Below are positions 1 to 64,000 of a DNA stretch of 64,000 nt, piece after piece. Each line of letters begins with the position of its first letter. Positions within the stretch are counted from its first letter, which is position 1. The position numbers and the translations under genes were made by a program. The stretch spans positions 186,001-250,000 of the forward strand of contig BDDD01001974.1 in the NCBI GenBank assembly GCA_001972305.1, read 5' to 3'. The stretch comes from Cephalotus follicularis (taxonomy: Eukaryota; Streptophyta; Magnoliopsida; Oxalidales; Cephalotaceae). The notes below the pieces were generated by a model. That model was not told where the DNA came from, did no database searches, and worked only from the letters and a program-made list of their open reading frames with translations.

Positions 1-261
1 GGCATCTGTTTTTAGAATGTTATTTGTTTATTTGCAGTGAACATCTTTAACGACTATGACATTTTCGCCTATATTTGTTGAGTTTTTCTCCGTCTGCATA
101 TCTGCAAAATGAAGGTCATTCGATGACACGTTTTCACAATATTCATGAGCAGGCTGTTAGCATTATGCTAATTTTTTCCCTATAAATGTTGTTGAAGCTT
201 CCTTGTCGTCTCATCTCATATTAAATTATCTTTTTGTTTATTTTTAAAAATGTAGTGAGAG
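1..261 (+). other. 5' leader region of the SPX-MFS gene
   Basis: This is non-coding sequence directly upstream of the transporter start codon. Two possible intron acceptors are visible: a T-rich tract ending in TTTGCAG near 30-37, and a T-rich tract ending in TGTAG at about 254, only a few bases before the ATG at 262. The second suggests that a 5'-UTR intron ends just before the coding start (inference). The promoter lies outside the window. Confidence 0.4.
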
Positions 262-3200
262 ATGGTTGCTTTTGGGAAAAAGCTGAAGGATAGACAAATT
301 CAGGAATGGCAAGGGTATGTGTGAAATATTGTTGTATATCATATATATGATGTGCTTAGTTTCTAATGCAATGTTACGAGCAATTTGAAAGTTTTTGCTC
401 AGTAGTTGAAAGAAAAAGACCCTAAATTTATCAGGGAAATCTTTGTGACAAGTCTTATTCAGTTAAATCGTTTGAACATTATTTTTCTTTGGTCATATGG
501 AGTAATGACTGAAGCATTTAGGTACAAGTACAACATGTCATATATGAATCATGTAGTTAATTAGAAACCTTATGTATTTGATTATGGCATTCCAAAGGTA
601 TTATCAATTTGGCTGTAATATTTTTGAGCTTAAAGCTGTTGGCTTTAATGTGACTTTTTCCAAGAACCATAGATATTTTTATTTCTTTTCTTGAGGGACC
701 ATATTACAAAAATCACAAATTATGCCAGCCCAATGTCATTACTTCTTTATGCATATGTAGAGTGATGTAGAGGGTTATAGATGGGGTTTTCCCATGTTCA
801 GGTGAAATTTGAATATTTTTTCATTTTATTGATATATCTTTTTCATCTGTATAGTTCCTATGTTAGTATGCTCATGATTTATTCCTTCCAGGTACTATAT
901 AAATTATAAGTTAATGAAGAAAAAAGTAAAACAATATGCACAACAAATTGAAGTTGGAACTCAAGATCGTCGCCATGTTCTCAAGGATTTCTCAAGAATG
1001 CTTGATAATCAGGTTTTTTTGGAAGATATACAGCATATTTATTTTTTTTGTGAAGAACTTATTCTTGATTGTAGGTGAGACATATTAGAAATTGGTCACT
1101 TCATCAGAAATGCATTGTGTCAACTGAGTAGTATAGTTATTTAATAGGAATATGGTATTCAATGACACTAAGGTTCTTAATCATGGTGGGATTCTCCAAA
1201 ATGACACCCTCATATAATATAAATCCAACCATCGAATTTGATGTTTTAGCTATGTAGATAGGGAGTCCGATTTAGTTAATAGAAGCGTTTGCTGTTGTGA
1301 AGTTTTAGCACGTTATACTGATAAAAGTATAACATTAAGATTGATCCACTTGAATGTTGAGAAGTTTCCATAGAACTGTCAAATCTTTCACAATACCGAG
1401 ATATTGCGTGATGTGATGTTGTTTCACAGGTTAGAAAGCCTGTTAAACCTGGTTGATAAGCAACAAAACATATGATGATTGTGAAGACTCATGTAATTTT
1501 TTGATGTAGTCATTGATGGTTTACTTTGTGTTATGCTCTTATATAAAGGGATTAGAGGACATATTAAAGGTTTTGATAATGGGAGTTAAAGTGCTTTATG
1601 CTGTTTTCATACATGTACTTGTATTTGTATGCATCTGTACTCTGAAATGCATGTTGATGTCCGTATAAAGTATATATATGCATATCTCACAAGTTTTATG
1701 TTCCCGTTGAATGGAACTGCCTGTCTAAATTATGTAGGAACTGGAATTTCTTGCCTACTGTGATACTGTGTGCTATTATTATGGAAAGCTAAGTTCCAGT
1801 CTTGCACACTTGGTGCTGAATATGACAGTTGTTTTCTTCCTATTGCAGATTGAGAAGATTGTTCTTTTTCTGCTGGAGCAACAAGGGCTACTTGCAAGCA
1901 GGATACACCAGCTTGGAGAGCAGCAAGAGGCTCTTCAGGAGCATATATCTCAAATAGATGAACTACGAAAAGCTTATAGAGCTGTGGGACAAGATCTTTT
2001 AAAGCTTCTATTTTTTGTTGAGATCAATGCCATTGGTCTGCGTAAGATACTGAAGAAGTTTGATAAACGCTTTGGCTATAGATTCACTGATTACTATGTC
2101 AAAACTCGTGCAAATCATCCTTATTCCCAGCTGCAGCAAGTTTTTAAGCATGTGGTAATAATTAAACTGAAAAAGGCACTTCTTCTTTCAGACTATACTA
2201 TACTTGATAGTCTTTAAGATGGTGCTAGGTTAATATGATCCTCGCATCTTCTCAGATGCACTATGAGAGAGTAATTTATAGCATAAAGTAGTTACTAAGA
2301 AGTTTATTTCTCCTTGTGGATTTAGCTTTACCTTCCAATAATGATCATGCAGGGATTAGGCGCTGTTGTGGGTGCTATATCTCGTAATCTTCATGAACTT
2401 CAGGACTGCCAAGGAAGCTACTTTTCAATTTATGATCAGCCTTCTTTTCCTCTCCAGGTTACTTTTACATTTATTCAAAAGTTGTAATTATGACATGATC
2501 TTTATACATACTCTGGAATACACAGCAGTTACAGGTGGGAGATTTACAGTGTAATTTACTGGATGTTGTTTGCAGGATCCTGTTGTTGATTCAATGAATG
2601 CAGCTGTAGACAGGTTAACCCACTCAACGAACTTCCTAAACTTTATGGCACAGCATGCCCTCATTATGCATGAAGAGTTACCTACTCCTGTTGAGGAAAC
2701 TGTTGATGATCATAGATACCATTTTATGTCGCTTCTCTTGAACTTAGCAAACACATTTCTTTATATGGTCAATACGTATATCATTGTCCCTACAGCAGAT
2801 GACTACTCCACGAGTCTTGGAGCTGCAGCCACAGTTTGTGGTATTGTGATTGGTGCAATGGCCGTTGCGCAGGTGTTTTCTTCAGTGTATTTTAGTGCAT
2901 GGTCAAATAAATCATACTTCAGGCCTCTTGTATTTAGCAGTATTGTTCTTTTTGTGGGAAATGCGATGTATGCATTGGCGTATGATGTTGATTCATTAAC
3001 GGTTCTGTTGCTTGGTCGTCTTTTATGTGGGTATGTAACCTTCCTCTTTTGTTTCTGCTAATAAGTGATTATATATTGTCTTGAAGCTCTTCATGATCGT
3101 AATAAAAAGTAGGACTCAAAAATAATGGTTCTGAAACTGCTAAGAGTTGACAAAGTAATACTGTTATGTTGCAGGTTTGGTTCTGCTAGAGCTGTTAACC

Positions 3201-6051
3201 GGCGTTATATCAGTGATTGTGTACCATTGAAAATGCGCATGCAGGCATCTGCTGGTTTTGTTAGTGCCAGTGCTCTAGGAATGGCTTGTGGTCCAGCTCT
3301 TGCTGGCTTACTTCAAACTAATTTTATGATTTGGAAGCTTACATTCAATCAAGACACATTACCTGGCTGGGTTATGAGTGTTGCTTGGCTTCTGTATTTA
3401 ATATGGTTGTGGATCTCTTTTAAAGAACCATCTCGAGAAATCAAAGAGGATCATATGGCACCTGATTCAAATGCTGGTATGTTGACTCTTGTCACACCAC
3501 TTCTTGGGCTTGATATTTTGTGAAATGACTTTGTCTGCATCATGTAGATGATAGGGTGTAACTTGGAGGTATGGTTTTTGATGGTTTTCGATATTGTATT
3601 TCAAGATTATTTTATTATTATTTTTAAAATAGCAGAAGATTTTTCAAAACATAGTTCCATCATTTAGTATGGAACAGACTTTAAAACACTATACGCCTGT
3701 GGAGCTTTAGGTCAGAGTTAATTTCTATGGAGCAACGAGTCTTTGTATGATTTTTTATAGAGATATAGATTGTGTATTGATATTCAGTCACTGAAATCAA
3801 CAAAGTCTGGTCCAGCCAGGACACTTGATGTGCATTAGGTTGCACTGCACTGATGAGTTTTGTGTTGATATGCTTCCCATAACAGATCTCAGCTCTTAGG
3901 TGAATTGTTTAGGAATTTATGTGTACCTAGAATAAAGGCTTAAGGGTCATTGCCGTATGTTTGAGAGCTGACCTTCCTCGTTGAAAGATGGGATCTTAGA
4001 CATCAGAAAATTGGGCCCCAAAATAATCTGTTGAACCTGTTACTTTTTTTTTCCATTGTTTCTGAATCACTATGCTCTTTACCTCTGCTTGTGGTAGTTA
4101 TTTCATGTCATAAACATGAATATTTTCAAGAATGGGGAGAAATGTTAACCTTCTGATGTGGAACCCTGTAAATGACAGGAACAATAACAAATGATGAACT
4201 TGAGAAAGGTCTCAAACAACCATTGCTTACTGGCTCAGAAGAGAAGCAGAGAGATGAAGATGAAGATGATGATCAAGAAGGTGATCGAAGTGATGAAGCT
4301 TCAGAGGTATCTCGCCAACCAGCCTCTTCACTCAGATCTGCATACAGACTACTTACACCATCTGTAAAGGTTTGAGACTATTCTAAACATCATTCTGCTT
4401 GTAAGTCCTTGTTCATTTACTTAGTGTGCACCATTTGATGTCACAAGTAATGTGTGAAGTAAGTTTATCAGGGTGCAATCAATGCAACCTTCTTGCAGGA
4501 ATATTAACTCAAAATATTATGTACTGAGGTTGATGTACTATAGTTTGTTTCAAGTAAGAACACTATAAAATTTGATTTTAGGGAATACTCAAACTATGGT
4601 CCAGGTTTCATCCATCATATTAGTTTTGTTTTAATAATGAGTGCACTGAAATTTTCAGCCTCCTCATACTAATGGTTGGGGTACTGCAGGCTTCAATTCA
4701 ACAAGGTGTAAATGATATTATCTTTTTTAGATGGTTTTCTAGCTATAAAATTTTAACGGTTCCCAAAAGAAAAAGAAAGAAAGAAAGAAAGAACAATGTA
4801 AAAAGTTGATTAGTCCTTGAGCTTAAAGTTTTTGTTAGGTTTTTCCCCTGACCATTGGATAGACTGAATCCGCTACTTTCCCCCCTCCCTGCTTCCGCTG
4901 GTTCAGCGGGGTTAACAAAATTTCTTATAGGTCGCTTAGATGATGTTATTATGCATGAAAGATTAATTAGTTAGTTTAGAATAAATTTTAAATCTTTTAA
5001 ATTAATTAGTTAAGGTCTTGTCTGGTTTTCTGCTGATTTTTATTATGATTTTGCTTAATTCAAAATAAGACTTCCTTGGTTCTTACTCTAAAAAATTGTC
5101 ACGTTGTATCTACTTGAAGCTAACAACATTATTTAAAAATATATCTATACCTTCTACATGATCCATCTCCCTAAACTTCTCTAATATCACCAGGTTCAAT
5201 TGTTGATATACTTCATGCTCAAATATGCAATGGAGGTATTACTCTCAGAATCTAGTGTAGTTACCACATACTACTTCGGATGGTCTACAAGCTCGGTGGC
5301 AATATTTCTTGCCAGTCTTGGGCTAACAGTTCTTCCGGTGAACATTGTTGTTGGAAGCTACATTAGCAACATGTTTGAAGACAGGTAATTTTTTAACAGG
5401 AAGCACAATTTGTGTCTAATACTATTTAGTTTTCATTTGTGCTAATTAAATTTTGCTCATCTTCACCTGTGTAATTATTGGTATTTTTGTTCTCATTGCA
5501 CTAATTGCAGGCAAATTTTATTGGCATCTGAAATCATGGTTTGCATAGGCATACTCCTCAGCTTCCATTTTTTTATTCCTTATTCTGTGCCACAATACGT
5601 CTGTTCAGGGCTCATCTTGTTCGTTTCCGCTGAAGTACTTGAAGGTGGGCTACTCAGTAATTACTTATTTCTTATAACTTGGATTTTGGAGTTTCCATTT
5701 TATCTTTGAATCCTAGCTTACTAGTGAACTTGGATATGAATTGCTGTATTTGGTCACTGCATCTTGTTGATCATTACTAATATTCTGATGAATTTGAACC
5801 GTTTTGGTCCAGGCGTAAATTTGTCACTCCTCTCTCGCGTCATGTCGTCGAGGCTTTCCCGTGGAACCTACAATGGCGGACTTTTATCAACAGAAGCTGG
5901 GACAATTGCTCGAGTCATTGCAGATGCCACTATAACCTTGGCCGGGTACTTGGGTGAGAGTATGCTGTTGAATGTCACTCTGCTTCCTTCACTCATTATA
6001 TGTGTAGGCTCCATTATTGCTACCTGCTTAACCTACAACTCTCTCTATTGA
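262..6051 (+). CDS. PHT5: SPX-MFS vacuolar phosphate transporter (PHT5/VPT family)
   Basis: Proteins of this family move inorganic phosphate into the vacuole, and their SPX domain senses inositol pyrophosphates. Coding exons read by eye: 262-314, 892-1012, 1849-2154, 2353-2457, 2576-3030, 3175-3476, 4179-4369, 5194-5384, 5511-5644, 5813-6051. All have GT/AG borders and join in frame to 2097 nt, about 698 aa, the usual family length. Residues 1 to about 190 form the SPX domain, starting [12 protein letters not shown] and with the basic surface cluster KILKKFDKR at 124-132. From about residue 242 ([18 protein letters not shown]) the hydrophobic MFS helices begin. A strongly acidic cytosolic loop lies at about 470-490, between the two transporter halves, and the last helices end at LTYNSLY. 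The ATG at 262 starts the canonical SPX N-terminus. No stop or frameshift is seen, so the gene looks intact. Which PHT5 paralogue it is cannot be decided here. Confidence 0.95.
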
Positions 6052-7327
6052 TCTATCAAGGTTTCCGTTCATCCTTTCAATTCCAATCCCTTATTATTTT
6101 ATTTTACTTTTTCCATTTTTCATGTCTGCTGGATTTTTTTGATAATCTAGTTCATTGTTCACAGTTAAAATGTCGTTAGATAATAAGTTGTTTTAATCAC
6201 TTTCCAACTTTTTTTATTTTAACCAATAACTTAACATGGGTTATAGTTTATAGCATTACTCGAAAAGAAAAACATATCCTGATGAGTCTTAGACTATGAA
6301 GCTAATTAAATCAGACCTGTAATCTCGAGGCACTTCAAATGGGGACTTAGGACTCTCAGATTGTCCTATGCCATCAACACTATATATGTCAGAACTCGGT
6401 CATCATGTCAGAAATTTTTACCTCAATTAAGGATCTCAACTGGTTCATTGGTGAAAGAATTTCTGATATCTAAATAGAGTTTGCATATATGACACTAACC
6501 AATTACTGAACATGGCCTAATTCAGTTTCTCCACTATAAAGTTGGCTTCTCTTCTCGTTTAAGTATTATTGACCAATGTCCAAAATTTAAATCCATGATT
6601 AATTGCACAACAGTTTAAAACTCGTGCAATGTTTAATACAATTTCTAATTAATTACCAGTAAAAGTTAAAAAGGTTAAAAAATAATACATATTGAAATAA
6701 TTAAGAGTAAAATATGTAATAAGAAATCCAAAATGAAATAAAAAAATACAACAACAAAAAAAAGAGTGAAAAATATAAATTGTACGTTTTTTTTTTGTAA
6801 ACAATAGATAAATCGGTCATTTATAGAAAGGTTTTATAATTACATAAAATATCCAATACAAATGCTCGATCATATAGAAAACTCAATTCAAATCCATATT
6901 AAGTCAAATCAAATTCACTAAATACACTAATCAATGGTACAAATTACATGCGTATACTAATTAGCAAGCAATCAATTACAATAAAGTGTATACTAATTAA
7001 AATAAGATTTGATCGATTAAATAGCCTTATATTTAAGGATTCTCTGTGTTCGTAAATTCATCAATGAAATTATGATTGATTGAAACCATTTTCTTATTTG
7101 AACTCTTTGATTCTTATTATGCATTTTTTTTAGGGAAATATAAGAAATTAAGTTGTAATAGATTGGTTATTACATGATTCCAATCATATATCCACATTAC
7201 AGATCATCTAATAATAAAAATAAATCAATCACTTGAATTTAGACACGTGGATGTTGACGTCGAATTTTAAGATTTTTGAATGGAGAGCTATTGTGTATTT
7301 GAGGTTTTAATTTTTAATTATAGGTAG
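6052..7327. other. 3' flank and AT-rich spacer, no gene seen
   Basis: This is the 3' UTR of the transporter followed by AT-rich intergenic DNA. T-rich stretches just after the stop could serve in 3'-end formation, but no clear AATAAA stands out near the stop. No open frame with codon bias or family resemblance was found on either strand. Confidence 0.5.
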
Positions 7328-7707
7328 AAGTATCAATTTGGACAATAAACTTTTACTCAAAGTACTTATTGAAGTTTAGACTAAAAAATAGATCAATTTA
7401 AGGACTGAACTATACAAATTAGATGAATTGAGGATCAAATTGATATTTTTGACTAAATTTTTTTTAATATTTTTATGTGTAAACAAACATAAATCACTTA
7501 AATTATCGTATAGTGTTTAAGTCAATATCTAATTTATAAATATAAATATAAAGTCACTTAATCAACATCTAATTTATCCATTTTTTAAGCAAAAATATTA
7601 ATTTCGTATCAATGATCCAATTTTTATCTCTAAATATATCTATTTTTTAGTTCAGACTCCAATAAATACTTAAGTAAAAGTTTAGGACCAAAATAATTAT
7701 TTTTACT
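7328..7707. repeat. MITE-like element with imperfect terminal inverted repeats
   Basis: The left end (around 7336-7395, containing AAACTTTTACTCAAAGTACT) is matched by the reverse complement of the right end (around 7640-7700, containing AAACTTTTACTTAAGTATTT). The arms are roughly 60 bp with scattered mismatches and both run into a CTAAAAAATAGAT motif. There is no coding capacity. Exact ends and target duplication were not resolved. Confidence 0.5.
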
Positions 7708-8321
7708 TTCATTATATAGATATCACATGGCCAAAATCTTGGCTCAATAAATATACAATACCGTCAAATCCGTATTCGGTCTCATGAAACATCAATTGTG
7801 TGAGCAAATGGATCGTACTCATAAATGAGGTGAGCCATTTGTTTACACAAGCTCAAATCCATTAATATCATTTATAATTAGTTATTAATTAGTTTTATTA
7901 ATCCCCTTTATAATTACTCACAATGAAGATAAGAGATAGGATATCAAATTGAGGCATCACTAATTAAGGTTTTAAACTCAATCATTCAAAATAATAAAAT
8001 CTAGGACGCTAACATGTTCAATATTGTGAACCTCATCACGATGATTCAAGTAGTTAACGGGATACGTTCAAAAACCTTCCAATTTATAGTAAGCAAAACG
8101 GGCAGACGTAGGCACCATAACTGTTGAATCACCGAAAAATATGGTTTGAAATTTGAATAGTATATTATGCTTACAATCATCTTTTTTGGGGGTCCGATTC
8201 ACATTCAAAGATGGTACGGTACTGGAATTTTTGGTGAATGAAAGAGAGACGATATTTACTCATCTGATATTGCAGCCTGATAATAATACCTAATTTGTAT
8301 ACTTCAACGGGAGGGAGTGCT
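7708..8321. other. AT-rich spacer, no gene seen
   Basis: Intergenic DNA between two MITE-like repeats. Nothing resembling a gene, RNA or regulatory array was recognised. Confidence 0.4.
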
Positions 8322-8864
8322 TAGTATGGTCACTTTTCATAATTACTCACCAAAATATATTCTACTTTATAATTTAATGTACGAATTTTATTCTTTATAT
8401 TTAATGTTTAAGTTTGTAATATTATCTTTGTATATCATATATATTAATTTTTAAGCTAATTAAATATTTATAAATATACTATTGAATAAAAAACCTTTTG
8501 ACATTATAGGCAAAAATTATATAACGTTGATATACTATCTTTGTAAATCATGCATGTCAATTTTCAATTTAATTAAATATCTATAGATATACTATTTATT
8601 ACACATAATAAATTCGATCATTATATAATTTTTACGTATGCCGTTAAAGAGTTAAAATTCGATTGTTATACTTTTTACATATACCATCAAATAGTTGTTT
8701 ATTCAATAGCACATGTATAAATATTCAATTGACTTAAATATTTGCATGTATTAACAACAAAGATAATATATCAAATTTGACGTTAAATATAAAAAATATA
8801 ATTAACACATTAAATTATTAAAGAGGGTATATTTTGGAGAGTGAATAAAGAGTGATCATAACTA
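8322..8864. repeat. MITE-like element with about 170-bp inverted repeats
   Basis: The left end reads TAGTATGGTCAC and the right end, reverse-complemented, reads TAGTTATGATCAC. The similarity continues inward for about 170 bp per side through shared blocks such as CCAAAATATA, TAATTTAATGT, ATTATCTTTGT and ACTATTGAATAAA. The element could therefore fold into a long foldback. No ORF is present. It abuts the candidate end of the hAT element. Confidence 0.6.
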
Positions 8865-8867
8865 TTG

Positions 8868-9020
8868 CTGGGCAAGGGTCGGGTCGGTCCAGTCCTGGGT
8901 TAGGATCGGTTCGACCCGTGCAGTGGACTAGTCCGGGCTGAATTTTTTTTTAGCGCTGGGTTAGGGTGAAGGTTATTTGTGGGTTGGTCCGACGCGGTTC
9001 AAGGTTCTAATTGCTTTGTG
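8868..9020. other. GC-richer candidate terminal region of the hAT element
   Basis: After AT-rich DNA the sequence becomes rich in GGGTCGGGTCGG and GGTTCGACCCG-like motifs, which are typical subterminal sequence of plant hAT elements. A comparable block (GGTCGGTCCAGTC, GGACCCGTAAC, AACCGATCC) lies at 14890-15100 on the other side of the transposase remnant. A crisp terminal inverted repeat and 8-bp duplication could not be defined. Confidence 0.35.
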
Positions 9021-9111
9021 GTCGATCGGAAAATCCAAAAAACTCAAAGAAAATAACAGTATATCTAATTAATATTAAGCACAAAATTCATCTATAATGT
9101 TGCACTTAGAA

Positions 9112-9525
9112 AAAAAAAACGTAAGAAATAAAACAAGTATACAAAGGATATGAGAATGAATTATTTTGATTAATTATTTAGTCGTTTACAGTTTATATTC
9201 TTGCGGGCCAGAAGTATATATTGTAATTTAATTATGAAATAACCGTTCACAGTTTATACTCTTACAGGCCAAGAGTATATATTGTAATTACAAAATTAAA
9301 AAAAACATAAGAAATAAAACAAGTAGACAAATGATACGAGAATGACTTATTTTGACTGATTATTTTGTCGTTCACAGTTTATATTCTTGCGGGCTAAATA
9401 TGTATATTGAAATTTAATTATGAAATAACCGTTCACAGTTTATACTCTTGCAGGCCAAGAGTGTACATTTTTATTATTATAGCCGTTCACAGTTTCTACT
9501 CATGTGGGTCAAGAGTGTACGTTGT
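9112..9525. repeat. Tandem duplication of about 186 bp with a nested short repeat
   Basis: Blocks at about 9112-9297 and 9298-9480 are diverged direct copies, both starting with a CATAAGAAATAAAACAAGTA-like motif. Within and after them the motif GTTCACAGTTTATACTCTTG plus a GGCCAAGAGT-like tail recurs about five times up to 9525. The array lies just beyond the C-terminal end of the hAT transposase remnant, where transposase-binding repeats often occur (inference). Confidence 0.6.
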
Positions 9526-9529
9526 TATC

Positions 9530-10484
9530 TAATCATTACTCGTCACTTGGGGTGTCCTCGTCTACCATATTGGCTATTCTTGCATCCCAAAATATCCAGT
9601 TTTTGAGACAAACACACAGTTCAAGCGATTGTGGACTCAAAGTGCTACGTCTGTCGTCGAGAACTCTCCCATGGCTGAAAACGCGGTCTTCGAAGCAATG
9701 GTTGATACAGGGGATGTAAGCAAGTCCCGTGGCATTGTCGAGAGAACGAAATACTATTGAGTCTTTGTATTTCACCACTCTAGGACACCAATTTCTTCCG
9801 CCTCTTCAATCATCATATACGTCGATGGGTGCTGCTCTACAAGATACCTTTGTAGCTCATTGTTCCTTACCCTGTGGGAACCCCGAGACTCGCTAGATTG
9901 GCTTGAAGAATAAGGGCTACAAAATGCTAAGCTCGCGAAGGATGTTATGCTCTTACCCTTACCTTTATCCAGGGATGGAGCATGCACTTGTTAGACAGTT
10001 GCAAAATTTGAAAACTTATAAACATAAATATCAAACATGTTAGTTAAAAAAGAATGTATATTATCTCTATCGTGCTCAACAATGTATATTATCTCTATCG
10101 TGCTTAACAAAATCTGAGTGAGGCAGTAGAGATGCCTTAATCAATTCCAAAGTGTGCATTAAACAATGCAAGTTAATCTTACGATCTATTGTTGCAACCA
10201 ACATAAATAACAAAAGAAAATTTTGAAATACTTGAGGAGTTTCGTCTTCATGAACCCGCACATTACTCCAAAAGCGTCATTGTCCCTGAACTCTTAAGAT
10301 ATGACACAAATTTCATACAGTTTAAATATGACCATATTAGTAGTAATATAATACAGGCCTGAGAAAAAATTAGCCAATTCATCAAATTTAGTTATTTAAC
10401 TACTATTAAACAATTATCTCAATCATGTTCAATATAATGATAATCTAAAGAATATGCAAGACAGTAATCAGAAAGTGGTGGGCC
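9530..10484 (-). pseudogene. hAT transposase remnant, C-terminal part
   Basis: This is the broken 3' part of a BED-type hAT transposase gene of the Ac/RICESLEEPER kind. On the minus strand, short open pieces give the hallmark C-terminal dimerisation region in changing frames: NNELQRYLVEQ, then EEIGVLEWW, then a segment like the family's serine-rich block followed by FSHGRVLDDRRSTLSPQSLE and a final LKNW, matching the usual GRVL-D-RSSLSP-...-W pattern. Several frame changes and stops separate the pieces, so no functional protein can be made. The upstream part (about 10076-10480) is more degenerate. The 5' half of the same gene lies beyond the LTR-type insertion that ends at 13364. Confidence 0.75.
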
Positions 10485-10489
10485 ATACT

Positions 10490-13364
10490 TGACACACCCG
10501 GACCCAGCTCGCTGGAATCCATCGTGCCCACTACGAGGCCAAGCCTCCCATCAGAGACTCACCTCATAGGTTCAACAGAACAGAGTTTCAGAAATACATT
10601 TTTCAAACAAAAGAATAAACAGAAAAGTTTCTTGAAAAACTTGAAAATAATTCTAACTCTTAAATTTTTAAGAAAATCAGGCATGTAGTATTCGTTTATT
10701 GGACTATACCCCATGTAAAGAAAAACATAGTTTATAAAAATGGGCTCATCTCTCAGCAACCACACTCCCGAAGGAGGAAACCGTTTATAAAATGGGCTCA
10801 GCCCTCAGCAGACCACAATTTAAAAGCAGAAAACAAGTATGGGTTGGGTTCTGCCTCAACCATATTACCAAAACATAAATCAAAAACAGGGCTTAGCCCT
10901 TTTAAAACAAAATTAAAACATTTGTATAAAACATAAGAAATGCAAAAATTTAAATGTTAATATTGTGAGTGATATGCATGTGTTGACTCTGGTTGGTATG
11001 CCCTTGTGGTCTCACCTCAGCAGACTGACTGACTTTAACTGACAGAGCTCAGTAGACTAACTTGTCAGAACTAATAACAGAAAACAGAGGAGGGGGTTAG
11101 TCCACAGGACTAGTGAGATGAACAAAAAGACTCAGCAGAGTTTTTACTCGCATATAAATATCTTTGCAGAAAAGATATAACACAAGTATAAAACAAACTT
11201 AAACAGAAGTTCAAAAACAGAATAAAGTCCAAACTCTGATTTATAAAACAGATCAAAAACAACTTAAACAGAATATAAATATAAAATCGACTTATAAAAC
11301 CAAAGTTTTCAGAAATCAGCAGAAAATCAGATCAGAAAACCAGATCAAATCATCAGAATTTCATATATATATAATAATTAACAGAGTTTAAACAGATAAA
11401 ATATATAAAGATGCAATGGGTCTACTAAGTAAGGTTGACGCTTGGGCCCCGTCGGGCCGAACGTCCAGCAGAAATAGTGGCAATGACATCGTCGCGTCAA
11501 AGCATCAGAACGGAAGGTCATACACGTGTAGACAAAGCCTCTCATGAGCATCAGATATGTAACCAATACAATACCGAGATCATCATGCATCTAAACATAT
11601 TTAACAGATTTCAGAATACAGAATCTCAAATTTCAGAATACATAATCCTCAAAACAGACTTAAAACAGATTTCAGACAGATACGGAAATCAACGTCATCA
11701 AAAAAAATTTAAAACAGATTTTAACAGATAGAGGAATCATTTTCCTTATCATGTACAGATATAACCGAAAATAGCGTCATAGTATGACTATAACCATACG
11801 AGCACTTGAAAACATTAAAAGAAAGTTTCAGACATTAAAACTTGAACAAAATTTAGAACAGAAACAGATCCAGATTCATTCAAATATGGAAATCAATAAG
11901 TAAAACGTTTCAAACATTCAAACCATTAAAAAGAACTCCAGAGTAAAAAGGTTAAAGAAAAGCGTTCCACTCACAGAACAGACGAGCAAGTCCCACGACT
12001 GGTCGCCTCCATGGCCGACCTCAAAGGCAGGATCCTCTACCAACAGACAAACAGACAGACATACAACAGACTATCAGAACTCAAACACATACTAAGATGT
12101 GAAAATCTTTATGTAATGAAATGCGTGCAGATGTTAGAAAACTATAACGACCTAAACGGTCAACAGCAACAGAAGTTTGATAGTTCAAAACATCGTTTAA
12201 ACCTCTTATTAAACACTCTTTTGAAATCATTTAAAACTAGTCCAAGTGGTTGTCCAGGTTATCCAATTCAAATCGATTACACAATTCAAGCTCATATATA
12301 TAACAGAAACAGATATATATACAGAAATACGGAATTCAACAGAAAACAGATTAACGGAACAGAGTTCAGAGTTTACCAAAATCGGACGGAACAGAGTACA
12401 GAGTTGAAATCTCATAACAGAACCAGAACGGATCACCTCCATGCGGAAAACGGAGTCGGAAAGCTAGACGCATCTGAACGAGTTACCGGAGGCTACCGAC
12501 GCGTGGGCCACACGCCGCCACTGGCCGACGGGTGCCAGCCACTCGCGGTCTCCAGGCAGCAGCAGAGAAAGCCCGATCTGGTGTGCCGGAGGACGGAGAT
12601 CACCGATCTGAGGCGCGTTGGTCACGGCACCGCCGCATCTGGCCGGAACGGACGCGTTGACCGCTGCTGTCTTGGCCTCCGATCTGCTTTGCCGGTGTCG
12701 TCACAGGTCGGAGCTTGTCGCCTTCGAACCGCCGCGATGCCAGGATGCCGAATCTGGGCTCGCCTTGCCTTAACGATCACCGGAGACTGCGGATCAACGC
12801 AAAACAGAGGCGAAGAGAAAAACGGTCACTGCGTGCACACGACGAGGTTGCCGACGAGGGGGTGGGGTCCGGTGTGTTAGGGAGACTGAGGCGGTCCCGT
12901 TGGTACTTTCGCTGGCATCATTTCAGCACTAACGCCAGTGACAGAAGCAGAGAGAGTGTGAGAGAACGGGAGAGATGGGAGAGAAAGTGAGAGGGAGAGA
13001 GAAACCGGGGAGAGAGAGAGAAATGCCAAAAATGAATAAAAAAATGGCATTTCAGAATTATATATATAAATTCAACCATAAAAAATTGGGTTTTGTCCAG
13101 AATTAAACCAATACGGACAGAAATTAGATGTTTAGGACATACAACTTGGTTTACTTTCTGAATTCAGCAGCAGTTTCAGTAAAACATCATTTAATTTTAC
13201 AGTAGAGAAAACTTATTTGTTACGCAGAAAAACCATCATAAAAATTTATTAATGTCGTGATGCATATGTCATGAAAGCCAGAAAACAGACCAACAGTTAG
13301 ACAGACAGACAGATGGTCACATAGGCTCCATAGATACAGACCGTACTAGGATACGGATGTCACA
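10490..13364. mobile_element. Long LTR-type unit (probable solo LTR), copy 1
   Basis: This 2875-bp unit begins TGACACACCCGGACCCAGCT and ends ACGGATGTCACA, that is TG...CA. It is flanked by ATACT (10485-10489) and ATAAT (13365-13369), a 5-bp duplication with one mismatch. Two relatives (15330-18091 and, inverted, 28438-31232) share its length, ends and internal order: AT-rich with many ACAGA/CAGAAT motifs, then a GC-rich stretch around 12420-12900, then a GA-rich tract near 12950-13020. No gag, protease, RT or integrase motif is seen, so a solo LTR of a retrotransposon with unusually long LTRs is the simplest reading. It interrupts the hAT transposase gene. Confidence 0.7.
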
Positions 13365-13369
13365 ATAAT

Positions 13370-14620
13370 CGTATGCAAGTTTGCACATTGCGTAGGCCGA
13401 GTTCCACCTATGTTGGACATTAACTAACAATCTCTTGTATTTTAATTTATGCATAGTACAAATTTTTTTTTAAATTCATCTTTTTTGCTAGATGACCATT
13501 TAGTATAGATAACAACATTTATAATGTTGTCAATAATAGTTTTAGTAGCAGACAAACCATCTTGTATAATAAGATTAATAATATGACACAAGTATCTAAC
13601 ATGAAAAAGTGCCCCACCTAAAATAGGATTCGGTTTACTCTTTAATTTTTGAATTACATTCGTATTATTAGTGACATTACTAAAACTTACGCAAATTTTT
13701 TTTATCATATATATGTCATAGTCATGTGCTACTGATTTTATTGCCCTAGCTATGCCATAACCAGTATGAGGATGTTCAAAGACACGGAAAGAAAGAATTC
13801 ATTTATGCACAAACCAATTTTTATCTATATAGTGTGCAGTTATACAAACAGAAGCCCTTCCTATACTATTGGTTCAAACATCCAAGATTAGTGCAAAACT
13901 AGTGATGTCTTTGTAGGATTCGATTAACTTCTTTTTTTCAATTTTAATTTTTTTCCTACAATCCTGAACAAAATTCATCCTAGATATCATTTGTGCTAAA
14001 GGATTAACACCGGTTGTCCCAATCTCTGAACATTGGGTGCTCCACAACACTAAACGGTAACTACATACATATAACAAAGTTAACTAATTTTGTCCTATGA
14101 ATTTCATTGGAAAATTTAAAGTTACCGCTACTAGCAATGGCACTGGTACCAACGGACTCAGATGGTTGGCCAGGATTAATAACATATTTTTGCAAACAAG
14201 GCAACAAGTGCCTTTATAGGTACTTGTGCCACGGTCCGTCTGATAAGCTTAATGTTTTTACATTACATACCTTGCAACAGACTTTTTCCACACTGTCAAT
14301 CTAGCAAAGCTCCATGTATTCCCACACAATAGAAGCCTTATGCTTACCAACCCGTCTGTCAGAATTGGCCTCGGCTGAGATGCTTCGAAAACCAGGTCCA
14401 CTGCATCGGAATGTGTTTGTGCTTCCGGTTTGTCTTTATGATCATCTTCATCATCACCATCGTACCCAAGGGGGTCAAAGTGTAAATCGTCCAAAGATTG
14501 GGTCTTTGAGTCATCCAAAGCTTCAAGATGCAGCATGTTAGATGGAATTTAGGATGGCATATAGAAGTGTAGTTGCCTTCCTAAGGAAGCAATAACGTTG
14601 CGGTCCATGAGACCACTAGC
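13370..14620 (-). pseudogene. hAT transposase remnant, N-terminal and central part
   Basis: Reading the minus strand downward from about 14600, an acidic N-terminus (14536-14258) is followed near 14290-14150 by a BED zinc-finger-like stretch with a CCKVCNVK motif and a later RHLLPC block. Next come KKKLIESYKDITSFALILDV (14077-13874) and a segment with TAHYIDKNWFVHK, FRVFEHPHTG and, after a frame change, NPILGGALFHVRYLCHIINL (13708-13442). These match the conserved catalytic-core landmarks of plant hAT transposases in the right order. Stops and frameshifts occur throughout. The gene is cut at 13364 by the LTR-type unit and resumes at 10484. Confidence 0.8.
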
Positions 14621-15329
14621 CATCATTGTTTCGGTTAGACATTTTTGCAGTATGTTGTTATTTAAAAAGTGGGAAGAAATATTTAGGGAGATTGAAGAGT
14701 AGAGAGTTGACAGCGATTAAAAAGTTGAGAGAGATTGAAGAGTTGAGAGAATTGTATTTGTAGGATTTTAGCTAAGAGTTAGGAAATTTAAAAAAAAAAT
14801 TGAGTAGCACCAACGGCTACTGCCAAGTAGTAGCAATGTTGCTGGGGTAATGGCTACATTTGTAGTCGTTGCCCTATAATTTTTTTTAATTGTAAGGGCC
14901 TTGGATCGGTGGGCCCACATCTACCCCAGTCCCTTAATTGGTTAGGAGCCCAATGGTTTGGACCCGTAACTAAACCGATCCTTATCTACCCTTTGGCTTG
15001 GAGGACCAATCTGAGGCCCAGGGCTCAGCCAAACAGTCGTTTTTCCTGGCAGTCTAGACTGAACATGCATTTTAAGGGTCGGTCCAGTCGCTTTAACCGT
15101 TATCGCTATAACTTTTATATAACGAAAACAGAGAAATTTTCAAAACTACAAGTAATTAATACTCACATACATTTCTCACCTCAAATAAATTTCCTTATTT
15201 TTTTAGCGTTTTTGTTACTTTTCTCTAGAAACTAACACAATTTTAAAAAATTCATAAACCAGATTTTGTAATCTCATTTATGACATCACATACCTACGTA
15301 ATAATCTGAATATTTATTCACATCTATTA
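14621..15329. other. Flank of the hAT remnant, candidate second terminal region
   Basis: Contains short diverged repeats of AGAGTTGAGAGAGATTGAAG around 14690-14750. At 14890-15100 a GC-richer block with GGATCGGTGGGCCC and AAGGGTCGGTCCAGTC resembles subterminal hAT sequence and parallels 8868-9020. No gene is evident. Confidence 0.35.
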
Positions 15330-18091
15330 TGACACGCCCGGACCCAGCTCGCTGTGATCCGTCGCGCCCACTAAGAGGTCAAGCCTCCCATCAGAGACTC
15401 ACCTCGTAGGTTCAGCAAAACAGAGTATCATAAAAGTATTTTAAACAGAAGATTTTTCTTCAAAACAGAATGTTTCCTTGAAAAACTTGAAAATAATTTT
15501 AACTCTTAAATTTTTACGAAAATCGGGCATGTAGTATTCGTTTATCGGACTATGCCCCCTGTAAATAAAAACACAATTATAAAATCACACTCACGAAGGA
15601 GGAAACAGTTTGTAATGGGTTTAACCCTCAACAGACTATAATTTTAAAAGCAGAAACAAGGGTTGGGCTCTGCCTCAACCATATTAACAAAACTTAAAAC
15701 CTGAATAGGGCTCAGCCCTTTTAAACAAAACCAAAAACAGTTATATAAAAACATAAGTAATGCAGAAATTTAAATACTAATGTAATGATGATATGCATGT
15801 GTTGACTATGGTAGGCATGCCTTTGTGGTCTCACCTCAACAGACTGACTGACTCTAGCTGACAGAGCTCAGGAGACTAACCTGTCAGAACTAAAAACAAA
15901 AAACAGAGGAGATGGTTAGTTCACAGGACTAGTAAAATGGAACAAAAAGATTTCGCAGAGTTTTGTTCGCATATAAATATCTTTACAGAAAAGATATAAC
16001 AAAAGTATAACTGAAATAGAATTTAGAAACATAACCAAAATACAGAATCTGATTTACAGCACTGATATAAAACAACTTAAATAGAAGTAATTTCAAAACT
16101 CATCTATAAAACCAATGTTTCTAGAAATCAGCAGAAAACCAGATCGTTTTTCTTAAACAGATTTAAATCCTCAGATTTTTATACATATAATAGCAACAAT
16201 GTTTAAACAGAAATAAATATATAGAGATGCCATGAGTCTACTAGGTAAGGTTGACGCCTGGGCCCCGTCGGGCCGAACGTCCAGCAAAAATAGTGGCAAT
16301 GACACCGTCGTGTCAAAACATCAGAACATAAAGTCATACACGTGCAGACAAAGCCTCTAATGGGCATCAGATATGTAATAATACAATACCGAGATCACCA
16401 TGCATCTAAACATATTTAACAGATTCCAGAATACAGAATACAGAATCTCAGATTTTAGAATACATAATCCTTCAAACATACTTTAAACACATTTAAACAG
16501 ATACAGAAATCAGTAGAGCCGTCAAAATAGAGTTAAACAGATAGAGGAATCAATTTCTTTATCATGTATAGATATAGCCGAAAATAGCGTCATAGTATGA
16601 CTATAACCATGCGAGCATTTGAAAACATTAAAAGAAAGTTTTAGACATTAAAACTTAAACATATTTCAGAACAGAAACAGATTCAGATTCATTAAGATAC
16701 GGAAATCAAATAGTAAAACGTTTCAAACTTTCAAACCATTAAAGAGAACTCTAGAGTAAAAAGGTTAAAGAAAAGCATTCCACTCACAGAACAGATGAGT
16801 GAGTCCCTCGACTGGTCGCCTCCATGGCCAACCTCAAAGGCAGGATCCTCTGCCAACAGACAGACAGACAGATAGATAACAGACTATCATACTCAAACAC
16901 GTACTAAGACGTGAAAAGCGTTATGCAATGAAATGCGTGCAGATGTCAGAAATCTAAAACCAATCAATATGGTTGACAGAACAGAAGTCAGATTATTAAA
17001 AACATCTTTTAAACCTTCAATTTAAACATCCGTTAGAAAACATTAAAGTAAGTCCAAGTGGTTGTCCAGGTTATCCAAATTCGAGTTGATTACACAATTC
17101 GAGTTCATATACAACAGAAATAGATACAAAAATACAAAAATCAACGGAAAACAGAACTAACGGAACATAGTTCAAAATTTACCGAAAGCCGATGGAACGG
17201 AGCACGGAGTCAGAATCTTGAAGCCGAACCGGAACGGATCACGCCTGTATGGAAAACGGAGTCAGAAAACTGTTAGAACAGGTCACTGGAGTCTGTCGGC
17301 CGGTCAGCGGCAGAGAAAGTCTCACCTAGTGCTCCAGAGGACGGAGATCACTGATCTGAGGCCCATTGGTCACGGCGCCGCAGCGTTTGGCCAGAAAGAG
17401 CGCATTGACCACGGCTGACTTCGCCGCCGATCTACGTTGTCGGCGTCGTCATGTGTCTGGGCTGGTACCGTTTGAACTACCGCGACGCCAGGAGTCCGAA
17501 TTTGGGCTCGCTTTGCCGTGACGATCACCAGAGACGCCGTAATGATGCAAAACAGAGGCTGGAAGAGAAGAGCTCGTCGGGCTCAAACGGAGCGGTTGTC
17601 GGCGCGGTGGTGGGGTGCTGTGCACTCAGGAGGTCATGGCGGTTCGTCCGGTACCTTCGCCGGCATCAGTTCAGCACTAACGCCGACGGTAGGAGCAGAG
17701 AGAGAGTGAGAGAACGGGAGAGATGGGAGAGAGACGGGGAGAGAGAGAGAGAGAGAAATGCATAAACTGAATCAAATTTTGGCATTTCTCATTATATATT
17801 CAACTTAAAACGGATTGGGTTTCGTCCAGAATTTAATCGATATAGGATATACCACTTGGCTTATTTTATGAATTCAGTAACAATTTCAGTAAAATATTGT
17901 TTAATTTTACAGCAGAGAAAACTTATGTTACACAGAAAACCATCAAAATGAAATCACATTATAGTAAAAAATTTATTAATGCGGTGATGCATATGTTATG
18001 TATGTTAGAAAAACAGATTAACAGGCAGATAGATAAACAAAAGTTACGTAGGCTTCACAGACACAGACCGTACTAAGACACGGATGTCACA
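15330..18091. mobile_element. Long LTR-type unit (probable solo LTR), copy 2
   Basis: This 2762-bp unit is in the same orientation as copy 1, starting TGACACGCCCGGACCCAGCT and ending CACGGATGTCACA. The flanks are TATTA (15325-15329) and CATTA (18092-18096), a 5-bp duplication with one mismatch. Internal landmarks parallel copy 1: the GGTTGACGCCTGGGCCCCGT block near 16248, the GC-rich part around 17210-17700, and a GA tract near 17695-17760. No retrotransposon protein motifs were found. Confidence 0.7.
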
Positions 18092-18096
18092 CATTA

Positions 18097-19073
18097 TTTG
18101 ATAAAAATTAAAAACTATTTTATGGTTGAGGAGTGGCTTGTCCTAGCTGCCTAGATAAACATCTCATAGTTGTCAAGCATTTTTACAGAGTGGAAAATAA
18201 TAATGTTCATAATCATTCTTTCCCAACTTTTAATTAACGCCGTTTCTTCTCTCATTGAAATTAATTCGGTCTATGATTCTAAAATGCGTAGTGTATTTCT
18301 TTTACATCTCTCTAATATTCTTGCTTTATTATTAATGGCTTAAAGAATAAGTACTTATTTTTCATAATTGACAGGGCACCGACCAATATTAATCATGCTT
18401 AAAACTTAATACTATATGCATCTATTAATACGGATTAATAGATACGAGGAGCTGCTCATATCTTTTGTGTGCATAAGTAAAGTCATAAAAAATATTATAA
18501 AATCTTATTTTTGATTTTTTTAAAATATCAATAATAATCTTTTCAAAATCATAAATAAGATTTTTATATTTTTTAGTGACTTTATTTATTTACATAAGAG
18601 ATTGAATAGTTACTCACGTCCATTAATCTATAATATTATGTCAACCTACCAATTATTGCTATAATAATTATAGAAGTGTGAAATACACACCGTTTCACAG
18701 AGAATTAATTTATTCTGAAACTTATAAAGGAGAAAAATTTCAACTCACCCATCCCTTGATTAGTATATAAAATTGAATGCCTTCACTGTCAACAAAGGGA
18801 AATTAGAGAATGAAGATCCTACACATGTGCATAAATATATATACTACATATTATATAAATATATGTACTTGCAATTAAGGATGTAATATTTGGGACCGTA
18901 CACATGTTGATTTTATATATATACATAGTATCAAATGAATAATATTTAAGAAAGAGAATAAGACAGACTGGGTGTACTTGTCAAGTAAATAAGTCTATTT
19001 AATTATCATTATAAAATATTGAAGAAGCACTTTATATTTTCAACCGTTTAATATTTTAATGTTTGATTAATAA
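18097..19073. other. AT-rich spacer, no gene seen
   Basis: Intergenic DNA. A TGTACTTGTCAAGTAAATAA motif near 18973 resembles the end of the MITE-like element that starts at 19074, so a fragment of a related copy may be present. No coding or RNA gene recognised. Confidence 0.4.
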
Positions 19074-19565
19074 AAGGGTTCGTTGGTTGTACTTATCAAG
19101 TGCATGAGCTAATTTACTTCACACTAAAAACGACGTTGTTTTGCAATTAAAAAAACAACCCATAAAACTCAGCAAGCTTCAGGCTTCCATAATCGCCACC
19201 ATCAAACACCACCCATAACGGTTAGCACCCACAACCAAAATCAACCCATGAACCCACTGCTCCTGAATCTTCAAAGGCTAACATCTGATTAGTGCTTGAT
19301 CTCAACTTGGTTTCCTTTTTAGAGCGTACATTAGGACTAAAAGCATGGGGAAGATGAGAAGAGAGATGACCGGAGGGAGAGAGATAGACGATGAGAGATG
19401 AGAGGGAGCGACGAGCATGAGAGTGCACGGTGAAGAAGAAAGCGTGGGAACGAGGAGAATGCAAAAAGGTCAGAGGCAATTTGTTTTTCTAATTGCAAAA
19501 CGATGTCGTTTTTAATGTGAAGTAAGTTGGCTCATGCACTTGACAAGTGCAGCCAATTTTCCCTT
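19074..19565. repeat. MITE-like element with about 80-bp terminal inverted repeats
   Basis: The left end (containing CAAGTGCATGAGCTAATTTA and ACGTTGTTTTGCAATTA) is matched by the reverse complement of the right end (containing CAAGTGCATGAGCCAACTTA and ACATCGTTTTGCAATTA). Both ends terminate in AAGGG/CCCTT. The roughly 490-bp interior has no recognisable protein. The long arms suit a Mutator-type non-autonomous element, but no clear target duplication was identified. Confidence 0.65.
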
Positions 19566-19842
19566 AATATAAATGTTAATTTTTACGGTTCTAATTTTTT
19601 TTAACTATTTTATTTATACATAATAATTATAATCATTTTACAACTCTATCATATATAAATGAAGTAGTAACTTATTAGATTAGATATCTATAGTTTTTTG
19701 ATTAACTGAAAAATTTACATACAAAATCTACATTGGTATAGCATGTAATCTAACAACTGAATTCATAAAATATAAATTAGAGTCTTGTTATAAAACTGAC
19801 AAGTGTATAAGCTAGGAATAGTGATAAGTCAATAATGCTATA

Positions 19843-21702
19843 TGATAGAGGAAAAATATGTTAATAAAAACAAAGAGACGTGTCCACGGTAGACTTTACC
19901 AGTTGTCCATCAGGTGTTTGCAAGCTTGACAGACAGGTCGTGCCGAGGAGCACGCACATGATGAAGAATGTCCTTCTCGGACCAAGAGACGAGGATCATT
20001 ACTTTTCGAAGACAACACTCTGAGACCACAAGTCCGAGGACACTCCTCGGACTCAAAGGCAAAAGACCTTATTCACGGTGCGAGGGCCGAGGACACCCTC
20101 GGCCCGAAGTGTCTATCAGGTGGAGAACAGGAGATACGGTCTCCTCTACACAGAGACTGGGAAGCTCCATCTCGGACATATTTAAACTACACTTGTCCTC
20201 GGATCAAGAGGACCATGACCTCGGTACCAAAAGTTTTTGATTCGAAGGGTTGAAGAAGAAAAAGATTGAAGACACTGCAGGTTCGGGCTCTCAAAAAGCA
20301 CTGTGAGTTTGGAAGATTGAAGAAGTAAAAGTTGTGTTGTGTGAAGAACAAAAGGTTTTATAGGCCCTTTCCTCGGATCCTGGCCATCCACTTCACATAA
20401 GATCCAACGGTGGGAAGACAGACCATCAAATCAAGTGCGGGAAACGAAAAGGCAGAAGCGGGAATTACGCTGTGCATGCCACGTGTCAAGCGTACTCAAT
20501 ACGCAACTTTAATGATAAACATAACGGTTCAATGCTCGAGGTCACTTAATGACAGAGAAGGCAGACCAAAGGTCAAGCGTTAGTTCTCGGCTCAAGCAGA
20601 CTATGTCATATGTCAGAGGAGCAACGAAGGCAATGCTCTAGTCCTCAGCCCATTTGTATAAGCAAGAGCTACCAAGAAATATTGCAGAGGAGTCTTGCCT
20701 GGGCCATGGCTCTCAACTCTGGTCCTCCTCCTCTGACCAAGCTCAGAGAACAAGGACCAGAGGGGCATATGATAGAGGAAAAATATGTTAATAAAAAGAA
20801 GGACACGTGTCCACGGTAGACTTTACCAGTTGTCCATCAGGGGTTTGCAAGCTTGACAGACAGGTCGTGCCGAGGAGCACGCACATGATGAAGAATGTCC
20901 TTCTCGGACCAAGAGACGAGGATCATTACTTTTCGAAGACAACACTCTGAGACCACAAGTCCGAGGACACTCCTCGGACTCAAAGGCAAAAGACCATATT
21001 CACGGTGCGAGGGTCGAGGACACCCTCGGCCCGAAGTGTCTATCAGGTGGAGAACAGGAGATACGGTCTCCTCTACACAGAGACTGGGAAGCTCCATCTC
21101 GGACATATTTAAACTACACTTGTCCTCGGATCAAGAGGACCATGACCTCGACAAAAGTATCATAGTTGTTTTCTTCTACAATTCTATCACAGTGGACTTT
21201 AGCCTTATCTACGGGATAAGGTAGTTATCTATACCTGAATTCACGGGATCCACACTTATCCAAATAAAGAGATTGAATCACAATCAACTACAACAAAAGG
21301 AAAGAGGAGATAACTAAGGGAGAGATAAAGGAAAACAGCAAGATTATAGGCAGAGATAAGGGAATGACCGAGATCCTCGGCATTTCCTAGGGGATCATGA
21401 TCACATCCGATTTACACGCTCCAACAGTTACAAAATTCCACTATAAATACAAGTTCAACATACTGAACAAAGGTCAGCAATTTTTACATTCAAGAGAGTA
21501 TAATATTTCATCTGCACTTGACTAACTTGAGCGTCGGAGTGTCCCCGGGAGAACAACCTCCTGGGCCTTCACCATTGTTGTTACTTTGTGCAGGTGTCCG
21601 AGATCATATTCTTCCTCAAGGCATCAGTGACAAAGCGTTTCTCTTAACAAATCAAAGTCCTCCACGTAGGATACTGTTGAGAGAAGGATTTCTGTATCAA
21701 CA
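19843..21702 (+). mobile_element. Internally deleted Tat-type Ty3/gypsy derivative
   Basis: The element starts TGATAGAGGAAAAATATG, ends TGTATCAACA and is flanked on both sides by CTATA (19838-19842 and 21703-21707), a perfect 5-bp duplication. A truncated 5' LTR (19843 to about 20223) is joined to a short internal piece (20224-20769), then a polypurine tract (ACCAGAGGGGCATA) and a full 3' LTR. All of gag-pol and most of the opposing gene are missing. The internal piece keeps only the leader and promoter of the opposing gene (minus-strand TATAAAA at 20356-20362). The shared start and end sequences ally it with the 39.6-51.6 kb element, but its U3 belongs to the subtype seen at 52315-53215. Confidence 0.8.
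20770..21702 (+). repeat. 3' LTR of the deleted Tat-type derivative
   Basis: This 933-bp LTR repeats the first roughly 380 bp of the truncated left LTR (19843-20223) with only a few mismatches. A TATA box (CTATAAATAC) lies near 21441. The last part carries the family-wide U5 sequence with CTTGAGCGTCGGAGTGTCCC near 21530 and TGTATCAACA at the end. Many CCGAGG/CCTCGG motifs are present. Confidence 0.8.
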
Positions 21703-21707
21703 CTATA

Positions 21708-23352
21708 AAACACAAATGATTTAATATCACAAAAAATCATAAATGATTTGTCAAAATATCATCGGTGATTGTTTTATTAAAAATTAAAATATCATTAATT
21801 GTATTTAACAAAATATTAATGATATTTTAATAACTCACTTATGATGTACTTGTAATGCTACATCATTTGTGATTAATAAAAGTGCCCATTTATTAGTTAG
21901 CAATGGAATCTCATTTTAGGTTTTTTTCCTCCAACGAGTGGGTTAGTACCAAATTAATAGATAAAGGTAATGGTTTGGTAAATAGTAGTAAAGTGTAAGA
22001 AAAGCCGTTATGTGAAATACAACTATAAAAAAAAAAAAAAAAAGTTGTGGCAAAGATAATTGTTTCTTCACAAAATTGTTATTGAAAAATAAAACAAACA
22101 GAAAAATTATAAAATGACTAAAATAGAAGATAAGATGAAAATAACCTGATTGTTTTTAATTCATTGACCAATACATGTACAAATTCTGTGAAATATGACT
22201 TACTCGAATATTAAGATTGTGAGAATATTTTGTTTTTTTTTAGAAGTGTGAAGAAGGTTGAATGTGTATATATATAAAAGTAACTATATTTAAATAAGAT
22301 TAAAGGTTAAATAGATATTTAAAATAACTATTTAAAGCACTGTGTTTCTCCCAAAACAAAAAGCATCAAGTGTAACACACTGAATTTGATTGTTTTTTTT
22401 TATTCAATAAATGCTCTTTGGTTTTGAGCCAAACTTTAGAAAATCTTGGCTGCACCAAATCAACATGCACAATTAAAAGGAAAGAAAAGGAGAGTAAAAT
22501 TTTATTCTTTTATACAATTTTCTTCAAACATGACACTAGAGTATTTAAATTTAATACCCAAAAACATAAAAACTCGAAAGAGAAACTTATCCGCGGATAT
22601 CTTAACAGAAATAATGTAATTATTTGTAAAATTTGTCTTTATTTTTTGGATTTGAAATTCAACACTACACTCTTATCTTATCTACGAGAAAATATTCATT
22701 ATAAGGAGACATGATCTATCATGTTAGTGACACAATGTTATAATGTTCTTTTTAAATTAAAGAAAATTTTCTTATCAGCATTTAAGTCAATTGACGTCAC
22801 CCTCACCATTGCTCGTCACACCACTACAATGGATGTAATGCGATGTGTGCCCATGCACATTAATTGTGTATTTTATATGTAGGGTAAGCTATTTGCAAAA
22901 ACAGAATATGTCAAAAAGAAAAATCACTCACTGAAGTCTTAAATACGAAAAAAATTTAATCACTACAACAAAACAATTATTTAATCATAGTCAAAACTGT
23001 GAATAGAATCACCATGATGTAATAAATGAGACTACAACACAGTTTTTACAGGTTTCTACAATCACATAACTACCATATCTATTAATACGGTATAATTATA
23101 ATTTAACTTCATTGTGATTAAATCCTTAGTTTTTAATAGTAACTGAACGGGAGTTTGTCATTGTCGATATCCTACCTAAGGTCAATTGGGAAATAGAATC
23201 AAGATTGTAGGATCGGATCGAAAATTGAAAGATTATATCATATAAAAATACATCACGTACTAAAAATACTTTCATGCATCAAACGAAAAAAATATTATGA
23301 TTGAAATAATATATATTACATAAAACTCAAACTCATAGGTAAATAACACGTT
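21708..23352. other. AT-rich spacer, no gene seen
   Basis: Intergenic DNA with an A-run near 22028-22043. Short frames exist but show no family resemblance or splice structure. No RNA gene recognised. Confidence 0.45.
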
Positions 23353-24110
23353 AAAAATGTAACATCCCAAACCCCGAGGGAAATCTTCAAGGTTTGACGC
23401 GCTACTTATAGTGTCATTCAATAAAAATGTAGACAAAAATTTAAAACATCAATATAATAGTGCATCCGGAAAAGTCAATAAATAATAATAAATTTCGTGG
23501 ATAGAACCCAGTTCGTACAATATCATTTAAATAATTACTCTGCCACAGACCGGCATGTCATAATACATCACACCATAGAACTCCAGGGTCACCGAACTGC
23601 ATCTGGAAGAGAGGAGACTTACCCCGGTTCAGTCTTCGGTTTGCTACGAAGCCCCACATGTACCTGACCCATTACATTAAAATGCAATTGGTCAGCAACC
23701 ACTGGTTGTGTAGGAACCCCTACCCAAGCATGTGTGGAATGCAATGCATCAGATATAAATATGTATGCAGTGAGAGATGCAGTAATGAGCAGTACAGTAC
23801 ATTTATTTATTCAATCACGATCATTACCAGTCATTACGCAATCATTAGCAGTCAAACATTAACAGTCCATTTTCCGTTCTATCGTTAACAGTCATTATAA
23901 AATCCTTTATCGACATCCCCACTTGAGAAGGAGCGGTAACGCACTCCAGACGTTAAAGGCGGAGAAGTCGGGAGGAATAAACATTATAATTCAGGCAGAC
24001 CAGTTCCTCAAGTCCTCGGTTGCAGGAAGAACAATATACGCGCTCTAGGCATTTTAGACAGAGGAGAGGAATAAACATTCATTATACAATAAAAATCATT
24101 CAGTTAGTGT

Positions 24111-24310
24111 GGCTCATCTCGGTCGGTGATCCATTGGCTCATCTCAATCGGTGATCCACTGGCTCATCTCGGTCGGTGATCCATTAGGCTATTTCGGTGA
24201 CCCACCTGGTTCAACTCGATTTGGTGACCCATTAGGTCATCTCAGAAAATAGCCTTACTGGCTCATCTCAGACGGTGATCCACGTAGGGCTCATCTTGAT
24301 GGTGATCTAG
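24111..24310. repeat. Degenerate tandem array of about 26-bp units
   Basis: The motif GGCTCATCTCGGTCGGTGAT followed by CCATT or CCACT recurs about three times nearly unchanged. More diverged versions with GGTGACCCA and GGTGATCCA cores continue to about 24310. Confidence 0.8.
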
Positions 24311-24829
24311 TCCATTTCATTACACTAACATTGTTGGCACATTAATATTTCATTACATTTTACCCTAAGGTCTGCCTTCATTACCTCATTAAACCATGTT
24401 TCTCGTCTAAGTCATAGTACATTTTATTAATATAAACCCTACTGTTGTTTTTCATTTACTAATATGTACTGTAGTATATATGGCCCAAATGCTAGGCCCA
24501 AGTCAGCACTCATTCCTTAAATTGGATCCCAGGCGCTTATTCACAATCAAAATGGCCAGCACAAGTCAAATGGCGAGTTTGGCGCCAATATCACAAACGC
24601 CCCATTTCACCATGAAGGCTGCACTGGCGCTTCTCTTCTTCCCGTCCTCATCATATGCGTGCGAGGAGAGCTCTGCCCATTACTTTTCATACCAGGCGCG
24701 CATGGCACCTTGACACGTAGCTCCACGACGCATCACCGTGGCATGTCACCTCGGCATACTCAGTGGACAGTGAGGAGCTTGGTATGGGTATCCATGGCAC
24801 CTCGGGCCTGCGTGGGACGTATGCAAGGG

Positions 24830-25060
24830 GACAATGGGTGTCCTCGGCACCTGGGGTGCTCAGGCATGGCGTTTTGGACTCATGGAGTGCCCAGCCTGGC
24901 ACCTCGGCTCTTGTCACCACAGCGTCTTGGCTCCTCGGGGGTTTCACCTCGGGCTTTTTCTCCTCGGGCGTTTGGCACCTCGGCGTTTCACCTCTGGCGT
25001 TTTCACCCCTGGCGCTTCTCCTCGGGAATTTTCCACGGCAGTGCGGAGGATGGAACTCAT
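24830..25060. repeat. GC-rich imperfect repeat stretch inside the 23.4-26.3 kb unit
   Basis: Short phrases such as GGCACCTCGGCGTTTCACCT and TCCTCGGGCGTTT recur with variable spacing. They open long overlapping frames on both strands, which is expected of a GC-rich stop-poor repeat and is not evidence of a gene. Confidence 0.5.
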
Positions 25061-26270
25061 AAAGAGGACAGTGGGTGTCCTCTTGCGCTTGGGTCCTTGG
25101 GCATTCACAGATAGTGGAACGCGTGCAGAGGACAATGGCGTCCTCTGTACATGGCACCTCGAGCGTCCTTACGGTGGGAGCTCGGCACCGTTGCATGCAC
25201 CGGTCGCATGCAGTGCACAGTGGCGAGCTCGGCCTGACGTCCTCTGTAGTGTGTCCTCGTGTGTATAACAATGGCGCCTCGCACAGTGGCAGCAGCACGT
25301 CGACACATCTGGTGCACGACGACAGCACCCTAGACGCATAGTGGTGGCACCTCGGCGCACCGCAGGGGCACCTCAGCACGCAGCAGAAAAGCTTCGGCGC
25401 ATAGCTGCGGCAACCATGACGGGCAGTGCTGGTATGGGTCTGGACGCGTAGAGAGGATGGCGCCATCATGCGCATTGCTCTGTTTTTCTTTCTCTCACAA
25501 TTTCAATATATATATATATAGAAACTATTATCATGCCTAGACCATTTATTATTTAGCATTTATATATATATGTATATATCATTTACCTATGAATAGGCAT
25601 AATAACAGTTGTAACAATACTCAACAAGGGTATAGGCTATGAGTTGGAAGGAGCTCCTACCTCAATTCGACGAGACTGCAGCACTTTCCTCTGCTTAGCG
25701 AAATTTCTTCAATTGCTCCTTCGACTTCGCTGCTCCTTCGACTTCGCTGCTCCTTCTTTTCACCCAGCTCAACAGTTACAATTTCCCTTACTTCAGAATG
25801 CTTCTTGCATATCCTTCCAAACCTGAGAGTGAGGGATTATATGGGAGAGGAGGAAGGGAGACAGGAACTCTCCAAATTTCTCCTTCTCTTTGTCTCTTCC
25901 TCTCATTTTTCCAGCAGCAGCCGTACCCACCGTTAACTCTCCTCTTTTTATAAGCTCAAGCAGAAAATTTTAGAACTCACTACACAAATCCAGAAATTGC
26001 TTCCTCAATATGGGCTGCTGAGGACTGCCCAACATTCCTTCATTAATTCATTCTAAATCAGCCCATAACATTTTTTATCCCAGTATCAATAATACAATTT
26101 AGAGCCCAATTACAATTTAGTTCAATACCATAAAATTTCATTCAATGCCCAAAAGTCATTCGATTCAAATCCAATAAAAATACATTTTGGGCCCGAATTA
26201 CTGTTCCTTAAAATACTGTACATTTATACCCTCATATTTTATTTACAAAATTTTCGGGTATTACAAAAAA

Positions 26271-27044
26271 GTTGCATCATGTTTTCGTAAATATTGGAAT
26301 TTATGAGTTGCAAATATTCATTTTCTTCTTCTTCTTTTAAGTTTACTAAAAAAAAAACACAATGTTAGGGTCAAATTAGAGATATGCTTAACTTAAAAAA
26401 TTCGAGATAACAAGATCGAGATCTTATCCAATCCTAAGATCATGATCGTGAACTTATTCTATCCCAAACTAATAACAATTCTACGTAGTATTGAGATAGC
26501 TATTGTAAGATCGAGATCGAGATGTTGACAACCCTGTATACTACTCATACTCTAGTATCAGTACAGGGATATAACTTCTTTGGCCAATACATGATATATG
26601 CCACATATATTGGTCCTTGTCAATTGTCATCAATCAATATCCATGTGCCTGAAATTGCTGAACCGTCCACTTAGTTGTAATATAAACTTTCTGGCTTTCC
26701 ATTATTCTGACATTAAGTGAAGCTGAACTACTTCTTCCTCAAGTAGTTGAACCTCATCAATTAAAACCTATCAACTTCTTCACGGTGCTATCCTTATTAC
26801 TTGATTCCTCAAATAATATCTCTTTGACATCCCCAATTTTAATGGTTATGCACCCTTCACTCTTATCAATCAATTATATGGGATACGTTAGCGTTCTTTT
26901 TAGAGTAATAATATTAATCATAGTTGTGTGATCATCACGATGTGATAACATATTGTTGATATTCTTTTCAAACATCATTAATGATATATTTACTTTTAAT
27001 ATTAAGCATCAATTCTGATTAATAACATTGTTTTTTTTAAGGTA
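26271..27044. other. AT-rich spacer, no gene seen
   Basis: Contains a short stretch rich in AAGATCGAGAT-like motifs around 26410-26525. No gene recognised. Confidence 0.4.
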
Positions 27045-27432
27045 AAGTCTTAAAATGTCCTCGAGGTTTGTCTTATTAGATATTTAGGTTTCTTTAGTTT
27101 CGTTAAAGACAATTATATCTTTTAACTTATGAACAAATTTAAATTTTGAACTCTTAAGTCCTTATGTTAAATAATCGTTACTATTACCGTTAGTAAGGTT
27201 CAACAAAATTTTAAAAAAGTCATTTTAATGATTAAAAATACAAAAAAAAAACATTTTATAAAAAAATATTTGTTTAACCTTTGCATACGATAATAACAAT
27301 AGTTACTTAACAAAATCACTAAAATACTAAAAATTAAATTTTTTAATAAATCAAATAATCTACCTGTCTTGGATTAAACTAAAAGAACCTAATAGAGCAA
27401 ACCTCAAGAACTTTTTTTTGGATTTTTATCTT
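27045..27432. repeat. MITE-like element with about 45-bp imperfect inverted repeats
   Basis: The left end (TCCTCGAGGTTTGTCTTATT, then TAGGTTTCTTTAGTTT) is matched by the reverse complement of the right end (TTCTTGAGGTTTGCTCTATT, then AGGTTCTTTTAGTTTA). The interior is AT-rich and non-coding. Target duplication not resolved. Confidence 0.55.
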
Positions 27433-28432
27433 TTTTATTTAATTGGGTTATATAAAAGAGTAACATTTCTTTTTCCCTAAAATTTTCTAATCTCATGTGT
27501 AAACGGACGATTTAGTGGAAAATCAAACCAATGATGCATGCTACTGCTAACTCTCTATATATAAATATAGTTTTTCTAGTGAAGATTACAATTAAGCCCA
27601 TCATTTGTCCCACCAATTTAAAAACAAACAAAATTAAACATAGAAAACAATAATAAAATCCGTACTATTATAAATCATAATTCAAGCAATGACCAGCCTA
27701 GCCTGCCTCATGACACATGGTACTACTATCTATAAACTCTGACCCTAGTCTGGGGTTTACATTTCACTAACACTAACAGCAATTTTAGGTCATTACATAG
27801 CTTTTCAATTCGTTAATTTCTTCTGTGTGTACAGTGTAGGGAGAGGTCACACAACTTAAGGGTTAATTTATTGAATTTTTGTTATTTATAATAAGAGGAT
27901 AAATTAATTAACTAATCCTAATTCATATATTTATACCCTTCACCAATTTTTTTTAATTTTATAACTTATTTATTATTTATCATTAAAAAAACCAAGGTTT
28001 GTAAAACTTAATATTTATACGTTATGATTATTTTTTGTTTTAACGGATTCACAGATAGAGAGACATTGGTGAATGTTGATTAATTTCTAATATTTTTGGA
28101 AGTGTCTTCAAAAGGTTTGGAGTAAATTATCTGTGTATATATAAATCATTATTGATATATGTTTGATTTAGTTTTTGATTTGATGTGGAATGGAAACAAA
28201 TTTGTCATTTATTATATGTATAATTATAGTATGAGAAAGCATGAGCACAGTTTATAGAATCTCTAAATTGGCTTATCATTTATGTATTCTTATTAAGTAA
28301 TATTAGACTGTTATGATATTAATTTTTTTATATTGAGTCATATTTTTTATTCTTTTTTTATTTTATTTTTTCATATTTTCATTGTAGTCTTGCCCTTTTG
28401 TAATCTCAAGTGAGATATTTTGTTATGTATCA
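27433..28432. other. AT-rich spacer, no gene seen
   Basis: No coding sequence, RNA or structured repeat was recognised here. Confidence 0.4.
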
Positions 28433-28437
28433 TGTAG

Positions 28438-28773
28438 TGTGATATCTGTATCCCAGTAGTCTGTGTCTGTGAGCCTACGTGGCTTCTGTCTGTCTCTATA
28501 GCTATAAGTTTGTTTTTCTGACTTTTGTTACATATGCATCATGACATTAATAAATTTTTATGATTTTATTCTGATGGTTTTCTGCATAAGAAATTAATTT
28601 TCTTTTCCGTAAATTAAATGATGTTTTACTAAAATGACAGCTGAATTCGGAAAATAAGCTAAGTGGTATGTCCTAAACATCCAATTTCTGTCCGTATCAG
28701 TTAAATTCTTGACAAAAATCAAATTTGTTATGGTTGAATATATATATAATGGGAAAATGCCAAAAAAATTACC

Positions 28774-28818
<45 letters not shown>

Positions 28819-31232
28819 CGGTTTCTCTCTCCTCTCTTACGTTCCCTCTCTCTGCTCCTGCCGTCGGCGAAGGTACCGGTCGAACCGCCATGACCTCCCG
28901 AGCACGCCGCACCCCACCTCGGCGTCGGCAACCGCGCCATGCGCGTGCCACGAGCTCTTCTTTCTCCGCCTCTATTTTGCGTTGATTCGACGTCTCTGGT
29001 GACCGTCACGGCAAGGTGAGCCCAGATTCGGCACCCTGACGTTGTGGTGGTTCAAACGCGACCAGCCCCGACCCGTGACGACTTCGGCAGCGCAGATCGA
29101 CGGTTAAGGCAGCTGCGGTCAACCTACCCGTTCCTGCCAGACTCGGCGGCGTCGTGACCAATGCGCCTCAGATCCGTGTTCTCCATCCTCTGGGGCACCA
29201 TATGCGACTTTCTCTGCGGCTGACAGGAGACCGCGCGTGGCTGACATGCGCCGGCCAGCGGCGGCGGGTGGGCCCACGCGCCGACAACCTTCTGTGGCTC
29301 GTTTCTGATAGCTTTTCAACTCCGTTTTCTGCATGGATGTGATCCGTTCTAGTTCCGCTCAGAGATTCCGACTCCATGCTTCGTTCTGTCTGATTTCGGT
29401 AAATTCTGAACTCTGTTCCGTTAATTCTGTTTTCCGTTGAATTCTATATTTCTGTATCTGTTTCTGCGATATTATGAACTTGAATTGTTTATCTGACTTG
29501 AAATTGGATAACCTGGACAACCACTTGGGATTTAATGACTCTCGAAAGAATGTTTAATTAAAGGTTTAAACGACGTTTTTAACTATTACACTTCTGCTGC
29601 TGTTGACCATATAGGTCGATTATAGTTTTCTGACATCTGCATGTTTTTCATCGCATAAAGCATTTCACGTATTAGTACGTGTTTGAGTCTAATAGTCTGT
29701 TGTCTGTCTGTTTGTTGGCAGAGGATCCTGCTGTTGAGATCGGCCATGGAGGTGACTAGTCGAGGGACTTGCTCGTCTGTTCTGTGAGTGGAACGCATTT
29801 CTTTAACCCTTTTTACTCTGAGATGCTTTCAATGTTTTGAATGTTTAAGCGTGTTAGCTTATTTATTTCTGTATCTGAATGAACTTGATTTTTGCTCATT
29901 TCTGAAATCTGTTAAAGTTTTAATGTCTGAACCTTTCTTTTAATGTTTTCAAATGCTTGCTTGATGATAGTCATAGTATGACGCTATTTTCGGTTATATC
30001 TGTATTTGATAAGAAAACAATTTCTATATATGTTTAAATCTGTTTTAACTCTGTTTTGACGGCTCTGTTGATTTCTGTATCTGTTTAAAGTCTGTTTTGT
30101 GGAAATGAGATTCTGTACTTCTGAAATCTGTTAAATATGTTTAGATGCATGGTGATCTCGGTATTGTATTACTTACATATCTGATGCCCATGAAAGGTTT
30201 TGTCTACACGTGTATGACTTTCTATTCTGATGCTTTGACACGACGGTGTCATTGCCACTATTTCTGCTGGACGTTCGGCCCGACGGGGCCCATGCGTCAA
30301 CCTTACCTAGAAGACCCGTTGCATCTTTATATATTTATTCTTTTTAAACTTTATTAACTATTACATATATCTGAGTTTTCTGCTGATTTATCTGTTAAGA
30401 TAAAGATCTGATTTTTCTGCTGACTCGGTTAAACTTATTTTATAATTGGTTTTATAAATCAGGTTTTGGACTTTTAATCTGTTTTTCTGATACTCTGTTA
30501 ACGTTGTTTTAACCTGTTTGAATAAATCAGATTTCTGATTTTCTTTCTGTTTCTGAAACTCTGTTTAAGTTTGTTTTATACTTCTGATTGTATCCTTTCT
30601 GTAAAAATATGTTTTATTGCGAGCAAGACTCTGCTGAGTCTTTTTGTTCCATCTCACTAGTCTTGTGGATTAATCCCTCATCTGTTTTCTGTTTTTAGTT
30701 CTGACATGTTAGTCTGCTGCGCTTTGTCAGATGGAGTCTGTCTGTCTGCTGAGGTGAGATCACAAATGCATGCCTACTAGAGTCAACACATGCATATCAC
30801 TCACGACATTAACATTTAAAGTTCTACATTTCTTATGTTTTATACAAATGTTTTAGTTTCGTTTTAAAAGGGAGCCTTATTTTTTATTTATGTTTTGATA
30901 ATATGGTTGAGGCAGAGCCCAACCCATACTTATTTTCTGCTTTTAAATTGTGGTCTGCTGAGGGCTGAGCCCATTTTATAAACTGTATTTTTTCTTTACA
31001 GAGGGCATAGTCCGATAAACGAATACTACATGCCCGATTTTCGTAAAGTTTTAAGAGTTAGAATTATATTCAAGTTTTTCAAGAAACTTTTCTGTTTTGA
31101 AGAAATTTTCTGTTTAAAAAAAATGTATTTATGAATCTTTGTTCTGTTGAACCTACGAGGTGAATCTATTATGGGAGGTTTGGTCTCGCAGTGGACGCGA
31201 CGGATTCCAACCGGCTAAATCTGGACGTGTCA
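28438..31232. mobile_element. Long LTR-type unit (probable solo LTR), copy 3, inverted
   Basis: This is the reverse-orientation relative of the 10490 and 15330 units, 2795 bp long. Its left edge reads TGTGATATCTGTATCC (complement of the others' right end) and its right edge ends AAATCTGGACGTGTCA (complement of their left end). The flanks are TGTAG (28433-28437) and TATAG (31233-31237), a 5-bp duplication with one mismatch. The GGGCCCATGCGTCAACCTTA block near 30286 corresponds to the GTTGACGC...GGGCCC block in the other copies. The GC-rich part lies at about 28850-29340. Confidence 0.7.
28783..28816. repeat. (CT)n microsatellite
   Basis: A nearly pure run of CT dinucleotides occupies the position of the GA-rich tract found near one end of the two opposite-orientation sister units. 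It is therefore part of the LTR unit, expanded in this copy. Confidence 0.9.
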
Positions 31233-31237
31233 TATAG

Positions 31238-33486
31238 CATTTTCTGTTATTCGATATACAGTATTATTATATCAGAATTATTTTATAAAAAAAAATTATA
31301 ATCCAACAATGCGATACGTCGTAAATCAAGCAAAAGGATCTGTTTTGCTATAATCTTGGTTTTGCCACTGTTTACCACTTAAGTAGTTAAGTGACACTCA
31401 CAAAACACCATTACCCATTAGGAAATATATATTGACTCATTTGATAGGTCATTTTAATATTATATGAATTTGAAAGGCTAGTGATGAGTAATCGTTATTC
31501 GTTAGTTGTTGGATAGTTAGGTATTTAACTAATATATTTTAATATAAGTTTAATAAATGAAGATTTAAGAATTAAATTTATTTGAACAAGAACCCATAAT
31601 AAAGTAAGATCTTAACATAAATATAAGTATGCTAGTTAGAGACAATACTACAAAATATTTCAAATTTAATACGAATGGTATAATGTTTTAAATTATACAC
31701 TCTTGCCTTTTAACGTAGACTAAAAACTTAACATTAGTGAATATATATTCATTCATTTTGGACAGGTTATTTTAAAATTATACGGATATGAAAGGCCAGG
31801 GATGTGACCTGTGATTGTAAATCAACAACAATGACGGATCTACTGCAGCTTCGATGAGTATGTCTTCTCGTGTTTAAATTGTGTTATATATGTTGTAGTG
31901 TTATAGATATCAAGCATATTTTTTTTTTCTTTTGATTATGCGGGAGGAAAACGTGAATAAGTAGATTTTATTATAGTTGTATAATAAGTCTTAAATTCAT
32001 AAGAAATATGCCATTGAAATCTATCAAAATAAAGAGAAAATTTTAAATAATATCATGAATTAAAAGTTGTCACCCTTTTAATACACAATGGTATTTATAT
32101 GTTTATGATAAATCTTAAAACAAAATTAAATAATTAAAAACAAAATTAAAATAATTAATTCATCAACTATTAAAATGCCTTCTAAAAAGTATAAAAATAC
32201 TCAAAAGACCTTCTTAACGATCTTGAAACATCGAAATCCGACGTAGGTCATGATAAAACTATATGTATTACTCGTTGGTCCATTTTCATGCATCCGAGTA
32301 AATTTCGTTAAAATCAGACACCACATTCCAGAGTTGTAAACAAGATTTTTTTACGAAATCTCAACGAATCATTATTTCTTAGTCTTACAACATGACTTTT
32401 GTCACTCCACATGTTCTAAGAAATGCTTCTCTAACATTCCCGCATCATTTGATTATATCCACTTCATTATAAATGTAATTAATATTTTAATATATAGTTT
32501 GTAACATCTACAAATAAAGCATATTGTCATAATGCCATATAACTAAGTAAAACATGTGGGTTCCAAGTCATAAAACATACACTTTGAGACAATAGCAATC
32601 AATGAAATAAAACTATTTTGTAAATTAGAAAAAGAAAGAAAAGATAGTGTGTAACATATATCATGGAGTGGACAATAGGCAATATTGTGTAGAAGTTTAC
32701 GAGTTTGGACAAGAGAGGATCAAACAATTAATCAAAACTTTATTTTTCATACATGAAAATTTGAAACTTGTTGCATCAAATTATTAAATGATAAATTACA
32801 TATTTTTATCTCTCTACTCAAGATATTAACTAATAAAATTAAACGAACAATGTCGAGAGCAATTGAAAATAAAAAAATATATGTAATTTGTTAATAGATA
32901 TTTTACTAAAAACATATGTTATCTATTTTTTGTTATTTTTTTTATTGAGTTTGCTAGATTTTTATTTTTTTTTCAAATTATCTTGCGATATTGCTTTAGG
33001 CCTGTAGGTGCAATTATTAACAATAAGTAAAGGTTAAATCAAATAAATTAGCGGCTACTACATGCAATTATTATCTCCTATAGAAGAGACTAGCAATGAC
33101 CAAAAGTTAGCGACTTTTTCAGTTATTTGGTGCATTTAATTACACCCAACTACCTCTAACTCCTAAAGAGAGAGACTTGTAGGAGACAGCAACAAAATAG
33201 CAGGAGTCCTAGCTAGCTACGTTTCATCTCCTATATATCTTGTTTGCATGCAGATTCATATACAAAAAGTAGTTCACTTCACTAATTATGTCTTGATGTA
33301 GCTATAAATTTGGCTGACCAGGTGCTACCACTGTGTGTCACATCCTCTGCGTTTCTTGAATCTTTGCTTGCTTTTGCCCCGGCATTTGTCCCTTTTTTTT
33401 TGTGTTTCAGTCTCTGATAAACCGAGCAAGAATTCTTTGCACCCACAAACTTTTTTGCATTTAAGATATATTTTTTCTTCTTCTAA
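31238..33486. other. AT-rich spacer upstream of the HOTHEAD-like gene
   Basis: Two diverged direct copies of a segment of about 75 bp, each with ATATATATT...CATT near its start and GAAAGGC(T/C)AG(T/G)GATG near its end, lie at about 31425-31495 and 31738-31815. The last few hundred bases presumably hold the promoter of the gene at 33554, but no single element is decisive. No gene recognised. Confidence 0.4.
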
Positions 33487-33547
33487 TCTCTCTCTCTCTC
33501 TCTCTGTATATAGATATAGATATATATATATATATATATATATATAT
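33487..33547. repeat. (CT)n-(TA)n compound microsatellite in the 5' UTR
   Basis: A CT run (about 33487-33507) is followed by a TA-rich run to 33547, ending only seven bases before the HOTHEAD-like start codon at 33554. It probably lies in the 5' UTR and could vary in length between individuals. Confidence 0.8.
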
Positions 33548-33553
33548 GGAAGG

Positions 33554-36500
33554 ATGAAGTTGTTATTTAGTACAACAATGGGTCTTGGGTGGTGGAGATT
33601 GATTGGTGCTGCTCTTGTTGGTATTGTCTTCTTCCATGGATTTTGTGCTTCTGAGAAAGGTATCAATTTTTTATTGGCCTATATATATATATATGTATGC
33701 TCATATTTTCTTGGTAACCTAATTCATACTTTCTTCAAAGTATGGGTAATCAAAAAGGGTTTTACCTTCAGCATTTTTTAGAGAATCTCCTATCTTGTGC
33801 ATAATTAGTTTAGTTCGTGATAAGGAGTGGCTAAGAGCTTCAATTTATAAGTTCAAAAATGAAATTATCTTGAGTCTTCACTATCACCAATCATGTTTTT
33901 TCTTTGTGACCCCATCTTTGCGACTTTTTATCTTTTGTTGCATGTCATGTAGCATTTTCTGCTATAATGCACTGCAAGAATGTGATACCGTTAGATCAGA
34001 TTTTATTTTACTTTTTTTATAAAAATAATTTCTGATACAATAACGTTGCACGTCCTTGTATCAGAGGGTATGTTGCACGACGCGCAATATAGCGTCACAA
34101 ATACCTTCAATAATGCTTACTTTTAATCTCAATATATAAGTTTAAATATGATTTTTCATGCAAAACCATATATTAATATTAGCTAATTAATCTCTCTCTC
34201 CCTCTCGACAGCTCCCAATTACAGTTTCATGCAGAATGCAACCTCAGCACCAGACGTCGCGTACTATGATTACATTATCGTGGGTGGTGGCACTGCGGGG
34301 TGCCCTTTAGCCGCTACTCTCTCTCAAAATGCTAGCGTCTTGCTAATTGAACGTGGTGGATCTCCCTACGGCGACCCTAAAATCTCCAACTTATCCGCCT
34401 TTGGGGCTGCCTTATCCGACGTCTCCCCGACCTCCCCCTCGCAGCGTTTTGTCTCCGAAGATGGCGTCATCAATGCCCGAGCACGCGTCTTGGGTGGCGG
34501 CACATGCCTTAATGCCGGATTCTACACACGCGCCTCCCGGGATTACATAAGGTCCGTACTAAAGATTTTTTATGTATATTAAGGACACCACGTGGTTATG
34601 CACAATACTACAAACATGTCAACATTGATAAATACTGTTTGTTAACAAAAAAGGGAACAAATAAGCCCCCATAACATTAGTGGATCCATGTATTATTGAT
34701 AGTACATGGCGTATATAAGAACTTATCCTAACATGTAGGAGAGAATCATCACCATAATGTAGTAGAATGAGTGCATAATTTACCCGAAAGACTTTATAAT
34801 GGCCAAGGCCCAGCCCGATGTGTGCTACTATAGTGGTCTATTTATTGTTTAAATAATTAGTTGTCTTGTTTATTTGCTCAATTAATAATGCTAGTCGTAT
34901 CCACGTTTTACCAAATTTATCTTTTCGACGTATGTGTCACTGTACATGATATATATTTATTCATTCGTAAAAATTAATGGCATCCACTTTCGTGTTTTAT
35001 TCTCCACTTATCATTCATGTGTAATGATATATGTATTGAGATGAAAAAATTGATAAATGTGTTATAAAGTTTTTGCATTTTTATTATTTACTACTCATAT
35101 TTCTTAGCATTTATTTTTTTGTGGCCTCGTTACACTAGCGATGCGGGGTGGGATGAAAAATTGGTGAATGAATCATACCAATGGGTGGAAAAGCTTGTAG
35201 CATTTGAGCCGCCGATGCGGCAATGGCAGTCGGCCGTGAGGGACGGGCTGGTGGAGGCAGGGGTGGTGCCATACAATGGGTTTACATACGATCACTTGTA
35301 TGGCACTAAGGTTGGTGGTACAATATTTGATAAGGATGGCCATAGACATACAGCTGCTGATTTGTTGGAGTATGCTAATCCTAGTGGGCTTACCGTTCTT
35401 TTGCATGCCCCTGTGCATAAAATCTTATTCAAAATTAGAGGTACATGTATTTTCCTTTATAATTTGTTTTTAGTATATATATAATATATGTGAAGTGTGA
35501 ATATTTTTTATATAAAACATAGCTTGTGTTCACTTTTTTCCCTTTCTCTGCCGTTTTGTGACAAAATAGGACAACCAAGACCAGTGGCCCATGGAGTGAT
35601 CTTTAGAGACAGATTAGGGGCCAAGCACAAAGCTTACCTAAATACTGGAGCCCAAAATGAGATAATTATATCAGCTGGTGCACTGGGAAGCCCACAGATC
35701 TTGTTGTTAAGTGGAGTGGGCCCTAAGGATCACCTTAAGGAGCATAATATCACAGTGGTGTTGGACCAGCCCATGGTTGGACAAAGAATGTCTGATAACC
35801 CAATGAATGCCATTTTCGTCCCGTCTCCAGCCCCGGTGGAGGTTTCGCTCATTCAAGTCGTTGGCATCACTCACTTCGGCAGCTACATTGAGGCCGCAAG
35901 CGGTGCAAACTTTGCCGGTGGCTCTTCTCCAACTTCAAGAGATTATGGCATGTTCTCTCCCAAGGTACAGATCTATAAAATCCCATTATTGTGCTAGCAC
36001 ATAGAAAATCAATTTATTTTGGACCAGGCCCAATAATTGGCTTACTTACAAAGAGCCTATCAAGCCCAGATATTCTTGGGCTAAAAGATAACATCTTTCT
36101 TGAAAGAAATTGGTAACTAAAAAAATGGATTATCATGCAGATTGGTCAACTGTCCACCGTAGCACCTGGAAAAAGGACCCCAGAAGCCATAGCCAAAGCT
36201 GTTGAACTCATGGATGGTCTTGATGAAGCAGCTTTTAGAGGTGGATTTATCATTGAAAAAATTATGGGCCCAACCTCAACAGGCCATTTAGAGCTTTTGA
36301 CCCGTAATCCCAACGATAACCCAGTAGTTACTTTCAATTATTTCCAAGAAGACGATGATTTGCAAAGATGTGTACAAGGCATTGAAACCATTGAAAAAAT
36401 AATCGAGTCAAAAGCATTCTCTAAGTTTAGGTATGATAATATGGATATCCCAACACTGATCAACATGACAGCAAGTGCACCAGTGAATATGGTACCAAGA

Positions 36501-36869
36501 CATACCAATGTAACAACATCACTTGAACAATTTTGTTTGGACACAGTTATGACCATATGGCACTATCATGGTGGATGTCAAGTTGGTAGTGTTGTTGATC
36601 ATGATTATAAGGTTCTTGGTGTGGATGCACTAAGGGTTATTGATGGTTCCACTTTTAATTACTCTCCTGGGACTAATCCTCAAGCTACTGTCATGATGCT
36701 TGGAAGGTAACTAGTATATATAATTAGCCTTTTAATGGTAATGATTTTATGATTTATAACATTGTTTTAATTGATTACTAATGGGTTTGTATTGCTTTGG
36801 TGCAGGTATACGGGAGTTAGAATGTTGAGTGAGAGACTCACAAGTGAAGAATCAAAGATTAATGTGTGA
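33554..36869 (+). CDS. HOTHEAD-like GMC-family FAD oxidoreductase
   Basis: A secreted-pathway flavoprotein of the plant HOTHEAD/mandelonitrile-lyase-like GMC family. HOTHEAD is linked to cutin fatty-acid oxidation and organ fusion, but the substrate of this copy is unknown. Coding exons: 33554-33659, 34212-34551, 35139-35440, 35570-35964, 36141-36706, 36806-36869. They join in frame to 1773 nt, about 590 aa, close to the usual length. Exon 1 encodes a hydrophobic signal peptide (GAALVGIVFFHGFCAS). Exon 2 has the FAD dinucleotide-binding motif VGGGTAGC (glycines at 60-65) and the GMC signature VLGGGTCLNAGFY. Exon 4 carries SAGALGSPQILLLSGVGP, the second GMC signature. Exon 5 has the catalytic-site region WHYHGGC (His522/His524) and NPQAT with Asn560. 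No stop or frameshift is seen. The first in-frame ATG before the signal peptide was chosen. Confidence 0.93.
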
Positions 36870-37015
36870 AATTTGTGTCTTTGAATTGAATCAGGATATA
36901 ATTTATAGTTTATTGACGTGGTGCATGAAAGTACTAGTGATGCTGGTCATATTGTCAAATTATTGCATTCATATAACTTAAAAATATTTCAGTACTTTAT
37001 TAACCCATTTTATTT

Positions 37016-37021
37016 AATAAA
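37016..37021 (+). terminator. Poly(A) signal of the HOTHEAD-like gene
   Basis: An AATAAA hexamer about 150 bp after the stop codon at 36869, in AT-rich sequence. The position suits a plant near-upstream element. Confidence 0.5.
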
Positions 37022-37544
37022 TATGTCTTCACAGTAAATTCTCTCTCTCTCCCGCTCTCTTTTATATATATATAATATATATATATAGTATATATATATA
37101 TAAAAGTTGATACTGTACTTATTTAAGTGTAATATCATTCTAATTATCGTATTTGTGAATAATATTTTTTTAAATGCAATAATTGGATTTGATATTCTAT
37201 TAATATATATTACTCATAATTTTTTTTAAGTAAATCGGATATATGTAGATATTATATTGAATAAGATAATGTTTTATTGTTTATAAGTAAATTATAGAAC
37301 GGTTAACTTTTCATCTAAAAATGAAATAGTTAGAAGTATTTAATTGATTTAAAAATTTGATTGCATGGTCTAGACAAATAGATCATGAAATCTATCGGTT
37401 GGATTTGAAAAATATATATCATAAGTACAATAATTAGAGTTAGACTACACTTAAGTTAGATGTACTGTCACCCTATAAAAGATATTATCTATCTTTATAT
37501 ATATATATATATATATATATAACAAAAAAGAGCATGATCAAGAC
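37022..37544. other. AT-rich spacer with TA microsatellites
   Basis: TA-rich runs lie at about 37062-37102 and 37498-37520. No gene recognised. Confidence 0.5.
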
Positions 37545-37847
37545 CATAGTTATCAAAACCAGATCGAGCACTGAACCAGTTATGGTTCTGAGTCATGGTT
37601 CAACCAGTAAGTCAATGGAGCCTTATGGTCCAACTAGTAAGTCAATGGGTAAATTAATTTAGAAATAAAATAAAATAGAAAAAATTTCACTCGACCGGTT
37701 AGGTGTTACTTAGATCGGTTCATCGGTCTGACCAGTCCAACTCAACCACGGGTCACCAATTGAGCCGATTACTCAAACGATCTGATGACTTACTCGGACT
37801 AGTTGACCGGTCAGACCAGCTGGTTCGGGCCAAATTTAATAACTATG
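37545..37847. repeat. MITE-like element with CATAGTTAT ends
   Basis: The left end CATAGTTATCAAA and the right end (reverse complement CATAGTTATTAAA) form a 13-bp terminal inverted repeat with one mismatch. The interior is rich in ACCGGTT/AACCAGT motifs. The 8 bp on each side (ATCAAGAC and ATAAAGAG) agree at six positions, which would fit an aged hAT-type duplication (inference). Confidence 0.5.
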
Positions 37848-37969
37848 ATAAAGAGTGAAAATTCATGCCATCAGTAACAGTAATAAACAATCTAAAATTA
37901 ACTATGGTGAACTGATGATGGATCCATTATTTTAAAAGTTTAATAACGTGAAGATGCGCGTGATAGGAT

Positions 37970-39602
37970 CATAGTTGTTAAAGGCGCGCTGAGGCACAAC
38001 GAGGCTCAATTGAGCCTTGACGCACCTAAGGCACGATGACCTCACATAAGCTGCGTTTGGTAATGCGTTTTGCGTTACCAAACGCAATTATGGGAACACC
38101 GTTTTGCAAAAAGTTGTATTTAACGCGTTTGGCAAAAAAAATAAAACTCAGTTCTTTAAAACGCCGTTCTCAAGCTTAAGGCTTGAGAACGCGTTAAAAT
38201 TAAAGCGTTCTGAAGCTCCAACTGCGTTCTCCTCACGCTTTTCCCCTCTCTCCCTCACGCTTCCTCTGCCCACGACTCCCACCCTTTCTCTCTCTTCGCA
38301 GCGTGTCTCGAGGTTTTCTAGGGTAAAAAGAAATGAAGTAACGAAGCGAAACTCAATGCTCAAGGCAATGAAACTGAGGTCTATTGAAGAGACTCTGGTT
38401 TCTCTGCAAGCAACACCAACGATCCCTCCACCCACCCACACAACTCACGGACATAACCCTCACCCCAACAAACCCACCATCGCACCACTAACCAAAAGCC
38501 ACACCATCGATCCTCAACGCACAATCTAACCAACCACTCACCACATAGAGCCCACACCTCCAACCAAACCAACGACACAGACCCAAACCCTTCCACAGCA
38601 CCAGACCTAGCCACACACCACACCATTATCCCCATCGTCGCAACCAGCAATAGTGTCGCCAGTCGACACTGTTGTCGTTGTTAATTGTTGAATGATTTTG
38701 GAACTCAAATTGAGAATGCCTTGACACCTGTAAGAGTTATATCCTATGGCATTTGACTGAATTAATGAAATGTAATAAGTATTTGGTGCTGAAAGTGGTG
38801 AGGACGATGCAAGGACGTTGTGGCGTTGCTGGCGTCCCTATGGTGATGGTTGTAGTTGGCGTTGATTGCTGGCGATGTCATGGGTTTGCTATGATGCGCT
38901 GGAGTTTCTGGTATGGTTGTAGTGTAGCTGGTGCTGGTGATTGTTGACTTTGACTGGCGAGAGGAGATGGACTTGCTAGCGTTGCTGTGATAAAGGTGAA
39001 GCTATGCGATGCAGGGGTTGTGTGATGATCTGGTGTTTTGCATTGTGGGTCTGATCTGGTCAAGGGTGTGGTTGTTCGTGGTGGGTCTATGGCCGTGGCG
39101 AGACGGGTGTGTGCATGTTGCGTTTGTGTTATGTGATATGACGTGAGGATGTGGGTCTGCAGTCTTTTTGTCTAGTGGGAGACTTGCACAGAATTTTTGT
39201 CAGAAAGCACTTTCTTGTACAACATTACCAAATAGCTTCAGTCACATCACAACTTTCTCCCACAACACTTTCTCTCACAGCACCATCCTACAACACAGTT
39301 TTCTCCCACATCACTTTCTCCTACAACACTTTCTCCCACAGTATTATCAAACAGATCTAGAGTCTGCCGCTGTGGAGCGAAGGCGCGAGCCCACTGTGTG
39401 AGGTAAGCCCCTTTTTTTATATTAAAAAAAAGAAAAAAAAACAGGCCTCCACTCATGTCTTGTTTGAAGACAAAGGCCCAAAAAAAAAGTAAATAAAACT
39501 TTGAAAATGTCCTTGGGTTTGGGTTAAAAAAAAACTCTAGAGTTTGAAATCCTTTGAAGCTGTCGACACCGCTGCCAACCTTTGACGTTGCCGTCACCGT
39601 CG
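37970..39602. other. Mixed repeat-derived region, no gene supported
   Basis: A second CATAGTTGTTAAAGGCGCGC-like end at about 37972 has no clear partner. A hairpin with 12-bp perfect arms (TGCGTTTGGTAA) spans 38052-38086. The GC-richer part (about 38200-38660) opens frames on both strands, but none shows a known domain. Tandem repeats lie at 39250-39350. The Tat element inserted into the right edge of this region, which resumes at 51613. Confidence 0.4.
39250..39350. repeat. Short tandem array of CACTTTCTCCCACAA-like units
   Basis: About six imperfect copies of a 15-16-bp motif (variants ACTTTCTCCCACAAC, ACTTTCTCTCACAGC, GTTTTCTCCCACATC, ACTTTCTCCTACAAC) follow one another. Confidence 0.7.
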
Positions 39603-39607
39603 CCATC

Positions 39608-40581
39608 TATTGATACAGAAATCCTTCTCTCAACAGTATCCTACGTGGAGGACTTTTATTTGTTAAGAGAAACGCTTGTCACAGATGCCTTGAGGAAGCT
39701 TTTGATCTCGGATCCCTGCACAAGGTAACGAAAATGGTGGAAAGTCTAGGAGGTTGTACTCCCGGGGACACTCCGACGCTCAAGTTAGACAAAGTGCAGA
39801 TGAAACAATGTTCTTTGTAATGCAAAAATGGCTGACCTTTGTTCAGTCTGTTGAACTTGTATTTATAGTGGTGTTTTGTAACTGATTGAGCATAAAAATC
39901 GGAGGTAGTGGCTGTCCCCTAAGGAAATTCTGAGGATCTCGGGATTTCCCTTATCTCCACCTGAATTATCTCTTCTTTCCTTTATCGTCTCCTTAATTAT
40001 CTCCTTTCCTTGTTGATTGTCATCCCTATCTTATCTTCTGTATTTGTTGATAGTCATCCTTATCTTATCTTCTATATTTGGAAGATAAGGATCCCTGGAA
40101 TTTAGGCTAACTCCCTGGCCTCATTCCGTAAATGAGGAGGAGACCTTCTGTCAATAATCTGCCGAGGAGAGGAGCTGCTATGAAGCTAATGAGACAGTCA
40201 GTCCTTGGCTTCAAAGTCTTCAAAGTCCACGGACTTGCAGTTGAGGAGAGTGGTCTCCTGTTATGTAGCCGAGAGGGAGGCCCTCGGTATTATGCTTCGG
40301 TAGGTGTCCTCGGACCCATCACCGAGGAGGATGAACTTTGCATGGCAATCATTGGACTGGTCCTCGGCACTTATGCCGAGGAGAAAGACCTTTGTAGTGA
40401 AACCACTGGGTGTGTCCTCGGCACTTATGCCGAGGAGAAGTCCTCCTTATATTATTGCTTTTCTTGACTAACAGACTTCCTCTGCTTCTATCTCATCAAT
40501 TGTTGAGTCACTTGGACACCTGGTAGTGCTTGGATGAGGACACGTGTTGTTTTTTATTTAACTTAATTTTTCCCCATATCA
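39608..40581 (-). repeat. 3' LTR of the Tat-type element
   Basis: A 974-bp direct repeat of 50634-51607. The plus-strand edges are TATTGATACAG (the sister copies have TGTTGATACAG, so one terminal base is mutated) and CCCCATATCA. The minus-strand TATA box TATAAATA lies at 39860-39867. U3 holds the paired CCTCGG/CCGAGG hairpins. Confidence 0.92.
40362..40435. promoter_or_regulatory. Paired palindromic CCTCGG...CCGAGG hairpins in U3
   Basis: The 20-bp near-palindrome CCTCGGCACTTATGCCGAGG occurs at 40362-40381 and again at 40416-40435, exactly 54 bp apart. The same pair lies in the other LTR at 51388-51407 and 51442-51461. Related palindromes appear at 61746-61765 and, as CCTCGGCACAAGTGCCGAGG, near 56911. 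The upstream U3 position suggests enhancer or protein-binding repeats (inference). Confidence 0.55.
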
Positions 40582-40594
40582 TATGCCCCCCTGG
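40582..40594 (-). promoter_or_regulatory. Polypurine tract next to the 3' LTR
   Basis: The minus strand reads CCAGGGGGGCATA and directly abuts the LTR start TGATATGGGG. The same tract precedes the LTRs at 56706 and 20770, consistent with the plus-strand priming site of LTR retrotransposons. Confidence 0.8.
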
Positions 40595-40979
40595 TCCTTG
40601 TTCTCTGACCGTGGTCAGAGGAGAAGGAACAGAGTTGAGAACCGCGACCCAGGCAATACACCTTTGCAAAGCTTGCTACTAATCCTCTTCTCATGAACCA
40701 GCCGAGAACAAAGACTGCCTTGTATTATTTTTTGCACAAAGTTGGGTGTGCCTTGGTAGAGGATCAAGGCCTGCCCCTTGTCTTTTCCTGTCCCATCTAA
40801 AGGACATCGTGCCATGAACCCACATCATTGCATTTAATAGCGGATTAAGCACACTTCACACATGGCACAAGCAGAGCGTTTCCCGCCTCTGCCTCTTCAT
40901 TTCCCGCGCTAGGTATGTCGGTTGGCTTTTTAACCGTTAGATCTTCGCTAGATGGATGGCCAGGATTCAAGCTTTAGCC

Positions 40980-41211
40980 TATAAAAGAAACCCTAAATCA
41001 CCTATCCACTCTTTTACGCCTTTTTGCTTTTTGCCAACACCTGAGAGTTTGAGATTTCCAGTTTCTCTTGTGCCTTTAACCTTGAATCTTCGTCTTCCTG
41101 CCAATCTTTGTTCAAGTTTCTGAGTAAGTTGATAATTCTTTTACTGTTCTAAACTGGTTCTTGTCTTTCCTTCGTGCTTCTTCTCCATCTCCTCTGTTTA
41201 TTTTGACCTAA
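40980..41211 (+). promoter_or_regulatory. Promoter and spliced leader of the opposing gene
   Basis: A TATAAAA box at 40980-40986 lies 232 bp before the ATG. It recurs 222 bp before the ATG in the copy at 62312, 241 bp before it in the copy at 56296-56302, and in the short derivative at 20356-20362. A strong donor (GTAAGT, 41124-41129) is also conserved at 62451 and 56157-56152. In the other two copies CTAG sits directly before the ATG and would be the acceptor. Here it reads CTAA, so the acceptor is lost. Confidence 0.65.
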
Positions 41212-43571
41212 ATGGCCAGAACCAAACGCACTGCTAGGGTTTCTCCTCCCTTGGAGGTTGAGCCCCTGGCTATGGTGATCCCCCCTGCTGAGAGTCCCCT
41301 TCCATCTGAGGGTAGCTTGGGGGCTGCAGTGGGTGAACCAACCCTTCCCGTCACCGAGGCTGACTCCTCTGCCCCTGATGGCTTTGGTGTCAGTGCTCTC
41401 TCTCAGCAGGATGTGGTTGAACTAACTACCAAGTTCAATTTCCCTTATGGGTTGAGATTCTGTCTCCCCAAGGATCCTCGGATGGTCACAGAGAGTAGAG
41501 AGGGCCTCTTCATTGTCTTCGAGGGGGCTCTTACTCATGGTCTGAGGATCCCTGTTCCTTCTTTTGCCTTATCCATTTTGGAGGCATTCACCGTACACCC
41601 TTCTCTTCTCCAACCCTAGTCTTGGAGCTTCATAATAGGTTTCCTCGTTAGATGTCAAGAGTCCGAGGTGACCGCCACAGTAGGATTGTTCAAACAGTTC
41701 CACGTCATCTCGTCCTCGCCAGGGAAACGTGGCTACTTTTTCAAGTCACGTCCTGGCATAACAAAACTTCTCACCAAACCAACTCAGTCCATTAAGAATT
41801 GGAGGAAGAGGTACTTCCTCATCAAAAATTTTGAAGGGTTCACCCCCCCTGTGTGGTGTGACTCCCTGGAGACTACACGTCTTAATAGGAGGCCCATTCT
41901 GACAATGGCCGAGAACCTGGACTTCGACAAGCTCATCCACTTGGAACCCGAGGAGGTGAACTCTGTCGTGGTTGAGGAGCGTCTGCTCCGGGCTGGGCTA
42001 AGTGTTCCTCCAAGCCAAGAGTCACACTCGACCGAGGTCGAGGAAGCCTCAGGGGATGAGGGGTCCCCAGTCCAATCCATGCCCCAAGAGATAGGGGAAA
42101 ACTGTATAAAGCTTTCATCTCCTCCGTCTTTCTTGTCTTCAAATTTATAATCTTGTAGTTCAATTTTAAGTCACTGACATTATTGATCTCTGCTTGTACA
42201 GCTATGTCTTCTCGGCGAGGGTTCGATGCTCTGTTCAATGCCACCAAGGGCTCTAAGTCCTCCTCTGCTGCTGCAGAGAAACAAAAGGCTGCCGAGGTGG
42301 CAGCTAAACAAAGGGCTGCCGAGGAAGCAGCTAAACTGAAGGCTGCCGAGGGGGCCAAGCAAAGGGCCAAGGCTGCCGCGGTTGGGGCCAAACAACTGAA
42401 GAAGGCCGCGGTCACTGCCAAGGGGAAAGGCTCCAAACGTCCTGTCAGTGGGCGTACCTCTGACGGTCCTCCTTGTCCTCCAAGTAAAAGGGGGAGACTC
42501 ATCACTAAGCCCGAGATGGACTCCATCCTCGGACGAACTTCAGACGTCCCTATCATCTTGCCTCCCTCTCGAGACGTGGAGAGGATGATCGATGAGCTAG
42601 AGGGAGTTGGGAAGGGCTCCTCTAGCCTGAATACTCAGGGGGTTCCATTTGCCCTCAGCTCTCTCTGTCTTTTCCCGGATGAGCTGAAGGAAAGGGAGGA
42701 CTGGTCGAGCAAGGACCTCGTCCATAACTCATTGCGAAGCCAGCTTGAGGTAAAGGGAGATCCTCTGACCGTGTAGTTTGTACTTCTGTATTTTCTGTTC
42801 TAACTTCATTCTTCTTTGCAGGCTTTGAATAACCACCACCTCTTGGTTGAGAACTACTCAATCATCTTGGAGAGGTGCGACAAGCTGAGGTTGGAGGTGA
42901 TGAAGGAGAAGGAGACTTATCGGCTTGCCAAGGCTCAACTTGAGGAAGTCCTCAAGGCTCAAGAGGCCACTGTAGAGGAGAGGAATAGAGCTGTCCTGGA
43001 GAAGGACCAATCAGAGAAAGATCTATCTAAGGCTCGCTACCTGTTCCAGTCTTTGCAGAGGCAACATGAAGAGACCTTGAGGAAGTATGAGGAGGCTATG
43101 AAGAGGCGTGAGGAGGAAAAGTCCAAGGCTGTGCAGGATGCCCTTGATGAGTTCAGGTCCTCTGATGAATTCCATAGCTTGATGGAAGCCTCCGTGGAGG
43201 ACTTCAAGGCTTCTGAGGCCTTCGGCGAGGAGGTCTTCAAGGAATCTGCCGAATACTATCGTCGGGGATTCTATACTTGCAAAAATTGGGTTAAGGCTCT
43301 GCATCCAGAGGTTCCCCTGGAAGAGGTCACCTACTGCTCAGCTGCCAAGGCCTTCGATTACTATCCAGACAGATACGAAGCTGAGGAGGCGAAAGCCGAG
43401 GAGGCTTTGGAAAGGAATGCTGGCCAAGAAGTTAGTGAAGAGCTAGAAGTTCAGGCTGCCTTCGATGACCCTGCTTCAAACCTCGCGACTCCTCAACCTC
43501 CTCAAGCTGACCCTTTTGTCCCTCATCTTCCTCAAGATGCAGCTTCCTCTAATCCTCCAGCCTTAGCTTAG
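41212..43571 (+). pseudogene. Opposing spliced gene of the Tat element (putative gypsy-type transposon domain)
   Basis: Runs opposite to gag-pol. Exons: 41212-42103, 42202-42749, 42822-43571, each joint GT/AG and in frame, giving about 729 codons. Exon 1 holds a domain I recognise as the plant 'putative gypsy type transposon' family (Pfam Transposase_28): KFNFPYGLRFCLPKDPR, SFALSILEAFTVHPSLLQP, SWSFIIGFLVRCQESE and SIKNWRKRYFLIKNFEG. Exon 2 begins MSSRRGFDALFNATK and has an Ala/Lys/Glu-rich low-complexity stretch, then basic KRGR-type motifs that could act in nuclear import. Exon 3 is a long Glu/Lys/Arg-rich coiled coil (about residues 480-600) with an acidic, proline-rich tail. An in-frame TAG at 41617-41619 breaks exon 1. 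Molecular function unknown. Confidence 0.82.
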
Positions 43572-44939
43572 CTTTTTTTTTTTTTTTTTTTTGTAATAGC
43601 TTTTTCTTCTTGTACTTGTAATTTTTGACACATGAATGCAGATAACCTTTTGCATCCTCTGCTGTTTTTACTTTTTTGCATTGTGAGCTTGCGTTTGCAC
43701 TTAGCATGTATATTTACAATCCCCTTAAGGATTTTGCCCATTGGGACCTCTGACTTCTCGTAGAAGCAGATACTCCTCCAAAAGAAACTCAGTAACTTTA
43801 AAAAATATTAATAACCCTCTTGTAATCTCTTCCAGACATAGATAAAAGAATTTCTTTCATTCTCTGGTCTTGGCTTTAAATACTGTGCTATGTGTTGTAG
43901 TTGATCTCTGCATACTTGTAGTTATTAATAATTCCCTTAGGAATTTTGTCTTCAAGGTGACCTCTGACTTCACGAACAAGTGAACACTTGACTCCAAAAA
44001 AACTTAACAAAAATATAAGTAAAAGGGGCTTTGCCTTCTCGGACTTTGTCTTCAATCGGTTCCTTGTGTTTGAACTTTGAGTGTATATATGTGCTGATAA
44101 TTCCTTAGAACTTTTAACTTAGCTCAAATCACTAACCTTTTATGGGCGAGGTCACCCAAGCTTACTAGTCCCCGTAGGACCCTTTACTTTTGAGAGTTCT
44201 TTAGTTTGACAGTAACCCAGTCTTCACAAAATCTTTATACTCATAATTTGAGTTCTTGATCTGCTCGGACAAGTTCCCATGGGTTTGCCGACGAGAGTAT
44301 CGTCTGACCTAAGAGGTTTTAGGACAGGTCGGCTGAGCTTTCAGTCCACTTAGAGACACTTGTATTAAAGTGCTCAGTCCGACGAGCTTGATCGTTGCGA
44401 GTTCCCATGGGTTCGCCTTTCAAGTCACGACTTTAGGTCTGGTTGGACAAGTTCCCATGGTGTTGTCTACCAGTGTTTGCTCCCTTAGGAGTCTTAGTGC
44501 TTCCTTGAAAGTCTTTGTTGATAGATATAGGTGCTCCTCGGAAGGAGTCTTTTGCATGCTCCTCGGAAGGAGGCTTTTGTATGCTCCTCGGAAGGAGGAT
44601 TTTGTATGCTCCTCGGAAGGAGGCTTTTTGTATTTGTATCCTTGGATGCTCTTGAACGCCTGTTTCGCTGGTCTGTCTGAGACCTCGGTTGGTGTTGGTT
44701 TTCTTTTTTGAGAGTTAGCCTCCGTAAGGCTTAGGGAGCTTTAGGTCTCTAGGTGCCCCCTTGGGGGCATGGTCCGAGATGCTTAGCTTAAGACTGAGGG
44801 AGCTGATCGGCGGCTGTTCAGAGGTTTGAGGACATGAACATTGGGCCTCCGCTCCCTTGCAAACTTGGAACTATGGTGTTGAACACAAATCTTGGACAAA
44901 TCTTGAAAAAATTCAAACTTTATTGAAAATTTATTACAA
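43572..44939. other. Spacer between opposing gene and end of pol
   Basis: Holds the 3' end of the opposing transcript, with a T-run at about 43573-43592 straight after the stop, then non-coding sequence with short repeated phrases such as AAGTTCCCATGGG (near 44272, 44401 and 44449). No open frame of note. Tat-lineage elements typically have a long non-coding spacer here. Confidence 0.6.
44532..44629. repeat. Four tandem 25-bp hairpin units
   Basis: The unit TGCTCCTCGGAAGGAGGCTT followed by TTGTA repeats four times with few changes. Each contains the inverted repeat CTCC...GGAG (CTCCTCGGAAGGAG), so each unit can form a short stem. Confidence 0.85.
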
Positions 44940-47900
44940 TTATTGATAGTACTTCCTCAGATGCTCGGCATTCCAAGCTCTGGCAATCTCCCTACCCCCC
45001 AAAGTTTCAAGTTTGAATGTTCCTAGGCGGAGGACCCTTTTGATCTTGTATGGCCCTTCCCAGGCAGGGGCTAGCTTTCCTCTGGTACAAGTAGGATCTG
45101 CAACCGCCGAGTTACGTAGGACTAGATCTCCTTGCCTTAATGGTCTTGGGCTTACTCTTTTGTTGTAATAACGGCTTACCCTCTCTTGGTAGGCTGCAAC
45201 TCTGATCACGGCCTTATCTCTGAGTTCTTCCACTAGGTCGAGGAGGCTCCTCAGCCCTTCTTCATTGTTGTCCTCAGTGAAATGCACAACTCTTGGTGAT
45301 TGTACTCCAACCTCCACTGGTATCACGGCCTCTGCTCCGAAACATAAACAGTATGAGGATTCTCCGGTGGTAGTCCGAGGAGTAGTTCTATATGCCCATA
45401 GCACACTTGGTAGTTCCTCGGTCCACCTTCCCTTGCTGTCTTCTAGGCGCTTTTTCAAACCCGAGATAATTTCTATGTTGATCACCTCGGCTTGGCCATT
45501 GCTTTGTGGGTAGGCTACTGAGGCAAGTCTATGCTCTATCCTCCATTCTCTGCAAAAGTCTCGGAAGGCTTGTCAATCAAACTGCTTACCATTATCGGTG
45601 ATAATTGTCCTTGGAACTCCAAATCTGCAGATTATTGACTTCCACACAAAGCTCTCTGTGTTCTTCTCTGTTATTGTTGCCAGAGGTTCTGCTTCCACCC
45701 ACTTAGTGAAGTAGTCAACCGCTACAATGAGAAACTTCCTTTGGCCTGTTGCCATAGGTAATGGTCCGACGAAGTCCATTCCCCATTGTGCGAAGGGCCA
45801 CGGGGCCATAATTGATGTCAGAGGTTGAGAAGGCCTTCTACTTATATTGGCATTCCTCTGACACTTGTCACACTTCCTCACTAAGTTTATAGCATCTTGA
45901 TGGATGGTCGACCAGTAGTAACCTTGCCTTAACAGCTTGTGAGACAAAGTCCTGCCCCCAGTGTGGTTTCCACAAATTCCTTCATGAACTTCCCTTAGAG
46001 CATAATCGGCCTCTGAAGGGTTCAAGCACCTCAGCCAAGGAAATGAGAAAGACCTTTTGTAGAGGATCCCATCTCGGAATTGGAACCTGTTTGCTCTATA
46101 AACTAGCTTCCTCGCCTCTACGGGGTCCTCGGGGAGGATCCCGTCCCTTAGCCAACTGATAAAGGGAGTCATCCAATTTGGCTCCTGAGGAACATCTATG
46201 TCCATTACCTCTGCTTGAGAGATTGTCGGACGCTCCAGGTAGTCAACTAGCACTGTTTGATTTTTCTCTAACTCCTCTGCTGTTGCTAGCTTTGACAATT
46301 GATCTGCTCTGACGTTCTCTGCTCTGGGCACTTTCACAATCCTCAAAACTTCGAATGCTGACTTCATGCCCTGAAAATGGGACAAGTATTTCATCATAAG
46401 GTCTTCTCTGGCCTCATACTCCCCATTCGCCAAACCAACCACTAGCTGAGAATCACTTGAGGCTTCAATCCTCTGCACCTCCAAGTGCTTTGCGATTGTC
46501 AGTCCGGCTATCAGAGCTTCCCACTCAGCTTCATTATTTGTAGCTTTGAACTTAAACCTCAGAGCATATTCCAACGTCCAACCGTCTGGACTTGTCAATA
46601 CTAATCCTGCCCCACTGCCAGTGAGGCATGAGGATCCGTCCACTGATAACTTCCACATTCCCTTCTCGCTCTCGGAAGGGTTCTCCTCCATACACTCCGT
46701 AGGTGTATTATCTCCAACAAAGTCGGCCAATACCTGTGATTTGATTGATGGTCTGGATTAGAACTTCACATCATACTCGCCTAGTTCGACTGACCACTTA
46801 ACTAACCTGCCCGAGGTGTCAGGCTTGGCAAGAATTTGTTTGAGTGGTTTGTCAATCAAAACCTTGATTGTATGGGCTTGAAAATATGGCCTCAATTTTC
46901 TGGCCGAGATGATCAAAGCATAGGCAAACTTTTCCACCTCTGGGTACCTTCCCTCTGCATCATTCAAAGCCTTGCTCACGTAGTACACCGGCTTTTGAAC
47001 TTTTTCCTCTTACCTGACTAGCACTACACTCACTGCGCCCGAGGTGGCCGCAAGGTACAAATACAGGTCTTCTCCATCCTTAGGTTTTGAGATCAGAGGA
47101 GGAGAAGCCAAGTATTCCTTCAACTTGTCGAAGGCTGCTTGGCAGTCGTCGCACCATGAGAATCCCTTGGGATCTCTAAGTATTTTAAAGAAGGGAAGGC
47201 ACTTCTCTGCCGACTTGGACACAAACCTACTCAGGGCTGCAATATTCCCATTTAACCTCTGGACATCCCTGATGGTTTGAGGTGGCCTCATGCTTTGAAT
47301 TACCAAGATCTTTTCTGGGTTGGCCTCTATTCCTCTGCTAGAGACCATGAATCCGAGTAACTTTCCCGAGGTGACCCCAAACGTGCACTTGGAAGGATTG
47401 AGCTTCATATTATACTTTCTCAACACCTCAAACGTCTCCTCCAAGTCTTTTACATGGGGGTTCCTGGCTGGGGTTTTGACGAGCATATCGTCTATATACA
47501 CCTCCATATTCTTCCCAATCTGAGGTTCAAAAATTTTGTTGACCAGGCGCTGGTAGGTGGCCCCCGCATTCTTCAAGCCAAAGGGCATAACATTGTAGCA
47601 GTACATTCCTCGGTCTGTTACGAATGCTGTCTTGTCCTCGTCTGGCCTGTACATGGGGATTTGATTGTATCCCGAGTAAGCGTCCAAGAAGCTCAATATT
47701 CTGTAACCCGAGGTTGCATCTACCAGCTGATCTATCTTTGGGAGAGGGAAGTGATCCTTTGGACAGGCTTTGTTAAGGTCTGTGAAGTCTATGCACATCC
47801 TCCATTTGCCATTGGCTTTTTTGACTAACACAGGATTTGCTAGCCAGTCTGAGTAGTGCACTTCTCTGATGAAACCTGCCTGCAACAACTTGCTCTCCTC

Positions 47901-48986
47901 CTAGGCTATTGCCTGTTGCCTTTCAGGGGCAAAGTTTCTCTTCTTTTGTCTGATCGGGGGCCTGGCTGGGTCCACACTTAGCTTGTGAACCATTACACTT
48001 GAACTGATGCCAGGGACCTCCTCAGCCGACCATGCAAAAACATCCTTATTATCTCGGAGGAATGTTATTAATTCCTCCTTCTCCACCTCTCCAAGTTGTG
48101 AGCCAACTTGGAGTACTCTCTCTGTGTTGCCCTCTTCTATGGGCACTTGGATGACATCCTCAACAGGCTGTGGACGCTGTGGTTCTACATCACCTCTGAG
48201 CTCCACGTTTGCTATGGGGAGGACCTTGCCCTTCCCCTTGTCTGAGATGACAGTTTTATAACATCGCCTTGCCACCTCTTGGTCTCCTCTGACCTCCCCC
48301 ACGCCAAACCTTGTTGGAAACTTCATTAATAAGTGTCTCGTAGACACTATGGCCTCCAACAAGTTCAGTCCTGGTCGCCCCACTATAGCATTGTATGGGC
48401 TTGGGGTGTCCACCACCAGGAACGTCATCTCTACCTGAGTCTGACATGGGGTCGTGCCTGCAACCACGGACAGGTTGATAGATCCCAGAGGATGGATCGT
48501 CTCACCTGCAAAACCAACCAGTGGGGTTTTGACGGGCTTCAACTGGTCTGCCGGTATCCTCAACTGATCAAATGCATGTTTGTACAGGATATCCGCCGAG
48601 CTGTCACTATCTATGAGGATCCTCTTCATGGTAAAAAGTTCCACCAGAAGAGTTACCACCACTGGATCATCGTGAGGAAGACGTACTCCCTCATAGTCCG
48701 CCTCGGAGAAGGTTATCACCTCCTCATCTCCACCAGTTCTGAGCCTTTTACTGTGAGGGACTTGTTGCACAGCGAGGGACTGTCTCCCATAGGCCTTTCT
48801 TGCATTTGAGTGGTCGCCCCCTGATGCGACCCCTCCAGAGATGGTGTGGATAACACCTCTGGGTTGCTGCTGTTGTTGCTCCTCTTGCTGCCGAGGAGCC
48901 TCTTCTCTTCTCTGTTCCCTCCTTCCTTGAGGGGCATCTCTGTCTACATACTTGCGCAAGTGTCCCTTCCTAATCAGGTCCTCAAT
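44940..48986 (-). pseudogene. Tat-type pol: protease, RT, RNase H, archaeal-type RNase H, integrase
   Basis: Continuous in one frame with gag but with stops at 47901, 47010, 46758 and 45573 (first base on the plus strand). Protease: the active-site triplet, normally DSG, reads DSD in LIDSDSSADILY. RT: MPFGLKNAGATYQRL and the catalytic YIDDMLVK near 47480-47500. First RNase H: KPVYYVSKALNDAEGRYPEVEK. Second, archaeal-type RNase H: LSVDGSSCLTGSGAG, NNEAEWEALIAGL and ASSDSQLVVG. Integrase: HHCC zinc finger from HEGICGNHTGG to KCDKCQ, then catalytic D and D in GMDFVGPL and ITDNGKQFD, and E in GQAEVINIE. The C-terminal end is HLRKYYQ, followed by the stop at 44940. Domain order (RH and aRH before integrase) fits the Tat lineage. 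The stops and altered protease make it inactive. Confidence 0.92.
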
Positions 48987-50588
48987 CTAATTCTTTAGTT
49001 GCCTGCACTCCTCTGTATCGTGGCCGTGGTCACGATGATACCGACAGTACTTCTCCACACTTCTGTTCTCTGCCGGGGTCCTCAACTTCCCAGGCCACTG
49101 GAAGGGGACTTTATCTTGCTCCACTGTAAGTATCCTGGTTCGTGTGTCCAGGAGGGGGGCAAAAGTGTTGTAAGATGGTATGGGTGCCCCACCCCTGGAT
49201 GTGCCCTCTCGTCTGGAGAGCTTGTGTCTGAGGTCTTCCTTAGACAGGTCTGACCTCTCCTTCCTCTTCTCTCTCCTCGCGGGAACATTTCATGAATGCT
49301 CCCTTCTCTCCTCCTGATGGCCAGTCCAGGGTGCCTTTTGCTTCCTAGCCACCATCTCTTCCTCGGCATTGACATATCTCTCTGCCCTTTTCAGTAATTC
49401 TGCCATGTCCTTGGCCGGCTTCTTCAGTAGAGAGAAAGTGAATCTCGAGTTGCTCCTCAGCCCATTGTTCAAGGCTGCCAGAGCAAAGGATGGCTCCAGG
49501 TCTTTCACTGTAAGTGACTCCTTGTTAAACATGGTGAGGTAATCTCTCAGTGATTCATCTTTACCCTGCACCACATTGATGAGGTGGGTAGAATTTCTCC
49601 TCTGCGTGGTGCTGTTGAGGAACTTTGTGACGAACAGTTCTGTAAACTGATCGAAGCTCTTCACTGAATTCCTTGCCAAGGTAAAGTACCATGCCTGGGC
49701 AGCTCCAATCAAAGTCATTGGGAATCCTCGGTAGAGCATGGCGTCCGAGGCTTGATACATCCACATAGCCTGGATGTATGAGCGTACATGTTGGATGGGG
49801 TCCGTGGACCCATCGTACTTATCAAGGCTTGGGTTTCGGAACCCACTTGGGACTTGCTCTGCTATGATCTTGGCTGTGAAGGGGTGTGCATTAATATTTT
49901 GCACCTCGGATAGGTGTCCCCTTGGCTGTTCCACTCCTCGGAACCTCCTCTCCAGGTCAGCAAGCCTTCTGCCTACTGCTTGCTCCACATCCTCAATGTT
50001 CCTAGCCCTGCTAGAAACGCGTGATCCTCCAGCCACAGAAGCTGGGGGGTTGACTCTGCTTCCTCGGACCGTGCCAGCTCTGTGTGGAGCGTTGGAGCGT
50101 ACTTGTGCCTCCTCTGCTCCCCTGGCCTCCTGCCGAGGATCCACATCCATAGCCTGGCACTGAGGGTATGCTCTCCTGGGATCGTTAGGGTGATCCCTTA
50201 CAGTCGAGGACTCAGCTCTCTGAGATGCATTGATCTCAGGCCTCCTTCCCAGGGGATTGTTGTCCCCTGACCGCCTAAGGGGAAGTTCATCTCCCCTCGA
50301 CGGGTTTCGCCTGGAACCTCGTGGGTGCCGTTCCTCCACCTCTGGTCGTTGGGGACCAGAAACTCCTCGGACCACTGGCTGAGCAGGCCCGGCTTGCTGT
50401 TGTTGGTTGGCCAAAGTGGTGACCAAAAGATCTGTGATACGCTCCAACCCTTGGAGGAGCTGATTGAGTTGCTCCCCTGTGACGGGAGCTTGTTGTTGAG
50501 CCGCTGCTTGGGCGACTTCTGGTGGAGGAGCTATGACCTCCTGTTGGCTGCCAGTGGCTCCAACCAGGGTGTTCTTCCTCGGAGGCAT
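48987..50588 (-). pseudogene. Tat-type gag
   Basis: Begins MPPRKNTLVGATGSQQEV just inside the primer-binding site. A Gln/Ala-rich N-terminal part and an Arg-rich linker precede the capsid-like core (YDGSTDPIQHVRSYIQAM, FPMTLIGAAQAWYFTL, FDQFTELFVTKF), the part of gag that assembles the particle. A zinc-knuckle-like CRYHRDHGHDTEEC follows near 49000-49030. In-frame stops at 49290-49292 (TGA) and 48987-48989 (TAG) interrupt the region. No frameshift separates gag from pol, so the ancestral product was a single polyprotein of about 1880 codons. Confidence 0.9.
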
Positions 50589-50613
50589 GGTTATTGATGA
50601 CTTTTTGCTGCGT

Positions 50614-50631
50614 TTCTCACAGACGGCGCCA
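50614..50631 (-). promoter_or_regulatory. Primer-binding site
   Basis: Two bases inside the 5' LTR, the minus strand reads TGGCGCCGTCTGTGAGAA. The TGG start is expected for pairing with the CCA end of a tRNA. The exact tRNA is not assigned here. Confidence 0.75.
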
Positions 50632-50633
50632 AC

Positions 50634-51607
50634 TGTTGATACAGAAATCCTTATCTCAACAGTATCCTACGTGGAAGACTTTTATTTGTTAAGAGAAACG
50701 CTTGTCACAGATGCCTTGAGGAAGCTTTTGATCTCAGATCCCTGCACAAGGTAACAAAAATGGTGGAAAGTCCAGGAGGTTGTACTCCTGGGGACACTCC
50801 GACGCTCAAGTTAGACAAAGTGCAGATGAAACAATGTTCTTTGTAATGCAAAAATGGCTGACCTTTGTTCAGTCTGTTGAACTTGTATTTATAGTGGTGT
50901 TTTGTAACTGATTGAGCATGAAAATCGGAGGTAGTGGCTGCACCCTAAGGAAATTCTGAGGATCTCGGGATTTCCCTTATCTCCACCTGAATTATCTCTT
51001 CTTTCCTTTATCGTCTCCTTAATTATCTCCTTTCCTTGCTGATTGTCATCCCTATCTTATCTTCTATATTTGTTGATAGTCATCCTTATCTTATTTTCTA
51101 TATTTGGAAGATAAGGATCCCTGGAATTTAGGCTAACTCCCTGGCCTCATTCTGTAAATGAGGAGGAGACCTTCTGTCAATAATCTGCCGAGGAGAGGAG
51201 CTGCTATGAAGCTAATGAGACAGTCAGTCATTGGCTTCAAAGTCTTCAAAGTCCACGGACTTGCAGTTGAGGAGAGTGGTATCCTGTTATGTAGCCGAGA
51301 GGGAGGCCCTCGGTATTGTGCTTCGGTAGGTGTCCTCGGACCCATCGCCGAGGAGGATGAACTTTGCATGGCAATTATTGGACTGGTCCTCGGCACTTAT
51401 GCCGAGGAGAAAGACCTTTGTAGTGAAACCACTGGGTGTGTCCTCGGCACTTATGCCGAGGAGAAGTCCTCCTTATATTATTGCTTTTCTTGACTAACAG
51501 ACTTCCTCTGCTTCTATCTCATCAATTGTTGAGTCACTTGGACACCTGGTAGTGCTTGGATGAGGACACGTGTTGTTTTTTATTTAACTTAATTTTTCCC
51601 CATATCA
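50634..51607 (-). repeat. 5' LTR of the Tat-type element
   Basis: A 974-bp repeat matching 39608-40581 with roughly 19 mismatches. Being upstream of gag on the minus strand it is the transcribing LTR. The minus-strand TATAAATA box is at 50886-50893, the terminal bases are TGATATGGGG (outer) and CTGTATCAACA (inner), and both U3 hairpins are present. Confidence 0.92.
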
Positions 51608-51612
51608 CCATC

Positions 51613-51706
51613 GATTGAAGTCGCCCCCTGAAGTCGATGTGTGATTCTTTTTTTTTTTTTTTAACTTTTTCCTTGTTTATTTTCTCTAATAAATCTGCTT
51701 ATCATA

Positions 51707-51741
<35 letters not shown>

Positions 51742-52309
51742 TTTTTTTTTCATGCAGTTTTTTTTTTTTTTACTTTGTGTATGTATATATCCTTTTATAT
51801 TTATTATAAATTATAAAATCTGAATTAAAATTTTAGTTTTCTCCTCTTCTTTTTTTAAGTCTTGAACTACATAATGAGTGAAACACAAAGTAATGCTATT
51901 GTTAATAGCAGTACAAAAAAAGTCCCAGCTTGGAAATATGCATGACAAACAAATCCAAGTGACATAAACTCAGTGACATGCAACTTTTATGGACAAATAA
52001 AAAAGGGAGGAATATGTTGTATGAAGCAACATTTTGTTAGGGAATACAGCTGTCCGTAAGAAATGTCCTAAACATGTTAAGGAGGAGATTCTAGAATATA
52101 CGAAGTGAAAGAAATAAGTGAAAGAGCACACTAATGTGCTGTTAGAATTGGATGCTATAATATCTATATGGGATGATATCTATTGATATTTGGCGTAAAA
52201 CTTAAAACTTTTCAATTCTAGACCTTATCTCTAATCATTGATTAAGGAGAGAAAAACTAATGGAAACATCTTTAATGGTGGGAACATCTTCGATCAATGA
52301 AGAGATTTG
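51613..52309. other. Spacer with T-runs and a TA microsatellite
   Basis: The right-hand continuation of the region interrupted by the 12-kb element. It includes poly-T runs and a TA run at about 51711-51739. No gene recognised. Confidence 0.5.
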
Positions 52310-52314
52310 AGATG

Positions 52315-53215
52315 TGTTGATACAGAAATCCTTCTCTCAACAGTATCCTACGTGGAGGACTTTTATTTGTTAAGAGAAACGCTTGTCACTGATGCCTGTA
52401 AGGAAGAAAGTGATCTCGGACACCTGCACAAGTAGCAACAACGGTGAAGGCCCAGGAGGTTGTTCTCCCGGGGACACTCCGACGCTCAAGTTAGTCAAGT
52501 GCAGATGAAATATTATACTCTCTTCAATGTAAAAAATTGCTGACCTTTGTTCAGTGTGTTGAACTTGTATTTATAGTGGACTTCTGTCATTGAATGAGCG
52601 TATGAATCGGATTGATTGTTATCCCCTAGGAAATGCCGAAGATCTCGGACATTCCCTTATCTCCGCCTGTAATGTAGCTACTTTCCTTTATTGTAGTGAT
52701 TGATTTGGACTCTATCTCTGTGTTTGGATAAGTACAGATCCCTTGGAATCTGGTAAAGGTTATCCCCTTATCCCGTAGATAAGGTTGAGATCCTCCATTA
52801 TAGGGTAGTATTGATTGTGACATGCCTGCCGAGGAAAGTAAGTCTCTGCTGTGGTTCCGAGGATGGAACAATGTGTAAGGTCATCCGAGGAAGAGATCCT
52901 CAGCTTCGGTATACAGGAGACCGTATCTCCTGTTCTCCACCTGATAATTACTATGGGCCGAGGGATTCCTCGGCCATCGCACCATGAAAGTGGCGTTTTG
53001 CCTTTGAGTCCGAGGAGTGTCCTCGGACTTGTGGTCTCAGTGTGTTGTCTTCGAAAAATGGTGGTCCTCGACTCTAGGTCCGAGATGGACGTTCATTGCC
53101 ATAAGTGTACTCCTCGGTAGGGTCTACTAACAAGCTTCTAGTCTTCCCTGGACAGCTGGTCAAGTCTGCTGTGGACACGTGTCCTTGTTTTTATAAACCT
53201 ATTTTTCCTCCATCA
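52315..53215 (-). mobile_element. Solo LTR of the Tat-type family, second U3 subtype
   Basis: A 901-bp LTR starting TGTTGATACAGAAATCC and ending TTTTTCCTCCATCA on the plus strand. Its flanks are AGATG at 52310-52314 and AGATG at 53216-53220, a perfect 5-bp duplication. There is no internal region. The U5 side matches the 12-kb element, but the U3 side (reverse-complement start TGATGGAGGAAAAATA) matches the derivative at 19843 instead. Confidence 0.9.
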
Positions 53216-53220
53216 AGATG

Positions 53221-53791
53221 TAAAACTGAAAATTTTTACCGTAAGTGTAATTTGATTCCAACTCTATTTAAATAGTGAAAAAAAATTTAGGTTAGTAAGT
53301 CAATTATTAGCGGACAAAAGGAAGTCTCACCATCACGACGTGATACATGGGAGTAATCACCATATGGGAGACCTATAGGGGCTTGCTGCAACTAATTTAA
53401 ATCGTTAGAAAAAATCTCTTCGTGAACATGAGAATTTGAACACGAGGATATGCATACTTTATATAAGTAAAATATCTAATTTAATTGTTATATTAATAAA
53501 ATACGATCCATATGTCCAATAATTAAAGTAAAAAAAGATATAACTTGTATATTATGACAAATATATTCATTTTTTCATATGTACATAAGCATGACCCTCA
53601 AGATGCGAGCAATTAATCTAATATTAAAGATAAACGTGCTTTGATCTCGAGTGATTTGGCCGTTTTCTCTTTGCTAATTATATAATAGCAACGATTAATT
53701 GATTTCGAGGTACAATAGCAAAAATTGCTTTTGAAAAAGGTGGCTACATCCCTCAAGATTTAATTCGATTAATTGAATTTTATGTTTTATA
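53221..53791. other. AT-rich spacer, no gene seen
   Basis: Short intergenic stretch between two insertions of the same retrotransposon family. Nothing further recognised. Confidence 0.45.
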
Positions 53792-53796
53792 TATAT

Positions 53797-53952
53797 TGTT
53801 GATACAGAAATCCTTCTCTCAACAGTATCCTACGTGGAGGACTTTTATTTGTTAAGAGAAACGCTTGTCAATGAATGCCTTGAGGAAGACTTTGATCTCG
53901 GACACCTGCACGAGGTAACAGAAATGGTGGAAAGTCCAGGAGGTTGTTCTCC
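53797..53952 (-). repeat. 156-bp terminal inverted repeat arm
   Basis: Matches the reverse complement of the last 156 bp of the element (57517-57672) with one mismatch seen near the outer end. A near-identical arm implies the inversion happened at or shortly before insertion. Confidence 0.85.
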
Positions 53953-54334
53953 AAATATAGAAGATAAGATAAGGATGACTATCAACAAGTATGGAAGATA
54001 AGATATGGATGACAACCAGCAAGGAAAGGAGATAATTAAGGAGATGATAAAGGAAAGAAGAGATAATTCAGGTGGAGATAAGGAAAATCCTGAGATCCTC
54101 AGAATTTCCTTAGGGGACAGGCATCACCTCCGAATTTCATGCTCTATCAGTTACAAAACACCACTATAAATACAAGTTCAACAGACTGAACAAAGGTCAG
54201 CCATTTTTTGCATTACAAAGCACCTTGTTTCATCTGCACTTTGTCTAACTTGAGCGTCGGAGTGTCCCCGAGAGAACAACCTCCCGGACTTTCCACCATT
54301 TCTGTTACCTCGTGCAGGTGTCCGAGATCAAAGT

Positions 54335-56061
54335 AGCCTTGAGGACTTCCTCTAGCTGAGCCTTTGTAAGCCGAGAAGTCTCCTTCTCCTCCATCACTTC
54401 CAACCTCAGCTTGTCGCACCTCTCCAAGATGATTGAGTAGTTCTCAACCAAGAGGTGGTGGTTATTCAAAGCCTGCAAAGAAGAATGAAGTTAGAACAGA
54501 AAATATAGAAGTACAAACTACACAGTCAGAGGATCTCCCTTTACCTCAAACTGGCTTCGCAATGAATTATGGACGAGGTCCTTGCTCGACCAGTCCTCCC
54601 TTTCCTTCAGCTCATCCGGGAAGAGGCAGAGAGAGCTGAGGGCAAATGGAACCCCCTGAGTATTCAGGCTAGAGGAGCCCTTCCCAACTCCCTCTAGCTC
54701 AACAATCATCCTCTCCACGTCTCAAGAGGGAGGCAAGATGATAGGGACGTCTGAAGTTCGTCCGAGGATGGAGTCCATCTCGGGCTCGGTGATGAGTCTC
54801 CCCCTTTTGCTTGGGGGACGAGGAAGTTTGTCAGAGGAACGTTCACTGACAGGGCGTTTGGCCCCTTTATCTTTGATCGCGGCCTTCTTCAGTTGTTTGG
54901 CCCCAACCGTGGCAGCCTTGGCCCCCTCGGCAGCCTTCAGTTTAGCTGCTTCCTCGACAGCCTTTTGCTTAGCTGCCACCTCGGCAGCCTTTTGTTTCTC
55001 TGCAGCAGCAGAGGAGGACTTAGAGCCCTTGGTAGCATTGAACAGAGCATCGAACCCTCGCCGAGAAGACATAGCTGTACAAGCAGAGATCAATAATGTC
55101 AGTAACTTAAAATCGAACAAGATTATAAATTTGAAGACAAGAAAAACGGAGGAGACGAAAGCTTTATACAGTTTTCTCCCATTTCTTGGGGCATGGATTG
55201 GACAGGGGACCCCTCACTCCCTGAGGCATCCTCGACCTCGGCCGAGTGTGATCCTTGACTTGGGGCAACACTTAGCCCAGCCCGGAGCAGACGCTCCTCA
55301 ACCACAACAGAGTTCACCTCCTCGGGCTCCAGGTGGATGAGCTTGTCAAAGTCCAGGTCCTCGGCCGTCGACAATGTTGGCCTCCTATTGAGACGTGTGG
55401 TCTCCAAGGAGTCACACCAAACAGGGGAGGTGAACCCTTCGAAATTTTTGATGAGGAAGTACCTCTTCCTCCAATTTTTAATGGATTGAGTAGGTTTGGT
55501 GAGAAGCTTTTTTATACCATGACGTGACTTAAAAAAGTAGCCACGTTTTCCTGGCGAGGACGAGATGACATGGAACTGCTTGAACAATCCCACTGTGGCG
55601 GTCACCTCGGACTCTTGACATCTAACGAGGAAGCCTATTATGAAGCTCCACGATTGTGGTTGAAGAAGAGAAGGGTGGACTTTGAACGTCTCCAATATGG
55701 ACAAAGCGAAAGAAGGAACGGGGATCCTCAAACCATGAGTGAGAGCCCCCTCGAAGACAATGAAGAGTCCCTCTTTGCTCTCTGTGACCATCCGAGGATC
55801 ATTGGGAAGGCAAAACCTCAACCTAGGAGGGAAATTGAACCTGGTGGAGAGTTCAACCACCTCCGAGCGAGAAAGAGCACTGGGACCAAAGCCATCAGGG
55901 GCAGAGGAGTCAGCCTCGGTGACAGGAACGTTTGGTTCACCCACTGCAGCCCCCAAGCTACCTTCGGAAGAAAGGGGACTCTCAGCCGTGGGAATCACCA
56001 TGGCCAGGGGTTGAACCTCTAAGGGAGGAGAAACCCTAGCCGTACGTTTGGTTCTGGCCAT
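54335..56061 (-). pseudogene. Opposing gene, truncated copy
   Basis: The same gene as at 41212, here on the minus strand relative to a plus-oriented element. Exons: 56061-55170 (892 nt, fully open), 55074-54545 (530 nt, 18 nt shorter than the reference through in-frame loss in the Ala/Lys-rich part), and 54472 to about 54335, where exon 3 is cut by a junction to LTR sequence. Exon 1 has the whole putative gypsy-type transposon domain, with FNFPPRLRFCLPNDPR and SWSFIIGFLVRCQESE. A TGA at 54722-54724 interrupts exon 2. Upstream, the TATA box (56296-56302), GTAAGT donor (56157-56152) and CTAG acceptor before the ATG are all intact. Confidence 0.82.
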
Positions 56062-56705
56062 CTAGGTCAAAATAGATAAAGGAGATGAAGAAAAGAAGAA
56101 AAAAGCAAGAAAGAAAGAGAGGAATCAATTTAGAACAGTAAAAGAACTGTTAACTTACTCAAGAACTTGATTGGAAATTGGCAGGAAGACGAAGATTCAA
56201 GGTTGAAGGCACAAGAGAAACTAGAAATATCAAATTCTCAGGTGTTGGCAAAAAGCAAGAAGGCGTAAAAGAGAGGATTAGGGATTTAGGGTTCCTTTTA
56301 TAGGCCCAGGCTCTAATCCTGGCCCTCCATTTAGCAAAGATCCAATGGTGAAGAAACCAACCGACATACCAAGGGCGGAAAACGAAGAGGCAGAGGCGGG
56401 AAACGCTCTGCTTGTGCCAGGTGTGAAGTGTGTTTAATACATTACCAAAAGGCAATGATGTGGGTTCATAGCACGAGGTCCATTGGATGGGACATGAGAA
56501 GACAAGGGGGCAAGGTTGATCCTCTTCCAAGGTGCATTTCATTTTGTGCAAAGGAAAATTCAAAGTGAAACCTTGGTCCTCAGCCCCGTTTACGAACGGG
56601 GAAGTCAGTAGTAAGCTCTGCAAAGGTGTATTGCCTGGGCCACGGCTCTCAACTCTGTTCCTTCTCCCCTGGCCATGGTCAGAGAACAAGGAACAGGGGG
56701 GCATA

Positions 56706-57672
56706 TGATATGGGAAATATTAAGTTAAATAAAAAACAACACGTGTCCTCATCCAAGCACTACCAGGTGTCCAAGTGACTCAACAGTTGATGAAACAGAA
56801 GTAGAGGAAGTTCGTTAATCAAGAAAGCAACAATATAAGGAGGACTCCCCGGCATAAGTGCCGAGGACACACCCAGTGGCTCCAGTACAAAAGTTATTCA
56901 CCTCGGCACAAGTGCCGAGGACCAGTCCAGTAATTGCCATACAATTTTCATCCTCCTCGGCGTCAGGTCCGAGGACACCTACTGAAGCACATTGCCGAGG
57001 ACAGTCTCGACTATATAAACAGAAGGCCATCCACTTCGAGTACAAGTCTATGGACTGAGAAGACTTTGAAGCTAGGGACTGACTCTCATTAGCTTCGCAG
57101 CAGTTCCTCTCCTCGGCAGATCACTGACAGAAGGTCTCCTCCTCATTTACGGAATGAGGTCAGGAAGTTAGCCTAAATTCCAGGGATACTTATCCTCCAA
57201 ACATAGAAGATAAGATAAGGATGACTATCAACAAGTATGGAAGATAAGATAGGGATGACAACCGGCAAGGAAAGGAGATAATTAAGGAGATGATAAAGGA
57301 AAGAAGAGATAATTCAGGTGGAGATAAGGGAAATCCCGAGATCCTCGGAATTTCCTTAGGGGACAGCCATCACCTTCGAATTTCATGCTCTATCAGTTAC
57401 AAAACACCACTATAAATACAAGTTCAACAGACTGAACAAAGGTCAGCCATTTTTTGCATTACAAAGCACCTTGTTTCATCTGCACTTTGTCTAACTTGAG
57501 CGTCGGAGTGTCCCCGGGAGAACAACCTCCTGGACTTTCCACCATTTCTGTTACCTCGTGCAGGTGTCCGAGATCAAAGTCTTCCTCAAGGCATTCATTG
57601 ACAAGCGTTTCTCTTAACAAATAAAAGTCCTCCACGTAGGATACTGTTGAGAGAAAGATTTCTGTATCAACA
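56706..57672 (+). repeat. 3' LTR of the rearranged derivative
   Basis: A complete 967-bp LTR from TGATATGGG to TGTATCAACA, preceded by the polypurine tract GGGGGGCATA. U3 holds three related palindromes, including CCTCGGCACAAGTGCCGAGG at about 56911-56930. The TATA box CTATAAATAC lies near 57411. Confidence 0.85.
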
Positions 57673-57677
57673 TATAT

Positions 57678-58264
57678 ATATATCATTTATACAAATTTAC
57701 GTATCAATCAGATATTTATAGGTATTTCATTTATAGACGATAATTCAATAGTTATATGAATTTTTATAAAAAAAAAAACTCATACAACAATTGAATTATC
57801 GTGTATAAATAAAATATTTAGAGATATTTTATTGATTTATAAATTTGTTATTCATGATCATATAGATAAAATATAAAATTTAACGATTAAATTTATAAAA
57901 TATAAATTATATATCGACGAAATAAGGATGAGTGAGAAGATTTGGCTAAAATATTATTCTAAAAATAAATTACAAAGAAAAATCAGGAGAAGAAAGAATA
58001 TGACACAGGATATACCTCGAGGCCCATGTCTTGCTGCCAACTTTCATTGACCAAAAGCAGGCACATCCTCTTCACTGCTTTTTCTCTTCTCTCCCATATT
58101 TAACAACCTCCAAACATCAAAATGATAGAAATTTCAATGGACAAAAACATTCCTTGGTCTAAATCATGCTAAAAGAGGAATCTCTTCAAACATTTAAATT
58201 AAGAGTCTTTTCATATAAATGGAGAGCCCCTTTGCATGTAACGCGTAAAAAGCAGACACCAAGT
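57678..58264. other. AT-rich upstream region of MIR399
   Basis: No gene seen. One motif fitting the PHR1-binding consensus GNATATNC (GGATATAC) occurs at 58008-58015. A TATAAAT at about 58215 is a possible core promoter. Confidence 0.4.
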
Positions 58265-58283
58265 GGATATTCATAGCATATGC
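58265..58283. promoter_or_regulatory. Two adjacent P1BS (PHR1-binding) motifs
   Basis: GGATATTC at 58265-58272 and GCATATGC at 58276-58283 both fit GNATATNC, the site bound by PHR1-type MYB factors in phosphate-starvation genes. They lie about 120-135 bp before the MIR399 hairpin. Known MIR399 promoters carry such sites, so phosphate-starvation control is likely (inference). Confidence 0.7.
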
Positions 58284-58399
58284 TGTATCTTCAACAGCCT
58301 TATTCTTAGTGCTAGATCTCTCTCAAGAAAGACACCATAAATCAAAGCTCTTCATGCATCCTCTGTGAGAACCCCATAGTGCAATCTTATGAGTAGTTT

Positions 58400-58531
58400 A
58401 GTAAGCGAAATATTTATAGGGCTGCTCTCCTTTGGCAGGTAATGGTCTTAGATCATAAAGATGGCTTCATCTATGTCTTCTACATGATGACTCGCCAAAG
58501 GAGAGTTGCCCTGTAACTGCTTCTGCTTAGT
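58400..58531 (+). ncRNA. MIR399: MIR399 precursor
   Basis: The 3' arm holds CGCCAAAGGAGAGTTGCCCTG (58493-58513), a known eudicot form of miR399. The 5' arm holds the partner GGGCTGCTCTCCTTTGGCAGG (58419-58439), which pairs with it except at two central bases and leaves the usual short 3' overhang. The stem continues outward (TAAGC at 58402 with GCTTA near 58525) and closes inward on a small AGATG/CATCT hairpin. miR399 is induced by phosphate starvation, moves from shoot to root and silences PHO2, the ubiquitin conjugase that degrades phosphate transporters. Two P1BS motifs lie just upstream. Mature-sequence identity plus the paired arm make this call strong. Transcript ends are not known. Confidence 0.95.
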
Positions 58532-58539
58532 TGGTTTTG

Positions 58540-61066
58540 AAGGGTATGGCTTGTATCTCATTAAAGGTATATATGATCATTAAGCTTAACCCATGGAATT
58601 CATGTATGTTGCATTTTGTTAATTTTTAAATTTTCTGCGAGTATGTAGGGTTAATTTATTATGCGTGCGTGTGTATGCATGTCTTAATTATCTTTGTATT
58701 GAAAATGCCATCCAAAGTTAGCAGGTGATTCACAAGTTAGAGCTTAATTTGGAGATCATACTCTGGTAAGATTTTTAAGGCTACACCTATCTTGCTTTTT
58801 GTCCATGATAAATACATTTAAGAGATAGTGGTTGTTCACGTTGTGTTTTATATCAGTGTAATTTTTATACTTATATATTATATTTCATAAATCTAACAGT
58901 TGAATTAAATGTTCGACTTATACCAATTTTCAAGTTATTTAAAAATCTCTAGATCATTTATCGAATAAATTATTCTTTAATTATGGATAAAAAACCAATA
59001 TGATTGAAAAAAATAGCATTATTACTGTGAAATAGTTAGAGATAATCAATAAATTTAAAATTTTCTATGTAAGATTTATACATATAAAACATTTAATTCT
59101 AACGATTATATTTATAAAATATAGTTTATAAACCCAATAATTAAAATGACATAAAGCGCATGTTATGTTCTATGTCCGATCTTTAATTGGCAACCTCACC
59201 AGAGAAGTTAGAATCCAAGGTCACACCGTTTGTTTGAAGTATACTTATTGGCAATTCTGGTTATTCATGGTGTGACCAATTGAACGTGAAGACCTATAAG
59301 TTTTTTTCCCTATGACATGCATTATGCATACTTCTTCGACTCATAACTCTTTATATATGTGTTATTTATACTATCATTCAATATGAATTTCCCAGCATGC
59401 AAAAGTCCAGTTAATGTTTTGCCTTCATTTAATGCTTGAAATGTAGGATCACAAATATGGATTTGTATCCTCTTCAGTTCCCAATCCTCCAGAGAATTGA
59501 GTAACTAGAGAGGATCTATTTCCTATAAATTTGGGATTTAATACTCTATATATATAGGCGATAAAATATATTGTGTACTTCAATATCCTTTAACAATATT
59601 AGATACTTCAATCATATATATTATCAATTAGTCATGATCGTATATTTTATAAAGATCGAATGGTGAGGTATGACGAAATATAACTGCTGAGTACATTTTT
59701 TTTTTTTGACAAAGTTCAAATGTGTACGTATTAATAAAATAAAGAAAAAATGGGTAAAAATTCCTATTTAACTATTTAAAATTCCTATTTAACTATATCA
59801 GCTAATATTTGATCCTCTTAAAAGACTCCTATGATGATCTGTCTGTGATCCTCAAGTTCTGTACTGCCCTTGAGTCACCTGGCCAATGTATTTAGTAACA
59901 CCATAAATTATTGTACTTTATAGTTTCTATATTTGAAGTATGTGTCGTGCTTAATAAGAGTTATGTGCATAATCATAATGATAGTTAACATAATGTAACA
60001 ATTACATTTAACAAGATTGTGTGGCTTTCCAAGAATTGTGTGCTAAAGCAAAACGGTTGTAATTCTTTATAGGTTATGAGCATAGAGGATTCCAACAGTG
60101 ACCTGTGACCATTTCTCTCAAGTTGTCTTTCTATCATTGAATTTCAAAAACCCAACAGGCTTTAACTAAATCATTTGTGGGGATATAAATACCACTTTTG
60201 AGGTGTTTTAATTAGGTTTTGTTTGTTCTCATTTGACATCTTAATCTGGTCATCCGGACGGACCAGGTTTTGATCTAATAACAGCGTTTATTTACTCATT
60301 AAAATTAAGTCCGAATATATCTTATTACTACTTATTGATCAAGACTTAATTTATCATCTTATTCGGTCAGATAACATATTAATAGAATTTTTGGACAAAA
60401 TTATCCTCATTCTTTTTTTTGAAAACCCAACTCTATACAATTTTCTTATATTCCCTAACAATTTAGAAGGTTAAAAAGAGAAATTAAACATATTCAGATC
60501 TTTTAAACAATTTAGTTATCAAATGATATTAACCATTCAGTATTCAGCATTTAAATACTGTCTCTTAACTATTCAGAACTATTCAAATGTTGATTTAGCA
60601 TTCAACGCTTAACACTTAACGTAAATAAATAGCCCCTAAGTCTTCAATTGTATGATATTGTTTGAGACCGAGAGGTTTAACTTATGTAGTTTGATACAAC
60701 ATTACATCCAAAAAAAAAAATTAAATAAGAAATGAATCATAATTGTTCATAATTGTTGCGAGGTTTAGTCTTATTTTTTCTTTTTAAATTTTTATGGAGG
60801 AAGGACATACCCAAAAGAGAAAAAATGATTAAATTCCTTGCGGGAAGTGTGAGCCAAGACAAACGTACACACACAATCATCATGTTAATTAGGAGTGTTA
60901 ATTTTCACTAGTTAATAATTTGATTCATGTACCAAACAGTTATTTAATACATTTGTTTCACTAATTATTCTTTTGATATCCAGTTTTTAAATATTTTCAA
61001 GAACGATATTGTGAACACACAACACCATATATATAGCAAATCACATAGCACCACTTTCTTTTCTTA
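58540..61066. other. AT-rich spacer downstream of MIR399
   Basis: Presumably begins with the remainder of the primary miR399 transcript. No further miR399-like 21-mer, gene or clear element was found. 60190-60610 has phrases resembling MITE subterminal sequence but no defined ends. Confidence 0.45.
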
Positions 61067-61071
61067 GAAAG

Positions 61072-61908
61072 TGTTGATACAGAAATCCTTCTCTCAACAG
61101 TATCCTACGTGGAGGACTTTAATTTGTTAAGAGAAACGTTTGCAAATGATGCCTGGAGGAAGACGTTGATTTCTGATCCCTGCACAAAGTAACAAACTGG
61201 TGGAAGGTCCAGGAGGTTGTTCTCCCGGGGACATTCCGACGCTCAAGTTAGATGATATGCAGAGAGTATAAGGTTCTTTGCAATGTAAAAATGGCTGACT
61301 TTTGATTTGTGTTTGATTCTAGTATTTATAGGACCAGATTGTAACTCTCTGGGCGTGAAAAACGGAGGTGATAGCTATCCCCTAAGGAAATTCCGGGGAT
61401 CTTGAAATTTCCCTTATCTCCACCTGAATTATCGCCACCTTTCTTCTTGTTAATTATCCGTATCTTATCTTCTATATTTGGAAGAGGAGGATCCCTGGAA
61501 TGTAGGCTAACTTTACGGCCTTATCCCATAAGTGAGAAGAGGGTCCTCTGCAACAGGGCCACCGAGGAAGGCGAACAATAGAGAGGTTGCTGAGGTAGTC
61601 AGCCCCTTGTTTCAAGGTCTCCAACGTCCGTAGACTTAGGCTTGAAGTGGATAGTTTTCTGCTATGTAGGCACTGGTGCTTTAGAAAGTGTCCTCGGACT
61701 TGATGCCGAGGAGAGTAATCTTTGCATAGCAACTACGGGATGGGTCCTCGGCACTTATGCCGAGGAGAAATTCTCCTTATGATACTGTTTCTCGGTTAAC
61801 AAGCTTCCTCTACTCACAGTTCACCAACTGTTGAAACTCTTGGATAGCTGGCTGTGTTTTGGAAGGACATGTGTCATTTTTTATTTAACTCAATTTTTCC
61901 CCATATCA
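61072..61908 (-). repeat. 3' LTR of a partial Tat-type element
   Basis: An 837-bp LTR in minus orientation, plus-strand edges TGTTGATACAG and TTTCCCCATATCA. It is shorter than the 974-bp LTRs and has diverged further, but retains the TATA region and a hairpin CCTCGGCACTTATGCCGAGG at 61746-61765. GAAAG (61067-61071) would be the left target duplication. Its partner lies outside the window. Confidence 0.85.
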
Positions 61909-62311
61909 TATGTCCCTCTGGTCCTTCTTCTCTGACCGTGGTCAGAGGAGGAAGAGCAGAGTTGAGAGCCGTGGCTCAGGCAAAACTCCTCTGCAAAGCT
62001 TCCTGCTAATTTTCCTGTCTGTGAGCGAGCCGAGAACGAAGGTATTGCTTTGGTCTATCCTCTGCACGAAATTGAATGTGCCTTGGCAGAGGATCGAAGT
62101 CTGCCTTCTTGTCTGTGTCTGTCCCATCTAACGGACCTCGTGCCATGAGCCCAAATCATTGCAATTAAATAGCGTATTAAGCACACCTCACACCTGGCAC
62201 AAGCAGAGCGTTTCGCGCCTCTGTCTCTTCGTTTCCCGCCCTTAGTATGTCGGTTGGCTTCTCAACCGTTAGATCTGTAGTAGATGGATGGCCAGGATCC
62301 AAGCCAGGGCC

Positions 62312-62533
62312 TATAAAAGGAGCCCTACCTCACTAAGCCACTCTTTTACGCCTTCTGATTTCTTGCCAATACTCTTGAGAATTCTTGAGATCTCCAGTTT
62401 CTTCAACCTTGAATCTTCATCTTCCAACCATCTTTCATTCGAGTTTCTGGGTAAGTTGATAGTCCCTTTGCTGTTCTAAGTTAGATCTGAGTCTCTTCTT
62501 GCCTCTTTTCTCGCATTTTTTGAATTGATCTAG
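62312..62533 (+). promoter_or_regulatory. Promoter and spliced leader of the opposing gene, third copy
   Basis: TATAAAA at 62312-62318, a GTAAGT donor at 62451-62456, and a CTAG acceptor whose AG (62532-62533) directly precedes the ATG. All three signals are intact here. Confidence 0.65.
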
Positions 62534-64000
62534 ATGGCCAGAACCAAACGAACTGCTAGGGTTTCTCCTCCCTTAGAGGTTGAACCCCTGGCCATGGTGG
62601 TTCCCCCTGCCGAGAGTCCCCTTTCTTCTTAGGGTAGCCTGGGGACTGCAGCGGGTGAGCCTACCGTTCCTGTCACCGAGGCTGACACCTCTGCCCCTGA
62701 CTGCTTTGGTGTCAGCGCTCTTTCTCGCACCGAGGTGCTTGAGCTCACTACCAAGTACAATTTCCCTTCTGGGTTGAGATTTTGTCTCCCCTCGGATCCT
62801 CAAATGGTCACAGAGAGTAGAGAGGGCCTCTTTGTTGTCTTCGAGGGGGCTCTTTCTCATGGTCTGAGGATCCCAATACCCTCTTTTGCCCTCTCAGTCT
62901 TGGAAGCGTTTAAACTCCATCCTTCTCTTCTCCAATCCCAATCTTGGAGCTTCATTATAGGTTTCCTAGTTAGGTGTCTGGAGTCCGAGGTGTCCGCCAT
63001 AGTGGAATTGTTCAAACATTTCCATGTCATCTTGTCCTCGCCAGGGAAACGTGGCTATTTTTTCAAGTCACGTCTCGGCATAAAAAAACTTCTTACCAAA
63101 CCTACCCAGTCCATTAAAAATTGGAGGAAAAAATACTTCCTCACAAAAAACTTTGAGGGGTTCACTCCCCCTGTCTGGTATGACTCCTTGGAGACTACAC
63201 GTCTCAACGGGAGGCCCGTATTGATAACGGCCGAGAACCTGGACTTCGATAAGCTCATCCACCTGGAGCCCGAGGAGGTGAACTCTGTCGTGGTCGAGGA
63301 ACGTCTGCTCCGAGTTGGGCTAAGTGTAGTTCCCAGCCAAGGATCACACTCGGCCGAGGTCGAGGAAGCCTCAGGGGATGAGGGGTCCCCAGTCCAATCC
63401 ATGCCCCAAGAGATGGGGGAAAACTGTATAAAACTTTCGTCTCCTCCGTCTTTCTTGTCTTCATTCTTCCATTGTCTTGTAGTTCAATTTTAGATTACTG
63501 ACTTCTTTATCTCTTGTGTAGCAATGGCTTCTCGGCGTGGATTTGATGCCCTGTTCAATGCCACCAAGGTCACCAAGCATTCCTCATCCGCAGCAGACAA
63601 GCAGAAGGCTGCAGAGGAAGCAGCCAAGCAGAAGGAGAAGGCTGCTTCCGAGGGGGCCAAGCAGAGGGCCAAGGCTACCGCCACCGGGGCCAAGCAAATG
63701 AAGAAGGCTGCAGCTGCAGCCAAGGATAAAGGAGCCAAACGTCCTGCCAGTGGGCGTTCCTCTGGCGGTCCCCCTCGTCCCCCAAGCAAAAAGGGGAGAC
63801 TTATCACTGAGACCGAGTTGGACTCCATCCTCGGCCGGACCTCAGACGTCCCTATCATCCTGCCTCCTCATCGGGACGTGGAGAGGATGATCGAAGAGCT
63901 GGAGGGGGTTGGGAATGGCTCCTCTAGTCTGGACACGCAGGGGGTGCCATTCTCCCTTAGTTCTCTCTGCCTCTTTCCAGACGATCTGAAGGAAATGGAG
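62534..64000 (+). pseudogene. Opposing gene, third copy (cut by window end)
   Basis: Exon 1 is 62534-63425, exactly 892 nt as in the other two copies. Exon 2 starts at 63522 (MASRRGFDALFNATK) and stays open to the window end, though exon 3 is not visible. A TAG at 62630-62632 (codon 33) breaks exon 1. The gypsy-type transposon domain is otherwise complete: YNFPSGLRFCLPSDPQ, SWSFIIGFLVRCLESE, SIKNWRKKYFLTKNFEG. The stop position differs from those in the other copies. Confidence 0.82.

Follow-up and report, generated by a model that had tools for sequence, protein, structure and literature searches.

Evidence for a selected, spliced antisense gene with a histone H3-like start in a Retand-type retrotransposon of Cephalotus follicularis

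Introduction

What does a gene that runs against gag-pol, with introns of its own, do inside a retrotransposon, and is it maintained as a gene? The question is raised by a 64,000-nucleotide stretch of the Cephalotus follicularis genome (hereafter the window), in which the initial annotation placed an opposing gene of three coding exons inside a Ty3/gypsy element. The layout is as it described, with gag-pol on the minus strand of element A and the gene on the plus strand between pol and the 3' LTR (Table 1). Its interpretation as a maintained opposing gene also stands, but it overlooked that, going by the accessible parts of the literature, the gene is a member of the antisense TRP28 class (PF04195) already described for Retand elements (PMC11963269, PMC7264820), and that the predicted protein has an H3-like N-terminus. 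Since that class is on record, the presence of an antisense gene in an element of this type is no novelty. The antisense TRP28 gene characterizes a retrotransposon lineage that is abundant in angiosperms, and its function is described as unknown in the accessible part of a survey (PMC11963269); one selected, intron-containing gene with an H3-tail-like start turns this vague question into a directly testable one.

Results

Element A is flanked by a 5-bp target-site duplication (CCATC, 39603-39607 and 51608-51612), and it is Retand-type (Tat-lineage Ty3/gypsy) on three features read from its sequence, namely RNase H order, the antisense TRP28 gene, and the sizes of the element and its LTRs. In Tat/Retand elements, an additional RNase H is placed after RH and before integrase (PMC6317226). 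By its Pfam matches this is also the arrangement in element A, in which RVT_3 (PF13456, 57.9 bits), Integrase_H2C2, and rve follow one another in that order in 45573-46730. The RH behind reverse transcriptase (47010-47888) is represented only by an RT_RNaseH_2 match at the end of the ORF that stays below the cut-off (26.4 vs 29.8 bits). A long region between pol and the 3' LTR with an antisense TRP28 ORF is reported for 97% of Retand clusters (PMC11963269), and element A, where about 4.36 kb separate 44940 from 40581 and a TRP28 domain is predicted, has the same feature. Its LTRs of 974 bp and internal region of about 10.05 kb lie inside the ranges of 315-1,194 bp and 7,380-12,869 bp given for Retand (PMC11963269). 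A chromodomain found no match in the pol pieces scanned with Pfam, pol being broken and its distal piece having no Pfam match of any kind.

Table 1. Features of element A, its antisense gene, and the two further copies in the window.
Feature	Position	Strand	Remarks
Ty3/gypsy element A	39608-51607		gag-pol on minus
3' LTR of element A, 974 bp	39608..40581	minus	97.9% match to 5' LTR
5' LTR of element A	50634..51607	minus	
Polypurine tract adjoining 3' LTR	40582..40597	minus	minus-strand GGACCAGGGGGGCATA, read by eye
Primer binding site	50616..50633	minus	GTTGGCGCCGTCTGTGAG immediately inside 5' LTR; label by position
gag	49290..50588	minus	PF03732, E 2.9e-13
pol ORF 5' of reverse transcriptase, putative protease by position alone	47901..48959	minus	ORF
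Reverse transcriptase	47010..47888	minus	PF00078, E 9e-35
RVT_3 (additional RNase H) and integrase	45573..46730	minus	PF13456, PF17921, PF00665 above cut-off
Distal integrase region of pol, label by position	44940..45485	minus	ORF; no Pfam match
TATA-like box of antisense gene	40979..40987	plus	CTATAAAAG, 233 bp before ATG
Non-coding 5' exon	41010..41123	plus	end is the conserved donor; putative start about 30 nt past TATA box
5'UTR intron, 88 bp	41124..41211	plus	conserved GTAAG donor; acceptor decayed in copy A
Coding exon 1, 892 nt	41212..42103	plus	stop at 41617 in copy A
Codons 2-9, ARTKRTAR, H3-tail-like N-terminus	41215..41238	plus	
TRP28 / Transposase_28 domain, codons 101-165	41512..41706	plus	PF04195, located in copy B
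Intron 1	42104..42201	plus	GT 43/44, AG 42/44; intron present in 44/44
Coding exon 2, Ala/Lys-rich	42202..42749	plus	dN/dS 0.209
PSKRGRL in exon 2, presumably nuclear-localization-like	42480..42500	plus	aligned with TKRPRI of L052
Intron 2	42750..42821	plus	GT 40/44 (2 gaps), AG 41/44 (1 gap); present in 43/44
Coding exon 3 including stop codon	42822..43571	plus	charged, coiled-coil-like by eye; dN/dS 0.308
Copy B: antisense gene and 3' LTR	54335..57672	minus	gag-pol missing, cut within exon 3
Copy C: LTR and antisense gene	61072..64000	plus	extends past window end; exon 1 stop 62630

The gene occurs three times in the window. As first annotated, exon 1 measures 892 nt in each copy (B at 55170-56061 on the minus strand, C at 62534-63425). 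The donor CT|GTATAA is shared by A, B, and C, and the copies are broken at different codons, as also annotated: A by TAG at 41617 (codon 136), C by TAG at 62630 (codon 33), and B by TGA at 54722-54724 in the exon 2 frame, its exon 1 being open. PF04195 exceeds its cut-off of 26.2 bits in exon 1 of copy B (39.5 bits, E 6.8e-10, residues 101-165) and of copy C (35.6 bits), and reaches 17.7 bits, under the cut-off, in the truncated frame of copy A. The joined exons would encode a protein of about 729 residues. AlphaFold gave no confident fold for exon 1 (mean pLDDT 38), exons 2 and 3 had no Pfam match with E under 0.3, a PDB sequence search returned nothing credible (two matches, best E 0.35), and none of nine pattern matches in a scan of viral_contigs is a relative. 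For exons 2 and 3, NCBIfam gave matches (SipA, E 0.005; TolA, E 0.067; and MutS2, E 2.4, among them) that lie far under their cut-offs, look composition-driven, and are not read here as homology.

The initial annotation also held that the ancestral reading frame had been maintained, and proposed dN/dS across copies as the check, with a value near 1 as refutation. We ran this check on 44 copies from this one genome; 39 beside A are the best exon 1 matches to A, and the two C-type copies besides C are 2 of 39 others listed. As the copies were picked by their exon 1 matches, exon 1 identity is biased upward; dN/dS ratios should be less affected. In frame, the ratio is 0.20, 0.21, and 0.31 for exons 1, 2, and 3, against 1.09-1.74 in the other frames (for exon 1, 0.199 against 1.29 and 1.74), and no in-frame value near 1 was found. 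Between subfamilies it is 0.225, 0.203, and 0.248, with upper bootstrap limits of at most 0.317, and third positions account for 68, 63, and 60% of informative sites vs 32, 31, and 18% of singletons. In the same five elements, reverse transcriptase has a ratio of 0.109 and exons 1, 2, and 3 have 0.184, 0.168, and 0.204, a yardstick drawn from seven of the 39 listed copies other than A because the copy C locus (13.7 kb) has no match to the gag or pol pieces of A. By part of exon 1, the ratio is 0.165 for codons 2-9, 0.139 for codons 10-20, and 0.122 for the TRP28 domain. Indel events number 0.22 per kb in exon 1 vs 8.9 in intron 1, and multiples of three make up 40/45 in exon 2, 60/121 in exon 3, and 0/8 in exon 1 (alignment rows covering less than half of a region were left out, so that 37-40 of 40 remained, depending on the region). 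We read these patterns as purifying selection on the coding exons during element replication, with later decay in the broken copies; the gene is almost certainly a selected, spliced, protein-coding accessory gene.

It could be argued that the function lies in the antisense transcript, acting as dsRNA, a siRNA source, or a means of promoter interference, the protein being irrelevant. Antisense transcription has been reported for Grande and Retand, and the accessible part of a review leaves a regulatory RNA role possible (PMC7264820), but as a sole explanation this is contradicted by frame-specific dN/dS of 0.2-0.3 over three exons, by exon 2 indels of mostly three bases, and by selection approaching that on reverse transcriptase of the same elements. 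Since these observations require a protein, we regard an RNA-only product as scarcely credible; RNA may have a role additional to that of the protein.

For the architecture of the gene, two distant TRP28 copies fetched via PF04195 (L052 and L053) provide a comparison. Over 298 residues of exon 1, L052 and copy B share 43% identity; L052 also preserves the order of the exons, acceptor 1, the place and phase of intron 2, and a MARTKQT start, and matches exon 3 with 28.6% identity over 147 aligned columns (E 8.8e-12). We could not locate donor 1 in L052, where the leader acceptor also lacks the AG and an in-frame ATG 14 codons upstream would fall inside the putative 5'UTR intron. Published maps show several independent antisense ORFs rather than one spliced gene, and an ORF survey catalogs them as separate (PMC11963269); here, too, an ATG lies 2 nt into copy A exon 2 and into the L052 sequence past acceptor 1, and the second residue of L052 exon 3 is Met. 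Against this, 91-98% of copies retain the splice dinucleotides, a gap being scored as a loss, compared with 0.37-1.0 for the remaining GT/AG within introns 1 and 2 (13/18 between 0.7 and 0.9, gapped copies excluded), the exon 3 frame of copy A has no Met before residue 27, and phases agree across both introns of copy A, with the place and phase of intron 2 recurring in L052. Independent ORFs thus seem very improbable, and what has been published as separate antisense ORFs, "TRP28", "Smc", and "TolA", may make up a single gene as its exons, a reading that is new relative to the accessible literature and for which we suggest re-annotation.

The three coding exons and conserved splice sites of the initial annotation are borne out, as is a TATA-like sequence before the ATG (CCTATAAA[A/T] in 38/41 aligned copies), but a probable further, non-coding 5' exon was overlooked. 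The 5'UTR intron behind it has a GTAAG donor in 44/44 copies and an AG abutting the ATG in 34/44; GTAAGT and the overlapping TAAGTT tie for top conservation among 505 upstream hexamer positions (41 copies), and an in-frame ATG is absent from the 100 nt upstream of the start in 44/44 copies. Copy A has lost the acceptor (CTAA|ATG), and the lack of any AG between donor and ATG there prompted the idea of a leader intron that excises the MARTK start, which we rejected in view of AG|ATG in the 34 copies and the low dN/dS of codons 2-9 and 10-20. The 5'UTR intron is new relative to the accessible literature on antisense TRP28 genes. The word "intron" has no occurrence in the main text of the Retand survey, whose accessible part predicts uninterrupted ORFs, whereas here there are three coding exons and a leader intron, a measured selection, and an H3-like N-terminus (PMC11963269).

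The protein is predicted to start with MARTK[R/Q]TAR, which resembles H3 residues 1-8 without K9. ARTKxTAR directly after the start codon is intact in 37/44 copies, A2 and K5 in 44/44, and R3 in 43/44; residue 6 in the window's own family is R in 40/44 and Q in none. Across the genome, MARTKxTAR has 1202 matches, some with a stop at residue 6, vs 1 in the reversed control. We excluded that these are H3 genes, as about nine H3 N-termini were found in the genome. Six Gln-type loci were picked for CAA/CAG at codon 6 among the first ~100 of the 1202 places listed, so that their starts are a biased sample, and all six MARTKQTAR sites fetched are the antisense gene with AG|ATG. MARTKQT begins the protein in three distinguishable families (L052; L058; L054-L057). 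At the place of H3 K9 stands V in 44/44 copies, S, A, A, S, Q, and V in L054-L059, and L in L052, with K in 0/51. Homology to H3 fails beyond residue 8, with no Pfam histone match, and a phmmer search of PDB with the first 30 residues, accepting E values up to 10, brought up no H3 chain. Codons 5, 9, 10, and 12 have zero synonymous change in 44 copies, and nucleotide-level constraint may therefore explain part of the N-terminal conservation. This H3-like start, new for an antisense TRP28 protein relative to the accessible literature, would sit at an exposed N-terminus, the Met presumably being removed.

The start could also be a short basic end that binds nucleic acid or directs nuclear import, its H3 resemblance incidental and the protein an ordinary TRP28 DNA-binding regulator. 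This would fit the window's family having R in place of Q at residue 6, which keeps the basic charge, T-K-R in L052, which adds charge, the lack of any MARTK-like start in the 2.45 kb fetched for L053 (including ~450 nt before its domain), and the DNA binding predicted for TRP28 (PMC11963269). However, families that have diverged downstream still share the order A-R-T-K-x-T (L052 and copy B are identical at 6/8 of residues 2-9 and at 19/57 of residues 10-66), three distinguishable families share the MARTKQT start, and the invariant Ala2 suits an exposed N-terminus, while charge would not need Ala. We consider an incidental resemblance a real possibility, if not one we would back.

Capture of the leader-intron end and first nine codons from host H3.3, fused in frame to the TRP28 gene, would be compatible with our preferred explanation. 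AG abuts the ATG in the host H3 gene L061 (TTCAATTAG|ATGGCC) as it does in the antisense gene, TTTCATAG stands 5 nt before the ATG of host H3 gene L060, the H3 resemblance ends after codon 9, four H3 genes in the genome carry introns, and in a plant replacement H3 gene it is the first intron that gives constitutive expression (PMC5216049). On the other hand, AG abuts the ATG in only 1/4 host H3 5' ends fetched, the leader introns of which are putative, and the best nucleotide matches, obtained with the low-complexity filter off, are 30 nt (E 1.1e-5) and 59 nt (E 8.8e-6), made up of shared codons and 6-35 nt of pyrimidine-rich leader that a splice acceptor alone could explain. Convergence accounts for the same facts, and we consider capture unlikely.

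Discussion

The overall explanation that we favor, and think probable, is a Retand-type antisense accessory gene whose protein has an H3-like end. Transcription would start in the TATA region, which lies between the 3' LTR and the ATG, and the transcript would be spliced and translated. As the antisense gene is on the strand opposite to the replicating genomic RNA, its introns would be absent from that RNA as splice sites, which would explain how they survive retrotransposition. Once the first Met is removed, the protein would expose A-R-T-K-[Q/R]-T-A-R, which copies residues 1-8 of H3 but lacks K9; it could enter the nucleus via the basic motif in exon 2 and oligomerize through exon 3, and its TRP28 region could keep it with element DNA or its complexes. 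Given a start nearly identical to the H3 tail, the protein may interact with host chromatin machinery, its end engaging host readers or modifiers of H3 lysine 4, and the likely benefit to the element would be relief from silencing or integration steering. We hold the H3-mimic step tentatively, with slightly more doubt than belief. A more specific version is possible but rather unlikely, in which the spliced nuclear protein would be an eight-residue H3-tail decoy without K9 that occupies H3K4 readers or erasers needed for plant transposon silencing, or tethers element complexes to them, its end and leader intron maybe captured from host H3.3; if true, a histone mimic would be carried by a transposon. 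It becomes possible to ask which H3 readers or enzymes the peptide binds and whether the protein alters chromatin over the element.

SNAG domains imitate the H3 end for LSD1, and influenza NS1 is reportedly a histone-tail mimic (ARSK). The likeness, for which no homology is claimed, lies in a non-histone protein presenting an H3-tail-like peptide; here the peptide comes from the antisense strand of a plant retrotransposon, is N-terminal, comprises eight residues, and is predicted from sequence. HTLV-1 HBZ is spliced and starts in the 3' LTR; unlike the antisense TRP28 protein, it is a bZIP protein. It is also an antisense gene for a nuclear regulator, and, with no relationship claimed, the comparison is one already drawn for the antisense gene (PMC11963269). 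The antisense TRP28 ORF of Retand elements is like the present gene in its position between pol and the 3' LTR, orientation, and domain, and in element and LTR sizes (PMC11963269). Gene23 of maize Grande is likewise antisense and placed before the 3' LTR, and is reported to be transcribed from its own upstream promoter and to encode a nuclear protein (PMC7264820).

Constraint on the coding exons

The antisense gene, which runs in three coding exons against the gag-pol of a Ty3/gypsy (Retand-type) element, is real. Our copy set (n = 44) comprises element A of the window, copies B and C of the gene in the same window (C with its continuation), two C-type copies, and 39 further genomic copies, these being the best exon 1 matches to A. 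Pooled pairwise dN/dS in the called frame was 0.199, 0.209, and 0.308 for exons 1, 2, and 3, against 1.09–1.74 in the two alternative frames. This agrees with the proposal of the initial annotation that the reading frame had been maintained, and the check it suggested, dN/dS across genomic copies, gives values well below 1 in all three exons. Between A-type and C-type copies, the ratio was 0.225 (0.166–0.306, codon bootstrap) for exon 1, 0.203 (0.139–0.277) for exon 2, and 0.248 (0.189–0.317) for exon 3. Third codon positions account for 68, 63, and 60% of sites (exons 1–3) at which the second allele occurs in at least four copies, but for 32, 31, and 18% of singleton sites; this excess at shared sites indicates that selection acted in the replicating lineages and that decay followed insertion. 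For reverse transcriptase (RT), dN/dS was 0.093 (eight copies), and in the five elements compared for both it was 0.109 for RT and 0.184, 0.168, and 0.204 for exons 1–3. The antisense gene is thus under constraint, though of a somewhat weaker kind than that on RT.

Indel events per kb number 0.22 in exon 1, 8.9 in intron 1, and 14.7 in the TATA-to-ATG stretch. In exon 2, 40 of 45 indels are multiples of three bases; the corresponding counts are only 60 of 121 for exon 3 and 0 of 8 for exon 1. Exons 1, 2, and 3 read open in 18, 33, and 20 of the 44 copies; all three are open in eight, seven of which also carry all four coding-intron splice dinucleotides.

Splice sites and a leader intron

Intron 1 keeps its GT in 43/44 copies and its AG in 42/44, and intron 2 keeps its GT in 40/44 (two gaps) and its AG in 41/44 (one gap), so that the splice sites are indeed shared between copies, as had been claimed, with dinucleotides retained in 40–43 of 44 at both coding introns. 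The 18 other GT/AG dinucleotides within introns 1 and 2 of copy A are kept at 0.37–1.0, 13 of them at 0.7–0.9, a rate that excludes gapped copies. Intron 1 itself is retained in 44/44 copies and intron 2 in 43/44, a persistence that fits a gene in antisense orientation, whose introns would lie on the strand opposite to the replicating RNA.

A leader intron in the 5'UTR was overlooked by the initial annotation. Among 505 upstream hexamer positions scanned in 41 copies, its GTAAGT donor and the overlapping TAAGTT tie for top conservation, and GTAAG is present in 44/44 copies. The dinucleotide abutting the ATG is AG in 34 copies, AA in nine (copy A included), and AC in one.

Relation to published antisense genes

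Exon 1 matches PF04195 (Transposase_28, TRP28) in copies B (E = 6.8e-10) and C (E = 1.1e-8); copy A, with its truncated frame, scores below the cut-off. The class is already known from reports on Retand and Grande: a TRP28-domain antisense ORF lies in the pol–3' LTR interval of 97% of Retand clusters (Vicient 2025, PMC11963269), and in maize Grande an upstream promoter drives antisense transcription and the protein is nuclear (review PMC7264820). The Retand survey treats antisense ORFs as separate, some matching Smc, TolA, or recombination inhibitor, and a term search of its main text returns the word "intron" 0 times (PMC11963269). Given that exon 2 is Ala/Lys-rich with a weak TolA match (E = 0.067) and that exon 3 is charged and coiled-coil-like, our analysis suggests that some of these ORFs may correspond to exons 2 and 3 of one gene. 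Literature searches, covering mostly open-access papers, found no title or abstract describing introns in these proteins (spliced or intron-bearing antisense ORFs, Tat elements) or an H3-like start (histone mimicry, MARTK or ARTK with retrotransposons).

The genome search with PF04195 gave 150 scored Transposase_28 places out of 9886 initial candidates. Many of the 150 have 340–430-aa open frames, so several TRP28 families probably coexist in the Cephalotus genome. One distant copy found in this way, L052, is 43% identical to copy B in exon 1 (298 residues), 30% in exon 2 (168 aligned columns, E = 5e-12, one L052 stop read through), and 28.6% in exon 3 (147 aligned columns, E = 8.8e-12). Acceptor 1 is conserved in L052, as are the position and phase of intron 2, but donor 1 could not be located there. 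Another, L053, has no readable exons outside its domain-bearing frame.

An H3-like N-terminus

The protein starts MARTKRTARV in 34/44 copies; the corresponding start in four host genes for histone H3 is MARTKQTARKS. ARTKxTAR is intact in 37/44 copies; A2, K5, T7, and R9 are present in all 44 and R3 in 43. Codons 2–9 give a dN/dS of 0.165. The degenerate exact pattern MARTKxTAR has 628 + 574 genomic matches against one for the reversed pattern; H3 N-termini in the genome number only about nine, five of them in full genes and four in first exons. Six matches, picked for a Gln codon at residue 6, all belong to the antisense gene. Each begins MARTKQTAR, and the next residue is S, A, A, S, Q, and V, respectively; AG abuts the ATG in 6/6, and a GTAA donor lies within the stretch shown in 5/6. 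L052 begins MARTKQTKRLV and matches copy B at 6/8 of residues 2–9 and 19/57 of residues 10–66; inspection of L053 revealed no MARTK-like start. Several observations count against H3-likeness: phmmer with the first 30 residues did not find H3, codons 5, 9, 10, and 12 are invariant even at silent positions in the 44 copies, and L052 has an in-frame ATG upstream of its start, which would sit within the leader intron. Lys occupies the H3 K9 place in none of 51 sequences (44 copies, six Gln-type loci, and L052).

H3 lysine 4 is contacted by PHD fingers, WDR5, and LSD1-type and JMJ-type demethylases, and the resemblance spans the part of H3 that these readers and enzymes contact. In Arabidopsis, JMJ14, LDL1/2, and SHH1 connect H3K4 state with RNA-directed DNA methylation. 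The basic motif PSKRGRL of the element protein aligns with TKRPRI of L052. An exposed H3-like end, combined with this motif and a putative DNA-binding TRP28 domain, could draw off H3K4 readers and enzymes or recruit them at element DNA, a reading whose chance we would put slightly below even.

Four host H3 5' ends were compared: in one (L061), AG directly precedes the ATG, and in another (L060), TTTCATAG lies 5 nt before it. In these two genes (L061 409 and L060 360), the acceptor-like AG, 0 and 5 nt from the ATG respectively, follows a T-rich stretch, as though a leader intron terminated at the start codon or close to it. Given this placement, the leader-intron end and first codons may possibly have been captured from an H3.3 gene. 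Nucleotide matches between the element gene and host H3 (30 nt, E = 1.1e-5; 59 nt, E = 8.8e-6) consist of the shared codons and the pyrimidine-rich leader and do not settle such a capture.

Element A and its surroundings

The LTRs of element A are 97.9% identical (BLAST alignment, 984 bp), with a K2P distance of 0.020 (973 sites). A primer binding site, assigned by position, and a polypurine tract, recognized by eye, were identified; its gag-pol is made up of several separate frames, in which Pfam detects gag, RT, RVT_3 RNase H, and integrase. RT lies 5798 bp from the ATG in the window and 5617–5799 bp from it in 4/4 other contigs, those common to the exon 1 and RT match lists (1.58 Gb searched), always in opposite orientation. 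Tandem arrays similar to that of the 25-bp repeat have been described for about half of the Retand elements surveyed (PMC11963269).

Features of element A and its neighborhood (window positions)
Feature	Position	Strand	Description
Open frame	36135–36710		191 aa; presumably resembles the C-terminal part of GMC oxidoreductase (HOTHEAD-like)
LTR retrotransposon (element A)	39608–51607	minus	Two 974-bp LTRs, CCATC target duplication
Antisense gene of A		plus	Between pol and 3' LTR
Leader intron donor	41124	plus	GTAAGT
Tandem repeat	44532–44633		25-bp unit, about four copies, separating pol from antisense gene
LTR fragment	52312–52694		Extra fragment, about 82–84% identity to the A and B LTRs; derived from a related copy, either solo or broken
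Copy B	53788–57672		Rearranged element with internal deletion: 3' LTR and most of antisense gene, broken off in exon 3 at 54335 and fused to LTR pieces, one inverted; gag and pol absent
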